Part shown: one piece after another, positions 1 through 64,000 of the stretch | How the letters are laid out: each line of letters starts with the position of its first letter | How positions within the stretch are numbered: position 1 is the stretch's first letter | NCBI RefSeq assembly: GCF_000754815.1 | Contig: NZ_KN150747.1 | Coordinates: forward strand, 2,886,896-2,950,895 | Direction of reading: 5' to 3' | DNA from: Yersinia ruckeri ATCC 29473 | GTDB lineage: Bacteria; Pseudomonadota; Gammaproteobacteria; Enterobacterales; Enterobacteriaceae | DNA: 64,000 nucleotides | The notes under the pieces: model-generated | The model's database searches: none | What the model was told of the DNA's origin: nothing | The model's input: only the letters and a program-made list of their open reading frames with translations | Program-made: the position numbers and the translations under genes

Positions 1-414
1 CGCCCATTATATCAAACTGAATTTACTATTTTGCTCGCGTATTTATTGATGTTTACGCCCCGAGCCTTGATCAGTTTGCGAGCAGGTATAGCACAGGCTC
101 CGGTCGAGTTGGAAAATGTGGCTCGCAGTCTGGGGAAATCCCCCACTCAAGCGATCTGGAGCACCACGATGAGACTGGCAGCACCTGGTGCAGCCGCAGG
201 AGCGGTGCTGGTATTCCTCGCTATCTCAAATGAATTGACAGCCACATTGCTACTGTCACCGAATGGCACCCGTACCTTGGCAACAGGGTTTTGGGCCTTA
301 ACCAGCGAGATAGACTATGTTGCTGCAGCCCCTTATGCACTGCTGATGGTGGCGCTTTCCCTGCCATTAACCTGGCTTCTTTATTCTCAATCTCAACGCA
401 CGGCAGGACTATGA
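1..414 (+). CDS. yfuB: Ferric-iron ABC transporter permease YfuB, 3' part
   Basis: The reading frame is open from the first base of the window and ends at 414, so only the C-terminal 137 residues are present. They show the binding-protein-dependent permease signature region ([11 protein letters not shown] followed by the [16 protein letters not shown] segment) and the last membrane helices. The family is the SfuB/FbpB inner-membrane permease that moves Fe3+ delivered by a periplasmic binding protein. The stop overlaps the start of the ATPase gene (ATGA), so the two are translationally coupled. The upstream part and any Fur-controlled promoter lie outside the window. Confidence 0.88.
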
Positions 415-1460
415 GTACGCTTCAACTTCAACAAATCGCCAAGTCTTATCAATCTGTTACCGTTCTGGACCATATTGATTTACAGGTAAGCACGGGGAGT
501 CGCACGGCAATTGTCGGGCCTTCTGGCTCAGGAAAAACGACTTTGCTGCGGATTATTGCTGGTTTCGAAACACCGGACCACGGTAAGGTTATCTTGCAAG
601 GCAAACCGGTATTTGATAGTTCGACCTATATACCTGCCCATAAAAGAGGCATTGGTTTTGTGCCACAAGATGGTGCGTTGTTCCCACATTTCACCGTGGC
701 AGGCAATATTGGCTACGGACTGGAAGGGACAAAACAAGAAAAGACACGACGGATTAATGAGCTGATGGAGATGGTGTCACTGGATAGACGATTATCCGCA
801 CTGTGGCCCCATGAGCTTTCTGGTGGGCAACAACAGCGTGTCGCCCTTGCCAGAGCGCTAGCCCAGCGCCCGATGTTGATGCTACTGGATGAACCCTTCT
901 CAGCATTAGATACTGCATTACGTGCTTCAACCCGCAAAGCTGTGGTTGAATTATTGGCTCAGGCCAATATTGCCTCAATACTGGTGACCCATGATCAAAC
1001 GGAAGCGCTATCGTTCGCCTCGCAGGTCGCCGTCATGTGCGCTGGCAAGCTGGCACATGTTGGCTCACCGCAAGAACTTTATCTGCGCCCCGTTGATGAA
1101 TCAACCGCAACATTCCTCGGCGAGACATTGATTCTTTCTGCCCATATTGATGCGGGCTGGGCTGATTGCGCACTCGGTAAAGTTTGCGTTGACAACCACC
1201 AAGTCCATGGACTTACGCGCATTATGTTACGACCGGAACAAATCATCATCACCCCTTTGCTCGCCGAGCATCATCACATGGCCCATTGTCTGGCCAAAGT
1301 CACCAACATCGATTTTGCCGGTTTTATCTCAATACTGACTTTGCATATCGTCGCCAGCGACGAAACCGTAGAGATCAAAACAATAAGTCGGGAAGGTATC
1401 AGTGTCGGTGTAATGGTTGATCTGACCATTATTGGGCAGGCGCATATATTTTCTCGCTGA
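411..1460 (+). CDS. yfuC: Ferric-iron ABC transporter ATPase YfuC
   Basis: A 349-residue ABC ATPase very close in sequence to what I recall of Serratia SfuC. Walker A is GPSGSGKTT (about residues 37-45), the Q-loop is [10 protein letters not shown], the signature is [15 protein letters not shown], Walker B is [11 protein letters not shown] and the switch histidine is in [10 protein letters not shown]. The C-terminal third is the TOBE-type regulatory region ending in GQAHIFSR. The ATG at 411 overlaps the yfuB stop, which is why I prefer it to a longer upstream open frame. It energises Fe3+ import at the cytoplasmic face of the YfuB permease. Confidence 0.9.
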
Positions 1461-1587
1461 GTGGGACGAAGCTCGGTAACCGAACACCACCGGATGTAAG
1501 CATCGACATGCAGCATGAAGTTTTCCAGCGTAATACCCGACCACTTGCTGCTATTGTGTCACTCAGGATCTCGGTTGAGATTTGATC

Positions 1588-2255
1588 TTACATACCCAAT
1601 TTAGTTTTTAACACTTCATAAGGTGTTTTTCCACCATGTACTGAATGGGGGCGATGACAGTTATAAAATGCCTCCCATTCCGCTAGTTTTTCATGGGGGT
1701 CGACATCATCCATATAATCGATAAGCTGATAAAATTCCTATTTATCTGTCAGATGAGAACGTTCTACTTCTCCATTTAATCTCAGTGTCGCAGGTTTGAT
1801 ATAAACATGCTCCATCCCTAACTCATGAACATGCCAGTTAAATTTCACCTGGAACTCATGGCCATTGTCTGTCCTGATAGTCTTTATTCGGAAAGGAAAC
1901 TTATTCACAACGTAATCAATAAAATCAATCACATTAGCTTGATTATGCCGCTCATAAATTTTTAAGGCACGTATCCGAGTCGCATCATCCATTGCGGTAT
2001 ATTGAAAACGCTTAATCCGTTGACCATTAGGGCTATTAAAAAACAAGAACTTAACATCAACCTGCACATGATGCCCGGGAACCTGTATCTCATAACGTTT
2101 GAACAGCGGCTTAGAGCGTTGTCGTTGATTTTGTGGGAGTTGATTTAGCCTGTTTCGCAGAAGCACGTAATAACAGCCAGAGCGCGATACCTTGATATTA
2201 TGAAACCGTAATAAGTACCACGATATTCTCTGAGGTCCAGACTTTCATAATTACT
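1588..2255 (-). pseudogene. IS481-like transposase remnant
   Basis: Read on the minus strand from about 2255 to 1588 this is the catalytic part of an IS481-family (rve) transposase: PQRISWYLLRFHNIKVSRSG, then VQVDVKF, IRTDNGHEF and GEVERSH carry the DDE residues, and the end reads YNCHRPHSVHGGKTPYEVL. One in-frame TAG at 1738-1740 interrupts the frame where the family usually has Glu in a DKEEFYQL-like run. The N-terminal helix-turn-helix part is absent, with a stop just upstream of the retained region. No terminal inverted repeats were identified. It is a dead fragment. Confidence 0.8.
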
Positions 2256-2455
2256 AACATCGGAGTGTGTTAATCAATGGGGAGCAGGTCAGCTTAGCGT
2301 AGGTTTCATACCTATTGGACTTCAAACCCCTAAATACACACATCAAAAATGAAAATATAAAAACGGCACAATGTTATTGTTATGTTTTAATTGATTCAAT
2401 TAGGTTAACAAAATATTTATCTCACCGTTTTAAGTATCAGATCTTATTAAATAGC

Positions 2456-2482
2456 TAAAGTTTTTAGTTTTCCAGCCGAAAA
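2456..2482 (+). promoter_or_regulatory. Sigma-28 (FliA) promoter of the chemoreceptor gene
   Basis: TAAA at 2456-2459, a 15-base spacer, then GCCGAAAA at 2475-2482, one mismatch from the FliA consensus TAAA-N15-GCCGATAA. It lies 76 bases before the chemoreceptor start in the correct orientation. It matches the spacing of the flagellin promoters in this window. Confidence 0.8.
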
Positions 2483-2557
2483 TAGAGAGCTCTTCCCACG
2501 GCAGTGACAATGTTATTTGTCTTATTGCATCTGATTAAATTTTAGGTTGTACTATCT

Positions 2558-4171
2558 ATGTTCGAACGATTAAAAATCTCTCAGGGATTAATGGGTGTAT
2601 TGGCTCTATTCTGCATTATTCAAATTTTCTCCGGCTCTTGGAGCATTCTTGATGCCTCGGGCACGAATGACCGACTCACGCAAATCTCCTTAGGCTTTAA
2701 CCAAATCATGGCAATGGATAATGCCTATGCTTCAGTTACCGAGATCCGTGAAGAGGTGCTCAAAGACGCACTGATGCTCGCCACACAGCCGCAAGATGCC
2801 AAAGCGCGTCAATCACTCGGTGAATTACGCCAAAATCTGACTGAAGTCGATCAGCAGATGGAGAAGTTTTATCAACTTTCTCAATCAAACCAAAATGAAA
2901 TTGAACGCACTAAAAATGTAAAATCTCTCTATGAAAAAGCACGCGGTGATCTGCTGCAATTGATTATCAGCTTAGAAAATAACGATCTGGTCAAATTCCA
3001 GTCTATTATGCACAACCGCTCATCCACGCATTTTATGTCTGCACTGGATGACGCATCAGCCTATGTGGCCAATTCTATTATTACCCCTGCGGCCAACGCA
3101 GCTCAGGTCAGCTATCGCCAAATGCTGCCGCTTTCGCTCTCCTTTATGTTCGTATTTATTGTCCTGACCGGCGCGGTTTTGGTGTGGATAAGAAAATATG
3201 TGCTGAATAAAATCAATCAGGTTATCGACTATCAAGCGGCCATTGCGCACGGCAATTTATCGATTGAAATTGATGCCAATGGCAACAACGAAATTGGCAA
3301 ACTGATGCAGGGATTGAAGCACATGCGTGATGAACTGGCGAATACGGTCAGCGCGGTGCGTGCAGGTACTCAGAATATCTATACTGGCGTGCAGGAAATT
3401 GCGGCAGGCAACAGCGATCTTTCCAGCCGTACCGAAGAACAGGCCAGCTCGCTTGAAGAAACCGCAGCCAGCATGGAACAGCTTTCTGCTACGGTAAAAA
3501 ACAACTCCGACAGTGCAAATGCAGCAACATCATTGGTAAAACGTGCTTCAAACAGCGCCGTTAACGGCGGTGAAATCACCCGTAAGATGGTGATCACCAT
3601 GAGTGATATTGCCGATAGCTCCCGCAAAATTGGCGATATCACCAGCGTCATCGATGGAATCGCCTTTCAAACCAATATCTTGGCGCTGAATGCAGCAGTC
3701 GAAGCGGCTCGTGCTGGAGAACAAGGCCGTGGATTTGCCGTCGTAGCGGGTGAAGTGCGAAATTTAGCGCAGCGCAGCGCTCAGGCCGCCAAAGAGATTA
3801 AAACTCTGATTGATGCATCTGTCTTGCGCGTCGATCAAGGTAATGATTTGGTTGAAAACGTCAGTGGCGCTATGACTGAAATTGTGACCGCCATTGGACA
3901 AGTCACCGAAACCATGCAAGAAATCTCCAACGCCTCAGAAGAGCAAAGCCGAGGGATCACCCAGATCGCGCAGGCAGTGAATGAAATGGATAAGGTCACC
4001 CAGCAGAATGCAGCATTGGTTGAACAGTCCGCTTCCGCTGCCAGCGCACTCGAAGATCAGGCCGATCGTTTGAATCAAACAGTAGCGATATTCAAACTCG
4101 CCGCGTCAGGTTCTGCGCCAGAGAAAATTCGAGTACAGCCAGATCAGGGCCGCCTGATGGCTGCCAATTGA
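2558..4171 (+). CDS. Methyl-accepting chemotaxis protein
   Basis: A 537-residue Tar/Tsr-type chemoreceptor. A membrane helix lies at about 8-29, a four-helix-bundle periplasmic sensor at 30-188, the second helix at 190-212, HAMP at about 213-265, then the signalling domain with the hairpin tip [20 protein letters not shown] near residues 365-385. Methylation-helix repeats such as [21 protein letters not shown] flank it. It controls the CheA/CheW kinase complex at the cell pole. The C-terminus ends in LMAAN and lacks the NWETF-type pentapeptide that tethers CheR/CheB in major receptors, so adaptation probably depends on neighbours. The ligand cannot be told from the sequence. A FliA promoter lies upstream. 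Confidence 0.92.
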
Positions 4172-4391
4172 AAACCCTGCCACTATACAGCCCCATAGTT
4201 GCCATACTCTGAGTGAAATATGGGTTTTGAGATTCAGGCGTACGAAAACGTACGGCTGAACCTCAAACCCCGATATCAAAGACATGGTGGCCTTCATAGT
4301 CATTTGTACCAATCAGGTATCCGTTGATCGGGATGTCGTGGCACAGCAAGTGGGGGTGCGGACGATTTCCTGGACTCTCAGGAAATAAAAT

Positions 4392-5107
4392 ATGTTTACT
4401 GAAGCGGAGAAAATTCGCGCTATTAAGCTCTACTTCAAATACGGTAAAAACTCGCTCCCGTAGTGCGTGAACGGGGGTTATCCCTCTAACTGCGTGAAGA
4501 AGGCATTACTGTCAGCCATTACCGGGTGATGAGGCCCATGACCGCCGGGGGACTTATTGTTCAGCAACGGTGGACTTATAAAGCCACCACAAAACCAAAA
4601 TCCCGGCCATAACTGGCCCCTAACTTACTGAACTATAAATTTAATCCACCGGGGCCGAATCAGGTGTGGATAAGTGATATAACTGACCTTCTGACTGGTG
4701 AAAGCTGGTTGTATGTGGTTGCCTTTATGGATTTATATTCACGACGTATCGTAGACTGGCACATTGATAAGCGAATGACCGCTGATTTGATATGTAAGGG
4801 GCTGTTTGTCCATACCGAGTGGGGCTCACAATATACGAGCACTCGCTTTCAGATATTGCTCGCAGACGTTGGTCTGAGAAGCTGCATGGGGGATGTTGGT
4901 GCGTACTGGGATAATGCGGTAATGTAGCGTTTTTTGGGTAGCCTGAAATATAAATGGGTACTGCGGGTTAAACAACCTGCCCGTGCGCATATGGGATAGG
5001 ATGTTGCTAATTATATTCGTTATTACAATACAGACAGAGCGCACACCGCCAATGGTGGATTATCACCGATGAGATATGAGCAACTGTCTTTCCGAAATGT
5101 GTCCTGA
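4392..5107 (+). pseudogene. IS3-family element remnant (orfA start and orfB)
   Basis: ATG at 4392 opens an OrfA-like start (MFTEAEKIRAIKLYFKYGK) that stops after 23 residues. From about 4505 to 5107 a second, partly continuous frame encodes an OrfB-like integrase core: NQVWISDITDLLTGESWLYV, MDLYSRRIVDWHIDKRMT, TEWGSQYTS, AYWDNAVM and YYNTDRAHTANGGLSPMRYE. It has in-frame stops at 4610, 4925 and 4988. The stop at 4925 sits exactly where the catalytic Glu of the DDE triad (usually VERFxGSL) should be. Parts of OrfA and of the OrfB N-terminus are deleted. It cannot encode an active transposase. Confidence 0.8.
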
Positions 5108-5492
5108 TTTGATTGACCTGAACACAAACCGCCCGATATGACCGCAAGATAAAAATTGTTCCCGTGGTCGGGTGGCAAGAAGATTGAGTCGATGACATCC
5201 AGCCTCGTTTTGCTGGGACAGAAAAAGTCCCAGCCTTTTACCTGATGATGACCCGATGGATCAGCGTGCCTGTTATTTCGGTTTCCGAATGTCACCGGGC
5301 GAAACGGCAGAGCCTGGCACCGGTTCTTCAGCCATTTTTGTACCGCCCTCCGTCTGATCCACAGGCGCCAAAAACGCGGGCAAGTCGCCCCGCTTAACAC
5401 CATTGATACAAGAACTCATCCTTCAGCAAAAGGAAGAACGGGGCAGGACGCGGCATTACGGGGCAGGAACAGTCAAAAAACAGCGAGGGATA
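5108..5492. other. Unassigned sequence between IS remnant and prophage
   Basis: About 385 bases with richer GC than the prophage start. Short open frames exist on both strands but none has a recognisable domain, a good ribosome site and a sensible length together. A minus-strand segment near 5400-5270 reads like protein (KRGDLPAFLAPVDQTEGG) and may be the debris of another mobile gene. I see no RNA gene or repeat here. Confidence 0.4.
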
Positions 5493-5614
5493 AAAACAAA
5501 AAAACCGCCTCTCGGCGGTTAACGACATACTCATACTACTTTGTTTTACTTATACTATTTTCCATGGTGCCCGGGGCGGGACTTGAACCCGCACAGCCAT
5601 AAGCCGAGGGATTT
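5493..5614. repeat. Prophage attachment site, left copy (attL)
   Basis: A 122-bp segment identical to 19560-19681 (offset 14,067). It contains the 3' part of tRNA-Leu (5565-5614, minus strand, including CCA) and the rho-independent terminator that follows the tRNA. Identity stops inside the anticodon arm, at the base after 5614. The integrase remnant begins about 120 bases inside. This is the footprint of tRNA-targeted site-specific integration; the partial tRNA here is not functional. Confidence 0.93.
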
Positions 5615-5735
5615 AAAAAAATAAAACATAACAAATGTAAATATAAAATTAAATATAATTATATTATATCAATTTTCTAAATGTGAGTATGTTTGGCTAT
5701 ATTTGCGCAGGGTTAGTTTGCGCCGCCATTAAAAA

Positions 5736-6758
5736 TCAGTCATTTTCGAACTTGTCATAGGGATTCAATGTTAGTGCTGCATCCAGATGATCCGGAGCGA
5801 AATGTGAGTAACGCATAGTCATCACAATGCTGCTGTGACCGAGGATTTGTTGCAGTACCAGAATGTTGCCGCCCCCCATCATAAAATGGCTGGCAAATCT
5901 GTGCCGCAGTACGTGAGTACGCTGTCCTTTAGGCAGTTCTATCCCCGCCCTTTTTAGTGCATTTTTGAAAGCATCATAACAGGATGAAAACATTGGCCCT
6001 CGCCGTTTAGGCAAGCGGTCATATAAACGTTTGGATATGGGAACTGTACGATTACGCTTACTTTTAGTCTGAGTAAATGTGACACGATTCAGCATAAGTT
6101 GAGACTGAGAAAGCCCCTGCGCTTCGCTCCATCTCGTACCGGTAGCTAGGCATAAGCGAACCACATTACCCAGGTCTTTATTTTCCAACTCGTCACAAGC
6201 AACCAATAGTCGCTTTATATCGTCAGGATAGAGAAATGCGAGCTCCTGATCTCCCTCTTTAAACTGGCGTAAGCCATCCTGAGGATTATCACCCTCCCAT
6301 TCTCCTAACCGTTTTAACTCTGAAAATACCGCCCGAAGATAAGAATATTCACGGTTAACCGTTGCTTGTTTCGGTGCCGCCTTGCCCTTAGCTTGCCATT
6401 TGCCGTTAAGCCGCTGTTCCCGATAAACAGCAAAAGCGTTCTTATCAAAATCCGTGACCAGTGGATCACCCGGGTCTATTCACCCAACCGTTCACAGATA
6501 GCCTCTAACTTTACCTTTCGGGGTTTCACCCGATGTTAGAGTTTGCCCGTGCATCTCGTACCAACGACTAACCAAATTGCTGAGTTTCAATGTATTACCA
6601 ACCGAAGCCTCAACAACTTGATCTTTTTGCATCATACGACGCTCAAATGAGAGCGCCTCGCCTTTAGTAGCAAACTGCTTGCGAAGCCGTTCACCACGCC
6701 GTCCATTGGGATAGCACTCACAAATCCATTTGCCAGTGGTTAATGTACGAACAGCCAC
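5736..6758 (-). pseudogene. int: P2-like phage integrase, broken
   Basis: Tyrosine recombinase of the P2 type. The N-terminal arm-binding part (6758-6492) begins MAVRTLTTGKWICECYPNGR. The catalytic part down to 5736 shows Arg in TGTRWSEAQGL, a Lys-rich beta-hairpin TKSKRNRTVPI, the HxLR box in THVLRHRFASH, the second His in LGHSSIVM and the nucleophile in MRYSHF. Between them the frame is disturbed twice: an extra C in a C-run near 6523, and an extra 14 bases near 6470-6483 that duplicate GGGTGA. Together they add 15 bases, restoring frame, but the shifted stretch meets a stop at 6492. The protein would be about 340 residues if repaired. The prophage can therefore probably not excise itself. 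Confidence 0.87.
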
Positions 6759-6778
6759 GTAGTTTTCCTCTTATGCCA

Positions 6779-8476
6779 TCAGGCAACAACCAATTCATGT
6801 TCAGGATTGGCATCTAGTTGAGCCTGTCTAGCGAGAGCAAGGCTTTCCCTGTATTCGTGCGCATCAGCTTTTAATGTCCAATGGGTTTCAATATGCATAT
6901 CATCAAGTAGCGATTTAATATCTGACAACGACACACTAAAGAACTCTTTACGCTGATTAACTTTATTAAGCTGAGCCTGTTTGAATTTTCTATGAAGCGC
7001 ATTTTCGAGGGTAGGTGCATCTTCACTATAAATCATGGCGTGAACATCAAACGAGAATGGTACGCTTGCATCACCGAGTTCTTTTACACGATCCATCGGT
7101 TCTAAACGTCTGGTCATACCGATTTTAAATACATCTTCACCAAAGGAACCAATATTACTAATTACATAGACATGGCCAGCTCGTGTTTGTTGAGCCATAG
7201 ATATTGCACGTTGATTTTTTGCTTCTGCCTCTTCATATTTCTTCTGTAGCTCATCTAACTGCTGTTGTAACACAGCCCGCTGTTCATCATTTGCAGCTTG
7301 TAGATCCTTAGTTGCTTTTTCGATAGCCTGCACTATCATTTTTTCTTCTTTTTCAGCATCTTTAATAGCTTTTTCATATTCCTTACGGGCTTTTTCTTCC
7401 TCCCTTAACTGTTCTTTAATTCTTCTTTGTTCTTCTTTTTCTTCTATGAGAATTTCATTTACAGCGACTGCCCATCGAAGCTCATTTAATCTTGCCTGCA
7501 AAAAAGTATCTGTTATTTTTGCATCTCTGAATGCACCACCGTTAAAATTAACAAGCGAAAATGCATCTCTTATTTCTTGTGATAATTTGCCATAATTGTT
7601 ATGGCGGACTTTTGCCATAACAGTATCAACCTTGCCATTAAAGGCATCTAGTATAAAATTGATTGCTGTATTACGTCTGTTTGGCTCAACATACTGGCAG
7701 CTTGCCGCTTTATCAGCGCGCATCAGCGTTCTGGTTAGTTCTCTCGCCTTTTTCAACTCATTGCCAGCATCTTTAAATGAATATTCTTCTGCTAATTCAT
7801 CTAATATACTTCTATTAGGAATAATCCACTCATCTCCATAGCCTTTTATTTTATTTTTCATTGCATTTGCTACTGACTCATAATTTTCAGCAAACTCTTT
7901 AGCCTCATACGCCGAACCTGCTATTTCTTTAGCCCTTTCTTCCGCATTATTCATTAAGCTAACTGCATTATCATTAGCATTACGGATAATTTCCTCAGCT
8001 TTTGTATGGGCCTCATCTAACTTCTCTTTTGCTTTAAGGCGAGTTTCGCGAACTTCGCGAGTAATTGCTATAGCCTCTTCACGCGCATTGCCCAGAGTTA
8101 TTTGAGCTTGTTTATCAGCATCCATTATCGTTATCTCTGAACGCCTGTTTGCTTCATTAATTATTTTTGAAGACTTGTTATAAGCATCATGAAGTAGTTT
8201 TTTAACTGTTTCATTTGCATCTGAAATTATTTTATCTGCAAGTAATTCCGCATTGTAAGTCTCGGTATACTTCCATAAAGGGGCTGTATTTTCCTCTAAC
8301 TCTATATACTTGTTATGTGAGGATGTCAGTTCACTTTTAAGATTTTCGACCTCTAACTTTATCTTTTCTTCATCAACTCTCAGTTGCTTGAGTAATTTCT
8401 GTTTTTTTATTATCAAATAAAACAGATATGGACTAACCACCCCTAAAATAATAAGAACAATAAGTACGAATTCCAT
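6779..8476 (-). CDS. SNIPE-like anti-phage protein: TM, DUF4041 and GIY-YIG nuclease
   Basis: Intact 565-residue protein. A single membrane helix lies at residues 4-23 and a long alpha-helical coiled coil of repeating amphipathic segments at 25-200. A DUF4041 domain follows at about 205-345 (motifs LLDELAEEYSFKDAG-like, NRRNTAINFILDAFNGKVD, KLSQEIRDAF, LRWAV), then a charged coiled coil at 345-425. A GIY-YIG/T5orf172 nuclease lies at 433-525 (HVYVISN, FKIGMTR, Arg in MDRVKEL, Glu in TLENALHRKF). This is the architecture of SNIPE, a membrane-anchored nuclease that cuts phage DNA during injection. The start has a strong GGGAGG site. It lies 20 bases after the repressor gene and is probably co-transcribed with it, so it should be expressed in the lysogen. 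DUF4041/GIY-YIG proteins are known; activity here is inference. Confidence 0.85.
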   Translation of the reverse strand: MEFVLIVLIILGVVSPYLFYLIIKKQKLLKQLRVDEEKIKLEVENLKSELTSSHNKYIELEENTAPLWKYTETYNAELLADKIISDANETVKKLLHDAYNKSSKIINEANRRSEITIMDADKQAQITLGNAREEAIAITREVRETRLKAKEKLDEAHTKAEEIIRNANDNAVSLMNNAEERAKEIAGSAYEAKEFAENYESVANAMKNKIKGYGDEWIIPNRSILDELAEEYSFKDAGNELKKARELTRTLMRADKAASCQYVEPNRRNTAINFILDAFNGKVDTVMAKVRHNNYGKLSQEIRDAFSLVNFNGGAFRDAKITDTFLQARLNELRWAVAVNEILIEEKEEQRRIKEQLREEEKARKEYEKAIKDAEKEEKMIVQAIEKATKDLQAANDEQRAVLQQQLDELQKKYEEAEAKNQRAISMAQQTRAGHVYVISNIGSFGEDVFKIGMTRRLEPMDRVKELGDASVPFSFDVHAMIYSEDAPTLENALHRKFKQAQLNKVNQRKEFFSVSLSDIKSLLDDMHIETHWTLKADAHEYRESLALARQAQLDANPEHELVVA

Positions 8477-8496
8477 TAACTCAACCTCCCATATTA

Positions 8497-8865
8497 CTAG
8501 TTATTGTTCGACTTCAATTTAGGCTTCGATTGCGCGAACGCATCGCCAACCGCCTGTATATTTAGCCTTGCCGAGTCATCCATTGCTCGGTAATTCTCTA
8601 CTAGTTTCAGCTCTTCTGTAGAGATAGTATCTGGAGGGGTTCGTTTCCCAGTCAGTATATACATGACGTCTAAACCATACTGAGCATTCAACAATGCGAG
8701 TGTGGCAGCATCAGGTACGGTTTCCCCTCTCTCATATTTGCCCCAAGTTCTGGTTGAAACACCAAAATTTGTCGCCATAGCCTCTTGGCTTTCACCCGTT
8801 TTTTCCCTTTCTTCACGCAGTCGTGCGCCAATTAGGAATAATAATTCCTCTTTTTTGTTTGGCAT
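8497..8865 (-). CDS. Prophage repressor (XRE-type, C/CI-like)
   Basis: A 122-residue protein with an XRE helix-turn-helix at about residues 12-65 (LREEREKTGESQEAMATNFGVST, then WGKYERGETVPD). The C-terminal tail suits dimerisation and there is no LexA-type peptidase domain. Its position, divergent from the early genes and directly upstream of the SNIPE-like gene, is that of the immunity repressor in P2-like phages. It should bind the 60-base gap to its right and keep the early genes silent. The missing peptidase domain argues against RecA-driven cleavage. Confidence 0.82.
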   Translation of the reverse strand: MPNKKEELLFLIGARLREEREKTGESQEAMATNFGVSTRTWGKYERGETVPDAATLALLNAQYGLDVMYILTGKRTPPDTISTEELKLVENYRAMDDSARLNIQAVGDAFAQSKPKLKSNNN

Positions 8866-8925
8866 AGGAATAATGCTTCCTTGAATTGTGTTGTACAGGA
8901 ACTTAGTGGATCACAATATACCATT
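8866..8925. promoter_or_regulatory. Divergent early/repressor control region
   Basis: Sixty bases separate the divergent repressor and first early gene. TTGTAC at 8891-8896 with AT-rich CAATATA about 17 bases downstream is a weak candidate rightward promoter. No clear repeated operator could be picked out by eye. Function is inferred from position. Confidence 0.45.
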
Positions 8926-9117
8926 ATGAAACAAGTCGAACATGATCAACGCTCGCGATTACCGAAAGGAATCGCCTCAAAAAATCCTACCCCCATGTGT
9001 TTATCTGATGGTGAATGCTCTGAATTAGAAGCACTTGCAGCAAAAGAAAGTCGTTCAATTTCCAGTATGGCCCGTTTGGTTTACTTGCGCGGGATCGCTG
9101 CTATTCAGGCTGATTGA
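8926..9117 (+). CDS. Small early phage protein, possible ribbon-helix-helix
   Basis: 63 residues from ATG 8926 (an upstream in-frame TTG at 8881 would overlap the control region). The second half, SDGECSELEALAAKESRSISSMARLVYLRGI, has the spacing of a ribbon-helix-helix DNA-binding fold. It is the first gene to the right of the repressor, a usual place for a regulatory protein. No closer identity was recognised. Confidence 0.6.
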   Translation: MKQVEHDQRSRLPKGIASKNPTPMCLSDGECSELEALAAKESRSISSMARLVYLRGIAAIQAD

Positions 9118-9129
9118 TAAGGGGAAGTT

Positions 9130-9333
9130 ATGGGTAATGTCACCATTAATATCACCGTACCCACGGGCTATGTCTCTCTGAGAGAATATGCCGTAATGAC
9201 TGGTATCCCGTTCGCTATCTGCCTGGGAATGGTGCGCGATGGGCGGATTATTATTCGTCCGAAAATTAAAGCCGGTGACAAGGGTGAAGTTAACTTGGTC
9301 GCTATATTGAAAAATGCCATAGCCAATAGTTAG
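9130..9333 (+). CDS. Cox/Apl-like phage regulatory protein
   Basis: 67 residues. The core VSLREYAVMTGIPFAICLGMVRDGRIIIRPKI has the winged-helix pattern of P2-type Cox/Apl proteins, which act both as excisionases and as repressors of the lysogenic promoter. A good AGGGG-type site (AAGGGGAAGTT) precedes the ATG. The gene is in the position where cox lies in P2-like phages. Assignment rests on fold pattern and position, not on full-length recognition. Confidence 0.6.
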   Translation: MGNVTINITVPTGYVSLREYAVMTGIPFAICLGMVRDGRIIIRPKIKAGDKGEVNLVAILKNAIANS

Positions 9334-9344
9334 GGGAAAATACA

Positions 9345-9551
9345 ATGCATGCCTTAAGTGTTATCAGCCGTAATGCATGGTTTTATCGCGGGTTCGTGAT
9401 CAATTTCCGGCGCAGAACGGCTGTTAATTTACTTAACCGTTATGAGGTTTTTTTGGGCGATCAGTCTTTTGGTCTGTTTGATTCACAAGCGCAAGCAACT
9501 GGTTTTATTAATCAGTTGTACACCGAACGTGAGACGGGAGTAGCAGCATGA
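9345..9551 (+). CDS. Small phage early protein of unknown function
   Basis: 68 residues with a good ribosome site (AGGGGAAAA) 6 bases before the ATG. Rich in aromatic and basic residues, ending GVAA; no domain recognised. Its stop overlaps the next start (ATGA), so it belongs to the early operon. Confidence 0.65.
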   Translation: MHALSVISRNAWFYRGFVINFRRRTAVNLLNRYEVFLGDQSFGLFDSQAQATGFINQLYTERETGVAA

Positions 9552-9814
9552 AATCACTTTGCCTACAGATAGCTAACGCCATACTGCTAACTTATATGAC
9601 CGATATGGGAGAGTTAACCCGACGTGCAATAGAGAAAAATGGTGTCCTTTCCCTTAAAGCAAATCTTCACGCCCGCCAGAAAAAAGCCATCACCAGCAAT
9701 ACCATTGCGGGCTTAAGTATGATTACCGCCATAGCGTGGCAGTTAGGTGAAAACGAATTAGCGACTTTCCATCAACTGAAACTTCAACGCAGCAATTTCG
9801 TGAGTCAGGCGTGA
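9548..9814 (+). CDS. Phage early protein of unknown function
   Basis: 88 residues, mostly helical, translationally coupled to the previous gene by a 4-base overlap. It resembles the small conserved proteins that lie between cox and gene A in P2/Fels-2-type prophages (the segment ARQKKAITSNTIAGLSMI is typical). No function is known to me. Confidence 0.65.
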   Translation: MKSLCLQIANAILLTYMTDMGELTRRAIEKNGVLSLKANLHARQKKAITSNTIAGLSMITAIAWQLGENELATFHQLKLQRSNFVSQA

Positions 9815-9845
9815 TACCTCAACTTTTCAATGAAGAGGTGCCAGC

Positions 9846-10001
9846 ATGCCAGGGCAACTAATTGAATTGACCGGAGGCGCATTAATCATGCTGGCCGTGC
9901 TTATTTGGATTGCTGTTTTGTCTGTCCGCGCCGCAATTCGTGATCACCGCCACCGCACCAGTATCAAGAAAGAAGAAGTAGCACGCAAAGCGCGTCTGTA
10001 A
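9846..10001 (+). CDS. Small membrane protein of the prophage
   Basis: 51 residues from ATG 9846, preceded by GAGGTGCC. One strongly hydrophobic helix at residues 11-27 (ALIMLAVLIWIAVLSV) is followed by a basic tail (RDHRHRTSIKKEEVARKARL). It sits in line with the early genes. A single-span inner-membrane protein with a cytoplasmic basic tail is the simplest reading; function unknown. Confidence 0.6.
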   Translation: MPGQLIELTGGALIMLAVLIWIAVLSVRAAIRDHRHRTSIKKEEVARKARL

Positions 10002-10041
10002 GTTTAAACCGTATTAATTGTTCTCTCGTGAGGTGCGAATA

Positions 10042-10317
10042 ATGGGGCAAATAAATACCGATGAATCACCACTCACAATGCAGGAATGGAATCAAAAAGT
10101 AGGTTTATGGCATTTAGACCGCATAAAGGAACTGTTTAAAAAAGATCCAGATGAAGAGTTTGAGCGACGTTTGGAGTCATTAAGCAGGGGTAAGACCAAA
10201 GGTATTATTTATTATGCCGCTGGGATAAAGAAAGACAGCCACAAAAGAAAAGCGGTGCGTAAAGCAGCGTTGGTTCTATGGATTGATTTGAATTCAATAC
10301 CAAAAGACTTGTTATAA
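10042..10317 (+). CDS. Phage early protein of unknown function
   Basis: 91 residues from the ATG at 10042, chosen because GAGGTG lies 7 bases before it; a TTG at 10018 in the same frame has no such site. The protein is highly charged (HLDRIKELFKKDPDEEFERR, KKDSHKRKAVRKAA) and probably all helical. No domain recognised. Confidence 0.6.
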   Translation: MGQINTDESPLTMQEWNQKVGLWHLDRIKELFKKDPDEEFERRLESLSRGKTKGIIYYAAGIKKDSHKRKAVRKAALVLWIDLNSIPKDLL

Positions 10318-10399
10318 AGAAATAACGTTTTAGAGGGTTATTAAATATGGCGCATTTATCGCGTCGGGATTCCTATTATCTAAAGTTAAGGATTCAAAT

Positions 10400-10597
10400 A
10401 TGTCGAGTAGGAAAATTAAAAATGTTGATTTATTCAATGATGCCTTGATAAGTGAGCGCAGGAAGCAAACAATACTGACTTCTGCGCTTCTGGAAAATCT
10501 GGCAAATATCATTATTGCTCGTGCTTTATGCGTTAAAGAATCAGTGGAATTACTGCGCCAGGAATCCGATAAAATCCAAAATCAAATAAATCAGTAA
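10400..10597 (+). CDS. Small phage protein of unknown function
   Basis: 65 residues with an AAGG site before the ATG. Helical, basic at the start and Gln/Lys-rich at the end. It precedes the dam gene by 7 bases and is likely co-transcribed with it. Nothing more specific can be said. Confidence 0.55.
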   Translation: MSSRKIKNVDLFNDALISERRKQTILTSALLENLANIIIARALCVKESVELLRQESDKIQNQINQ

Positions 10598-10604
10598 GCG
10601 GCTA

Positions 10605-11429
10605 ATGACAATAAATCGCTCTCCGCTGAAGTGGGCCAGTTCAAAGGCTCGTATTATGCCAACCTTACTTCAACATTTGCCAACCGGTAAACGATTGGTA
10701 GAACCGTTTGCTGGTTCCTGTTCTGTTATGCTGAATACGGATTATGATGAATATCTGATAACAGATATCAATGATGATCTGATTAACTTCTATGAAATAG
10801 CGAAAAGAGAAACGAGCGACTTAATCAATGTGGCTTCCTCACTGTTTCTTACGGCTAATTCCGACGAACAATATTATATTTTCCGCAAAATATTTAATGC
10901 ACGAAACCGTGATGATATATCCAGAGCAGCAATATTCCTTTACCTAAATCACCATTGTTTTAATGGTATTTGTCGCTATAACCAACAAGGGCAATTTAAT
11001 GTCCCCTATGGCAAATACAAAGCGCCTTATTTCCCCGAAGCAGAGATCCGTTTCTTTGCTGAAAAAGCCAAGAAAGCGACTTTCTTATGTTGTGATTTCT
11101 CCGAAGCACTGGAAATGGCTGTTACGGGGGATGTGATTTATTGCGATCCGCCTTATATCCCGGTATCCAGCACTGCTGACTTTACCCATTATCACACCGA
11201 TGGTTTTAGCGCTGATCAGCAATTTCGTTTAGCCCGCCTACTGGCAAGGGCCGCTGAAAATGGCTGTCATGTTGTTGCCTCCAATAGCGATACCTCTATC
11301 AGTCGCGATCTCTATAACCGTTTCACCCTTCACTCGATTACGGCTCCGCGCTCTATCAGTTGTAAAAGTGATGGCAGAAAAAGTATTGGGGAAATTATTG
11401 CGACAATTCCGGCGCAATTATATGACTGA
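10605..11429 (+). CDS. dam: Phage DNA adenine methylase (Dam-like)
   Basis: A 274-residue D12-class N6-adenine methyltransferase. N-terminal LKWASSKARIMPTLLQHLP and LVEPFAGSCSV form the S-adenosylmethionine pocket (motif I) and VIYCDPPYIP is the DPPY catalytic motif near residue 180. The family methylates the adenine of GATC. In P2-like prophages such genes lie just before gene A, as here; the stop overlaps the likely start of gene A. The expected motif I form is KWxGGK; here the glycines are replaced (KWASSK), as in several phage Dam proteins. It seems intact and may protect phage DNA or alter host methylation. Confidence 0.85.
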   Translation: MTINRSPLKWASSKARIMPTLLQHLPTGKRLVEPFAGSCSVMLNTDYDEYLITDINDDLINFYEIAKRETSDLINVASSLFLTANSDEQYYIFRKIFNARNRDDISRAAIFLYLNHHCFNGICRYNQQGQFNVPYGKYKAPYFPEAEIRFFAEKAKKATFLCCDFSEALEMAVTGDVIYCDPPYIPVSSTADFTHYHTDGFSADQQFRLARLLARAAENGCHVVASNSDTSISRDLYNRFTLHSITAPRSISCKSDGRKSIGEIIATIPAQLYD

Positions 11430-13723
11430 GCATGCCCGTGGCCGTATCACCCCCACATCACCGCTGCCTTATCTGGGCAACGGTGATGTTTCTATTGAAT
11501 GGGAGCACTCATGGAATGCCCCGCGCCCAGCCATTGGTGGCTACCAATCTTTAGCGCCGGTCGCAGTGGTAGTAAAACCAAAATCTCACCCGCTGGTTAT
11601 TCGCTATGTGAAGCGGCTGAATGCATTGGGGTATACAGAATTACGGGAGCCTAACCAGACATTACTTAAAATGCGCAGGGAACGCGCCGAGCTTGAGCGC
11701 CAAGCCTACTTGCGTGACAAACAACAATGGGCGGATACGGCGGAAGGTATAGAGGCCCGTATTGACGAGCAGCCTATTTTTATTAAGTCTCACTTTCAAA
11801 ATAAAATTAGATGGTTACGTGAAAATCATGGCGATAAACATACCAATGCATTCTTAACCGGCACCGGCAAGAACGCATTGTTACGTCTGGATGCCGTGCG
11901 CCAATACCAAGGCGTTAGCAAGGGTCATATTTCTGAGTTAATGGCTTACTTTCAAGGTATCTATAGCCACCTTGCCGAGCTGACTAAACGCCGAGTTAAG
12001 TCGCTGGCGAATGATGTTGCTGGCCGTATTAATGAAATGTTCTGCACTGAGGTATCAACACCCACAGAAGAAACCCGCATTTTATCCGATGCCGAGTTAT
12101 TGACCATTTATCGCAATATTGCGCTTGAAGTGTGGTCTTTACGGGTCAGGCCGTCGCACTGGCGTGAATTGGGGCCGAAGCCCGGCCAGCCAGATAAGCC
12201 TGTTGATCGCACAATCTATTATTCTGCTATTGCCCGGCTGATTAATGCGGATTGGTGGGAACGTAAATTGTGGCGGCTGCGTAATGACTGGCGAGAAAGT
12301 CAGTTACGCGCCGCTGGCATGATCCACAAGCGTGCCGCACCCTATGTCAGTAAAGAGGCATTGGCCGACTGGATAGAGCAAAAGCGCCGCAACCGGGAGT
12401 TCTTCAAGCGGCATGAATTGACTGATGGTGAGGGTAACACCGTTTCTTTAGAGGCAATGGTGGACGCCAGTATTAGCAATCCCACTATTCGCCACCATGA
12501 GTTAATGGCCTGCATGAAAGGGATCGAATTGGTTGCACAGGCGCGTGGTGATGTTGGGGTGTTGCCCGTCTAAATACCACGCCAACAACCAAAGCGGCCA
12601 CGCTAACCCAAAATGGAATCACAGCACGCCACCACAGGCGCAAGCCTATCTCACCAAGCTGTGGGCCAACATCGGTTCAAAACTGGGCCGTAAAAATCTG
12701 CGCATTTATGGTTTTCGTGTTGCCGAGCCGCATCATGACGGTACACCGCACTGGCACTTACTGCTATTTATGAAACCGCAAGAACGCCACGCTATCACTG
12801 AGATTATGCGCGCCTATGCCGTCAAAACTGATCGCGCCGAATTAGGTAAGCGTACCAGCGCCCGGTTTACCGCTAAACGGCTGGATCCAAAGAAAGGCAG
12901 TGCTACCGCCTATCTCGCTAAATACATTAGTAAAAACATTGATGGTTACGCGCTGGATGGCGAACTAGACCATGAAACCGGCAAACTGCTGAAAGAAACG
13001 GCCCGCTTCGCTATGGCTTGGGCGTCACGCCACCGCATCCGCCAATATCAGCCAATAGGCACACCACCGATTACCGTCTGGCGGGAACTGCGCAATCAAC
13101 TGGTCACTACGCTCAAGATTTCCGGCACCTATCAGCGCGGCAAGCCGTTATTGGTCGATCCGGCAATGGATGCCGTCACCGCCGCCGCAGATGTGGGCTG
13201 TTTTGCTACCTACATAATGAAGCAAGGCGGCGTACTGATCCCGCGTGAGGATTGCACCGTGCGCATCGCCTATCAGGACAATGAGCAGCCAACGCCTACG
13301 GCGAAACCACCGAGAAGATTTACGGCATCTATTCCCCCGCTTTTGGGCGAGGCGTCGCGCATATGCACCCGTCTAAAAAGCTGGAAGATTGTCGCCCGTA
13401 AAAAGGCGAAACCCGCCGTTACCGTGGGGGTTGATGTTTTTCAGGACGGCCCCGCCGTCCCTTGGAGTTCTGTCAATAACTCTCCGCGAGAGCAAAAAAT
13501 AAGCGAACCGGACGAGGCTATAGACAGAACATCAGAAGAAAAAATCATCGATTTCGCCACGATCACCGACTCAGAACGTCGAGCATTGCTGCGCAGGATA
13601 AAAAGCGCCCCGGCACCAACGATTAAAACCAACTCATTGACGCCAGCCGAGGAATTGTCACGCCAGGTATCAGCCGAAAAGGCCGCCCAGGGCAAGAAAA
13701 AACTGCACAACTGGCACCCGTGA
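11422..13723 (+). pseudogene. P2 gpA-like replication initiation endonuclease, frameshifted
   Basis: Rolling-circle initiator of the P2 gene A family (about 770 residues if repaired). The first part runs from ATG 11422 (overlapping the dam stop) to a premature stop at 12573. The rest continues in another frame to 13723, beginning at PSKYHANNQSGHANPKW. The junction reads GDVGVLP where the family has GDV-x-V-F-x-T-x-T-x-PSKYHA, so about 13-14 bases have been lost near 12560. The HUH metal site (GTPHWHLLLF) and the paired tyrosines (YLAKYISKNIDGY) are in the second part. Without a joined protein the phage cannot start replication. Confidence 0.85.
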
Positions 13724-13953
13724 CAACAAAAATCCGCGATTTTGCGGATTCAATCGGGCTTTCCATCAGCGAACAGCAGGCGCAATCACTCGCTTGCGGC
13801 GCAACGTTGACCATCGGCGGCCAGAACTGGCGGGCAAGAGGGGATTGTTGTTTGTACCAGTGCCAACCAACTACCGCCCAACGGGTATTTAGCGTAATGA
13901 GCCGGGTGGCGAAATTACGAGAGGGAGTAAACCGTGAAAGTCACCAATATTAA
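13720..13953 (+). CDS. Small phage protein downstream of gene A
   Basis: 77 residues starting with GTG at 13720, which overlaps the gene A stop (GTGA). It has an N-terminal helix (FADSIGLSISEQQAQSLACG) and a short basic beta segment (IGGQNWRARGDCCLYQ). No function recognised; conserved small proteins of this kind follow gene A in P2/Fels-2-type phages. Confidence 0.55.
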   Translation: MTTKIRDFADSIGLSISEQQAQSLACGATLTIGGQNWRARGDCCLYQCQPTTAQRVFSVMSRVAKLREGVNRESHQY

Positions 13954-14164
13954 TTACACCGACACCATTTGCACATTGTCAGCCGATGAACAGCGAGTTG
14001 CTCAAATGCTTGGCGATGCATGGAATCAATATTTACAGCTTTCGATTGAACACCCCTGTGAACGTGATGAGTTCTGCCGAGCCATTCACGATTGCCAGAG
14101 GATCATATTAGCCCGCCCGGCAATTCGCGGGCTGGCTGAAAAAGGGCAGGGGTACAAAAAATGA
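13934..14164 (+). CDS. Small phage protein of unknown function
   Basis: 76 residues from GTG 13934, with GAGGGAG 6 bases upstream; it overlaps the previous gene. Acidic, helical protein (LSADEQRVAQMLGDAWNQYL). Its stop overlaps the next ATG, so these three small genes form one translationally coupled row. Confidence 0.55.
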   Translation: MKVTNINYTDTICTLSADEQRVAQMLGDAWNQYLQLSIEHPCERDEFCRAIHDCQRIILARPAIRGLAEKGQGYKK

Positions 14165-14502
14165 CAACCGCAAGTGACCGTAAACGCGCCCAGCGCCAGC
14201 GTGATAAAGAGTTGGGTATAACTACGCTTACCCTGCGTTTGGATGCGCAGGAGTTGGCTATGGTGCAGGAAGGATGCGAACAGCGCCGCATTACTCGCCA
14301 GCCCTATGAGGTGACAGAGTATTTAGCCAGCCTGATTCGCCAGGATAATAAGCTACTGCATAAACAACTTGCCGAGTTGAAGAAAAGTAGCTGTACACGG
14401 TGCGGGGATACGTTGCCAGGTGATAAAGCTGGTTGCTGTTTGCAGGGGGATTCGGAGTGTTGGCAGACGTTGGGGTATAGGAAGTTGATGTTAGGGTATT
14501 GA
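14161..14502 (+). CDS. Phage protein with C-terminal Cys cluster
   Basis: 113 residues. A basic N-terminus (RKRAQRQRDKELG) is followed by a short segment resembling ribbon-helix-helix proteins (TTLTLRLDAQELAMVQEGCE), a helix, and a cysteine cluster CTRCGD...GCCLQGDSEC that could bind zinc. It is the last recognisable phage-type gene; directly after it the P2 order breaks off and no late genes (ogr, D, U, T or capsid genes) follow. Probably a DNA-binding early protein; this is inference. Confidence 0.6.
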   Translation: MTTASDRKRAQRQRDKELGITTLTLRLDAQELAMVQEGCEQRRITRQPYEVTEYLASLIRQDNKLLHKQLAELKKSSCTRCGDTLPGDKAGCCLQGDSECWQTLGYRKLMLGY

Positions 14503-14558
14503 AAATATTATTATTCCTGAACATTATAGAATGTGCAGGAATAATAATTAAAAGAGTT

Positions 14559-15410
14559 TCACCTAACATATCTGGATGACTTTATTGAATAGCTTTCACT
14601 ATCTAGCTTTGATTCAAAAATATTTTTTATACCCACATCTCTTGCAATAGCTAGTAAACATTTTCTCTGGAAATCTGGCATCTTTTCACCTATATGTAGA
14701 GATTCAATTGTATCTGGATCATACTTTATTAATGTGTTCCCTTTCGAATGAGAATATCTTATTTCGTTCTCATATGCCCAGTCTGAATTTTTTGACTCTA
14801 TTATTCTTAAAATATATCTGTCAGTTGCTTCTTTATTTTTATTTATAAAATGTTGCATGGCAAAATCAATTAAATCGATGACTGGATAATTATCAACATA
14901 CTTAACAATGTATGGTCAAAAAGTTTTTCCTTCATCCAGGTCGAAAATTTTTTCTTTATTAAACTTTAGTGCAAAGCCCCGAAGACCATTAGCATAGTGC
15001 CCCCACATTAGACGATTTTCTAAAGGAGGTTTTTTATTGATATCTTTCGAGTTAGAAACAAAACAACACACACCAAGTTCATTATAATTATTAATGATTG
15101 CATCAAATGCCAACTTTATGACTGACAATAATTTATTTCTTAGTATATCAGACTTACCATTAACAAAATATTCTGTTAAGGCTGATAACGTATCATCTTT
15201 ATTTTTAATTCCCAAATAACTATTTATTTCTCCATTCTTATTTATGGCACTGATAATACTTACCAATTTGCCATCACTTATCTCTTTTATTTCTTGCTTA
15301 ATTCTACCTTCAAAAGGATCATTAAATTCCGATATTTTTGAAAACCAAAGAGATGTGTTATGAAGGGATGAAAGTTAATTGTCATTTAACGTAAAAAATT
15401 TATATAGCAT
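14559..15410 (-). pseudogene. DUF2971-family gene with two in-frame stops
   Basis: Read from ATG 15410 the frame gives MLYKFFTLNDN, a TAA at 15375-15377, then LSSLHNTSLWFSKISEFNDPFEG, the N-terminal motif of DUF2971. It continues through ENRLMWGHYANGLRGFALKF, meets a TGA at 14916-14918, and goes on in the same frame to SSRYVR at 14559. The length is 283 codons with both stops read through and no frameshift. Two independent nonsense changes make it a dead gene. It lies 15 bases after its neighbour of the same family and is much more AT-rich than the phage genes, typical of late-acquired cargo. DUF2971 has no established function known to me. Confidence 0.8.
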
Positions 15411-15425
15411 TTGGTTATCACTTAG

Positions 15426-16215
15426 TTAAATTATGATTAAATCAACCTTATTTTTATTCTTTACGGCTTTTTTTAATGGCATGTTAATATTAATACCATG
15501 AACAAAATGTTTTATATGTTCATAATCTCCTTGGCAGCCGACGATAATTGATTTTAGAGCACCATTAGGTATTTTTAATTTATTTTCATTGTTGACGCAT
15601 AGGTTGTTGAATTCGCCATTTTTGTTAGCTAACTTAGTTTTAGCAATAATCCTAAACTCATCTTCTACTATTAAGGATGTTTTTTCTTAAAACAAATAAC
15701 ATTGGTTCATTGCGTATTAATACGCTAAAATAAGCCGATTCATCATTATAATCAACTTGCCATGCAGAGCCAAAAACCTCATTATTAACATCAAATTCTA
15801 GACATATCCCTTTATGTACATTGGCATAACGCTCCCACATTTCAATATTATTATTCCTAAGCGTTAGGCAGTACACTCTAAATAGTTCAGCGTAAGCAAC
15901 CCCTTGACCATAAGATATTTTTTCGTATATTTCCTGAATGTTATCAACTGAACTAATAATCGACTCATCAACGCCTAACAACCTAAGTTGCTTCTCAATT
16001 CCTTTTCTTAGAAAACTATTTTCTGTTAGCTTTGGAAATACAGGTTTCATATCCCATAAATCTTCAAAATCATTGGGATTAGAGCAATATATCGTGTTAT
16101 CTAACAAAGTTTGTCTTAGATAATCTTCATCCTTGCTATCTTTATTAAATGGCTGATAATGATACAAACTGGTAACCCCGGTAAAAATAGCTTGCTGTGC
16201 TTGCAATTCTTTCAT
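15426..16215 (-). pseudogene. Second DUF2971-family gene, frameshifted in an A-run
   Basis: ATG 16215 opens 185 residues with SLYHYQPFNK, TIYCSNPNDFEDLWD and MWERYANVHKGICLEFD, the family signature. At a run of six A (T on the plus strand, 15680-15685) the frame breaks. One A fewer would give LRKTSLIVEDEFRIIAKTK and continue through LKIPNGALKSIIVGCQGDYE to a stop at 15426. So a single-base slip in a homopolymer separates the C-terminal third. The repaired protein would be about 262 residues. It is upstream of the other DUF2971 gene and probably shared its transcript. Confidence 0.8.
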
Positions 16216-16384
16216 AGTTCTAACTTTATTTAATGTGTTGGAATTTATCAGAAAATAATAGTCATTCTGAATGTAACTTACCAGTACTCAAATCAAAAAC
16301 TCTATTGCTTTAGGTCATCGATTGATTAAATAAGCAGAGCATGAGGGTGGGAGTAGGTTTCCGTATTTGAAAAAGATACAACAC

Positions 16385-16420
16385 AAAGCGCCTCCACGCC
16401 ACACAGAGAGGCGCTTTTTT
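16385..16420 (+). terminator. Rho-independent terminator
   Basis: Stem AAAGCGCCTC (16385-16394) pairs with GAGGCGCTTT (16408-16417), followed by T residues. It stands alone between the divergent DUF2971 genes and the 16871 cassette; no plus-strand gene directly precedes it, so it may be left over from a deleted late region. Confidence 0.75.
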
Positions 16421-16799
16421 ATTTCACACACAGCGCGCGAATCGTTTCGAGCCAAAAAGGCAGGGTGATGCACATGCATTCAGGGGGTGATTTTGGGCAT
16501 ATATGAGGAGGATTGAAGCACCGCTCACACCTCTTTCCGCGCGCTCCCCCCGTCCGCGCTTTGTGTGACTAAATATTCAGTTTTTATGCAGTTAGACAGA
16601 GGCTAAAACCCAGTATTGGCGCGGCTTAGATAATGATTAGGGGCTGAATATAATTATGCGGATTGTTGCACATTGAACTTGCAGGGTTGCGGTGATCAGT
16701 TTGCCAGACAACAAGAGCAATTATCACTAAAATTTGCGGTAGCCGTTGCGGCTTGCACTTTTAAAGTCGTGACACGGCACAGAAATAAAATCAAGCACC

Positions 16800-16839
16800 T
16801 TGTGACATGTCACAAAGTAGTATATATATTAGGTATAAT
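16800..16839 (+). promoter_or_regulatory. Palindromic operator overlapping a promoter
   Basis: TTGTGACATGTCACAA at 16800-16815 is a perfect 16-bp palindrome. It is followed by TATAAT at 16834-16839, a consensus -10 box; the right half of the palindrome lies where the -35 box would be. A repressor bound to the palindrome would block this promoter, which points at the gene at 16871. The palindrome has 4 bases between TGTGA and TCACA, not the 6 of a CRP site. Confidence 0.6.
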
Positions 16840-16870
16840 GACGATATCAACATTATTGGAACTCAGGTAT

Positions 16871-17140
16871 ATGCTTTGTAAAAAATGTAGCCAGGACATA
16901 GGTGAAAAATCCTCATTTTGTAATTTCTGTGGGGAAAAACAGTCTGCAGAACCTGAGAATTACAAAGGAATGAGTGAAGTAGTTTCTGAGTGCGTTGCTG
17001 AAAGAAATAAAATAAAAGACAAAACGGATCGTGAAATAGAAAATATAAAAGAACAGAAAAAAAAGAATTACATAATACTAATATTTATAATGGCGATTAT
17101 TGCCATAATCGTTTTTTTTATTCTTTGGATAAAGGAATAA
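16871..17140 (+). CDS. Membrane-anchored zinc-ribbon protein
   Basis: 89 residues from ATG 16871, preceded by AGG 4-6 bases before it. An N-terminal zinc ribbon (MLCKKCSQDIG...SSFCNFCGEK, four cysteines in two CxxC pairs) is followed by an acidic/basic helix and one C-terminal hydrophobic helix (ILIFIMAIIAIIVFFILWI). Tail-anchored zinc-ribbon proteins of this layout occur widely without a defined role. It overlaps the next frame by 16 bases. AT-rich cargo inside the prophage; the upstream frame back to 16673 contains the promoter and is not coding. Confidence 0.65.
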   Translation: MLCKKCSQDIGEKSSFCNFCGEKQSAEPENYKGMSEVVSECVAERNKIKDKTDREIENIKEQKKKNYIILIFIMAIIAIIVFFILWIKE

Positions 17141-17724
17141 ACATCACCGAAGACATCATATCTAATAACTCCGATCCTGTTGTAAATAGTAATGACTTCC
17201 TGCCATACGATCCCATATTACTATGCAAAACATTTGATGGTAGTAATATAATTAATGACACAAAAGGCTGGGCTGATGTTTCAGGAATGGGGTTCGGATG
17301 TGGTACGCCTTATAAGATATACCCTTTATTGCCCTCTGATAATCCTGCACAAAATGAGGATGATATTGCTTTTTATGTAATGGCAGATAATGGCGACGGG
17401 GGAAGCTTTGGCAGGTATGCTACCATTATGCTCAATGTAAATAAAAAAAATCATGAAAAGTTAAGACGAGCTAATTTCTTAGAGGCTGTCGCTTATTTTT
17501 ATGATAAAGCATTAGGTATAAAATTAGATGATAAAACAAAGAAATTAATAAAAACCTTTCAGGAAGGGTTTACTCAGTCTGTGACTGTAGACGGAAGAGA
17601 GTTAATGGTTATTTTTAAGAGAGCGCCATATGTTAATAATAATGGAGTGGAATTTACAATGAGATTGTATCCAGTCGGGGTGGAAATACCTCCAGCACAT
17701 CAAATTAACAGTATGAAAAAATAA
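17125..17724 (+). CDS. Unknown cargo protein paired with the zinc-ribbon gene
   Basis: Open frame of 199 codons from TTG 17125; the true start is uncertain because no ATG or GTG lies near the beginning and the AAAGGA at 17131 is followed only by ATA or ATC codons. The protein has the blocks KGWADVSGMGFGCGTPYKIY, DDIAFYVMADNGDGGSFGRY and FKRAPYVNNNGVEFTMRLYP, a mixed alpha/beta, soluble-looking composition with no signal peptide. I do not recognise the family. It follows the membrane zinc-ribbon gene with overlap and ends before a strong terminator, so the two form a closed transcription unit. Confidence 0.6.
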   Translation: MDKGINITEDIISNNSDPVVNSNDFLPYDPILLCKTFDGSNIINDTKGWADVSGMGFGCGTPYKIYPLLPSDNPAQNEDDIAFYVMADNGDGGSFGRYATIMLNVNKKNHEKLRRANFLEAVAYFYDKALGIKLDDKTKKLIKTFQEGFTQSVTVDGRELMVIFKRAPYVNNNGVEFTMRLYPVGVEIPPAHQINSMKK

Positions 17725-17730
17725 GAATCT

Positions 17731-17763
17731 TAATTGCCTACAATATACTTTTGTAGGCAATTA
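17731..17763 (+). terminator. Terminator of the two-gene cassette
   Basis: TAATTGCCTACAA (17731-17743) and TTGTAGGCAATTA (17751-17763) form a perfect 13-bp stem with a 7-base loop directly after the 17724 stop. The stem starts and ends AT-rich, so it can serve both strands. Confidence 0.8.
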
Positions 17764-18040
17764 GTATTACTCATATATTTACTTATTTTGTTGATAACAA
17801 CTCATAAGGCCTAAACCTTATCACCTCTTCCCCAACCCACTCATTGAGTTCACTGAGCCGCTCCTATAGTGGAGCCAGTTCGTTGATGGCAAATACCTGA
17901 CCCTACCCCAGAATCCTGCTCCATTCGGAAACAGAATTCCGGCATGATAAACACTCCCCTTGTAAGTATCCCACTTAAAAGAACCATTCACTTTTAGAGA
18001 TCTTCCGACATACTGACTATGTCCCTTTGAGGAGATCGCT

Positions 18041-18188
18041 ATGCGCAAAGCACGATTCACTGAGCACCAGATTATCGCCGTTCTGAAGTCTGTCGAAGCC
18101 GGACGTACTGTCAAAGAGGTCTGCCGCGAGGCCGCCATCTCTGAAGCCAGCTATTATAACTGGAAGGCAAAATATGGCGGTATGGAAG
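18041..18188 (+). pseudogene. IS3-family (IS407-like) OrfA fragment
   Basis: ATG 18041, after GAGGAGATCGCT, opens a typical OrfA start: MRKARFTEHQIIAVLKSVEA, then GRTVKEVCREAAISEASYYNW, a helix-turn-helix of the IS407 group. The frame reads GGMEV and is then interrupted by insertion of the IS at 18189. Past the insertion (19447 onward) the frame continues for about 35 codons but no longer resembles OrfA, so the rest of the older element had been lost before or is joined to foreign sequence. No orfB is present. Confidence 0.8.
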
Positions 18189-18205
18189 TGTAGTGGATCA
18201 CAAAA

Positions 18206-19043
18206 TCAGGACACCGGAATAACCTGTCTCCACTTTTCTTCATGCAGGCAAGGCGGTAAACCACCGTTGTTCGTATGAGGGCGATAAACGTTGTAATAAC
18301 CATTTATCCACTGGTTTATATCGCGTACTGCATGGCTAAAATCACTATAACCACCTTTCGGAAGCCATTCACTTTTAAGGCTGCGAAAGACTCTTTCTAT
18401 CGGCGAATTATCCAGGCAATTCCCTCTGCGACTCATACTTTGCATTACCCCATCACGCCAGAGTAATTTCCTGTATTTATTGCTTTTATATTGAACCCCT
18501 TGATCTGAATGAAACAGCAGACGGCCATCACGAGGTCGTGTTTCCAGAGCGTTACGCAAAGCCCGGCACACCGCATCAGCATCAGCGGTTAATGAGAGGG
18601 CTGAACCGATAATCCGGCGTGAATATAAATCAATAACAAGCGCGAGATAGCACCATCTGTCCTGCAGGCGAATAAAACTGATATCACCACACCAGACGCG
18701 GTTTGGTGTGGCGGGGTTAAACTGCCGGTTCAATAAGTTTGGTAATGCCGGACTGTTGTCTTCATTTACCCGGTAGCGATGTTTAACAGGCTGGCGACTA
18801 GTCAGCCCGCATTCCTGCATCAGTCGTCGCGCCAGCCATCGACCTGCATTAACGCCACTCTGGCGCAATATCTGACTGATTGCCCGACTACCTGCAGCAC
18901 CACGACTGAGAGTCATGGAATTCTCTCACCCGACTTCGTAATTCAATTCTTTGTGCATTAACAGGACGCTTTACCTGCGCGTAATAAACGCTACGGTGAA
19001 TACCGAATAAATGACAAAGGATCTGCACAGGCCAACTTTGCTT
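18206..19043 (-). pseudogene. IS3-family OrfB (transposase), frameshifted
   Basis: The open part from ATG 18916 down to 18206 carries the rve core: [13 protein letters not shown] (first Asp), [13 protein letters not shown] (second Asp) and [15 protein letters not shown] (Glu), ending [17 protein letters not shown]. The N-terminal part, SWPVQILCHLFGIHRSVYYA to RSRVREFHD, is in another frame upstream (19043 to about 18922). One extra base near 18920 explains this, and it is not the usual -1 slip between orfA and orfB. The element is therefore probably not able to move on its own. Confidence 0.75.
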
Positions 19044-19055
19044 TTAGCCGTGTGA

Positions 19056-19373
19056 TTAGCGCGATAACTTTCCGGGGGCTTCGCTCATCAGCACGGCAGC
19101 CTGCTTTAGTATTTCTTTTTCCATCTCAAGACGCTTTATCTGTGCTTTAAGCTGCTGAATTTCGCGTTGTTCAGGAGTAATGGCATTGCCAACGGGCTCA
19201 ATACCTTGAATTTCCTGCTTATACAGCCGTATCCATTTGCGCAAATGGTCAGGGTTGAGTTCGAGCGCCTGAGCGACTTCCCGTACATCTCGCTGGTATT
19301 CAACAACCTGTTCGATAGCTTCGAGTTTGAACTCTGGGGAAAATGTGCGTTTAATCCGACGATTTTTGATCAT
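19056..19373 (-). CDS. IS3-family OrfA
   Basis: 105 residues. Helix-turn-helix at about 12-60 (FSPEFKLEAIEQVVEYQRDV, VAQALELNPDHLRKWIR) and a leucine-zipper segment REIQQLKAQIKRLEMEKEIL near the end, the standard OrfA layout for binding the terminal repeats and dimerising with the OrfAB transposase. It begins 70 bases inside the right end of the element. It looks intact, but its OrfB partner is frameshifted. Confidence 0.85.
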   Translation of the reverse strand: MIKNRRIKRTFSPEFKLEAIEQVVEYQRDVREVAQALELNPDHLRKWIRLYKQEIQGIEPVGNAITPEQREIQQLKAQIKRLEMEKEILKQAAVLMSEAPGKLSR

Positions 19374-19559
19374 GCATCACCTCACGTTCACTGTTTTAAC
19401 ATTAACAGGATTTCGAGGTGTCCTGAATTATTGATCCACTACAAAGTGAGCGTTGTATCTAATCCTGGGGGCAGGTCAGCCAGACTATCCTGCTCAAAAA
19501 AGCTTCGCCGCCAAGGTGTCGCCATTCTGTCACCACTTTTCAATTTTTGATGATCGCTT

Positions 19560-19681
19560 AAAACAAAAAAACCGCCTCTCGGCGGTTAACGACATACTCA
19601 TACTACTTTGTTTTACTTATACTATTTTCCATGGTGCCCGGGGCGGGACTTGAACCCGCACAGCCATAAGCCGAGGGATTT
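19560..19681. repeat. Prophage attachment site, right copy (attR)
   Basis: Identical to 5493-5614 over 122 bp. This copy is joined to the 5' part of tRNA-Leu and so rebuilds a complete tRNA gene and its terminator. Integration thus left the tRNA functional. Confidence 0.93.
19570..19587 (-). terminator. Terminator of the pgsA-tRNA transcript
   Basis: On the minus strand AACCGCC, loop GAGA, GGCGGTT, then a run of T. It follows tRNA-Leu by 45 bases. The same terminator is duplicated at 5503-5520 inside attL. Confidence 0.9.
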
Positions 19682-19717
19682 TAAATCCCTTGTGTCTACC
19701 GATTTCACCACCCGGGC
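19632..19717 (-). tRNA. leuZ: tRNA-Leu (anticodon UAA)
   Basis: 86 bases including encoded CCA, 5' end GCCCGGGTGG pairing with CCGGGC before the CCA, anticodon loop with TAA in GGGATTTAAAATCCC, long variable arm, and T arm GCGGGTTCAAGTCCCGC. It is third in the Gly-Cys-Leu row after pgsA, as in E. coli glyW-cysT-leuZ. Its 3' part is the prophage attachment core. Confidence 0.95.
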
Positions 19718-19727
19718 TCAGGAAAAT

Positions 19728-19801
19728 TGGAGGCGCGTCCCGGAGTCGAACCGAGGTAGACGGATTTGCAATCCGTAGCATGGCCACTCTGCCAACGCGC
19801 C
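19728..19801 (-). tRNA. cysT: tRNA-Cys (anticodon GCA)
   Basis: 74 bases with CCA; acceptor GGCGCGT pairs with ACGCGCC, the anticodon arm reads ACGGATTGCAAATCCGT and the T arm is CTCGGTTCGACTCCGGG. Placed between tRNA-Gly and tRNA-Leu in the same transcript. Confidence 0.95.
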
Positions 19802-19853
19802 GTATTCTTCATTGCCTTACTACTCAAACTCGCTATTGCAAGCTTTATAAATT

Positions 19854-19929
<76 letters not shown>

Positions 19930-20073
19930 AACATCAGAACTTACTGATTTCTTTTGCTATCTTTCGGCATTCATTGCTGCCGTCTGATGCGATGCATTCT
20001 ACTTACCTGACGCAATGAGTCAATAAGATTATCAAACAAAAATGTCCGTTTGCTGCTTTTTCCGGCGCTTCGA

Positions 20074-20622
20074 TCAAGGTTCGAGCAAATCTTTCCAAGC
20101 CGCATTCAAATATTGAAACATTGACCAGAAAGTCAGTACCGCTGCAATGTATAACAAAACGAAGCCAGCAAGTTCGACCGACGCGTTTGGACGCCATAAT
20201 AGCCCTACAAGCGACATCATTTGTGCAGTGGTTTTTACTTTACCAACCCAGGAAACCGCTACACTACTGCGTTTACCCAGTTCTGCCATCCATTCACGTA
20301 ATGAAGAAATTATAATTTCACGGGCTATCATTGTGGCTGCTGGCAATGTAATCCACCAAGCATGGTAGTATTCCGCTACCAGTACCAGTGCAATGGCGAC
20401 CATGACTTTATCAGCAACAGGATCCAGAAAGGCACCGAAACGCGTGGTCTGTTTCCAACGCCGAGCTAAAAACCCGTCAAACCAATCAGTTGCGGCTGCA
20501 AAAACAAAAATGCCTGCACACACCACCGGTGCCCATACGAACGGCAAATAAAATGCCAGTACGAAGAACGGGATAAGTGCAATACGGAACAAGGTAAGCC
20601 AAGTGGGTATATTCAATTGCAT
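20074..20622 (-). CDS. pgsA: CDP-diacylglycerol-glycerol-3-phosphate 3-phosphatidyltransferase
   Basis: 182 residues, the same length as E. coli PgsA. It makes phosphatidylglycerol phosphate from CDP-diacylglycerol and glycerol 3-phosphate in the inner membrane. The CDP-alcohol phosphotransferase motif (D-G-x2-A-R-x8-G-x3-D-x3-D) is seen as [11 protein letters not shown], then [13 protein letters not shown] at about residues 45-72. Several hydrophobic helices follow. It sits between uvrC and the tRNA row, the normal enterobacterial order. Confidence 0.95.
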
Positions 20623-20680
20623 AATGCTTCGATAACTATCTGGCTAAAGTGGATATGATGAGTATGGTGCAATATTATGT

Positions 20681-22513
20681 TCAGTGTTTCAATGCATTGT
20701 AAATTTTTTCTGCCAATGCTTGTGAAATACTTGGCACTTTTGCAATTTCCTCGACGCTGGCGTTAAGTAAAGGTTGAAGTCCGCCCATATACTTCAACAG
20801 TATTTGCCGCCGTTTGGGGCCTACGCCCTCGATCAGTTCTAATGCGCTCGTATTTTTTACTTTTGACCGGCGCTGTCTGTGACCCGTAATTGCATGGTTA
20901 TGCGATTCATCACGGATATGTTGGATTAAATGCAGTGCCGGAGAATCCGAAGGCAGTGAAACGCCCTCACCTTCAGCCACAAAAAACAGCGTTTCTAATC
21001 CGGCTTTGCGATCGCTTCCTTTCGCTACGCCAATCAACAGCGGTTTTTGCTTATCCCAAGGCACATTAAGCTCAGCAAAAACATCAATCGCCTGAGCCAA
21101 CTGGCCTTTACCACCATCAATAAAGATAACATCGGGCACTTTCTGCTCATCAATCGCTTTGCCATAGCGCCGTTTCAATACCTGAGCCATCGCCGCATAA
21201 TCATCACCTGGCGTGATGCCCGTAATATTGTAGCGTCTATATTCGGATTTCACAGGCCCATTCGCATCAAATACGACACAGGAAGCGACAGTTTGCTCTC
21301 CCATCGTGTGGCTGATATCGAAACACTCCATACGATTAATCTCATCAAGCTTAAGCGCTTGCACCAACGCTTTCATTCGCTGATGAATCGTTGACTGTTG
21401 TGACAATCGTGTCACCAGCGCTGTTGCCGCATTCGTTCGCGCCAACTTCAAATAACGCGCCCGATCACCACGAGGACGGCTTTGAATCTGTATTTTTCGG
21501 CCAGCCAATTCGCTTAACGATTCGGCAAGCAGATCTTTTTCTGTCAAAGTGAAATCAAGTAGGATCTCTCCTGGTAAGGTTCTAGACTGGCTACCTTGCA
21601 GATAAAATTGTCCAACAAATGTCTGCACAACCTCACTCAGCTCGGTGCCATTCGGCACTTTGGGAAAATAGCTGCGGCTACCCAGCACTTTCCCCTGCCT
21701 GATAAACAGAACATGTACGCAGGCCAGACCCGACTCGAAAGCTACGCCAATAACATCCAGATCTTCATGACTTCCCGAAACAAACTGTTTTTCAGTCACC
21801 CGACGAACCGCCTGTATTTGATCCCTTATACGTGCGGCTTCTTCAAAATGAAGCAAGTGGCTGGCTTTTTCCATGCGGGAAATCAATTGAGTAAGAACTT
21901 GCTGATCTTTTCCTGACAGAAACAACCGCACGTAATCAACCTGACGCTGATATTCTCCTTCACTCACCAAACCTGTAACGCAAGGCCCTAAACACCGCCC
22001 AATCTGATACTGCAAACAAGGTCGGGAACGATTTCGATAAACGCTATTTTCACACTGCCGAATGGGGAAGAGTTTTTGCAGCAATGCCAGGGTTTCACGC
22101 ACGGCATAAGAATTAGGAAACGGACCAAAATACTCGCCCTTTTCATGTTTGGCTCCCCGATGTGTAGCAAGCCGCGGGTGGGTATCTGCGCTTAGAAAAA
22201 TAAGTGGGTATGATTTATCGTCTCGCAGTAAGACATTATATCTAGGCTGGTAAAGCTTAATATAATTATGCTCAAGTAACAGTGCCTCGGTTTCAGTATG
22301 CGTGACCGTGACGTCTATCTGGGCGATGTTCTTTACCAATGTCTCGGTTTTGCGGCTGTTTACCTGCGTACGGAAGTAGCTGGTCAGTCGTTTTTTCAGA
22401 TCTTTCGCTTTGCCAACATAGATAACAGTGCCCTTTGCATCGTACATACGATAAACACCGGGCTGGCTGGTTACTGTTTTTAAAAACTCTTTCGCATCAA
22501 AGCATTCAGTCAC
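20681..22513 (-). CDS. uvrC: UvrABC excinuclease subunit C
   Basis: 610 residues from GTG 22513, equal to the E. coli length; this start overlaps the uvrY stop by 8 bases, and the longer frame from 22534 adds only non-conserved residues. The N-terminal GIY-YIG nuclease ([20 protein letters not shown]) makes the 3' cut and the C-terminal RNase H-like domain ([31 protein letters not shown]) the 5' cut. A UVR motif ([11 protein letters not shown]) lies near residue 210, and two helix-hairpin-helix motifs end the protein ([18 protein letters not shown]). It performs dual incision in nucleotide excision repair with UvrA and UvrB. Confidence 0.97.
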
Positions 22514-23162
22514 TATTAGACAACGTCTCCGCATTAAACAACCCGTGGCGTATTGCCAAGTGGGTTAACTCTACATCACCACTAATATTAAGCTTACTAA
22601 ACATTCGATAGCGATAACTATTTACCGTCTTGGGACTCAGATGCAACTGCTCCGAGATCTCATTGACTTTCTGGCCTTTCGTTATCATTAACATAATCTG
22701 CAACTCTCGCTCTGACAGACAGGCAAAAGGTGTATCAACCTGAGGTTCAAGCTGACTTAGCGCCATCTGTTGAGCAATATCAGACGCAATGTAACGTTGC
22801 CCTGAATGAACCGCACGAATGGCATTAATGACATCCTGGGGGGCCGCACCTTTACTCAGGTACCCTCCCGCTCCAGCTTGCATGACTTTAGCCGGTAAGG
22901 GGTTTTCCGTGTGAATAGTTAACATGATGACTTTGATATCAGGGGAGAAACGTAAAATTTTCCGAGTGGCTTCCAACCCACCGATGCCCGGCATATTCAT
23001 GTCCATTAAAACGATATCAACCGAATTGCTCCGACACCATTTTACCGCATCTTCACCACATTGCGCTTCGCCCAAGACTTTGATACCTCTGATATCTTCC
23101 AGAATGCGTCGTATCCCTGCGCGCACCAGTTCGTGGTCATCAACAAGAAGAACGCTAATCAA
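22506..23162 (-). CDS. uvrY: Response regulator UvrY (SirA/GacA type)
   Basis: 218 residues as in E. coli. The receiver domain has the phospho-acceptor Asp in [12 protein letters not shown] (about residue 54) and acidic pair DDHELVRAG; the C-terminal LuxR-type helix-turn-helix is [21 protein letters not shown] with [17 protein letters not shown]. It is phosphorylated by BarA and activates csrB/csrC-type small RNAs, so it feeds into motility and carbon control. It is coupled by overlap to uvrC, the conserved arrangement of gamma-proteobacteria. Confidence 0.96.
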
Positions 23163-23895
23163 AGAAAATTCTCCAAAAAAATAAGGGCGTAACCTAATTA
23201 CTCTTTGTTTACGGCTGTGATATTACTTGTTTTCAACCAAAGAATGAATACAGAATAATTGCAAATTTACTTCTCTGTTTTTTGACGAAATTTATTTTTA
23301 CCGCGATCACTTTTTATGTTCCAATTGTTTAATCAGTAGGTTTTATTAGTGATCAGATAACAGACAGAAAATACATCATAAAGAATTGATTAATTTTACA
23401 ACATAACTTACTACAATAACTAATTATTAGTGCAATAAATAATTTCCAATAAGTTATTTTTTTAATTAAAAAAAGGCAAGATATTGATACAAGTATGAAT
23501 AATTCATTTACATGCAACTAAGTGACATATAAGAATAATTCCTAGCAGCAGCCTCATCGCTCCCCAAAAGTACAACATAAAAAAGCGCGATGGTCATTGA
23601 ACCCTCATGACTTAAACAGAATGCCTGCCGTGAACTTTATGAAGTTAATTAAATAACCGCACAATTTCTTACTTATTTAGCATAAAAATTCAACCATACA
23701 ATAAAAGCGGGAATTATCCGAATACGAAAAAAATGTTCGATCACTCTGTATATCATAACAATTAAACCTCACTCACTGAGTTATTCACTCCTCTGTGGTA
23801 TAATGTCGTAACTGTAAAAATGCTGCATTGAACTCTAAAAACGGCCTCTTTTTTAGGGATAATCACGCGGCAAACCATGTCCATTAGGAGACACC
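23163..23895. other. AT-rich spacer between uvrY and yecF with yecF promoter
   Basis: About 730 bases without a credible gene. TATAAT at 23799-23804 is a strong -10 box 92 bases upstream of yecF; a clear -35 box was not found. The rest is AT-rich with short A/T runs and must hold the uvrY promoter near 23200-23400. No tRNA or known small RNA could be recognised by eye. Confidence 0.5.
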
Positions 23896-24120
23896 ATGAG
23901 TAACTCAGAATTCACAACTTCCGCCGACCTCGAAACCCTGGCCCACGAGGTTACTTGCCTGAAAACAACCTTGACGCTCATGCTAAAAGCAATCGGTCAG
24001 GCCGATGCGGGGAAAGTTATTCTGAAAATGGAAGCATCGTTGCCTCAAATTGAGGACAAAGCCCAGCAAGAAGTATTCAAGAATACTATCGCACAAATCA
24101 AACACGTATTCCGCAAATAG
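23896..24120 (+). CDS. yecF: DUF2594 family protein YecF
   Basis: 74 residues, all helical, clearly similar to E. coli YecF over the whole length (HEVTCLKTTLTLMLKAIGQADAGK matches the conserved core). Strong AGGAGAC site before the ATG. Function unknown. In E. coli the gene also lies beside uvrY, so the position supports the call. Confidence 0.92.
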   Translation: MSNSEFTTSADLETLAHEVTCLKTTLTLMLKAIGQADAGKVILKMEASLPQIEDKAQQEVFKNTIAQIKHVFRK

Positions 24121-24134
24121 GCTAGGTATCTTCG

Positions 24135-24158
24135 CAGGCCCGAGAGTGTCTGGGCCTG
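24135..24158 (+). terminator. Weak hairpin after yecF
   Basis: CAGGCCC (24135-24141) pairs with GGGCCTG (24152-24158) across a 10-base loop, 15 bases after the yecF stop. The following TCTATAATTT is only partly T-rich. The remaining bases up to 24554 hold no gene that I can support. Confidence 0.5.
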
Positions 24159-24554
24159 TCTATAATTTAGGGTTTTCTACTTACCAACCAATAACTTATT
24201 GCTCTCTCTGATTGATACACTCTGGTATCCAAAATATCGCTATTTTTTATTCAAATAATTTCTCTTAACAGTTGCACCCTAGACTAAAATCGTGGACACG
24301 CTATTGTTCTCTGACAGCTAAAGTTTATCTTAGTAGATAGTTAATGAAAGAAGTGTTATGGGCGTAGAAAATGCAAAAGCGGCACTTGATTGACAAGCCA
24401 CAACATTGATGGGGAAAGAGCGCACTCTAAATATTAATGTGACGATATGCGCAGAATCTGCTTATATTTCCGTCAAAAATCAGCAGAGCCGAACCGTGAT
24501 AATCCAAATTCAGCTCTGATAGTGAGTCGATTCGTCACCCATACTCGGTGTGAA

Positions 24555-25310
24555 TCAGACTATCTTGGGTTGCCCATCAGAAGCCGTCGTTCCACCATCG
24601 ACAGGGATATTCGCGCCGTTGATAAAGCTGGCGTCATCGCTGGCGAGGAAAGCCATTACGGCGGCGATTTCCTCAGGCTCGGCTGCACGTCCGAGCGGAA
24701 TACGTTCATTAAACTTGTCGCGGATTTCTTGTGGCCAACCGTTCGTCATATTGGTTTTAACCAAACTCGGACATACCGAGTTGATTCGCACTCCGTCAGC
24801 ACCGTGATCCAACGCCATTGCACGCGTCAGATTGACCACCGCGCCTTTTGCAGCACAGTAGTATGCAGCGCCCCAATCCCCACCCAAGCCGGAAACGGAA
24901 GCCGTATTGACGATACTTCCTTTACTTTTTAATAGGTAAGGTAAGGCAAATTTTGAACAGAATACCACGCCATCAATATCAACACCGGCAATCCGACGCC
25001 AGTCTTCGACACTAGTTTCTAATACACTTCCAGCAACATGCACACCAGCATTATTCAGCAACACATCGATTCTGCCGAACTTTTCAGCAATGTTATCCAT
25101 CATCAGTTTAACGGCAACATGATCGGAAACATCAATAGGGTAAGCCAGCGCTTTCCCCTCAGGCAATGAGGACGCTACGGCTTCCGCCGCATCTTGATTC
25201 CAATCAGCCAACACAACAATGGCACCTTCGGAAGAGAAACGACGGGCTGCGGCTTCACCCATCCCATTACCACCACCCGTAATAACGACCACTTTGTTTT
25301 CAAATCGCAT
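24555..25310 (-). CDS. SDR oxidoreductase, probable meso-2,3-butanediol dehydrogenase
   Basis: 251 residues. Classical short-chain dehydrogenase: cofactor motif TGGGNGMGEAAARRF at the N-terminus, Asp after beta-2 in VVLADW (NAD preference), NNAG near 89, catalytic Ser in NTASVSGLGG and YxxxK in YYCAAKGAV (about residues 152-156). The sequence is very close to what I recall of the Serratia meso-2,3-butanediol dehydrogenase, which interconverts acetoin and 2,3-butanediol using NADH. It is a single gene with its own start site and no bud operon partners nearby. The exact substrate is inferred from similarity. Confidence 0.8.
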   Translation of the reverse strand: MRFENKVVVITGGGNGMGEAAARRFSSEGAIVVLADWNQDAAEAVASSLPEGKALAYPIDVSDHVAVKLMMDNIAEKFGRIDVLLNNAGVHVAGSVLETSVEDWRRIAGVDIDGVVFCSKFALPYLLKSKGSIVNTASVSGLGGDWGAAYYCAAKGAVVNLTRAMALDHGADGVRINSVCPSLVKTNMTNGWPQEIRDKFNERIPLGRAAEPEEIAAVMAFLASDDASFINGANIPVDGGTTASDGQPKIV

Positions 25311-25565
25311 TTGTTGCTCCCTTTATTTTAACTTGCCGATTTATCACACAAATAAAGTCATGCCGTTACCTTATAATGTTTTCTCTTCTTATACTAACTC
25401 TAAACAGGTATAAAAAATTTAGCGCTAAAAAGAGCGCTATTTCAGTATAAAAGGGCTAAATATAGTGAAATAGAAAAATATAAAAATCATACAAACCAAA
25501 TGGTTAGCCTAATACTAATAACATAAAGTGATAAATTAATCGGCCACAAGTGAGTGAGGTTTATT
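25311..25565. other. Spacer with a TAGCGCT hairpin
   Basis: Mostly AT-rich. TAGCGCT at 25420-25426 and AGCGCTA at 25433-25439 form a 7-bp stem about 110 bases upstream of the SDR start. No gene is seen. It leads into two short-sequence-repeat tracts and an integrase remnant. Confidence 0.5.
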
Positions 25566-25625
25566 GAATTGAATTGAATTGGATTGGATTGGATTGGATT
25601 GGATTGGATTGGATTGGATTGGATT
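25566..25625. repeat. Pentanucleotide short-sequence repeat
   Basis: Twelve uninterrupted 5-base units: three GAATT followed by nine GGATT. The tract lies in non-coding DNA about 255 bases upstream of the SDR gene (its own direction is leftward). Such tracts gain and lose units by slippage. Confidence 0.95.
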
Positions 25626-25869
25626 AGTGAAAAAATAAAACTTGGTGAACGATCTATCCTGATAGATATTTTGGATGCAAGTCAATCCGTACCAAATCCT
25701 AGCCGGGCATTGAAGAAATCAATAATTAAAATAATTTCAATAATATAGACTTCCCCTCGAGCAAATCTCGTCGTTGAAAACCTCAAATTCAGGTAACCAA
25801 ACACGATAGAGAAATCATTGTATTCATGCAATATAATTTATAAATATAAACTCCACTCCACATGAAAAC

Positions 25870-25925
25870 AATAAACAATAAACAATAAACAATAAACAAT
25901 AAATAATAAATAATAAATAATAAAT
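25870..25925. repeat. Heptanucleotide short-sequence repeat
   Basis: Eight 7-base units: four AATAAAC followed by four AATAAAT, no interruptions. It is 245 bases from the pentanucleotide tract and just left of the integrase remnant. Non-coding. Confidence 0.95.
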
Positions 25926-25938
25926 AATTAACATCTAA

Positions 25939-26166
25939 AATAATAAAATTCGAGTTAATTTAAATAAGGCTTGGAAGGCGGAATTAAAAAAAGCCGGAAT
26001 AGATAATTTCAGATTCTATGATTTAAGATACACTTGGGCGAGTTGGTTAGTTCAATCCAGCGTTCCTATTTCTGCTTTACAAGAAATGGGTGGATGGGAA
26101 TCAATTGAAATGGTGAAAAGATATGTGTATTTTTCACCAAATCATTTAAATGAACATGCCAGATAA
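25939..26166 (+). pseudogene. Phage/island integrase, C-terminal remnant
   Basis: 75 codons without a start. [20 protein letters not shown] corresponds to the FHDLRHTWASW box of tyrosine recombinases, with both box histidines changed to Tyr while Arg is kept. [29 protein letters not shown] carries the nucleophile Tyr region. The N-terminal three quarters are gone. It ends 89 bases from the 3' end of tRNA-Lys, the usual place of an integrase, so an element once sat in this tRNA. Confidence 0.85.
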
Positions 26167-26254
26167 ATAGAAGAAATATTTAATGACTGTGTCAAAAATA
26201 TGTCCAATGGAATAGATTTTAAATTAGAATTTAATACTAACTAATTGATTTTGT

Positions 26255-26330
<76 letters not shown>

Positions 26331-26688
26331 AACGAATGGAATTATTCTCCTGTTAACTGCCAGTGTCAAACACTTCATCTCATTTTTTACCGTAATCGAT
26401 TAATTATGCCGCATGTTGCGATTAATTGTTCTGGTAACTCAAGCGATTATTGTGAGTTGTCAGGGAACATGTTGTAATTCTGATTACTGTGATGGAGTTA
26501 ACAAATTTCATTGAGCGAAATATAAACAGTAGAAAATGAACGACACGAAGAATATTGTATAAAAATTGTTACTTAAATATTAAATCTATCCTATGTTACT
26601 AAGTGCATAGTCCGAGTTAGACAGGCAGAGTAAATAATCCAAAGAGCCAATTTAGAGCTCAAAAAACATCACTATACAGGAAGAGGGA
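26331..26688. other. cycA upstream region
   Basis: About 358 bases with no gene. It must contain the promoters of tRNA-Lys (leftward) and cycA (rightward). No clear consensus boxes or regulator site could be picked out by eye. Confidence 0.4.
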
Positions 26689-28113
26689 ATGGGAAAGATG
26701 GTAGACCAATCCAAGATAGCCACAAGCACACGGCAAGAACCTGAAGAGCATCTTCAGCGCAACCTATCCAATCGGCATATTCAGTTAATTGCCATTGGCG
26801 GAGCCATCGGTACCGGGTTGTTTATGGGCTCGGGGAAAACCATCAGTCTGGCAGGACCTTCGATCATTTTCGTGTACATGATTATCGGCTTTATGCTGTT
26901 TTTCGTGATGCGAGCGATGGGCGAACTGCTACTGTCCAATTTGAATTACAAATCTTTTAGCGACTTCGCTGCCGATCTGTTAGGGCCATGGGCCGGTTTT
27001 TTCACTGGCTGGACCTATTGGTTCTGTTGGGTCATCACCGGGATTGCTGATGTCGTCGCCATTACCGCCTATGCCCAGTTCTGGTTCCCCGGGTTTTCAC
27101 AGTGGATAGCATCATTACTGGTGGTTTTGCTGTTACTCTCGCTGAATCTGGTCACAGTAAAAATGTTTGGGGAGATGGAATTCTGGTTTGCGATGATCAA
27201 AATTGTGGCGATCGTCGCCTTGATTTTTGCCGGGTTGACCATGGTGCTGATGAGCTATCAGTCGCCGTCAGGCACCGTCGCCTCGTTCAGTCATTTGTGG
27301 AATGATGGTGGCATGTTCCCGAAAGGAATCAGCGGTTTCTTTGCCGGTTTCCAGATTGCCGTATTTGCGTTTGTCGGAATTGAGCTGGTGGGAACCACGG
27401 CGGCAGAAACCAAAGATCCAGAGGTAGTATTGCCTCGCGCCATTAACTCCATTCCTATTCGGATTATCATGTTCTATGTCTTCGCTTTGATCATGATTAT
27501 GTCCGTCACTCCTTGGGGTTCTGTCGTGGCGGATAAGAGTCCGTTCGTCGAGTTATTTGTCTTGGTTGGCCTGCCTGCTGCTGCCAGCGTCATTAACTTC
27601 GTGGTGCTAACCTCCGCAGCATCCTCGGCTAACAGCGGCGTTTTCTCCACCAGCCGTATGCTGTTTGGTCTAGCAAAAGAAGGCGATGCGCCGAAACAGT
27701 TTGGCATTTTATCTCGTCGTTCGGTGCCAGCATCTGGGCTGACTTTCTCCTGTATTTGTCTACTTGGCGGAGTCGTACTGATTTATTTGATTCCTAATGT
27801 CATGACTGTCTTTACGTTGGTTACAACCGTATCGGCAATTCTGTTTATGTTCGTTTGGACTATTATCCTGTGTTCATATCTGGTCTACCGTAAACGTCGC
27901 CCAGCGCTGCATAAGAAATCCATTTATAAAATGCCGGCCGGTATTCTAATGTCGTGGGTTTGTATGGCATTTTTTGTCTTTGTGCTGGTATTGCTGACCT
28001 TGCAGGAAGATACCCGTCAGGCGCTGATTGTCACACCGCTGTGGTTCGTTCTTTTAGCCGTATCTTATTCGATACTGAAAAAACGCAGAACCCGCTTATT
28101 TGATAATAAATAA
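26689..28113 (+). CDS. cycA: D-serine/D-alanine/glycine transporter
   Basis: 474 residues, near-identical to E. coli CycA over most of its length (NRHIQLIAIGGAIGTGLFMG, then VTAYAQFWFP- and FVGIELVGTTAAETKDP-type blocks). It is an amino acid-polyamine-organocation permease with 12 membrane helices that imports glycine, D-alanine, D-serine and D-cycloserine with protons. AGGAAGAGGG precedes ATG 26689; a second ATG at 26698 (MVDQ) matches the E. coli start and is equally possible. A terminator follows. Single-gene unit. Confidence 0.94.
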   Translation: MGKMVDQSKIATSTRQEPEEHLQRNLSNRHIQLIAIGGAIGTGLFMGSGKTISLAGPSIIFVYMIIGFMLFFVMRAMGELLLSNLNYKSFSDFAADLLGPWAGFFTGWTYWFCWVITGIADVVAITAYAQFWFPGFSQWIASLLVVLLLLSLNLVTVKMFGEMEFWFAMIKIVAIVALIFAGLTMVLMSYQSPSGTVASFSHLWNDGGMFPKGISGFFAGFQIAVFAFVGIELVGTTAAETKDPEVVLPRAINSIPIRIIMFYVFALIMIMSVTPWGSVVADKSPFVELFVLVGLPAAASVINFVVLTSAASSANSGVFSTSRMLFGLAKEGDAPKQFGILSRRSVPASGLTFSCICLLGGVVLIYLIPNVMTVFTLVTTVSAILFMFVWTIILCSYLVYRKRRPALHKKSIYKMPAGILMSWVCMAFFVFVLVLLTLQEDTRQALIVTPLWFVLLAVSYSILKKRRTRLFDNK

Positions 28114-28130
28114 TTTGTAGCCGTTAATAA

Positions 28131-28170
28131 AAAGCGTGGCGTCAGGATTATTCCAACGTCACGCTTTTTT
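28131..28170 (+). terminator. cycA terminator
   Basis: AAAGCGTG (28131-28138) pairs with CACGCTTT (28160-28167) and is followed by T residues, 18 bases after the cycA stop. Confidence 0.8.
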
Positions 28171-28237
28171 ATTATTTTAAATAACAACCGATGATAATAT
28201 TAATTATCGGTATGGCTTCAGCCATTATCTATATTGC

Positions 28238-30379
28238 TTATTTATCGTTTTTCAACACCTTCACGGTGTAACGTCCATCCGCCTGGCGATAAGCGCCGTG
28301 GATATCTGTTTCGAAGCCTGGATAATGCGCGCCGATCTCGCACAGCATTTGCAGGAACTCCAGTACCGGACGGCTTTCCTCGGTAAGCATTTCACCCGGC
28401 ATGACCAGCGGAACACCCGGAGGATATGGCAGGATCATGTTGGCATTGACTTTGCCCACCATGTCTTCCAAATAGACTTCTTCCACTTCGCCGTGTAGTT
28501 CCTTCTGGAAGGCTTTGAACGGGTTCATTACCATCGTCGGCAACACTTCAAAGGCACGGTACATCAGGTCTGGCAGGTTATGGTGTTTTACCAGATTGTG
28601 AATATTCTGAGCCAGTTCCTGGATCCGCATGTTTTCATAAAACTCTGGTGCCTCTTTGTACAGCGAAGGCAGCATGTTTTTCACCCGCAGGTTCAGATCG
28701 AACGAGCGTTTAAAGTCAGTCAGACCCCGTAGCAGGCTGAGGGCTTTGGTTTTGTCGATGCCGATACTGAACAGGAACAGCAGGTTATACGGGCCGGTTT
28801 TCTCAACAATGATGCCGTGCTCATCAAGGTATTTCGCCACCAGACTGGCTGGGATACCAAACGACTCCATTTCACCCTCTTTACTCATCCCCGGTGTCAA
28901 CATGGTGACCTTGATCGGGTCGAGGTACATATGCTCGTTATCAATACCTTTGAAACCATGCCAAGCACTGTCGGAGCGCAATGGCCAGCATTCCGCTTCA
29001 TCAATGTGTTCTGGCTGCCAAACATCAAAGAACCAACCTTCAGATTCGACATTCAGACGTTTGATTTCTTTACGGAACTTAATAGCTCGTTCAATTGAAC
29101 CGTTAATCAAACGCTTACCGGCATTGCCTTTCATCATCGCCGCTGCGGTTTCGGTTGATGCCACGATGCCGTAGTGCGGTGAAGTGGTGGTGTGCATCAT
29201 GTAGGCTTCATTGAAGGTTTCTTCGTTGATGTCACCTTTCACGTGGATCATTGAAGCCTGCGAGAACGCCGCCAGCAGTTTATGGGTGGATTGGGTTTCA
29301 TAAATCACCTTCCCTTCCACACGGCCACCGCTCATACCACATTTGCCTTTATAAATCGGGTGGAAATTGGTGTAAGGCACCCAAGCGGAGTCAAAATGGA
29401 TAGATTTCACATCCAAGGTATTCTTGATGAAATCGGTGTTATACAGCAGACCGTCGTAGGTCGAGTTGGTGATCACCGCATGTACTGGCCAAGTGGCGTT
29501 TGGCGTTTCTTTCACTCGTTTAGCGATAGTGGTGCGAGCAAATTCGCTCTGTGGAATACCACCGAGAATGCCATAAGCATTACGGGTCGGACGGAAATAG
29601 ATCGGCGTAATGTCACTCATCATCATCAGATGTGTCAGTGATTTGTGGCAGTTACGGTCAATCAGCACTGTGCTGCCAGCAGGTGCAGAGTACATACCAA
29701 CAATTTTGTTGGCGGTAGACGTCCCGTTAGTCACCATGTAGCTGCGTTCTGCATTGAATACGCGGGCAATATACTCTTCAGCTTCTTTGTGCGGGCCGGA
29801 GTGATCCAGCAGTGAACCCAACTCAGAAACCGAAATTGAAACGTCGGATTTCATCGCGTTAGGGCCAAAGAAATCGTAGAACAGGCTACCAACCGGGCTT
29901 TTCTGGAAGGCGGTTCCCCCCATATGACCCGGAGTACAGAAGGTGTATTTTCCTTCACGTACATATTTGAACAACGCCTTGGTCAGCGGAGGCAGGATGG
30001 TATCAATATACTCATCCGTGTTTTGTTTAATCTTGTCGGCAATGTCGTTGGCCGCACCGAGCGCATATTCAAAGAAACGCACCTGCATACGCAGATCGTT
30101 CAGGCTGACGTCCAGCGTTGAATAGGTATTGGCAAAGGCATACAGCGGCATGTTTTCATTCAACAGGCTGATTTCTTCACATAACTCAAGATTGTATTTA
30201 TCCCAGTCGAAGATCACCCCACACAACCGGGCATTATTCTCGATCAATTTGAGCAGGTCTTCACGATCGTTCGGATAAACGATGCGGAAATCCAGTTTTT
30301 CCAACGCATTGTGTAATTCGCGGATAGGTTCTTCTTTAAAGTAGACACCCATGTGATTCATGATGGCGATAACGTTCAT
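28238..30379 (-). CDS. cadA: Inducible lysine decarboxylase
   Basis: 713 residues from ATG 30379 (MNVIAIMNHMG), which has a GGAGAAATG-type site and matches the E. coli start; the frame is open to 30427 but that part is not conserved. PLP-dependent fold-I decarboxylase: wing domain 1-130, then the PLP domain with the Schiff-base Lys in TQSTHKLLAAF (near residue 367) and HFDSAWVPY. It converts lysine to cadaverine, consuming a proton, and works with CadB against acid stress. It lies 92 bases after cadB in the same direction (cadBA operon). Confidence 0.97.
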   Translation of the reverse strand: MNVIAIMNHMGVYFKEEPIRELHNALEKLDFRIVYPNDREDLLKLIENNARLCGVIFDWDKYNLELCEEISLLNENMPLYAFANTYSTLDVSLNDLRMQVRFFEYALGAANDIADKIKQNTDEYIDTILPPLTKALFKYVREGKYTFCTPGHMGGTAFQKSPVGSLFYDFFGPNAMKSDVSISVSELGSLLDHSGPHKEAEEYIARVFNAERSYMVTNGTSTANKIVGMYSAPAGSTVLIDRNCHKSLTHLMMMSDITPIYFRPTRNAYGILGGIPQSEFARTTIAKRVKETPNATWPVHAVITNSTYDGLLYNTDFIKNTLDVKSIHFDSAWVPYTNFHPIYKGKCGMSGGRVEGKVIYETQSTHKLLAAFSQASMIHVKGDINEETFNEAYMMHTTTSPHYGIVASTETAAAMMKGNAGKRLINGSIERAIKFRKEIKRLNVESEGWFFDVWQPEHIDEAECWPLRSDSAWHGFKGIDNEHMYLDPIKVTMLTPGMSKEGEMESFGIPASLVAKYLDEHGIIVEKTGPYNLLFLFSIGIDKTKALSLLRGLTDFKRSFDLNLRVKNMLPSLYKEAPEFYENMRIQELAQNIHNLVKHHNLPDLMYRAFEVLPTMVMNPFKAFQKELHGEVEEVYLEDMVGKVNANMILPYPPGVPLVMPGEMLTEESRPVLEFLQMLCEIGAHYPGFETDIHGAYRQADGRYTVKVLKNDK

Positions 30380-30471
30380 AATCATTTCTCCAGGTAAAGC
30401 GAGGCCCCTTGCCATCACGGATGGCAATGACTACTGCAAGGGGCTGAATTAAGAAGTGGGTCAGTTCGTGC

Positions 30472-31815
30472 TTAGTGCGCTTTGGCCGCTAATTCGTCTT
30501 TCAGAGCCGCGGCGGCGGCAACCTGACGGGTATTCATTTTCCGGGCGTAGAACATCAGGATGATCAGGCTGACGATAAAGGTACCGGACAGTTCGAAAGA
30601 GCTGGCGCCCATCAAAGCGATGAAGCAGAAGCCACAGCCACAGATAGAAGCGATCAGACTCAGCAAGTTGCGGACGTTGACGCCTTCAAAGCGAATCAAA
30701 TCTACACAGGAATAGAAGTAAGGCAGCATGGTCAACAGCACCGCAATACCGGTCAGTTCACTAAACAGGTCGGATGCTTTACCGCCGCCAGAGTTCATCA
30801 TGGTGATCAGCACCATCAGCGCAGTCATTTTGCAGCTGGCCAACAGCAGGCCTTTTCTCGGGATGCCGTTTTTATCCAGTTCGCCGTACACTTGCGGGAA
30901 GTTACCGTCGTTGGCAGCACGAACCCCAGCCTGGCCAACCAGCATCATCCACGAACCGAGTGAAGTCAGGCAGGCAAAGGCGGTGAAGGCAGAAACCAGT
31001 GGTGCAGCCCAGTGACCCATAATGGTAGAGGCACTGATGGCGAACGGCGCGCCACTCGCGGCCATTTGGCTTGCTGGGAACATACCGCTCATCACCTGAG
31101 TTGCTGCGATGTAGATAATCCCGGCTAGACCGGTACCCATCATGGTCGCCAGTGGAACGGTACGTTTCGGGTTTTTCACCATGCCGGTACTCACGGCGGC
31201 AGACTCTACGCCGATAAACGCCCACAGACACAGCAGAATACTTTTGATTACTGCGTGGCTGTCGGTGGTGCCGGAAGTGTTCCAGTTGGCGTGATAGGTT
31301 GCAGCGTCAAACCAGTGCCAGCCGGCTACCGCCGTCACGACCACGGGAATCAATACCAACACCAGGCCGAGAGTAGTCAAACGGCTAACCCAAGTCCCAC
31401 CGAGCAGGTTAATAAAGGTGAATATCCAGACGACAGCGATACAGGCAATACCTGCCGATACCGGATTATTCAACGCAGGGAAGAAGGTTGAGAGATAAGA
31501 AACGGCGGTAATGCCAATGGCCAAATTACCGATCCAGTTCGCATGGTAATACAGCACGCCGGTCTGGAAACCAAATGCCGGAGAAATCTCACCGGCGTAA
31601 GCAATAGGACCGCCCTGCTGAGGATTTTTAGTGGCCAACCGCGCATAGACATAAGCCAGCGACATCGCACCAATAATTGATATTACCCATCCCCAAATGG
31701 CGATAGAACCGATACTTGCCAGGCTCGCGGGTAATAAGGCAATGCCGCTCCCCATCATATTACCGGCAACCACTCCGGTGCAGGCAATAAGCCCTATTTT
31801 CTTCGATGAAGCCAT
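30472..31815 (-). CDS. cadB: Lysine/cadaverine antiporter
   Basis: 447 residues, APC-superfamily permease with about 12 membrane helices. It begins KKIGLIACTGVVAGNMMGSG, the substrate-binding G-x-G region of helix 1. It exchanges external lysine for cadaverine made by CadA. A good GGAG site precedes the ATG. It is the first gene of the cadBA operon and the upstream region is the CadC target. Confidence 0.96.
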   Translation of the reverse strand: MASSKKIGLIACTGVVAGNMMGSGIALLPASLASIGSIAIWGWVISIIGAMSLAYVYARLATKNPQQGGPIAYAGEISPAFGFQTGVLYYHANWIGNLAIGITAVSYLSTFFPALNNPVSAGIACIAVVWIFTFINLLGGTWVSRLTTLGLVLVLIPVVVTAVAGWHWFDAATYHANWNTSGTTDSHAVIKSILLCLWAFIGVESAAVSTGMVKNPKRTVPLATMMGTGLAGIIYIAATQVMSGMFPASQMAASGAPFAISASTIMGHWAAPLVSAFTAFACLTSLGSWMMLVGQAGVRAANDGNFPQVYGELDKNGIPRKGLLLASCKMTALMVLITMMNSGGGKASDLFSELTGIAVLLTMLPYFYSCVDLIRFEGVNVRNLLSLIASICGCGFCFIALMGASSFELSGTFIVSLIILMFYARKMNTRQVAAAAALKDELAAKAH

Positions 31816-32131
31816 GCTCAGTTTCTCCTGATTTTAATTTCTTATAAGTCTTGGTCGTTATGCAGTTTTGCTAATGACCGAACTTGATGGTCAGGATGCT
31901 AATGATCGGCGGGAATAAAGTCCTAAAGATAAAGTGATATTACGCTCATGATCATACAAATGATAAATTGAGGTTTTTCATTAACAAATAAAGAAATAAA
32001 CACTATCTCAAGAAAATATAAATACACAATAAAAACATGACTTTACATTTGTTATTTTATATAACAAATGTAAAGTGTCGGGAGTAACTCACCAACTAAT
32101 TGATTTATTTTATTTAACAAATGAAGACGAA
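31816..32131. promoter_or_regulatory. cadBA promoter region
   Basis: About 316 very AT-rich bases between cadC and cadB. In E. coli this interval holds the Pcad promoter, CadC sites and H-NS binding. The base composition suits both, and the inverted run CATTTGTTATTTTATATAAC near 32047-32066 is notable, but single boxes were not assigned. Confidence 0.55.
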
Positions 32132-32171
32132 AAAATAACACCGCCGCTTAAATAAAATAATGCGACGGTGT
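32132..32171 (-). terminator. cadC terminator
   Basis: On the minus strand ACACCGTCGC (32171-32162) pairs with GCGGCGGTGT (32147-32138), one mismatch, followed by TTATTTTTT. It separates cadC from cadBA. Confidence 0.75.
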
Positions 32172-32180
32172 CGATAGGAA

Positions 32181-33728
32181 TTATTTATTAGGCGTGTAGT
32201 TATCGAGGTAGGGAACTACTGTATATATGGAGGTATGGAAGACAGCATTACGGATCCAATGTAAGGTATTCTCTCCTGGCCGTAAATTAAATGCGGTAAT
32301 ATAAGCATCCGCGGCCAGATGGTTTAATCCCTGCATTTCATAAACCTTACCCAGTAAAACATAATTCATCCATGACATCTGCAACTCGATACCTTTGTGT
32401 ATTGCCTGATAGGCCTCATCGGTTTTCCCCTCCCCCAGCGCCTGTATCGTATGGATTTGCTGAATAATGGGACTGTCTTTTAATGCCGGTAGCGTATCCA
32501 GATAGACTATCTCTGTGCGCAGTTGCGCCAACTGTACAGGGTCAAAAGGTTGATAAGAGTGACGCAGTAAGTCCACCAGCGCTTTCTCTGCTGCCACATA
32601 AATGAAGTCAGGGGAACTTTTTATCATCTCTCCCAACATGCTGCTGGCGTGGGTCAGGGAATCGATATCCCCTTGGATCAAAAACTGATGCGCCTGATAA
32701 TACTGCTGCAAAACTGGGCCAGAGTTCGGCAATAACTGTATTAAACGCTGCTGTAACGCTGCCGGCCACGGCTGCTTGAGTGCAATAGACAGGCTGCTGA
32801 GGAAGTCTTCCTGAATTTTTAGCTGATTGTCAGCGGTAACAAAGTAACGCTTATCCAACATGATTGAGCTGTCCGCATTGTCCACCAGACGTACCGACAG
32901 GAAGCACTGCTGGGCGCGATAATGGCGTTGGTTGACGAACTCAATAGTCAGTGATTTTCCCGAACTGCTTGGTCCAGTGTAGTTATAATTGGTCTGATCG
33001 TGTACCAAGAAGGTGGAATAGGTATTCAGCGAATCCGTTACCACTTCGCTCAGGCCAGCAACATAGGAAAGTTGTGACGTCCAGTGACTGCAACTATTAC
33101 CACCCTGAATACGGATATCAATATCACGCGGATTCATCAGCATAGGCATAGTGGATTGCGGTACGCGTTGCGACAAGGTTGCTATAGCGACAAACACCAC
33201 GCAGGTGCTCAACGCGGCAAGAAAAGCCACCCACACCCAGAACGGTGATTGGCGGTAAAAAGACGGTTTTGACTTTTTCGCTGCCGATTTTGTCACGTTT
33301 GATTTTGGCGGCTCATAGTCCTCACCGTCGTCTTCACTGCCATCTTCCGGCTCATGAGTGATTACCGCCACCCTAGGCACAGCCGGTATTACTGCCTTTT
33401 CCCCTTCACACCACATCACCGGTGCAACCAGCTTATAGCCGCGCTTGGGTACAGTAATCAAGTATTCCGGGCTGTGGCTATCACCGTCTTTCAGGTATTT
33501 GCGCAGTTCGGAAATACTCTGGGTCACCACATGGTTGGTGACGATATTGCGCTTCCAAACGTTATCGATCAGCTCATCGCGACTCAACACCACATCCGGA
33601 TGCCGGGCGAAATATTGCAGCATATCGATTAAGCGGGGCTCCAACGACAGTTGGCGTCCATCACGGCTTATTTTGTTGTCTGCGGGAGTAACCAACCACT
33701 CACCAACGCGAAAAACAGGTTCTTGCAT
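32181..33728 (-). CDS. cadC: Membrane-bound acid-response activator CadC
   Basis: 515 residues (E. coli 512). Cytoplasmic OmpR-type winged helix at 1-104 (LEPRLIDMLQYFARHPDVVLSR, ISELRKYL, TVPKRGYKLVAPV), an acidic linker, one membrane helix near 170-190 (WVWVAFLAALSTCVVFVAIA) and a periplasmic pH/cadaverine-sensing domain of about 320 residues. It activates cadBA at low pH with lysine present, together with the lysine permease LysP. It lies directly upstream of cadBA in the same orientation, the standard order. Confidence 0.95.
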   Translation of the reverse strand: MQEPVFRVGEWLVTPADNKISRDGRQLSLEPRLIDMLQYFARHPDVVLSRDELIDNVWKRNIVTNHVVTQSISELRKYLKDGDSHSPEYLITVPKRGYKLVAPVMWCEGEKAVIPAVPRVAVITHEPEDGSEDDGEDYEPPKSNVTKSAAKKSKPSFYRQSPFWVWVAFLAALSTCVVFVAIATLSQRVPQSTMPMLMNPRDIDIRIQGGNSCSHWTSQLSYVAGLSEVVTDSLNTYSTFLVHDQTNYNYTGPSSSGKSLTIEFVNQRHYRAQQCFLSVRLVDNADSSIMLDKRYFVTADNQLKIQEDFLSSLSIALKQPWPAALQQRLIQLLPNSGPVLQQYYQAHQFLIQGDIDSLTHASSMLGEMIKSSPDFIYVAAEKALVDLLRHSYQPFDPVQLAQLRTEIVYLDTLPALKDSPIIQQIHTIQALGEGKTDEAYQAIHKGIELQMSWMNYVLLGKVYEMQGLNHLAADAYITAFNLRPGENTLHWIRNAVFHTSIYTVVPYLDNYTPNK

Positions 33729-33995
33729 AGTACAAATAACTCAAAAGGAGGGCGGCAAGCGCGGGATGATACCATATGAACGCCCGTCCTGCGTCAATAC
33801 GGCGTTTGAGGGCTAATAACCAGACCTCTTCACAGAAATTTGCTTGTATCGCGTTAACACCCACCGATCAACAAAAGTGGCGCTGACATTCTTTAACGCT
33901 CTGATTTTTCTGGATAAATCAATCTATAGCGAGGGGGGAGAATCAGAAAGGCGCTCACTGCCGGTTGGTACGGACAGTGAGCGGATTAAGACCAT

Positions 33996-35480
33996 TTAGA
34001 CGGTTTTGAATTCGGCTTCCGCTTTATGGAAGCGATCGGTCACAATTTTCGATGGTTCGCGTCCCAGCAAGCTCACGACCACAATAGCGATACTGGCGAA
34101 AATAAAGCCCGGAATGATTTCGTACAAACCCAACCATGCGAACTTGTTCCAGACGATCACTGTCGCAGCGCCCACCACCATTCCAGCCAGTGCACCGTTA
34201 CGCGTCATACGTGACCACATGACAGAAATCAGGACGACTGGCCCAAAGGCAGCACCGAAACCAGCCCAGGCGTTACTCACCAAGCCCAGCACCTTGTTTT
34301 CTGGATCTGCCGCAATCGCAATCGCAATCACCGCCACCAGCAGAACCATCATACGTCCAACCCAGACCAACTCTTTCTGACTGGCATTCTTGCGCAGGAA
34401 AGCTTTGTACAGATCTTCAGTAATGGCACTGGAACACACCAACAATTGGCAGCTTAACGTACTCATTACCGCAGCCAAGATAGCAGACAGCAAGATGCCA
34501 GCAATCCACGGGTTAAACAGCAGCATTGCCAGTTCGATAAAGATACGTTCGCCGTTTTCCGATACGCGACCCGCCTGATCCGGATTTTCCTGGAAGTAAG
34601 CAATACCAAAGAAGCCCACAGCGATGGTGCCAGCCAGACATAAAATCATCCAAACCATACTGATACGGCGAGCCTTGCGGATGGTGTAATGGGAGTCCGC
34701 CGCCATAAAGCGCGCCAGAATATGCGGCTGGCCGAAATAGCCAAGCCCCCAGCCCAGCAGTGAGAGGATCGCGACAATATTCAACCCTTTCAGCATATCC
34801 AGATTCGCGGCATCTTTGGCTTTGATCACCATGACCGACGCATCAATGCCCCCCACCGCCAGTATCACGATAATTGGCGTTAATATCAGCGCAAAAATCA
34901 TTAAGGTCGCCTGAACGGTATCCGTCCAACTCACCGCCAGAAAACCACCAATAAAGGTGTAGGCGATGGTTGCCGCAGCACCGGCCCACAGCGCCGTGCT
35001 GTAACTCATGCCAAAGGTACTTTCAAATAACAACGCCCCCGCCACAATCCCTGAGGCACAATAAATGGTAAAGAACACCAAAATGACCACTGCCGAGATC
35101 ACCCGTAGTAATTTGCTTTTATCTTCGAAACGGCTGGTGAAATAATCAGGCAGCGTCAGCGCATTATTATTGGCTTCGGTTTGCACACGTAAGCGGCCAG
35201 CGACCAGTTTCCAGTTAAGGTAGGCACCGAGCGTCAGACCAATGGCGATCCAACTTTCGGAAATCCCTGAGAGGAATATTGCGCCGGGCAAGCCCATCAA
35301 TAACCAGCCGCTCATATCGGATGCACCCGCAGACAACGCGGTCACCACACTGCCTAAACTGCGTCCGCCCAAAATATAATCATCAAAGTTATTCGTCGCC
35401 CGGTAGGCCATTAGGCCAATAATTATCATGCCAAAAATATAAACAAGAAATGTCACCAACATCGGTGTGTTCATCATCAT
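33996..35480 (-). CDS. putP: Sodium/proline symporter
   Basis: 494 residues, SSS-family transporter with 13 predicted helices. Blocks GGRSLGSVVTALSAGASDMS, LPDYFTSRFEDKS and GWGLGYFGQPHILARFMAAD are those of E. coli PutP, with the Na+ and proline-binding residues in helix 2. The C-terminus is slightly shorter than in E. coli (502). It imports proline for PutA. Divergent from putA across a control region with GTTGCA boxes; one box overlaps the start codon region. Confidence 0.96.
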   Translation of the reverse strand: MMMNTPMLVTFLVYIFGMIIIGLMAYRATNNFDDYILGGRSLGSVVTALSAGASDMSGWLLMGLPGAIFLSGISESWIAIGLTLGAYLNWKLVAGRLRVQTEANNNALTLPDYFTSRFEDKSKLLRVISAVVILVFFTIYCASGIVAGALLFESTFGMSYSTALWAGAAATIAYTFIGGFLAVSWTDTVQATLMIFALILTPIIVILAVGGIDASVMVIKAKDAANLDMLKGLNIVAILSLLGWGLGYFGQPHILARFMAADSHYTIRKARRISMVWMILCLAGTIAVGFFGIAYFQENPDQAGRVSENGERIFIELAMLLFNPWIAGILLSAILAAVMSTLSCQLLVCSSAITEDLYKAFLRKNASQKELVWVGRMMVLLVAVIAIAIAADPENKVLGLVSNAWAGFGAAFGPVVLISVMWSRMTRNGALAGMVVGAATVIVWNKFAWLGLYEIIPGFIFASIAIVVVSLLGREPSKIVTDRFHKAEAEFKTV

Positions 35481-35903
35481 GCAACGTCTCCATAGTGCGT
35501 CTTATACGTTTTAATACATCCCGCTATTTGATGGCGTAATGTCTTGTCTCTGGGCGAATACCGGAACGTGGCATTAGGTTGCACCGGAGATAGTTTATCA
35601 GCGAAACTAGTTTATCGGATTTGCTATCCTAGTGGACTCTCTTCTCCCGCAACAACAAATTAAACAAAAAATTTACAGAAAATTTACTCTGCGTCACATT
35701 TACTTTGATTCGAGGTTACACCATTCATCAAAAAATGAGTTGCACCCTAACTAAAATCCGCGTAATCCCTGTATTGAGTCATGTTAATCCTCCTCATAAC
35801 TCAAATTAAGCCGTAGTCCCGCTCAGACAAAATGTTAAAAACAGGACTGATTTCACAGTTCATTCATCGCACTGATTTAACACGGTTGCACAAAGTTGCA
35901 ACA
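35480..35903. promoter_or_regulatory. putP-putA control region with GTTGCA PutA boxes
   Basis: GTTGCA, the known recognition sequence of the PutA ribbon-helix-helix, occurs at 35578-35583, 35739-35744, 35885-35890 and 35895-35900, and in reverse (TGCAAC) at 35480-35485 and 35898-35903. Sites cluster next to both genes, as in the E. coli put control region with several PutA operators. PutA without proline would sit here and repress both genes. The positions are seen; the binding is inferred from the family. Confidence 0.75.
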
Positions 35904-35966
35904 TGCCGGATATTGTGGCTAATAATAATCTCAACTCCCTTTATTTCAGGACAGGAGCCAGACGGC

Positions 35967-38900
35967 ATGGGTAGCACAACAATGGGCGTGAAACTGGATG
36001 AAGCCACACGCGATCGTATTAAAACGGCAGCACAACGTATTGACCGTACACCGCACTGGCTAATCAAACAGGCCATTTTCAACTATCTCGAACGGTTGGA
36101 ATATGGCGCTGACATGCCGGAAATTCCTGCACTGGCAGTGGTTCCGCTGGCTGAAACGGACGACATTATGCCGCAATCGGCAGAATCCGCCCACCAACCT
36201 TTTCTGGATTTTGCCGAACAGATACTGCCGCAGTCAGTAACGCGCGCAGCCATTACCGCCGCTTACCGCCGTCCAGAAACCGAAGCCATCCCAATGTTGT
36301 TGGAACAGGCACGTTTACCCGCAGCACTGGCCGATGCAACCCATAAGCTGGCTTACGGTATTGCTGAGAAACTGCGTAACCAAAAAAGTGCCCATGGCCG
36401 CGCCGGTATTGTGCAAGGCCTACTACAGGAATTCTCACTTTCTTCACAGGAAGGCGTCGCGTTGATGTGCTTGGCCGAAGCCCTGTTGCGCATTCCCGAT
36501 AAACCAACCCGCGATGCGCTGATCCGCGACAAGATCAGTCATGGTAATTGGCATTCCCACTTAGGACGCAGCCCGTCGCTGTTCGTCAATGCGGCAACCT
36601 GGGGTCTGCTGTTCACTGGTCGGCTGGTTTCTACGCATAATGAAGCCAAACTGTCCAGCTCGCTGAACCGTATTATTGGCAAAGGTGGTGAGCCGCTGAT
36701 CCGCAAAGGTGTGGATATGGCAATGCGCTTAATGGGCGAACAATTCGTTACTGGCGAAACCATTGCCGAAGCCTTGGCCAACGCCCGTAAACTGGAAGAT
36801 AAAGGTTTCCGTTATTCTTACGATATGCTGGGCGAAGCAGCGCTGACGGAAGCCGATGCCCAAGCCTATCTGATCGCCTATCAGCAAGCGATTCACGCCA
36901 TCGGCAAAGCCTCCAACGGGCGTGGTATTTATGAAGGACCGGGGATTTCTATTAAGCTTTCCGCCCTACACCCACGCTATAGCCGAGCCCAGTATGAGCG
37001 AGTGATGGAGCAGTTGTATCCGCGCCTGCTGTCGCTGACGCTGCAAGCACGCCAGTATGATATCGGTATCAATATTGATGCCGAAGAGGCCGATCGTCTG
37101 GAAATCTCCCTCGATCTGTTGGAAAAATTGTGTTTTGAACCACAGTTGGCGGGTTGGAACGGTATTGGCTTTGTCATTCAGGCCTATCAAAAACGTTGTC
37201 CGTTCACCATTGATGCTGTCATCGATATGGCTCAGCGTAGCCGCCGGCGCTTGATGATTCGTTTGGTGAAAGGGGCATATTGGGACAGCGAAATCAAACG
37301 CGCTCAAGTTGATGGTCTGGAAGGCTATCCGGTCTACACCCGCAAAGTGTATACCGATGTCTCCTATCTGGCCTGCGCCCGCAAATTGCTGGCAGTGCCT
37401 AGCCTAATCTATCCACAGTTTGCCACCCATAACGCCCACACATTGGCGGCGATTTATCATCTGGCAGGCAATAACTATTATCCGGGTCAGTACGAATTCC
37501 AGTGCCTGCACGGTATGGGCGAACCGCTGTATGAACAAGTGGTGGGTAAAGTAGCCGATGGAAAACTCAACCGCCCATGCCGCATTTATGCGCCAGTCGG
37601 CACTCACGAAACACTATTGGCCTATCTGGTGCGCCGATTGCTGGAAAATGGTGCCAACACCTCCTTTGTGAACCGGATTGCCGATGCCACCCTGCCGCTG
37701 GATGAGCTGGTAGCCGATCCGGTTGCCGCCGTGGAAGCGCTAGCGGCTGCCGAAGGGCAACTGGGGCTGCCACATCCACGCATTCCGTTACCACGGGAGT
37801 TGTACGGTAGCGATCGCACAAACTCTAGCGGTCTGGATTTGTCGAACGAACACCGACTGGCCTCGCTATCCAGCGCCTTGTTAACCAGTGCCACACAGGT
37901 CTGGCGTGCAGAACCGATTATTGATGCCGAACGGGATCAGGCGGGTGTTGAACAACCGGTGATCAACCCTGCGGAGCCGGGTGATATTGTCGGTTATGTG
38001 CGTGAAGCCAGCGCCGATGAAGTCAGCCGCGCACTGGATGCCGCCGCCGCCGCGGGGCCAATCTGGTTTGCGACGCCACCGACCGAACGCGCAGCCATTT
38101 TGGTTCGAGCTGCCGAGATGATGGAAGCTCAGATGCAAAGCCTGATGGGGATTCTGGTGCGCGAAGCCGGTAAAACCTTCAGTAACGCCATTGCCGAAGT
38201 GCGGGAAGCCGTTGATTTCCTGCACTACTACGCCGGTATGGTACGCGACGATTTCTCCAATGACAGTCACCGTCCACTTGGCCCGGTGGTGTGTATCAGC
38301 CCGTGGAACTTCCCGCTGGCGATCTTCAGTGGACAGGTTGCAGCCGCATTGGCCGCCGGTAATAGCGTATTAGCCAAACCAGCAGAGCAAACGCCGCTGA
38401 TTGCGGCACAAGCGGTACGCATCTTGCTGGAAGCCGGTATTCCACCGGGTGTGTTGCAACTGTTGCCAGGTCAGGGTAATAGCGTGGGTGCACAGCTGGT
38501 AAACGATGCCCGAATCCGCGGCGTAATGTTCACCGGCTCTACCGAAGTCGCCAGCATTCTGCAGCGCAGTATTGCAGGTCGTCTCGATCCTCAGGGTCGC
38601 CCAACGCCGTTAATCGCTGAAACGGGCGGTTTAAACGCGATGATCGTCGATTCCTCGGCACTCACCGAACAGGTGGTCACAGATGTGGTGGCCTCGGCTT
38701 TCGACAGCGCCGGTCAGCGTTGTTCTGCCCTCCGCATTTTGTGCATTCAGGAAGATGTGGCGGAACATACACTGCAAATGTTGCGCGGTGCGATGGCTGA
38801 ATGCCGAATGGGGAATCCTGAACGTCTGTCTACCGACATCGGGCCGGTTATCGATAGCGAAGCCAAAGCCGGTATTGAGCGACATATTCAGGCCATGCGT

Positions 38901-39941
38901 GCCAAAGGGCGTAAAGTCTATCAGGCAGTGCAGGCCGACAGTCAGGATGAAAAAGAGTGGCAACGCGGCACCTTTATTAAACCGACGCTGATCGAGCTGG
39001 AAAGTTTTGACGAGTTGCAGAAAGAAGTCTTCGGGCCGGTATTGCATGTAGTGCGTTTCCAACGTCAGAACCTAACGGCGCTGGTGGATCAGATTAATGC
39101 TTCAGGTTATGGCTTAACCTTAGGGATTCATACCCGTATTGATGAAACCATTGCCCGCGTAACCGAACGAGCCAAGGTCGGTAATCTCTACGTTAACCGT
39201 AATATGGTCGGTGCCGTTGTCGGTGTGCAACCTTTCGGCGGCGAAGGCCTGTCTGGCACGGGGCCAAAAGCCGGTGGCCCGCTGTATCTGTACCGCTTGC
39301 TGTGCAGCCGTCCAGAGGAAGCCGTCACCACAACGCTGAACCGTCAGGACCGCGAACACTCACAGGATGTGACCGTACGCACGTCATTGCTGACAGCACA
39401 TCATGCGTTGATCGGTTGGGCCAATGAGCAGAAGCATAACGATCTCGCGGCACTGGGTGAGCGTTATACCGAGCTGGCTCAGAGTGGCACCGTGCGTCTG
39501 CTGCCAGGGCCGACGGGTGAGCGTAACACCTATGCATTACTGCCGCGTGAGCGAGTATTGTGTCTGGCGGATAATGAGCAGGATATACTGATTCAACTGG
39601 CGGCAGTCATGTCGGTAGGCAGTCAGGTATTATGGCCGGATAACGGTATCCACAAGGATCTATTCCGTCGTTTACCCGTCGCGGTACAGGCACGCATTGC
39701 ATTGACAGTGGATTGGCAAAGTGACAAATCGGTATTTGACGCCGTGATTTATCATGGTGATGCCGATCAATTGCGTATGCTGTGTGAACAAGTGGCATTG
39801 CGTGATGGCGCGATTGTCTCGGTGCAAGGTTTTGCCCGCGGAGAAACCCACATCCTGCTGGAGCGTTTGTTGGTGGAGCACTCTCTGAGTGTCAACACTG
39901 CCGCTGCTGGGGGAAATGCCAGCCTGATGACCATTGGATGA
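35967..39941 (+). CDS. putA: Trifunctional PutA: repressor, proline dehydrogenase, P5C dehydrogenase
   Basis: 1324 residues from ATG 35967, the start that matches E. coli MGTTTMGVKLD and has AGGAG before it; the frame is open upstream to 35832. Ribbon-helix-helix DNA-binding domain at 1-47 (MGVKLDEATRDRIKTAA, WLIKQAIFNYLE). FAD proline dehydrogenase at about 260-610 with YDIGINIDAEEADRLEISLDL, RLVKGAYWD and THNAHTLA. Aldehyde dehydrogenase at about 650-1130 with ISPWNFPLAIF, FTGSTEVA and catalytic Cys in DSAGQRCSALR. It oxidises proline to glutamate on the membrane and represses put genes when reduced substrate is absent. Confidence 0.97.
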   Translation: MGSTTMGVKLDEATRDRIKTAAQRIDRTPHWLIKQAIFNYLERLEYGADMPEIPALAVVPLAETDDIMPQSAESAHQPFLDFAEQILPQSVTRAAITAAYRRPETEAIPMLLEQARLPAALADATHKLAYGIAEKLRNQKSAHGRAGIVQGLLQEFSLSSQEGVALMCLAEALLRIPDKPTRDALIRDKISHGNWHSHLGRSPSLFVNAATWGLLFTGRLVSTHNEAKLSSSLNRIIGKGGEPLIRKGVDMAMRLMGEQFVTGETIAEALANARKLEDKGFRYSYDMLGEAALTEADAQAYLIAYQQAIHAIGKASNGRGIYEGPGISIKLSALHPRYSRAQYERVMEQLYPRLLSLTLQARQYDIGINIDAEEADRLEISLDLLEKLCFEPQLAGWNGIGFVIQAYQKRCPFTIDAVIDMAQRSRRRLMIRLVKGAYWDSEIKRAQVDGLEGYPVYTRKVYTDVSYLACARKLLAVPSLIYPQFATHNAHTLAAIYHLAGNNYYPGQYEFQCLHGMGEPLYEQVVGKVADGKLNRPCRIYAPVGTHETLLAYLVRRLLENGANTSFVNRIADATLPLDELVADPVAAVEALAAAEGQLGLPHPRIPLPRELYGSDRTNSSGLDLSNEHRLASLSSALLTSATQVWRAEPIIDAERDQAGVEQPVINPAEPGDIVGYVREASADEVSRALDAAAAAGPIWFATPPTERAAILVRAAEMMEAQMQSLMGILVREAGKTFSNAIAEVREAVDFLHYYAGMVRDDFSNDSHRPLGPVVCISPWNFPLAIFSGQVAAALAAGNSVLAKPAEQTPLIAAQAVRILLEAGIPPGVLQLLPGQGNSVGAQLVNDARIRGVMFTGSTEVASILQRSIAGRLDPQGRPTPLIAETGGLNAMIVDSSALTEQVVTDVVASAFDSAGQRCSALRILCIQEDVAEHTLQMLRGAMAECRMGNPERLSTDIGPVIDSEAKAGIERHIQAMRAKGRKVYQAVQADSQDEKEWQRGTFIKPTLIELESFDELQKEVFGPVLHVVRFQRQNLTALVDQINASGYGLTLGIHTRIDETIARVTERAKVGNLYVNRNMVGAVVGVQPFGGEGLSGTGPKAGGPLYLYRLLCSRPEEAVTTTLNRQDREHSQDVTVRTSLLTAHHALIGWANEQKHNDLAALGERYTELAQSGTVRLLPGPTGERNTYALLPRERVLCLADNEQDILIQLAAVMSVGSQVLWPDNGIHKDLFRRLPVAVQARIALTVDWQSDKSVFDAVIYHGDADQLRMLCEQVALRDGAIVSVQGFARGETHILLERLLVEHSLSVNTAAAGGNASLMTIG

Positions 39942-40202
39942 TGGCTTGATTGTGGATTCTGTATTTGAAAAGAGGCCCTTCGGCGCCTCTGAGGCTCATA
40001 ACCAATGTGCTCGGCCGCGGTGAAAACCGGCAGGTCGTCAAGACGCCGTGAATACGTCCTTGTCGGCTCGTTCCGCGCTATCCTTGGCGCGGACGCTCGA
40101 CTCTTTTGCTGGTCTTCCCCTCCAGAGATCGCTGCATCGAGGTGGGTCAGTAGTGATAAGAAACTCCTCGGTGACTCGTAGCTCTGGTACAGACAAAAAA
40201 AC
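39942..40202. repeat. Structured spacer, candidate dispersed palindromic repeat
   Basis: 261 bases between convergent putA and tcyN. AGAGGC (39971-39976) pairs with GCCTCT (39985-39990). Further on, TCCGCGC and GCGCGGA (around 40071-40093) flank an 8-base loop. The GC-rich block 40010-40150 with phrases such as GACGCCGTGAATACGTCC is unlike coding DNA and has the look of an enterobacterial intergenic repeat. No second copy was noticed in this window, so the repeat status is a guess; the hairpins are seen. Confidence 0.45.
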
Positions 40203-40958
40203 TTATCTGTTGTTGAGAAACTGATCCAAAAACTGTTTCGTCCTTTGATGCTGAGGGTTGGCAAATAACGCCTTGGCAGAACCTTGCTCCACAATTTGCC
40301 CGTGATCCATAAAAATAACGCGATCGGCCACGTCGCGGGCAAAACGCATTTCATGGGTGACAATCACCATGGTGCGTCGCTCTTCCGCCAGAGCACGAAT
40401 CGTGTTCAACACTTCGGCCACCAGCTCTGGATCCAACGCCGAGGTCGGCTCATCGAACAAAATCACTTCCGGCTGCATTGCCAACGCTCGGGCAATCGCG
40501 ACACGCTGTTGCTGACCGCCGGAAAGACGCCGTGGAAAAGCATTTTCTTTACCGCTCAACCCCACTTTAGCCAGTAACTCCCGCGCCCGTTTCTCTGCCA
40601 GATCGCGTTTCTCACCTTTGACAATAACCGGCCCTTCAATAATATTTTCCATAACCGAACGATGCGGAAATAAATTGAAATTCTGAAACACAAACCCCAC
40701 TTGCTGCCGCAGCGCCCGTACCTGCTTTTGCTGCTGACTGATCGGTTTATTGCCGTCAATCTCAATATTACCCACGCGAATAGTGCCAGAACCCGGAGTT
40801 TCCAACAGATTGATACTCCGCAGCAAGGTAGTCTTACCCGAACCGCTTGGCCCAATGATCGCGACCACTTCGCCAGTATTTACCTGTAAATCGATACCGT
40901 GCAGTACCTGTTGACCGTTAAACTGCTTGGTCAATTTTTTCACTTCAATGGTACTCAT
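40203..40958 (-). CDS. tcyN: L-cystine ABC transporter ATPase
   Basis: 251 residues. Polar amino acid ABC ATPase: Walker [11 protein letters not shown]-loop VFQNFNLFPH, signature [15 protein letters not shown], Walker B VILFDEPTSALDPEL, switch His in IVTHEM. It drives cystine uptake with TcyL and TcyJ. Its ATG overlaps the tcyL stop by 4 bases. In E. coli this is YecC in the same fliAZ-linked cluster. Confidence 0.94.
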   Translation of the reverse strand: MSTIEVKKLTKQFNGQQVLHGIDLQVNTGEVVAIIGPSGSGKTTLLRSINLLETPGSGTIRVGNIEIDGNKPISQQQKQVRALRQQVGFVFQNFNLFPHRSVMENIIEGPVIVKGEKRDLAEKRARELLAKVGLSGKENAFPRRLSGGQQQRVAIARALAMQPEVILFDEPTSALDPELVAEVLNTIRALAEERRTMVIVTHEMRFARDVADRVIFMDHGQIVEQGSAKALFANPQHQRTKQFLDQFLNNR

Positions 40959-41623
40959 GGCGACTCCTGATCCTGACGATTAACATGTGCTTCTAAACGA
41001 TTCTGTAATGTAGAAAGCAACGTCGCCATAATCCAGTAAATCAGCGATGCCGCCAGATACATGGTGAAAACTTCTAATGTCCGCGAGGTGACCAACTGTG
41101 CCTGACGAAATAGCTCCGGTACCTGAATGGTGGCCGCCAGCGACGTGTCTTTGACCAGACCAATAAAGCTATTACCCAATGGCGGTAATGCCGTACGCCC
41201 CGCCTGTGGTAAAATCACTCGATACAGTGTTTGCCAGCGGGTCATGCCAATACTGGCTGCCGCTTCCCACTGCCCCTTCTCGATTGATGAGATCGCTGCT
41301 CTGAGTGTTTCAGAAGTATAAGCCGCCGTATTCAGCGACAAACCCATCAGCGCGGCGGGCATGGGGTCAAGCTCAATACCAAATTGCGGTAATCCGTAAT
41401 AGATCATAAATAGCTGAGCGATCAACGGCGTACCACGAAAAATAGAAACATAAAAGCGGGAAAACAGTGAAAAAGGTAAAAAAGAAGACAGGCGCATCAT
41501 CGCCAGCATAAAGCCTAACGCTAATCCCAGAAACATGCCCCCCAGACTGAGCTGGAGGGTTAACCAGGCACCTTTTAGTAAAAAGGGTGCTGAATCCAGC
41601 ACCAGTTGAATACTTTCTTGCAT
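40955..41623 (-). CDS. tcyL: L-cystine ABC transporter permease
   Basis: 222 residues with five or so membrane helices. The permease signature EAAASIGMTRWQTLYRVILPQ lies near 140-160, and the segment FRGTPLIAQLFMIYYGLPQF is typical of HisMQ-type permeases. Its start overlaps the tcyJ stop (TAATG), and its stop overlaps tcyN, so tcyJ-tcyL-tcyN are translationally coupled. E. coli name YecS. Confidence 0.94.
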   Translation of the reverse strand: MQESIQLVLDSAPFLLKGAWLTLQLSLGGMFLGLALGFMLAMMRLSSFLPFSLFSRFYVSIFRGTPLIAQLFMIYYGLPQFGIELDPMPAALMGLSLNTAAYTSETLRAAISSIEKGQWEAAASIGMTRWQTLYRVILPQAGRTALPPLGNSFIGLVKDTSLAATIQVPELFRQAQLVTSRTLEVFTMYLAASLIYWIMATLLSTLQNRLEAHVNRQDQESP

Positions 41624-42423
41624 TATTTAGTGACGTCCGCAGCAAAATACTTGTCAGAAATTTTGGCTAAAGTGCCATCTTTCTGCATTTCAGCAATAGC
41701 CTGATTAATAGCCGCCAACAGTTCCGGATTATTTTTACGCAACGCCACACCGGATTCCTGACGAGCAAACGCCGGACCAGCAGCGACCAAGGTATCACCG
41801 GTTTTTTTCACCAGATCCAGCGCCGCTAAACGATCGACCAAAATAGCGTCGGTACGACCTATTCGCAGATCCTGATATTTAGTTGGGTCATCATCATAGG
41901 TGCGAATATCGACACCTTTCAGATTGGCTCGCAACCATTGTTCATAGTTACTGCCCAAACCCACACCGACTTTCTTGCCCTGTAAGTCTTCCGGTTTGGT
42001 AAATTGGCCTTCATTGCCCTTTTTGGTCAGCACCTGAATACCGGATAGGGTGTAAGGCGTGGAGAAATCGTATTTCTTCTTACGATCTGCAGAGATGGTC
42101 ACCTGATTGATGGCCACATCAATACGTTTGGATTCCAACGAAGCCAACATGCCATCCCATTTGGTGGGTTGCAGTTTGGCTTTTACGCCCATGTGCTGCG
42201 CCAGCGCGTTAGCGAAATCCACCTCAAAACCGGTCAACTTGCCATCTTCGCCCTGGAAACTGAACGGCGGATAAGTGCCTTCCAGCCCGACAATCAGGAT
42301 GCCACGTTGCTTAACTTGATCCAGCAAGTCGCCAGCCGCATAGGATTTTACGTTCAAACCCGTTGCCAGTGCGACCGCCATCATACCCAGAACCATTCGA
42401 CGACGTACAATTGAAAAGCCCAT
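41623..42423 (-). CDS. tcyJ: Periplasmic cystine-binding protein
   Basis: 266 residues from ATG 42423, the E. coli TcyJ/FliY length; an upstream ATG at 42441 lacks a ribosome site. Signal peptide at 1-29 (RRRMVLGMMAVALATGLNVKSYA). Mature part has LLVGLEGTYPPF-like and DGKLTGFEVDFANALAQHMG blocks of family-3 solute-binding proteins, and RLAALDLVKKTGDT. It delivers cystine to TcyL/TcyN. Confidence 0.94.
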   Translation of the reverse strand: MGFSIVRRRMVLGMMAVALATGLNVKSYAAGDLLDQVKQRGILIVGLEGTYPPFSFQGEDGKLTGFEVDFANALAQHMGVKAKLQPTKWDGMLASLESKRIDVAINQVTISADRKKKYDFSTPYTLSGIQVLTKKGNEGQFTKPEDLQGKKVGVGLGSNYEQWLRANLKGVDIRTYDDDPTKYQDLRIGRTDAILVDRLAALDLVKKTGDTLVAAGPAFARQESGVALRKNNPELLAAINQAIAEMQKDGTLAKISDKYFAADVTK

Positions 42424-42541
42424 AGTTACCCCGGTTGTCATGTTTATCGTTTTGATATCGCTACGTTATCACCACCATGAATCAAATAAAGGAATATAAC
42501 CTGATAACTATAGTTCAAAATGGAATAGCTAATACTCGAAT

Positions 42542-43531
42542 TTATATATCGGGATGATAGGCAAATAGCGCAGGAGCACCACCAGTATGGATAAACAGAA
42601 CCGGTCCATTATCGCGGAAACGCTGCTGTGCCAACCCATCGATCAAACCAGCCATCGCTTTGCCAGTGTAAACCGGATCAAGCAATACCCCTTCCTGCTG
42701 CGCCAATAGCTGCACTGCCGCCATCCCTTCGTCATTAGGAATACCGTATTGTGGGCCGAAGTATTCATCCCATAAATTAATCTCGGATACTGCAGAAATG
42801 CCTAACGACAGCGCCAAATCCCGTTGAATCTGCGCCACTTTTGGCCGTTGTTCTGCCGCTTTGCGTGAAACCGTCACGCCAATCAGTTCGACTTCCGGTA
42901 ACAGTTGTTGCAATCCTACCGCCAGACCGGCATGAGTACCCGCACTACCCGAGGCCACAACCACTGAGCCAAAGTGAACCTGGCCTTGAGACTGGGCGGC
43001 AATTTCCAGCGCACACTGTATGTAGCCTAGAGCGCCGAGGGCATTGGAGCCGCCAACCGGCACGACATAAGGGCGGAAACCCTGCCCTTCTAAGCGGGTG
43101 GCCAATTCAGCTAACTGAGCATTCGGATCCACCAAGCCATCACACATCACCACTTCGGCACCAAATAGATTTAACAACAACCGATTGCCATTGGTCAGAT
43201 AGTTCTCGGCCTCAGTACCCATCGGATTTTCCAGCAGTGCCACACAGTGCAACCCGAATTTGGCGGCGACCGCAGCAGTCTGTCGCACATGATTCGATTG
43301 AATCGCCCCTGCGGTTACCAAGGTGTCGGCACCTTGTTGTAGTGCATCGGCGACCAGAAACTCCAGTTTACGTAACTTATTGCCACCTAAGGCGATCGGT
43401 GTAACGTCATCCCGCTTGATGTATATTTCGCGGCCAAGATAGTCAGACAGTCGGGAGAGTTTCTCTAGGGGCGTGGGATTTCCCACCAGATCCAGACGTG
43501 GAAATTGCGCCAATTTTTGCTGAAGTATCAC
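42542..43531 (-). CDS. dcyD: D-cysteine desulfhydrase
   Basis: 329 residues, PLP-dependent fold-II enzyme of the ACC deaminase family. PLP Lys in [14 protein letters not shown] (near residue 52), [12 protein letters not shown] binds the cofactor phosphate region, and [14 protein letters not shown] contacts the carboxylate. It splits D-cysteine to pyruvate, H2S and ammonia. It lies between fliZ and tcyJ here, whereas E. coli has tcyJ first and dcyD second, so the order of the two is swapped. About 100 bases separate it from tcyJ. Confidence 0.93.
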
Positions 43532-43641
43532 CGAGTCCTCCGAAAGGAATAAAATAGAACGACTCTATAGATTTATCAGATGTCAGAAAATTAATCACTG
43601 ACTTTTAGCAAAGGTTAAATAGCTTATTAAAAGGATGTAAA

Positions 43642-43680
43642 TAAAAATGCCCAACAGGACATATTTCACCGTCGGGCATT
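43642..43680 (-). terminator. Terminator of the fliAZ transcript
   Basis: On the minus strand AATGCCC (43680-43674) pairs with GGGCATT (43652-43646), with CGACGG...CCTGTTG-like inner pairing, followed by TTTATTT. It sits 20 bases after the fliZ stop and separates flagellar regulators from dcyD-tcyJLN. Confidence 0.8.
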
Positions 43681-43699
43681 AATCAATATTTAAATAAAA

Positions 43700-44209
43700 T
43701 TAGTAAGTTTTTTGCCAGGCTAAATATTGATCGTATTTTCGCAACGCAATACGATAATTATTATGTGCTGCATTAGGCAGATCATCGATAATTCGCTGAT
43801 GTATAGTCTCGCTGGCAAATTTCTCCGCCGGATAATTGCTGGCCACCAGCATTTCATCCAAACGACGCAGACGCACCACATATTCCCGTACAGTGCTGTG
43901 ACTCATTTCAGTCTGTTCAAATAAATATTGCTTGAACGCCATAATATCGAAATAACCCGGTGAGCTATTACAGTATATTTCACTGCAAAAGCGGCACAGC
44001 GCCGTCAGCTCATTTTGCAGACTCAGCCACACCTGATCATCGATCGGTTGATCCATGCCAGCGATCGCTTCTTTATTGATGATTTGTCCGCGAAAAACCA
44101 ATGCCATGCGATCTAACTGCTTGTGGCAGTGGGAACAATGGGTTTGCGTGTGTTTGTAGTCTTTGAGGTAACGGCTTAGGGGCCTTTTTTTTAAGATAAG
44201 TCCAGACAT
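43700..44209 (-). CDS. fliZ: Flagellar/curli regulator FliZ
   Basis: 169 residues from ATG 44209 (a 44233 start would add an unconserved stretch). KKRPLSRYLKDYKHTQTHCSHC and FDIMAFKQYLFEQTEMS, VREYVVRLRRLDEM are the core of enterobacterial FliZ, which resembles a phage-integrase core-binding domain. It antagonises sigma-S promoters and raises FlhDC activity. About 14 residues shorter at the C-terminus than E. coli FliZ. Second gene of the fliAZ operon. Confidence 0.9.
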   Translation of the reverse strand: MSGLILKKRPLSRYLKDYKHTQTHCSHCHKQLDRMALVFRGQIINKEAIAGMDQPIDDQVWLSLQNELTALCRFCSEIYCNSSPGYFDIMAFKQYLFEQTEMSHSTVREYVVRLRRLDEMLVASNYPAEKFASETIHQRIIDDLPNAAHNNYRIALRKYDQYLAWQKTY

Positions 44210-44264
44210 AAGAAGACCTGCAACAATTAACATGGAGCAAAAAATAAAATTGAGCGAAAATGAA

Positions 44265-44987
44265 TTAAGCGTCGTTATTCAGACGGGCACGTAAGCGTTT
44301 AATCGCCTGGCTATGAAGCTGGCTAACGCGAGATTCACCCACCTCCAGCACGGCACCGATTTCTTTCAGGTTCAGCTCTTCCTGGTAATACAGCGTCAGC
44401 ACCATTTTTTCGCGTTCAGGTAAAGCCTCAATGGCTTCAATCACGCGCTGACGTAGATTCCCTTCCAACAGTTGTTGCAATGGATTGGCATCGTCTAGCC
44501 CATCCAGAACAGGTTCAACACTTTCACCATGCTCTTCCCGCCACTCATCATAAGAGAACAGCTGGCTATTATTGGTATCCAGCAAGATCTGCCGATACTC
44601 CACCAGACTGATATCCAGAATCTGAGCGACTTCCTGCTCGCTCGCTGGGCGTCCCACTTTCTGTTCAACCTGACGCATTGCTTGTGCCACTTCGCGGGCA
44701 TTACGACGAACGCTGCGCGGTGCCCAATCGCGGCTGCGCAGTTCGTCCAGCATGGCTCCACGGATGCGCTGTACCGCATAAGTCGTAAAAGCGGTTCCTT
44801 GCAGAGCATCGTAGCGCTCTACCGCATTCAGCAGACCAATGCCACCGGCTTGTAGTAGATCATCCAGCTCAACACTGGCTGGCAGGCGTACCTGCAAACG
44901 CAACGCCTCATGACGCACTAGTGGAACGTAGCGTTGCCAGAGGGAATTTTTATCCATCACGCCTTCGGCGGTATACAGATCGCTCAC
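44265..44987 (-). CDS. fliA: Flagellar sigma factor 28
   Basis: 240 residues from GTG 44987, chosen because E. coli fliA also starts with GTG at the matching place (xSLYTAEGVMDK) and AGGTG lies 9 bases before. Region 2 (ELDDLLQAGGIGLLNAVERYD, TFTTYAVQRIRGAMLDELR-like), region 3 and region 4 helix-turn-helix (LNLKEIGAVLEVGESRVSQL). It directs RNA polymerase to TAAA-N15-GCCGATAA promoters, several of which are in this window, and is held by FlgM until the hook is complete. Confidence 0.97.
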   Translation of the reverse strand: MSDLYTAEGVMDKNSLWQRYVPLVRHEALRLQVRLPASVELDDLLQAGGIGLLNAVERYDALQGTAFTTYAVQRIRGAMLDELRSRDWAPRSVRRNAREVAQAMRQVEQKVGRPASEQEVAQILDISLVEYRQILLDTNNSQLFSYDEWREEHGESVEPVLDGLDDANPLQQLLEGNLRQRVIEAIEALPEREKMVLTLYYQEELNLKEIGAVLEVGESRVSQLHSQAIKRLRARLNNDA

Positions 44988-45174
44988 GATGACAGGCACC
45001 TAGGGTAAGAGAGTCATACCATTATCCTGTCAGGGCATGCAGACAATCGCCGGAATAGACATAGAAAAAGGCGGCTATTTACCTTATGCGCTTTTTTAGT
45101 TCGAGAGTGACAAAAAATTTCTGTATAAAATAGTTGGCTCAGATCAATTTAAACCGGCACCACAGCACGTTTGA

Positions 45175-45297
45175 CTACAACAGTCGTTGCAAAAGAGATA
45201 AATCGTCGCTCACTTTAACCTGATCGATTTCCTGAATAAAATCGGCGATAGCCTGGGCTATGGTGTTGGCAAAAAGTGTGATCCGTGTAAAAAACCA
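45175..45297 (-). pseudogene. Orphan C-terminal coding fragment
   Basis: On the minus strand a short open frame ends FANTIAQAIADFIQEIDQVK then VSDDLSLLQRLL and a TAG at 45175. Codon choice is like that of real genes here, but the frame opens with a stop at 45298 and has no start. It is probably the tail of a gene once lying between fliA and the flagellins. I do not recognise the family. Otherwise the 400 bases 44988-45396 hold the fliA promoter and a terminator. Confidence 0.4.
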
Positions 45298-45350
45298 TCA
45301 AGAAATTTAATTTTTGCTTTTTATCGCTGTGTGCTACGTACCGATAAGAT

Positions 45351-45375
45351 AAAAGGCGGCGAAATACCGCCTTTT
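45351..45375 (-). terminator. Terminator of flagellin gene 1
   Basis: AAAAGGCGG (45351-45359) pairs with CCGCCTTTT (45367-45375) over a 7-base loop; T-rich on both sides. It follows the flagellin stop by about 20 bases on the minus strand. Confidence 0.85.
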
Positions 45376-45396
45376 GTTATTTAAAACATAACCCAA

Positions 45397-46686
45397 TTAA
45401 CGCAGCAGAGACAAGACAGTCTGTGGAACCTGGTTAGCCTGAGCCAATACAGAAGTCCCGGCTTGTTGCAGGATCTGCGCACGGCTCATGTTGGAAACTT
45501 CGGTAGAGTAATCCGCATCTTGGATACGGCTACGGGCTGAAGTCAGGTTGTTCACGGTGTTGTTCAGATTAGTGATGGTAGACTCAAAACGGTTCTGGGA
45601 CGCACCCAGTGAACTGCGCTGAGAATCAACCGCTTTCAATGCCGCATCGATATCAGCCAGTGGGGTTGTACCCGCAGCTGTACCTGCTGCACCACCGGAC
45701 ACGTTACCTTTCAATACGTCAAAACCTTTGGCTTCAACGGAACGCAAATTGCCATTAACCACTGCACCAGTATTGGCATTAGCGGCAACAGCAGCATCTT
45801 TAGCTGCTTTAACTTCAGCGGCTGTTTTCGCTACAGTGTAGTTTTCGCCATTTGCCGCAGCGTTATACACGCCACTTTTCACATTGGCTTTCTGCTCAGT
45901 AGTCAAATCAGTACCAAACTTGGCTGAGCTGACAGCAGTACCCAAATCAGCACCCGCTTTTAAACCCAGAGCCGTGGTTAACGCCCCTTTTGCCGTGACC
46001 ACAGCCGCATCATTAGCGGCAGCCTTAACGTCGGTCGTAAATTTGGTCAGTGCAGTGTTGATTTCTGCTTCAGTTTTTCCTGACAGCGTTTGCGCTACCG
46101 TTTCATTGGCTTTCTGTACTAAAGTCGCGGTGTTGACAACATCAGATGAAGTACCACCGGCACCGGCAGTCGCCAGGTTCCAGCCCGCGCTTGAACCAAT
46201 TTCGATATTGATTTTCTGGGCATCTTGCGAACCCACCTGGAAAGCATATTCTGCGTTGGCTGCCGTGCGGTTATCCAAGACTTTAATGCCGTTGAAATCG
46301 GTTTGTTTGGTGACGCGGTTGATTTCTTCCATACGCTGGTTAACTTCAGACTGGATGGAATCGATATCAGAGGCAGAGTTAGAGCTGTTCTGCGCCTGCA
46401 CGGTCAGGTCACGGACACGTTGCAGGTTGTTGTTGATTTCGCCCAACGCGCCTTCAGCGGTCTGAGACAGTGAAATACCGTCGTTGGCGTTACGTGCTGC
46501 CTGAGTCAGGCCGTTGATGTTAGAGGTGAAACGGTTGGCAATCGCCTGACCCGCTGCATCATCTTTAGCGCTGTTGATGCGCAGACCGGAAGACAAACGC
46601 TCAATGGCGGTGCCTAAAGAGCCCTGGGATTTGTTCAGGTTGTTCTGGGTCAGCAAAGACAGGCTGTTAGTGTTAATGACCGCCAT
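45397..46686 (-). CDS. fliC: Flagellin, copy 1
   Basis: 429 residues. The conserved D0/D1 N-terminus ([40 protein letters not shown]) and C-terminus ([20 protein letters not shown], ending [10 protein letters not shown]) frame a short variable region at about 175-345 rich in Ala, Thr and Lys. No cysteine, as usual. It is exported through the flagellar type III system and polymerises into the filament. It has its own sigma-28 promoter (46762-46788) and terminator. Identical to copy 2. Confidence 0.96.
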
Positions 46687-46761
46687 GGTATTAATTCCTT
46701 TAAATATGTTTCGGCTAAGGTTTAGGCTGATTGCCTACGGCTTTAATTACCGTCCACATAT

Positions 46762-46788
46762 TTATCGGCAACAACACTGATAGCTTTA
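46762..46788 (-). promoter_or_regulatory. Sigma-28 promoter of flagellin copy 1
   Basis: On the minus strand TAAA (46788-46785), a 15-base spacer, and a perfect GCCGATAA (46769-46762). It is 76 bases before the start codon. Confidence 0.95.
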
Positions 46789-46835
46789 ATGAATTATTCA
46801 ATTTTCTCACGAATAACCCACTGAATCGCAGAGAC

Positions 46836-46862
46836 AAAAAAGCCCCCGCCAAAGCGGAGGCT
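46836..46862 (-). terminator. Terminator of flagellin copy 2
   Basis: On the minus strand AGCCTCCGC, loop, GCGGGGGCT followed by TTTTT (46862 to 46836); one G-T type mismatch in the stem. It separates copy 2 from copy 1. Confidence 0.88.
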
Positions 46863-46884
46863 TGATAGCATTGCCAAGCTGAAA

Positions 46885-48174
46885 TTAACGCAGCAGAGAC
46901 AAGACAGTCTGTGGAACCTGGTTAGCCTGAGCCAATACAGAAGTCCCGGCTTGTTGCAGGATCTGCGCACGGCTCATGTTGGAAACTTCGGTAGAGTAAT
47001 CCGCATCTTGGATACGGCTACGGGCTGAAGTCAGGTTGTTCACGGTGTTGTTCAGATTAGTGATGGTAGACTCAAAACGGTTCTGGGACGCACCCAGTGA
47101 ACTGCGCTGAGAATCAACCGCTTTCAATGCCGCATCGATATCAGCCAGTGGGGTTGTACCCGCAGCTGTACCTGCTGCACCACCGGACACGTTACCTTTC
47201 AATACGTCAAAACCTTTGGCTTCAACGGAACGCAAATTGCCATTAACCACTGCACCAGTATTGGCATTAGCGGCAACAGCAGCATCTTTAGCTGCTTTAA
47301 CTTCAGCGGCTGTTTTCGCTACAGTGTAGTTTTCGCCATTTGCCGCAGCGTTATACACGCCACTTTTCACATTGGCTTTCTGCTCAGTAGTCAAATCAGT
47401 ACCAAACTTGGCTGAGCTGACAGCAGTACCCAAATCAGCACCCGCTTTTAAACCCAGAGCCGTGGTTAACGCCCCTTTTGCCGTGACCACAGCCGCATCA
47501 TTAGCGGCAGCCTTAACGTCGGTCGTAAATTTGGTCAGTGCAGTGTTGATTTCTGCTTCAGTTTTTCCTGACAGCGTTTGCGCTACCGTTTCATTGGCTT
47601 TCTGTACTAAAGTCGCGGTGTTGACAACATCAGATGAAGTACCACCGGCACCGGCAGTCGCCAGGTTCCAGCCCGCGCTTGAACCAATTTCGATATTGAT
47701 TTTCTGGGCATCTTGCGAACCCACCTGGAAAGCATATTCTGCGTTGGCTGCCGTGCGGTTATCCAAGACTTTAATGCCGTTGAAATCGGTTTGTTTGGTG
47801 ACGCGGTTGATTTCTTCCATACGCTGGTTAACTTCAGACTGGATGGAATCGATATCAGAGGCAGAGTTAGAGCTGTTCTGCGCCTGCACGGTCAGGTCAC
47901 GGACACGTTGCAGGTTGTTGTTGATTTCGCCCAACGCGCCTTCAGCGGTCTGAGACAGTGAAATACCGTCGTTGGCGTTACGTGCTGCCTGAGTCAGGCC
48001 GTTGATGTTAGAGGTGAAACGGTTGGCAATCGCCTGACCCGCTGCATCATCTTTAGCGCTGTTGATGCGCAGACCGGAAGACAAACGCTCAATGGCGGTG
48101 CCTAAAGAGCCCTGGGATTTGTTCAGGTTGTTCTGGGTCAGCAAAGACAGGCTGTTAGTGTTAATGACCGCCAT
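46885..48174 (-). CDS. fliC: Flagellin, copy 2
   Basis: 429 residues, identical in sequence to copy 1, with the same promoter and spacer. The two copies therefore cannot give antigenic difference; they raise flagellin dosage or keep each other identical by recombination. Only the middle variable region distinguishes this pair from copy 3. Confidence 0.96.
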
Positions 48175-48249
48175 GGTATTAATTCCTTTAAATATGTTTC
48201 GGCTAAGGTTTAGGCTGATTGCCTACGGCTTTAATTACCGTCCACATAT

Positions 48250-48276
48250 TTATCGGCAACAACACTGATAGCTTTA
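48250..48276 (-). promoter_or_regulatory. Sigma-28 promoter of flagellin copy 2
   Basis: Same as the copy 1 promoter, shifted by 1488 bases: TAAA, 15 bases, GCCGATAA on the minus strand. Confidence 0.95.
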
Positions 48277-48323
48277 ATGAATTATTCAATTTTCTCACGA
48301 ATAACCCACTGAATCGCAGAGAC

Positions 48324-48350
48324 AAAAAAGCCCCCGCCAAAGCGGAGGCT
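48324..48350 (-). terminator. Terminator of flagellin copy 3
   Basis: Same stem-loop and T-run as at 46836-46862, 1488 bases away. It lies 23 bases after the copy 3 stop. Confidence 0.88.
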
Positions 48351-48372
48351 TGATAGCATTGCCAAGCTGAAA

Positions 48373-49650
48373 TTAACGCAGCAGAGACAAGACAGTCTGT
48401 GGAACCTGGTTAGCCTGAGCCAATACAGAAGTCCCGGCTTGTTGCAGGATCTGCGCACGGCTCATGTTGGATACTTCGGTAGAGTAATCCGCATCTTGGA
48501 TACGGCTACGGGCTGAAGTCAAGTTGTTCACGGTGTTGTTCAGGTTAGTGATGGTAGATTCAAAACGGTTCTGGGACGCACCCAGTGAACTGCGCTGAGA
48601 ATCAACCGCTTTCAATGCCGCATCGATATCAGCCAGTGGGGTTGTACCCGTTGCTGTACCCGTTGCGCCGCCCGTCACGTTACCTTTCAATACGTCAAAA
48701 CCTTTGGCTTCAACGGAACGGAAGTTACCGTTAACCATCGCACCAGCAGTTTTAGCACCCGCTTGAGCAGCGCTAACTTCAGCTTCAGTTTTTGCTGTAG
48801 CGTAATTTGCCCCGTTAATTGCAGCGCTGTAAACACCACTTTTCACGCCAGCGATCTGGTCGACGCTTAAATCAGTACCAAACGCAGCGGAGCTGACGGC
48901 GGTACCTAAATCGGCATCCGCTTTTAAACCCAGAGCCGTGGTTAACGCCCCTTTTGCCGTGACTACACCGGCAGCATCGGTTGCCGCCTTAACGTCAGTC
49001 GTAAATTTGGTCAGTGCGGTGTTGATCTGTGCTTCAGTTTTCCCTGACAGCGTTTGCACTACCGTTTCTTTAGCTTTACTAATCTGAGTAGAATCGTTCA
49101 CCACATCAGATGAAGTACCACCGGCACCGGCAGTCGCCAGGTTCCAGCCCGCGCTTGAACCAATTTCGATATTGATTTTCTGGGCATCTTGCGAACCCAC
49201 CTGGAAAGCATATTCCGCGTTGGCTGCCGTGCGGTTATCCAAGACTTTAATGCCGTTGAAATCGGTTTGTTTGGTGACGCGGTTGATTTCTTCCATACGC
49301 TGGTTAACTTCAGACTGGATGGAATCGATATCAGAGGCAGAGTTAGAGCTGTTCTGCGCCTGCACGGTCAGGTCACGGACACGTTGCAGGTTGTTGTTGA
49401 TTTCGCCCAACGCGCCTTCAGCGGTCTGAGACAGTGAAATACCGTCGTTGGCGTTACGTGCTGCCTGAGTCAGGCCGTTGATGTTAGAGGTGAAACGGTT
49501 GGCAATCGCCTGACCCGCTGCATCATCTTTAGCGCTGTTGATGCGCAGACCGGAAGACAAACGCTCAATGGCGGTGCCTAAAGAGCCCTGGGATTTGTTC
49601 AGGTTGTTCTGGGTCAGCAAAGACAGGCTGTTAGTGTTAATGACCGCCAT
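48373..49650 (-). CDS. fliC: Flagellin, copy 3
   Basis: 425 residues. Residues 1-184 and the last 80 or so match copies 1 and 2 closely, but the variable part differs ([40 protein letters not shown]) and is four residues shorter. Its upstream region differs from the other two and has a sigma-28 promoter with GCCGATAC. It is nearest to fliD and is in the position of the single fliC of E. coli, so it is probably the ancestral copy. All three should be co-regulated by FliA. Confidence 0.95.
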
Positions 49651-49721
49651 AGTTATTATTCCTTAAAATTATTGATTTATGGTTTGGGCGTCTGCCCACG
49701 GCTTCATCACCGTCCCAAACT

Positions 49722-49748
49722 GTATCGGCGCATTTATCCGAACCTTTA
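49722..49748 (-). promoter_or_regulatory. Sigma-28 promoter of flagellin copy 3
   Basis: On the minus strand TAAA (49748-49745), 15 bases, GCCGATAC (49729-49722), one base off consensus. 72 bases before the start codon. Confidence 0.88.
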
Positions 49749-49885
49749 GCCATTCAGCAACAATTCTTTTCATCTCAGGAAAAAACTTTGATGATCTTCT
49801 TTTCTATTTGATTTCAAATTCAATGGCACAAATAGCCACGGGTAATGCCCCGCTATTCTAACCATTACTATTTGCATTTTATGTG

Positions 49886-49912
49886 TAAACTTTTTCTCCT
49901 CCTGGCCGATAA
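49886..49912 (+). promoter_or_regulatory. Sigma-28 promoter of fliDST
   Basis: TAAA (49886-49889), 15 bases, GCCGATAA (49905-49912), a perfect consensus on the plus strand 34 bases before fliD. It is divergent from the copy 3 flagellin promoter. Confidence 0.95.
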
Positions 49913-49946
49913 CCCGGTATCGACACTTGAATATTAAGGATTAGAC

Positions 49947-51356
49947 ATGGCAAGTATCAGCTCATTGGGCGCCGGTTCAGGATTGCAATTAAGCGAGCTT
50001 TTAGACAATTTATCTTCCGCAGAGCAGAAAAAGCTGGTACCGCTGACCCAACAGCAAACCAGCTATAAAGGAAAACTGACTGCGTTTGGCGTGCTGCAAA
50101 GCGCATTGGCTAAAGTAGAAACTGCAGCGGCGGCCCTAAAGAAGGCCAATACCATCAATGGCACCTCGGTCAGCAGCAGTAATACCGCCTTTAGCGCAAC
50201 AACTGACAGCGCAGCTAGCGCCGGTAGTTACTCCATAACCGTTGAACAATTGGCACAATCTCAATCTTTGCTGTCGGCCAAAATGCCGAATGCAACAGAT
50301 AAATTGGGTAATGATAATGAGTCAAGAACATTGACCATTACTCAGCCAGGCCAAAAAAAACCGATGGAAGTCGTTCTGACAAAAGATCAGACCTCGCTAA
50401 CGGACATTAGAGACGCCATCAATAAAAAAGAAGGTAACGTTACCGCCAGTATTATGAAAGGCGATGACAATTCCTATTACCTGTCCCTGACCTCGAAAAC
50501 CACGGGTACCGAGTCAGAGATGACCGTTAGCGTCACTGGCGATGATGATTTAAGCAAAGTTTTGAGCTATACCCCTGAACCTGCTGGTGGCTCAGGTTCA
50601 GGTAGTGGTGCAATGACGCAAACAGTGAAAGCGGCAGATGCCAAGTTAACCGTCAACGGTATTAGCATTACTCGACAGAGCAATGTGATCACCGATGCAC
50701 CAGAAGGCGTAACCCTGACGCTGAAAAGTAAAACCAAAGCTGGCGAGCCAGAAACACTGAATGTCGTCCACGACAGCAAGCCAACTAAAGATGCCATTCA
50801 GGCGTTTGTTGATGCCTATAACTCACTGCAAACCACCTTTACCTCACTGACTAAATATACCGCGGTTGAAGCCGGTGCTGATCAGTCTACCAGTAACGGC
50901 GCGCTAGTCGGTGATGGTACTCTACGTAATATCCAAACCCAGTTAAAATCTCAATTAGCTTCATCCCAAGCGGGTGATATTAAGACTTTAGCCAGTTTGG
51001 GTATTACTCAGGAAATCTCCGGCAAACTGAAAGTCGATTCAGATAAACTGGATAAAGCCCTAAAAGACAAACCCAATGCCGTTACTCAGTTCTTTGCTGG
51101 CGATGGCGAAAATACAGGGTTCGCGACCAAGATGGATAAGTTGCTAAATGATGCTCTGGATACCAGTAAAGGCACATTAAAGAATGCAACCGATGGCATT
51201 AATAAATCCTTAAAAAACCTGGATAAACAGGTTGTGAGCACCACCGCCAATATTAACGCCACTATCGAACGCTATAAAATCCAGTTTGCCCAGTTGGATA
51301 AGTTGGTAACATCATTTAACAGCACCGGCAGCATGCTGACGGCACAATTTAAATAA
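49947..51356 (+). CDS. fliD: Flagellar filament cap protein
   Basis: 469 residues, the usual length. N-terminal coiled region (ISSLGAGSGLQLSELLDNLS), a variable outer domain with a Gly/Ser run (GGSGSGSG) near residue 215, and a C-terminal heptad region ending in SFNSTGSMLTAQFK, typical of FliD/HAP2. It forms the pentameric cap under which flagellin monomers assemble. First gene of the fliDST operon with a FliA promoter. Confidence 0.95.
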   Translation: MASISSLGAGSGLQLSELLDNLSSAEQKKLVPLTQQQTSYKGKLTAFGVLQSALAKVETAAAALKKANTINGTSVSSSNTAFSATTDSAASAGSYSITVEQLAQSQSLLSAKMPNATDKLGNDNESRTLTITQPGQKKPMEVVLTKDQTSLTDIRDAINKKEGNVTASIMKGDDNSYYLSLTSKTTGTESEMTVSVTGDDDLSKVLSYTPEPAGGSGSGSGAMTQTVKAADAKLTVNGISITRQSNVITDAPEGVTLTLKSKTKAGEPETLNVVHDSKPTKDAIQAFVDAYNSLQTTFTSLTKYTAVEAGADQSTSNGALVGDGTLRNIQTQLKSQLASSQAGDIKTLASLGITQEISGKLKVDSDKLDKALKDKPNAVTQFFAGDGENTGFATKMDKLLNDALDTSKGTLKNATDGINKSLKNLDKQVVSTTANINATIERYKIQFAQLDKLVTSFNSTGSMLTAQFK

Positions 51357-51370
51357 TAAAGGATAGAAAC

Positions 51371-51769
51371 ATGTACAACCGGTCAGGGAGCCAGGCTTAC
51401 GCACAAGTAGGATTGGAAAGCGGGGTAATGAGCGCCAGCCCCCACCAGTTGATCGTGATGCTGTTCGACGGGGCGCAAAGCGCCCTGGTTCGCGCACGTA
51501 TTTTGATGAATCAAGGGGAGATTGCCGCAAAGGGATTAGCTATTTCCAAAGCTATCAATATTATTGATAACGGTCTGCGTACCGGGCTTGATATGGAAAA
51601 AGGCGGCGAGCTGGCAGAGAATCTGTCAGCGTTGTATGACTATATGTCACGACGCTTACTGCACGCCAATTTGCATAATGACGAACAAGCGATTGTTGAA
51701 GTAGAAGCCTTGCTTGAAAATATTGCTGATGCCTGGCGGCAGATCGGCCCCAATTATCAACCCAATTAG
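51371..51769 (+). CDS. fliS: Flagellin export chaperone FliS
   Basis: 132 residues. Conserved start [20 protein letters not shown] and [17 protein letters not shown]; all-helical bundle. It binds the C-terminal disordered part of flagellin and prevents early polymerisation in the cytosol. It follows fliD by 14 bases and precedes fliT by 11. Confidence 0.95.
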
Positions 51770-51780
51770 GACCCCATTTA

Positions 51781-52146
51781 ATGGAACGTCACCAGCACCT
51801 TCTATCCGAATATCAACATATCCTGACCCTCAGTGAACAAATGCTAGCCTTTGCCATTGAGGGGAATTGGGATGCGCTGGTTGATCTGGAAATGACTTAT
51901 CTAAAAGCTGTTGAAAGTACCGCCAACATCACCATTTCTTCCTGTTCATCTCTTTCGTTGCAAGAGATATTAAGGCGGAAATTAAAAATGATTTTAGATA
52001 ATGAAACTGAAATTAAGCGTTTATTACAACTACGCCTAAATGAGCTCAGTGAATTGGTGGGCCAATCAACTCGGCAGCAAGTGGTGAATAATACCTACGG
52101 TCAATTTCCTGACCATGCTCTGTTATTAGGCGAAACACAACAATGA
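51781..52146 (+). CDS. fliT: Flagellar chaperone FliT
   Basis: 121 residues, helical, with [20 protein letters not shown] and [17 protein letters not shown] at the start, matching enterobacterial FliT. It is the chaperone of FliD and also binds FlhDC as an anti-activator when free. Third gene of the fliDST operon. The next 270 bases to 52416 hold no recognised element. Confidence 0.92.
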
Positions 52147-52416
52147 TAGCATTATCAAGATAATAACAAAGTAGACATTTCTATCGTACATCCAGATAAA
52201 ATCATTAACATTGCGGACTTTTTACCTGTTATATGCCTGCGTATGATGTTATCGCCCTACTTGTCCTGCTTCTGAAAGCTATTTTTGTGTGTCAACGACT
52301 GAGGTTTTTTTCTCGCAGAAATAGCATCGTGTGTAAAATTTGTATTAAAATAAGTTGCTAGTCTGGCGCGCAACGAGTAAAGATATTCACATGTCAATTC
52401 TGTGAAATGAATATCG

Positions 52417-53289
52417 ATGGAACGTGTAATTAATTTTTGTTCGGGGATAGGCAGTTCAGCGCTGGTTATTCAACACACAGAGCTGGAGCTCAACTCGATT
52501 TATATTGACCATCCACTACTGATTATGGTTAACCACGGCCATAAAATTGTTCGTTGGGAAAATCAGGAGTGTATTATCCGACCCGGCGAGATCGCCGCCA
52601 TTAATGGTGGTCAAGCAATTGATATTACTAATGTATTATCTGCTGATGGCGTATACTTTAGCCATACATTGAGTCTCGACCCTCCATTACTTAGCGCATT
52701 CGCTCAATCACCTGAAACACATATTCTTCCCACTGTTTCTGGCGTGATGCCAATTCGCGCTCCTTCGGGCGAATTTATCAATGCCTTCAGCTACACATTC
52801 AAAGCATTAACCGATAATAATGACATTCCCAATTCGATTATCCGTCATCGTGTAGAAGAGTTATTACTCTGGCTAGCGCTACATGGTGGAAAATTCCTAT
52901 TAAAAAAAGCGGAAACACTGACAGAAAAAGTACGTCATTGTCTAGCAACCGACCCGCATAAAATATGGACGGCTGCCGAGGTGGCACAAAGGATGTCGAT
53001 GAGTGAGGTTGTATTACGCCGCAAGCTCTCGGCTGAAAACACAATATTGCGTAATTTAATGATTGATGTTCGCATGACCAGCGCATTAAAAATGCTGCTG
53101 TCCACCGATTGGCCAATCTCATTAATTTCCAGTCAGGTTGGTTATGAAAGTTCATCGCGTTTTGCCGAACGTTTTCGTAAGCGTTTTGGTTTCGCACCCA
53201 CAGCGATTCGTGGTCATCACCGAACCCCCCCCACATCGCTGGTTACCGACTCAGAATATAAGAATGATTTTAAACCCTCTTACTCCTAA
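52417..53289 (+). CDS. AraC-family transcription regulator
   Basis: 290 residues. The C-terminal 100 are two helix-turn-helix units of the AraC/XylS type (WTAAEVAQRMSMSEVVLRRK; ISLISSQVGYESSSRFAERF; KRFGFAPTAIR). The N-terminal domain (residues 1-170) looks like the cupin-like sensor of GadX or InvF-type members rather than a sugar pocket, but no ligand can be assigned. No partner gene is next to it and the start lacks a clear ribosome site. It is the first gene of a non-flagellar island between fliT and fliE. Confidence 0.85.
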   Translation: MERVINFCSGIGSSALVIQHTELELNSIYIDHPLLIMVNHGHKIVRWENQECIIRPGEIAAINGGQAIDITNVLSADGVYFSHTLSLDPPLLSAFAQSPETHILPTVSGVMPIRAPSGEFINAFSYTFKALTDNNDIPNSIIRHRVEELLLWLALHGGKFLLKKAETLTEKVRHCLATDPHKIWTAAEVAQRMSMSEVVLRRKLSAENTILRNLMIDVRMTSALKMLLSTDWPISLISSQVGYESSSRFAERFRKRFGFAPTAIRGHHRTPPTSLVTDSEYKNDFKPSYS

Positions 53290-53490
53290 CTGCTTGGGGA
53301 ATGACGATGTTATCCACTCAATCTTAAAACGCCTGTTTTACCTTGGCATTTTCGTTCATCAGCAGTTTTCTTCGCGATTAATCGCTGTATTTTATAATAA
53401 ATAAAGTCTTTATAATCAAAAAATGAAGCACGACATTCCTAATAGCACCTAATATAGAAGTAACCAAGGCAATATGTATCGAGAATACCT

Positions 53491-56379
53491 ATGCTACGTA
53501 TGACCATCGGTCTGAAAAATCGTTATCCTTTGCATATCCAGATTGCAACGCTCTTCACACTGCTCATTTTGGCCATTGGCAGCGTGATTATTCTATTTAA
53601 TCACCAGCAACTGACCAAGCTGACTGAACTCAGCACCCTCGAAAAGTATCAAAAAACGGGAGAAGCCATCGCTGTCGAGCTTAACGGCATCACCCGCTCA
53701 ATGTCGCTATCAGTTAATATTCTAGCCAGTTTGCCGATTACTGAAAACACCCAGTTTGAACAACAGATGACCTCGGTTAACCGGTTAACTGAACTGCTCA
53801 ATTTAAATAGCTATGCCAGCGCCCTTTATAGTGGCTACGACAACGGTGACTTTTTTCTGTTAAGACGTGCAACCGATCTAAGCAATAAATTATTCTTGGC
53901 TCCGGTTAACACCGCATGGATCATACAGCGTAACTATCAAGTTGATGGCGATGCTGTAAAAGACTACCTGTTTCTCGACCTGCAAAAAAATATTATCTCC
54001 AGCCGAAAAGTAATGAATGAACCTTTCGATCCCCGTTTACGCAGTTGGTTTACACAGGCTTTGCAAAACAACCGGATGGTTGTCTCTCCTATTTATATTT
54101 ATAAAGCCACGGGCGAACCGGGAATAACCTTTAGTAAACGAGCGGTAAATCAACATGCCGTAGTCGGCCTGGATATTTCACTGGCGGCACTGAATCAGTT
54201 CCTGCAACAGCAAAATCTGCCTACTGGCAGCCACGCGATGATCATTGATGCGCAAAATGAAGTGATCGCCAACTTGCCAGTGCTGGCTAGCCGTGAAACA
54301 TTAAATCCGGTGCTAAAAACATTATTGGAACTTAATCAAACATCCCCAGAAAAATCGGGGATAAGTCGGTTATTTACCAGTGAAAATGAGTCTTGGTATG
54401 GTAGCGTTATTTCAATTGATGAAAATAAATATCAGTTAGTCATCGCTACGCCTGCCGACTATTTAACGATAAATGCCAATCAAATTCGTAATAATTCAAC
54501 GTTCATCACCTTTATTTTACTACTACTAAGCCTACCGATTATTTGGTTCTTCTCCCTGAAAATATCCCATCCACTCATCCGACTTCGTCAAGACGCCGAT
54601 GCCATCAGCAATTTGGACTTTGAAAGTCAAGAAGGCGAAAACTCGCTGATTAAAGAGATCGACGAACTGCATTTCTCAATGAGAAAAATGAAACTCACAC
54701 TTAATCAGTTCATTTCAATGGGAAATATACTCGCAGCAGGCCATAATTTTTCGGCCAAAATGGAAGGGTTACTGTTGGAAACCACACAGATTGCCAATAT
54801 GTCCGGTGGCGTCATATTCCTGAACGACAGTAATAATCCCGGTTTTTCACCTATTGCATTCCTTTGGAATAATGAGTCCATTGATACGGCATGCATGCCT
54901 AAATTGGCACTGGATGACGCTTATTTTACCCCATTTAACTCCGTTCTATGGGGTAAAACATCCACAGGCGTCGTCAATAACGACAACTTATGGCTTCCCT
55001 TGCAAAAAATACTCGCCGATAAACTGCCTCTGTACTTTATTGCCGCACCAATCCAGAGTCACGATCATCAGCTATTAGGATTTTTACTGTTATTTAATAG
55101 TAATGCCCCTAATCAGCAAAGAGAGTTATCCCGAATTCAGTTAGTCAATGCGCTGGTTGGCAGCCTTTCTATTTCGGTTGAAGCCCAGCATTTATTACAA
55201 GAGCAAAAAAATTTACTGGATTCCTTCATCAAACTTATTGCCGGCGCGATTGATGCCAAAAGTGCCTATACCGGCGGACACTGCCAGCGGGTTCCGGTAA
55301 TAACCGAAATGCTGGCTAAAGTCGCAGTGGAGGCCAAAGAGGGACCCTTTGCCTCATTTACATTGAATGAAGATGAATGGGAAGAACTGCGTACCGCCTG
55401 CTGGTTACATGACTGTGGCAAAATTACCACACCCGAATTCGTCGTGGATAAAGCCACTAAACTCGAGACTATTTATAACCGAATTCACGAAGTAAGGTTG
55501 CGCTTTGAAGTATTGAAACGCGAGAAAGAAATCAGTTTTCTGCATCAGTGCCTAGCCCATCCTGAACAGGTTGCAGATTGGTCATTATTAACACAGCAAC
55601 TACTGCAAATAGATGAAGACTTCTATTTTATCGCTCAGTGCAATATTGGACAGGAAGAATTATCTGACGCAGCGATAAGTCGCATTCATCAAATAGCCGA
55701 GTACCGCTGGAATCGTACATTGGATGACAGAATCGGTATCGGTCATGAAGAAATGCGTAGGAAAAATCGATCACCGCAAGCCTCATTGCCGGTGTCAGAA
55801 CCCCTATTGGCCGATAGAGAAGAACATATCATCTACCGGGATGATAAAGGTAAACATCCAGAATATGATGATTTCAAAGTACAACCGCCAACTTATCAAT
55901 ACAATCTTGGTGAAATTTACAACCTGAGTATCAAACGCGGCACGTTAAATGAGGAAGAACGCTATAAAATTAATGAACATATTATGCAAACCATTATCAT
56001 GCTGAAAAAACTGCCCTTCCCACGCACAATGGCGAATGTGCCAGCGATTGCTGGCGGCCATCATGAGCGCGTGGATGGAAAAGGTTATCCGAATCAACTT
56101 CATGCTGAGCAGATGAGTATTACCACGCGAATGATGGCGATTGCTGATGTGTTTGAGGCCTTGACTGCCGCCGACCGTCCTTACAAAACGGGGAAAAAAC
56201 TCTCTGAGTCTCTGAATATTATGGCGAATATGGTGAATGACCATCACTTGGATCGGCAACTATTCATTCTATTTCTACAGTCGGGGGTGTGGCAGGAATA
56301 TGCTGGAGTTTATCTCCAACCAGATAAGATCGATGCTATCGATATAGCGGCATTAATGCGTAAAGTGGCCGAATCCTGA
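53491..56379 (+). CDS. HD-GYP cyclic-di-GMP phosphodiesterase, membrane sensor
   Basis: 962 residues. Membrane helix at about 15-37, a periplasmic sensor (dCache-like, about 40-330), a second helix near 334-355, HAMP, a GAF-like region at about 415-570, then an HD-GYP domain at 580-950. The HD dyad is in CWLHDCGKI (near 640), and HHERVDGKGYPNQL contains the GYP motif (near 860); the Met/His ligands look complete, so an active phosphodiesterase is likely. A 150-residue insert with TVDDR-like, acidic text separates the two halves of the catalytic domain. It would hydrolyse c-di-GMP and favour motility, which fits its place among flagellar genes; the input signal is unknown. Confidence 0.9.
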   Translation: MLRMTIGLKNRYPLHIQIATLFTLLILAIGSVIILFNHQQLTKLTELSTLEKYQKTGEAIAVELNGITRSMSLSVNILASLPITENTQFEQQMTSVNRLTELLNLNSYASALYSGYDNGDFFLLRRATDLSNKLFLAPVNTAWIIQRNYQVDGDAVKDYLFLDLQKNIISSRKVMNEPFDPRLRSWFTQALQNNRMVVSPIYIYKATGEPGITFSKRAVNQHAVVGLDISLAALNQFLQQQNLPTGSHAMIIDAQNEVIANLPVLASRETLNPVLKTLLELNQTSPEKSGISRLFTSENESWYGSVISIDENKYQLVIATPADYLTINANQIRNNSTFITFILLLLSLPIIWFFSLKISHPLIRLRQDADAISNLDFESQEGENSLIKEIDELHFSMRKMKLTLNQFISMGNILAAGHNFSAKMEGLLLETTQIANMSGGVIFLNDSNNPGFSPIAFLWNNESIDTACMPKLALDDAYFTPFNSVLWGKTSTGVVNNDNLWLPLQKILADKLPLYFIAAPIQSHDHQLLGFLLLFNSNAPNQQRELSRIQLVNALVGSLSISVEAQHLLQEQKNLLDSFIKLIAGAIDAKSAYTGGHCQRVPVITEMLAKVAVEAKEGPFASFTLNEDEWEELRTACWLHDCGKITTPEFVVDKATKLETIYNRIHEVRLRFEVLKREKEISFLHQCLAHPEQVADWSLLTQQLLQIDEDFYFIAQCNIGQEELSDAAISRIHQIAEYRWNRTLDDRIGIGHEEMRRKNRSPQASLPVSEPLLADREEHIIYRDDKGKHPEYDDFKVQPPTYQYNLGEIYNLSIKRGTLNEEERYKINEHIMQTIIMLKKLPFPRTMANVPAIAGGHHERVDGKGYPNQLHAEQMSITTRMMAIADVFEALTAADRPYKTGKKLSESLNIMANMVNDHHLDRQLFILFLQSGVWQEYAGVYLQPDKIDAIDIAALMRKVAES

Positions 56380-56404
56380 GTGATTTCGCAGCCATCTTAA
56401 ACAA

Positions 56405-56450
56405 GCACAATAACCGAGGATAGACGATAAGTTATTCTCAGTTATTGTGC
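56405..56450. terminator. Shared hairpin between convergent genes
   Basis: GCACAATAAC (56405-56414) pairs with GTTATTGTGC (56441-56450) around a 26-base loop, between the HD-GYP gene and the convergent potassium channel gene. The large loop makes it a moderate candidate. Confidence 0.55.
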
Positions 56451-56456
56451 TGATGA

Positions 56457-57647
56457 TTAATTGGTTTTCACACTACTGCCAAAAAACATTTCAGTGATCA
56501 ATTCATTATTTATCGTCTCACCGCTTAGCGTTCTGACCAATAATTCACTGCCCAATAACTGTAGCGAAAATACCATATCAGGATTGACCCGTTTAATTTT
56601 AGGCTGATTTTGACTTTCATTAACCAAGGAAATAGTTTTGGTTTCAGGCCCTGCGATTTCTTTGGCTGCCAGCAATGTAAAGACATTTTCCGCATCACTA
56701 TTACATAAGGTGATAATATATTTAGCCCTGTCAGCTCCCGCATCTTTCAACGTCGCCACCGAAGAAGGATCGCCGGTAACAATATCAGCGCCTTTCGGCA
56801 GTTCGATGGCCGTTCCAGTGGCAACCACCAGCGTTACCGCTTCACCACGATCGTGCAGACCATGATAAACATTAAGGGCTAAGGGGGTTATACCAACGAT
56901 AATATAATGATTTTTACGTATCACGTGAGAGATCCTGCCTTTAACAATTCGCTGAATATTATGACTGATCATTGGACCAACGATTGCGGTAATAGACGCC
57001 GCAAAAACGGTGATACCCATAATAATAATCGAAAGTGTAAACATACGGGCGTTAGTGGTGTCAGGAACAATATCGCCAAAACCCACCGTGGACATAGCAA
57101 CAATCGAAAAATAAATCGCGGTGGCCAGATCTTCGATCGGAGGAGAAAATTCCGCACCCAGATAAAGCGTCCCAATGACGGCATACAGCAATAATGACGA
57201 AATGCTGACAATAGCGAATAAACTGCTACTAGCCAGGCTTTGATGATCAAACTCTCGCCAGTAAAACAGTAGACCAACAATAATAGCGATAGATAAACCC
57301 GTAATATGCACATCGCTGTTGCCATTCAGAAAATTCAACAATGTCATTGCCAACAGCAGAAACAAGGTGAAAACCCACGCAGTACGGGCTTTGAGTGATA
57401 AACCTATAGCCATCAGAATCAGGCCAAGGCCAATAACAAAACGTGGAATCTCCAATAGCCCCAACATGCCGAGCGTTTCTTTCCAGGTACTGAAACTACC
57501 CAACGTTTGGGGCATATATTTTAGTGCCCGTGTCAGCACCGGCGCTAATATCAGATAACCATTAATTGCGACCATCACGGCCAGACAAAATACGGGGGAT
57601 ATTCGCCCTTTAATCCTATGAAATAATCTCATCAATAGACTAACCAT
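56457..57647 (-). CDS. kch: Kch-like voltage-gated potassium channel protein
   Basis: 396 residues from ATG 57647 (TTG 57656 is the alternative). Six membrane helices, with the selectivity filter MSTVGFGDIVP in the pore loop, then a cytosolic RCK domain (HYIIVGITPLALNVYHGL is the nucleotide-binding start; GADRAKYIITLCNSDAENVF). Similar over its length to E. coli Kch (417 residues), with the same order of domains. It forms tetramers in the inner membrane. Physiological role is unclear even in E. coli. Confidence 0.88.
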   Translation of the reverse strand: MVSLLMRLFHRIKGRISPVFCLAVMVAINGYLILAPVLTRALKYMPQTLGSFSTWKETLGMLGLLEIPRFVIGLGLILMAIGLSLKARTAWVFTLFLLLAMTLLNFLNGNSDVHITGLSIAIIVGLLFYWREFDHQSLASSSLFAIVSISSLLLYAVIGTLYLGAEFSPPIEDLATAIYFSIVAMSTVGFGDIVPDTTNARMFTLSIIIMGITVFAASITAIVGPMISHNIQRIVKGRISHVIRKNHYIIVGITPLALNVYHGLHDRGEAVTLVVATGTAIELPKGADIVTGDPSSVATLKDAGADRAKYIITLCNSDAENVFTLLAAKEIAGPETKTISLVNESQNQPKIKRVNPDMVFSLQLLGSELLVRTLSGETINNELITEMFFGSSVKTN

Positions 57648-57802
57648 GAGTGGCAAAGTGAGTTTAGTATAGGTTTAATCCGAATAAAAATATAGGGTTA
57701 AGCACCAAGTCACTTACAGCTTATTCGTGTGAAAACCCGGTAATCCTACCCCGGATTATCTCTATCAGATAAATATCAGGCTGAATAACCCGATAATTTA
57801 CT

Positions 57803-58648
57803 TCAAGCCTTGAGCGGCGCACAGCCCATTCGTTCGGATAATACCCCCGGTGTATTTTTCAGGCTGCTCTGAATTTCCGTCGGCAAACCCGACCATATAA
57901 CCAAACCTGTCCGCCGTTCGACATCCGTTACCGTGGCTTGAAAATCGCAGAAGTTGGCCGAGGTCGGTGTATCTTGATCCAGGATAAAAGTCGCGTAGTG
58001 GTTCACGGCTGGACTGTGATTAATAAAGATGATTTTCCAATACCCGCTGGGAATACGATGTGGTTTTTTCGCATTCGGCAGTGTACCCATATTTCGTTCA
58101 TATAACGGGCCAGTAACGGTATAGACCGCTCTGATATCAGCACGATTTGCCAGAATACGTTCCTGATTCTCGAGTTTCGCCCACGCCCCCTGATTCAGCA
58201 TGGCTTTCTGCGGAGTGATATTGGACAGGTAATTCAGACTCGGCCAGTCCGTGGCGGCGGCCAGACTGGCTAACGGTGCCTGATGACCGCGATCAATATT
58301 TAGCACCTTACTGGCACCTTGATAATCTTCTGGATCGAGGGTGTCGGCCGCAGGCAGGTCTGGATCGGTTTTCCAATGACGTGGCCGCCCACTCGCCTGT
58401 GTTGTGCGCGTAATTTTATATGCCACCCAATGGGCAAATTTGGTGGCCGCACTGTTATTCAGCGTATAGGTCTCTCGAATCAGTATTTCATCACTGCCGC
58501 TGCCCGTTGGGCACCCTACGCCACAGTTGTCAATTTCGTGCCGGGTCAATAAGGCCTGTGGCACGCGCAGCGATTGAGTCGAAGTACAGGCGACAATCAG
58601 CAATACCTGTGTAAACACAATGATTTTAATGATTAATTTGATACTCAT
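57803..58648 (-). CDS. Lipoprotein DNA/RNA non-specific endonuclease
   Basis: 281 residues from ATG 58648 (AGGAAG 6 bases before; the longer frame from 58720 is not supported). Lipoprotein signal with lipobox LIVAC at about residue 20. The catalytic motif DRGHQAPLAS (His near 130) and the metal Asn in LSNITPQKAMLNQGAW are those of the Serratia NucA / mitochondrial EndoG family. It would cut DNA and RNA outside the cytoplasm, probably anchored to the outer membrane. Standalone, with no immunity gene beside it, as expected for an exported nuclease kept inactive by location. Confidence 0.87.
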   Translation of the reverse strand: MSIKLIIKIIVFTQVLLIVACTSTQSLRVPQALLTRHEIDNCGVGCPTGSGSDEILIRETYTLNNSAATKFAHWVAYKITRTTQASGRPRHWKTDPDLPAADTLDPEDYQGASKVLNIDRGHQAPLASLAAATDWPSLNYLSNITPQKAMLNQGAWAKLENQERILANRADIRAVYTVTGPLYERNMGTLPNAKKPHRIPSGYWKIIFINHSPAVNHYATFILDQDTPTSANFCDFQATVTDVERRTGLVIWSGLPTEIQSSLKNTPGVLSERMGCAPLKA

Positions 58649-59028
58649 GGATTCTTCCTTGATCGGTTTAAAATAATTGCGTGCATCTACAGTGAAATAT
58701 TTAATTATGAATGCTGCCAACTAGCCAAAATGATAAAAATCCCTTTATTATATTCACGCCAATATTTATTCCAACACTCACATCACCAATAATACTATAT
58801 TATTAGAAACTCATTTTTAATTTCATCTAAAAAATAACTCACCGCCTCTACTCCCGCCAGATAAAAAACATCATTCCACCCGCATGATGAAATCGTTTTA
58901 TTAAATACAGAATAAATCGATGAATTTACCCTCTTTATCGAACTCACTGACGTGAAGTTAGCTATAAATATATATTTTTATATAAAATATATAACAATAA
59001 ACAATTCAAATGACATGGAAATATAACA
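58649..59028. other. Spacer upstream of the nuclease gene
   Basis: 380 AT-rich bases between divergent genes. It must hold the promoters of the nuclease and of the small secreted protein. No sigma-28 motif (TAAA-N15-GCCGATAA) was found on either strand, so neither gene seems to be a FliA target. Confidence 0.5.
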
Positions 59029-59277
59029 ATGAAGAATGGGTTAAATAAATGGGTTGCCAGTCTGGCTGTATTAACCTCTATCGGAGTGAGTTTGCCGGTG
59101 GCTGCAAATGAATCTGACAGGTTTGTTCCACCCACGTCATATCGCTGCATGGCTTATAAAGGTGTCGAGCATATGCGTATCTTGAATATCGAAGCTGAGA
59201 ATGAAAGGATCGCTGTTGCTGAGGCTCAATCCAGACAATCATCGGGCTGGGAAGTACACTCTTGCGTTAAAAACTGA
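59029..59277 (+). CDS. Small secreted protein with two cysteines
   Basis: 82 residues. Signal peptide at 1-26 (NKWVASLAVLTSIGVSLPVAA) with cleavage before NES. The mature 56 residues have Cys in SYRCMAYKG and EVHSCVKN, probably a disulfide. No family is recognised. The ATG is preceded by GGAAATATAACA; it stands alone between nuclease and fliE. Confidence 0.65.
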   Translation: MKNGLNKWVASLAVLTSIGVSLPVAANESDRFVPPTSYRCMAYKGVEHMRILNIEAENERIAVAEAQSRQSSGWEVHSCVKN

Positions 59278-59340
59278 TAAAAATAAACCACGGAGCAATA
59301 GCCGCAACTATTTATTTTTAAGATTTATTTTTGAGGACTT

Positions 59341-59362
59341 GCCCCGCGGAATACCCCGGGGC
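59341..59362. terminator. GC-rich hairpin between convergent genes
   Basis: GCCCCG (59341-59346) pairs with CGGGGC (59357-59362) over a 10-base loop, 64 bases after the small secreted gene and 23 bases past the fliE stop. No T-run follows; weak. Confidence 0.4.
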
Positions 59363-59384
59363 TTGTTCGTCATGACTAGCAGGT

Positions 59385-59699
59385 TTACACGCCCATGTTC
59401 ATCACTTCCTGGTAGGCGGATACCAGTTTATTTCGAACCTGAATGCCCATTTGCAGGGAAATAGAGGATTTTTGCATATCAACCATCACGTCATTCAAAC
59501 CGACGCCTGGCTTACCCAACTCAAAATTCTGCGCCTGAGTGCGAGCGGTGGTTTGCACTTCACTGATTTTTCCCAGCGCGGCTTTCAGCTCACTGGCAAA
59601 ACCCGGCTCGGCTGGCATGATTTTGTTCGTGCTACCGGCAGCCTGCAACGCACTGACCTGCATTTGTTGTAAAACACCTTCAATACCTTGAACGGACAT
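59385..59699 (-). CDS. fliE: Flagellar hook-basal body protein FliE
   Basis: 104 residues as in E. coli. Central [20 protein letters not shown] and the C-terminal [20 protein letters not shown] are the conserved parts of FliE, which links the MS ring (FliF) to the rod. It is read divergently from fliF across 301 bases, the standard enterobacterial layout, as a single-gene transcript. Confidence 0.95.
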
Positions 59700-60000
59700 A
59701 AAAACCTCAGTGAAAACCCGTGCTCAGGACAGAAAAACACCATGTCCGGCACAGATTGGTATTTTCAGGCTGACACCCTAACACACCCTTTCTCAGCTAA
59801 ACCGGCTAATTAGATACAAAAACACCGCCTTATTGACTCATCAAATTATCCCGATCCGGCAAATAATGGCATGCCCGTAAAAGGGGAGACCGGCGATTGT
59901 TGCTTTGTCGCTTACGTACCAGGGAGTCTGTTTTGTTTCGATACACAACTTACATAATTAATAGCAACGTCAGTGTTGTCCAGCCTGGCAAGGAATGCGT
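59700..60000. promoter_or_regulatory. fliE-fliF divergent control region
   Basis: Class II flagellar genes on both sides need FlhDC with sigma-70, so binding sites are expected here. No FliA consensus is present, which agrees with that. Individual FlhDC boxes are too loose for me to place. Confidence 0.5.
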
Positions 60001-61719
60001 ATGAATGCCTCGATAACTGGCGTAGAAAATCGTGAGAATGGCTTTACCGGGCTGTTGAACCGCCTACGCGCCAATCCAAAGATTCCTTTGCTCGTCGCCG
60101 CTGCCGCCGCAGTATCTATTGTCGTCGCTCTGATGTTATGGGCAAAAAGCCCCGACTATCGCGTCCTTTACAGCAATCTGAGCGATCGCGATGGCGGTGC
60201 CATCGTCACCCAACTGACTCAGCTTAACATTCCTTATCGCTTTGCCGAAAACGGCGGTGCATTGCTGATCCCCGCAGACAAAGTGCATGAAACACGCCTG
60301 CGCCTAGCCCAGCAAGGTCTGCCGAAAGGCGGAGCTGTGGGTTTTGAGTTGCTGGATCAGGAAAAATTTGGCATTAGCCAGTTTAGTGAACAAATTAACT
60401 ATCAACGGGCGTTGGAAGGGGAATTATCCCGTACCATTGAAACTCTCGGCCCGGTACTGAACGTTCGCGTTCATTTGGCTATGCCGAAACCCTCTCTATT
60501 TGTACGCGAGCAAAAATCGCCTTCTGCTTCCGTGACGCTGACTCTGCAACCTGGGCGCGCACTGGATGACGGCCAGATCAATGCCATTGTTTATATGGTT
60601 TCCAGCAGCGTAGCCGGTTTGCCGCCGGGTAACGTCACTGTCGTTGACCAAACCGGGCGTTTGCTGACTCAGTCAGATAGCGCGGGTCGCGATCTGAATG
60701 CAGCACAACTTAAATTTACCAACGAAGTTGAAGTACGCTTCCAGCGCCGCATCGAGTCGATTCTGGCACCGATGGTAGGTAACGGGAATGTGCATGCGCA
60801 GGTCACTGCCCAGGTTGATTTTGCCACTCGTGAACAGACCGACGAAGAATACAAACCAAATCAGCGGCCTGAACAGGGTGCGGTGCGGTCACAACAATTA
60901 AGCCAGAGCGAACAGGTTGGTGGCACTCCCATCGGCGGCGTTCCCGGTGCGTTATCCAATCAGCCTTCCGCTACACCGGCTGCACCGATTGAAACACCTG
61001 CTGCTCCAGGTGCCACCGGTGCCGCAGCAAATACTGCCACCGCGACGCCAGCCACCCGCAATACCAGTGCCGGAACCGCTGGCAAAAATGCGGTGCCGGG
61101 CAGCAGTCGCCGGGATGAAACGACCAACTATGAGGTTGATCGGACCATTCGTCACACCCAACAACAGGCCGGGATGGTACAACGCCTGTCTGTTGCGGTG
61201 GTGGTCAACTATCTGGGTATCGATAAAAAAAGCGGTAAACCGATCGCACTGAGTAAAGATCAATTGGCACAGATTGAAGCGCTGACCCGCGAAGCGATGG
61301 GCTTCTCTACCCAACGTGGGGATACGCTGAACGTAGTAAACACACCGTTTACCGAAGCCGAAGAAACCAATAGCGCGCTGCCATTCTGGAAATCGCAATC
61401 CTTCTTCGATCAAGTGTTGAATGCCGGTCGTTATCTGTTGATTCTGCTGGTTGCCTGGATTCTGTGGCGCAAACTGGTGCGTCCATTGATGGCCAAGAAA
61501 ATGGAAGTCAATCCGGTTATCGCTGCCGCCAAAACAGTGGCGCAGACAGCAGAAGCGGCTGAATCAGCGAAACAAAGTAATGACGAGCTGGCCCAACGTA
61601 AGAAATCACAGCAGCGTGTGAGCGCTGAAGTTCAGGCCCAGCGTATCCGCGAACTTGCAGATAAAGATCCGCGCGTTGTCGCGCTGGTAATCCGCCAATG
61701 GATGAGTAATGACCAATGA
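60001..61719 (+). CDS. fliF: Flagellar MS-ring protein
   Basis: 572 residues from ATG 60001, chosen because AAGGA ends 6 bases before it (ATG 59995 touches the site itself). N-terminal membrane helix near 30-48, ring-building motifs with the [20 protein letters not shown] and [11 protein letters not shown] segments, a long Pro/Ala/Thr-rich periplasmic insertion (about 320-360), a second helix at about 478-495, and the C-terminal tail ([19 protein letters not shown]) that binds FliG. First gene of the fliFGHI operon. Confidence 0.97.
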
Positions 61720-62708
61720 GCCTGACCGGAACTGAAAAGAGCGCCATCATGCTGATGACGTTAGGCGAAGACCACGCCGCTGAAGTGTTCAAACACCTCT
61801 CGTCACGAGAGGTGCAGCAACTGAGTACCACGATGGCGAGTATGCGTCAGGTTTCTCATCAGCAATTAATCGATGTATTGGTTGAGTTTGAAGACGATGC
61901 TGAGCAGTACGCGGCGTTGAGCGTCAACGCCAGCGATTACCTGCGTGGCGTACTGGTTAAAGCCTTGGGCGAAGAACGTGCAGCCAGCCTGCTGGAAGAT
62001 ATTCTGGAATCTCGTGAAACCACCAGTGGCATGGAAACCCTCAACTTTATGGAACCGCAGATGGCAGCGGATCTGATTCGGGATGAGCATCCGCAGATCA
62101 TTGCCACAATCTTGGTACACCTGAAGCGCGGTCAGGCTGCCGATATTCTGGCACTGTTCGACGAACGCCTGCGCAACGACGTTATGCTGCGTATCGCCAC
62201 CTTTGGTGGTGTTCAGCCAGCGGCATTGGCCGAGTTAACCGAAGTCTTGAACAATCTGTTGGATGGCCAGAATCTTAAACGCAGCAAAATGGGCGGTATC
62301 CGTACTGCGGCCGAGATTATCAACCTGATGAAAACCCAGCAGGAAGAAGCGGTTATGGACGCCATGCGCGAGTACGATGGCGAACTGGCGCAAAAAATCA
62401 TCGACGAAATGTTCCTGTTCGAAAACCTGGTCAGTATCGACGACCGCAGCATTCAACGTTTGCTGCAAGAAATCGACTCCGAATCTCTATTGGTTGCATT
62501 GAAAGGCTCGGATCAGGCATTGCGCGAACGCTTCCTCAGCAACATGTCTCTGCGTGCAGCCGAGATCCTCCGCGACGACTTGGCAACACGCGGGCCGGTA
62601 CGGATGTCTCTGGTGGAAAACGAACAGAAAGCGATCCTGCTTATCGTCCGTCGTTTGGCGGAGAGTGGCGAAATCGTGATTGGCGGTGGCGAGGACATCT
62701 ATGTCTGA
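61716..62708 (+). CDS. fliG: Flagellar motor switch protein FliG
   Basis: 330 residues, the usual length. ATG overlaps the fliF stop (ATGA). It begins with the FliF-binding helices, carries the middle [20 protein letters not shown] (EHPQ motif) for FliM binding and a C-terminal domain with the charged torque helix around [20 protein letters not shown]. It is part of the rotor and contacts MotA. Confidence 0.97.
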
Positions 62709-63414
62709 TCAGCTTAACGCCCTGCCCTGGCAGCCTTGGTCACCCAAGGATTTTGCCAGCCAATTTGAAACTGCGCCCATCCCCCTACCTGAGGTAATAC
62801 TCACGCAGTTTGATGGCGCAGAAGATGAGGAACAGCAACCCGATCAGCAGCAAGTGTTGCAAAGTCTACAACAGCAGGCGGAGCAACAAGGCCGCCAGCA
62901 AGGTTTTGCCAAAGGATTGCAGGAAGGACTGGATCAAGGTTATCAGACAGGTCTGGCCGAAGGGCGTGAGCAAGGTATGCTGGAAGCACAAAAATTACAG
63001 GAACCGATGACGGCCCATTGGCAATCATTAGTCACTGATTTCCAGAACACTCTTGATTCTCTCGACAGCGTGATTGCTTCGCGTTTAATGCAACTGGCGC
63101 TGACGGCAGCCAAACAAATTCTCGGGCAACCAGCGATTTGCGACGGCACTGCGCTACTGGGGCAAATCCAGCAATTAATTCAGCAAGAGCCCATGTTTAA
63201 CGGTAAACCGCAACTGCGGGTGAATCCGGACGATTTGGCAATGGTCGAGCAACGTTTGGGCGCGACCCTTAGTCTGCACGGCTGGCGGTTGTTGGCCGAT
63301 AGTCAGATTCACGCAGGCGGTTGCAAAGTCAGTGCGGAAGAAGGCGATCTGGATGCCAGCGTAGCGACACGTTGGCATGAACTGTGCCGCCTGGCCGCAC
63401 CGGGAGAGGTGTAA
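62701..63414 (+). CDS. fliH: Flagellar export ATPase regulator FliH
   Basis: 237 residues from ATG 62701 ([20 protein letters not shown]), which overlaps the end of fliG by 8 bases; the longer frame from 62680 is not conserved. Central Gln-rich, GxxxG-type helix ([29 protein letters not shown]) and a C-terminal FliI-binding domain. It dimerises, inhibits FliI and delivers it to the C-ring. Confidence 0.94.
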
Positions 63415-64000
63415 TGACCGCCCGTCTTGGCCGTTGGTTGTCTACATTGGACAAATTGGAAGAACGGATTGTTCAGTCACCGACGGTACGCCGTTATGGT
63501 CGACTGACTCGTGCAACCGGTCTGGTACTGGAAGCCACCGGTTTGCAGTTGCCGCTAGGCGCGACCTGCCTGATTGAACGCCACGATGGCGGTGAAGTGC
63601 AGGAAGTGGAAAGCGAAGTGGTCGGTTTCAACGGCCAGCGCCTATTTCTGATGCCACTGGAAGAAGTTGAAGGGATTGTGCCCGGCGCGCGGGTGTATGC
63701 CCGAATCACCGCCAATGGCAACTCTGCCAGTAAACAACTGCCTCTCGGCCCGGAATTACTCGGACGTGTGCTGGACGGTAGCGCCAAACCACTGGATGGC
63801 CTGCCAGCACCAGAAACCGGTTATCGTGCTCCGTTGATGACACCGCCGGTTAACCCATTGCAACGTACCGCTATCGAACAGGTTCTGGATGTGGGCGTAC
63901 GCACCATCAACGCCTTGCTGACTGTAGGTCGCGGCCAGCGTATGGGCCTGTTTGCCGGCTCAGGGGTAGGTAAAAGCGTCTTGCTCGGCATGATGGCTCG
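63414..64000 (+). CDS. fliI: Flagellum-specific ATPase FliI, 5' part
   Basis: ATG 63414 overlaps the fliH stop (TAATG). The first 195 residues are inside the window: N-terminal beta-barrel ([20 protein letters not shown]), then the start of the ATPase core with Walker A AGSGVGKS near residues 182-189 and [10 protein letters not shown] before it. It is related to the F1-beta subunit and energises unfolding of flagellar export substrates. The gene runs off the right edge. Confidence 0.96.

What the first reader, a model, noticed from the sequence alone, without database searches (positions are those of the whole stretch)
6779..8476. SNIPE-type membrane nuclease carried as a repressor-linked cargo gene of a P2-like prophage
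Seen: one membrane helix, long repetitive coiled coil, DUF4041, second coiled coil and a complete GIY-YIG/T5orf172 nuclease in one intact 565-residue protein, 20 bases downstream of the XRE repressor and in the same direction. Known: this domain order is that of SNIPE, which sits in the envelope and cuts incoming phage DNA. Inference: shared transcription with the repressor would make it a lysogenic-conversion defence gene, kept while the rest of the prophage decays. The int-to-repressor interval would then be a cargo site worth surveying in related prophages. The long N-terminal coiled coil may set the distance between membrane and nuclease or contact an injection channel.
Basis: partly seen in the sequence, partly recalled or inferred. 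Interest (0 to 1): 0.78.

Follow-up and report, generated by a model that had tools for sequence, protein, structure and literature searches.

The report
Prophage-borne SNIPE anti-phage membrane nuclease
A broken prophage in a fish-pathogen bacterium still carries an intact gene for a known kind of membrane-anchored enzyme that cuts the DNA of invading viruses, sitting in a slot beside the prophage's repressor where related viruses carry other, sometimes defence-like, genes.

Summary
Window 6779-8476, MINUS strand, encodes an intact 565-aa protein: N-terminal membrane helix, long helical region, DUF4041, second helix, GIY-YIG/T5orf172 nuclease with the catalytic Glu kept. It starts 20 bases after a 122-aa XRE repressor in a 14.1-kb P2-like remnant at tRNA-Leu in Yersinia ruckeri; int and gene A are broken and no structural gene was found among the ORFs scanned. 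It belongs to PD-lambda-1/SNIPE, already published as an injection-site nuclease. Six relatives (61-67% identical) all follow a P2-type CI gene or its 3' remnant; 19 more distant relatives had no CI match in the flanks read. In E. coli the gene and the cox-cI-SNIPE-int block are equally frequent (163 of 5426 genomes each). In four settings SNIPE is intact while the prophage is largely gone. The cI-int interval varies in 186/P2-like prophages: wider than 80 bp in 22 of 50 loci, strong PADLOC matches in 5 of 19 scanned. Such a hotspot is in print for Vibrionaceae and may already be pictured for E. coli. Added here: a P2-linked SNIPE lineage with a long, divergent N-terminus and repeated survival after prophage decay. 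Transcription with the repressor is likely but untested. New member of a known kind.

The parts
6779..8476 (-). SNIPE-family membrane nuclease, 565 aa (TM 5-23, helical 2-206, DUF4041 274-329, helix 323-432, GIY-YIG/T5orf172 434-526, catalytic Glu E491)
8497..8865 (-). XRE-type (HTH_31) repressor, 122 aa, 20 bases upstream of SNIPE, same strand
8477..8496 (-). 20-base gap with Shine-Dalgarno GGGAGG; too short for a separate promoter plus terminator
5736..6758 (-). P2/186-type integrase, interrupted by two in-frame stops (open pieces 6492-6758 and 5736-6206)
9130..9333 (+). Cox-like excisionase/repressor, divergent from the repressor
10605..11429 (+). P2-like early-region DNA adenine methylase, open frame
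11260..13723 (+). P2-like replication gene A, split between two frames (11260-12573, 12533-13723)
5493..5618 (.). attL-side copy of the 126-bp direct repeat (99.2% identical)
19560..19685 (.). attR-side copy of the repeat, overlapping the 3' end of tRNA-Leu(taa) 19632-19717 (-)

Best explanation
It is a SNIPE-family (PD-lambda-1) inner-membrane-anchored nuclease carried in the repressor-integrase slot of a P2-like prophage. Shown here by sequence: membrane helix, DUF4041, nuclease domain with the catalytic Glu, 20-base linkage to the repressor, location in a decayed P2-like element, recurrent presence of the same lineage in that slot. Inferred: it is transcribed with the repressor while the prophage is silent, sits in the inner membrane with its nuclease in the cytoplasm, and cuts the DNA of incoming phages during injection, probably by contacting their tape measure protein through DUF4041, with the divergent N-terminal 120 residues as adapter to a host or phage partner. 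It has outlived the rest of the prophage because it benefits the bacterium.
For: Family: Pfam and PADLOC. SNIPE E414, essential for defence, aligns with E491 and is Glu in all 9 proteins aligned; GHVY and KIGMTRR or KIGLTRR blocks kept. Order cI - SNIPE - int in 813R9, KP12 and L047 with 20, 20 and 19 bases between cI and SNIPE (L047's CI is 49% and its int 66% identical to 813R9's). E. coli: P2-lineage gene body in 163 of 5426 genomes, cox-cI-SNIPE-int block at >=80% coverage in 163 of 5426. Retention: a CI 3' fragment lies directly upstream of open SNIPE in G322, G282 and a Pantoea dispersa plasmid; in G322 a 36-aa int fragment remains, in G282 and Pantoea none was found in the stretch read. 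Specificity: CI or its fragment directly upstream in 6 of 6 relatives of 61-67% identity, and in 0 of 19 more distant relatives. Constraint in residues 121-565: pN 0.08-0.20 against pS 0.70-0.80 in 7 pairs (dS at or near saturation). Other contents of the slot include known or candidate defence genes.
Against: No expression, localisation or plaque data for this protein. Promoter-like sites in 5400-9400 are no more than in shuffles (8 found, 9.7 expected). The PADLOC models align only from residue 119-121; residues 1-30 and 31-120 are 33% and 22% identical to the PhiR26_1 SNIPE where aligned and the DUF4041 region 16%. The structure model is weak in the nuclease (pLDDT by tens 43-79) and has no PDB match at E <= 0.001. 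Strain comparison does not show selection: L046 has one nonsynonymous base change in SNIPE and few elsewhere before 13930. Three of the four remnants keep only a 3' piece of the repressor gene, so repressor-linked expression cannot be general. The window's repressor is not of the CI type of its relatives. In the control, 9 of the 19 distant loci have only 1.5-kb flanks and one is a 3.7-kb contig, only CI-type repressors and this integrase type were sought, and L011 had a weak int match 2.6 kb away. Reference SNIPE acted on siphoviruses, on none of the BASEL myo- or podoviruses.
Confidence: 0.78

Rival explanations
1. It is a superinfection-exclusion gene aimed mainly at phages of the prophage's own kind (P2-like myoviruses), blocking their DNA entry rather than serving broad anti-siphovirus defence.
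For: Linked to the immunity region in 813R9, KP12, L047 and the window; the N-terminal region differs between carriers.
Against: Reference SNIPE spared all BASEL myoviruses; the gene is kept where repressor and integrase are reduced to fragments or gone, where prophage self-protection no longer applies.
Confidence: 0.08
2. It is a relic: open only because decay is recent, with no present function.
For: The same remnant in L045 and L046 is nearly identical (3 and 47 mismatches over 8.7 kb; 36 of the 47 lie beyond 13960), so little time separates these strains; methylase, Cox and repressor are also open.
Against: Open SNIPE in three further, more degraded remnants in other genomes; amino-acid constraint between lineages.
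Confidence: 0.1
3. It is a GIY-YIG protein with a housekeeping or mobile-element role on cytosolic DNA rather than defence.
For: Pfam's best hit is named MUG113, a family name that is not defence-specific.
Against: Membrane helix, DUF4041 and PD-Lambda-1 match; published SNIPE with the same parts is toxic to its host when the membrane helix is removed.
Confidence: 0.04

Closest known systems
SNIPE / PD-lambda-1 (Saxton et al., Nature 2026, PMC13190303; Vassallo et al. 2022, PMC9519451)
   Same: N-terminal membrane helix, DUF4041, alpha-helix, GIY-YIG nuclease in the same order; catalytic Glu conserved (E414 = E491).
   Different: 565 aa against 500 for the PhiR26_1 copy, used here as reference because it has E223, W257 and E414 where the paper numbers them; N-terminal region about 76 residues longer; residues 1-120 hardly alike; DUF4041 region 16% identical; Arg where the reference has W257, a position whose change to Arg (with I308V) raised contact with the Bas14 tape measure protein.
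cI-int defence hotspot of K139-like P2-related phages in Vibrionaceae (Rousset et al. 2022, PMC9122126)
   Same: Variable genes, some defence, between repressor and integrase of a P2-related prophage.
   Different: Here in 186/P2-like prophages of Enterobacteriaceae, with SNIPE, a GmrSD+HEPN pair, HEC-01 and PDC candidates among the contents.
Felsduovirus prophages at E. coli hotspot 29, rybB (Hochhauser et al. 2023, PMC10121019; author name recalled)
   Same: P2-related prophages with diverse defence systems at dedicated positions. rybB lies next to rcdA (recalled), and rcdA is next to int in the E. coli loci opened here, so these are probably the same prophages.
   Different: Which positions they are is in a supplementary figure that I did not see; the text held does not name the repressor or PD-lambda-1.
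P2 hotspots 1 (between replication endonuclease and portal) and 2 (fun) (PMC9519451)
   Same: Defence cargo of P2-like prophages.
   Different: Other positions in the genome; the window's cargo follows the repressor.
Escherichia phage vB_EcoM-813R9 and Klebsiella phage KP12, 'chromosome segregation ATPase'
   Same: 67% identical protein, same slot, 20 bases after cI.
   Different: CI-type repressor (198 aa) and an uninterrupted integrase; the window's repressor is a 122-aa HTH protein of another type.

Membership tests
SNIPE (PD-lambda-1) | Single membrane helix near the N-terminus | tested here: met
   Hydropathy 2.71 at residues 5-23, next best 0.79
SNIPE (PD-lambda-1) | DUF4041 in the middle | tested here: met
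   PF13250 E 3.8e-13, 49.5 bits against cut-off 27
SNIPE (PD-lambda-1) | C-terminal GIY-YIG nuclease with catalytic Glu | tested here: met
   T5orf172 E 1.7e-15; E414 aligns to E491, Glu in all 9 proteins aligned; fold not confirmed by the structure search
SNIPE (PD-lambda-1) | Family-level profile match | tested here: met
   PADLOC PD-Lambda-1 E 1.4e-116, residues 121-556 only
SNIPE (PD-lambda-1) | Inner-membrane location, phage DNA cut during injection, tape measure contact | not testable with these tools
   Known for the E. coli protein only
P2-like prophage | int, repressor/Cox switch, dam, gene A in P2 order | tested here: met
P2-like prophage | Structural (late) genes | tested here: not met
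   None among the ORFs scanned between gene A and attR: a remnant, not a whole prophage
cI-int cargo slot | Different cargo at the same place in related prophages | tested here: met
   CI found in 50 of 60 loci; interval >80 bp in 22 (21 with a same-strand ORF of 50 aa or more), <=80 bp in 28; of 19 scanned, 5 with strong PADLOC matches, 6 weak, 8 none
Lysogenic-conversion gene | Expressed from the repressor transcript in the lysogen | not testable with these tools
   20-base gap with its own Shine-Dalgarno; 186 record annotates a pL lysogenic operon with cI and int

The most novel reading that the evidence does not exclude
The cI-int interval of 186/P2-like prophages of Enterobacteriaceae is a general repressor-coupled defence slot beside the two P2 hotspots named in print, and one SNIPE lineage has specialised in it: its N-terminal 120 residues are exchanged or driven to diverge as the host or phage entry partner changes, its DUF4041 naturally carries a basic residue (R334; Lys in five relatives) where laboratory selection for better tape-measure contact produced one, and it is repeatedly domesticated by bacteria once the prophage rots away.
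Probability: 0.4. Interest if true: 0.6.

Novelty: new member of a known kind. Interest (0 to 1): 0.45.

Why it matters
SNIPE tells self from non-self by place (the injection site) rather than by sequence. A prophage lineage of SNIPE that is tied to the repressor gene, has a long variable membrane-side region and survives prophage loss offers natural variants for testing which part sets phage range. It also points to a short, easily surveyed genome interval where unknown defence genes may be found: of 19 wide intervals scanned with PADLOC here, 14 had no strong match to a known or candidate system.

Tried and rejected
1) That the order repressor-SNIPE-int is a coincidence of this window: rejected, seen in 813R9, KP12, L047 and in E. 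coli. 2) That all SNIPE relatives sit in this slot: rejected, 0 of 19 more distant relatives had a CI match; the PhiR26_1 copy lies in a lambdoid early region and ES18's near the tape measure gene. 3) Using strain variation to show selection: uninformative. 4) Structure search: model too uncertain, no PDB match at E <= 0.001; phmmer against PDB sequences found none at E <= 0.01. 5) Promoter and terminator scan: about as many sites as in shuffles. 6) Near-identical copies in E. coli: megablast of 4300-14000 found two short matches. 7) Papers on a cI-int slot in Enterobacterales: five searches, listings seen; passages then read in PMC9122126, PMC9519451 and PMC10121019. Only PMC9122126 names a cI-int hotspot (Vibrionaceae). 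This is no proof of absence: PMC10121019 has a supplementary figure on E. coli Felsduovirus defence positions that I did not see, and Brenes and Laub 2025 is not held.

Rows left out of counts: the survey took 60 of 127 genomes with an integrase match, one region per genome from the top of the list (weakest 4.9e-114), leaving out matches with stops inside or at contig ends (e.g. G334, G140, G324, G304, G061, G352, G076, G379, G228, G240, G012, G230); the tool did not list all matches. Ten of 60 had no CI by my HMM (L079, L080, L081, L084, L087, L097, L100, L101, L102, L107) and are not in the 22/28 split; L084 is cut by its contig end. Of the 22 wide intervals, L118 has no ORF of 50 aa, and L070 (63-aa ORF) and L129 were not scanned with PADLOC. 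In one search, L049 (same as L013) and the other distant SNIPE loci (L016-L042) were not included; L010, L138 and L143 have broken frames.

Full report
WHAT IS THERE. The minus strand of window 6779-8476 encodes an uninterrupted 565-residue protein; the plus strand in the frame read has many stops. Pfam finds DUF4041 (274-329, E 3.8e-13), T5orf172 (434-526, E 1.7e-15) and MUG113 (450-526, E 1.9e-19), all above the curated cut-offs. PADLOC's PD-Lambda-1 models match with E 1.4e-116 and 4.4e-114, from residue 119-121 to 556. Residues 5-23 are the only strongly hydrophobic stretch. AlphaFold2 on an alignment of 10 sequences gives helices 2-63, 65-118, 122-206, a small domain, a helix 323-432 and a mixed domain after 435; mean pLDDT is 72.2 and pTM 0.36 and the nuclease region is poorly modelled, so only the layout should be used. 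A PDB fold search gave no match at E <= 0.001. Whether the long helices are coiled coils was not tested.

HOST AND ELEMENT. The genome has 3.77 Mb in two contigs. An 18-kb stretch of the second contig is 100% identical over its length to Yersinia ruckeri plasmid NZ_CP071804.1 and others, so I take the host to be Y. ruckeri. The gene lies in an element bounded by 126-bp direct repeats, 99.2% identical, at 5493-5618 and 19560-19685; the right one overlaps the 3' end of a tRNA-Leu(taa) gene at 19632-19717. The element (14.1 kb) carries a P2/186-type integrase with two in-frame stops, SNIPE, a 122-aa HTH repressor, Cox, an adenine methylase and gene A split between frames, then small ORFs with PHROG matches (13934-14502), broken DUF2971 pieces (14559-16215) and transposase pieces (18206-19373; rve and HTH_Tnp_1 domains, IS3 type by recall). 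No capsid or tail family appeared among the ORFs scanned. Two IMG/VR records hold the same remnant with 3 and 47 mismatches over 8.7 kb; SNIPE is identical in one and has one nonsynonymous change in the other, and 36 of the 47 mismatches lie beyond 13960.

LINK TO THE REPRESSOR. Repressor and SNIPE are on the same strand with 20 bases between them; a GGGAGG lies 8 bases before the SNIPE ATG. There is no room for a separate promoter and terminator in that gap. The annotated 186 record shows why such a place would be expressed in lysogens: pL transcribes a lysogenic operon with cI and int. For the window this is inference; the promoter scan did no better than shuffles.

RELATIVES IN THE SAME SLOT. 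Phage records 813R9 (E. coli) and KP12 (Klebsiella) have cox / cI - SNIPE - int with a 67% identical protein. The IMG/VR prophage L047 (61%) has CI (49% to 813R9's), SNIPE 6001-7725 and int (66%). Gaps between cI and SNIPE are 20, 20 and 19 bases. In E. coli, 163 of 5426 genomes hold the P2-lineage SNIPE body, 162 its first 356 bases, and 163 hold at least 80% of the cox-cI-SNIPE-int block. The counts agree, though I did not match the lists one by one. A looser DNA search finds some SNIPE relative in 433 of 5426.

SURVIVAL OF SNIPE. In an Enterobacteriaceae sample 36 of 392 genomes had some match, but only the window's genome and two others (G322, G282; 62%) had the lineage at full length. In a sample of the order, 10 of 394 had a match at E <= 1e-90, the window's own and nine at 50-57%, two of these with stops inside. 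In G322 a CI 3' fragment (62% to 813R9 CI) lies directly upstream and a 36-aa piece of int downstream, with permease and porin genes around; in G282 a CI 3' fragment lies upstream, no int was found in 18 kb, and tRNA-Leu(taa)-tRNA-Cys is next to it. On a Pantoea dispersa megaplasmid (one of three such records opened) CI residues 158-198 precede SNIPE among ordinary genes. SNIPE is open in all of these. So in four settings the nuclease has outlived the prophage. As a control, none of 19 more distant relatives had a CI match in the flanks read; 9 of these loci have only 1.5-kb flanks, one contig is 3.7 kb, other repressor types were not sought, and L011 had a weak int match 2.6 kb away. Residues 121-565 show pN 0.08-0.20 against pS 0.70-0.80 in 7 pairs. 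Against a strong reading: in the window other genes are open too, and in three of the four remnants the repressor gene is itself only a fragment, so SNIPE there must have another promoter.

THE SLOT. Of 14 int neighbourhoods opened in annotated records, two had no gene between repressor and int (186, ESSI2_ev040); six E. coli had a 63-aa ORF; two (KMi012, 67-1, same protein accessions) a GmrSD-domain plus HEPN pair, matching PADLOC NsnA and PD-T4-2_A strongly and PD-T4-2_B weakly (1.4e-8); two E. coli had unknown 329/323-aa proteins; 4LV2017 an unknown 349-aa protein; Yersinia phage 201.16 a 185-aa WYL protein. In the genome survey I took 60 of 127 genomes with an integrase match; CI was found upstream in 50; the interval exceeded 80 bp in 22 (21 with a same-strand ORF of at least 50 aa) and did not in 28. 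Of 19 scanned with PADLOC, five have strong matches (PDC-M11 pair, PDC-M18 pair, PDC-S20 twice, HEC-01 pair), six weak ones (four WYL, two PDC-S48) and eight none. Most of these PADLOC names are candidates, not proven systems. Rousset et al. (PMC9122126; passages and section 12 read) already reported a cI-int defence hotspot in Vibrionaceae K139-like phages. PMC9519451 (passages) reported two other P2 hotspots. PMC10121019 (passages) reports 109 E. coli genomes with Felsduovirus prophages in rybB that carry diverse defence systems at dedicated positions; since rybB lies beside rcdA (recalled) and int lies beside rcdA in the E. coli loci opened here, that paper's supplementary figure may already show this slot.

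HOW IT PROBABLY WORKS. [quoted passage not shown] abstract, sections 5, 8, 9 and 29 and passages read). The window protein has the sequence features needed. Two differences bear on range. First, residues 1-120 of five P2-lineage proteins (813R9, KP12, L047, G322, G282) are 20-30% identical to the window while 121-530 are 64-79%, with a step near residue 120; the reference protein lacks about 76 residues of this region. The divergence is not uniform: G322 and 813R9 are fairly alike there (pN 0.19 against 0.35-0.55 in the other six pairs). This fits an adapter under diversification, as the SNIPE authors propose for N-termini in general. Second, reference W257 aligns with R334 here and with Lys in those five relatives; W257R with I308V raised contact with the Bas14 tape measure protein. 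The DUF4041 alignment is only 16% identical but ungapped at this place. Both are predictions, not results.

VERDICT. Observation confirmed; interpretation right in kind, with the SNIPE mechanism and a cI-int hotspot already in print. What is added is a P2-linked SNIPE lineage, its close tie to the repressor-integrase slot, and its repeated survival after prophage decay.

Noticed in passing
G000 contig C2 80241-81101 (L052; L133 10185-11687): The same strain carries a second, 500-aa SNIPE-type protein on its plasmid, 46% identical over residues 270-552 and with a different N-terminus, beside a P-loop NTPase gene and not far from HEPN, TniQ/TniB and Mu-type transposase genes.
   Followed up: partly
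L130 (G000:C1:2060000-2072000) 3089-6268, minus strand: A second P2-like remnant in the same chromosome has CI (53% to 813R9's), then a 478-aa ORF 26 bases on with no Pfam or PADLOC match, then a broken integrase: another unknown occupant of the same slot.
   Followed up: partly
L044 2050-3579 (phage ES18 gp19): In phage ES18 a SNIPE-like gene lies just upstream of the tape measure gene gp21 (gp20 between them), the protein class that SNIPE is reported to contact.
   Followed up: no
L077 3390-5405; L073 1407-3112; L072 3839-5413: Contents of the cI-int slot with no PADLOC match: two-gene (313+347 aa, 341+226 aa) and single (524 aa) units that are candidates for new defence genes.
   Followed up: partly
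L056 2060-3049, L057 2050-3021: E. coli slot occupants of 329 and 323 aa with sub-threshold Pfam matches to a predicted membrane protein (DUF2207 C-terminal) and to rod or coiled proteins; no PADLOC match.
   Followed up: no
window 14559-16215, minus strand: A DUF2971 gene broken into at least three pieces inside the element; an annotated DUF2971 gene lies just outside int in E. coli STEC307 (L064).
   Followed up: no
window 45397-49650, minus strand: Three tandem ORFs with 198-base gaps: the proteins of the first two are identical (429 of 429 residues), the third matches at 389 of 425; not identified.
   Followed up: partly
L063 (E. coli BL21-RIPL): A common laboratory strain carries a decayed 186/P2-like prophage whose slot holds only a 63-aa ORF, convenient as an empty-slot control.
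   Followed up: no
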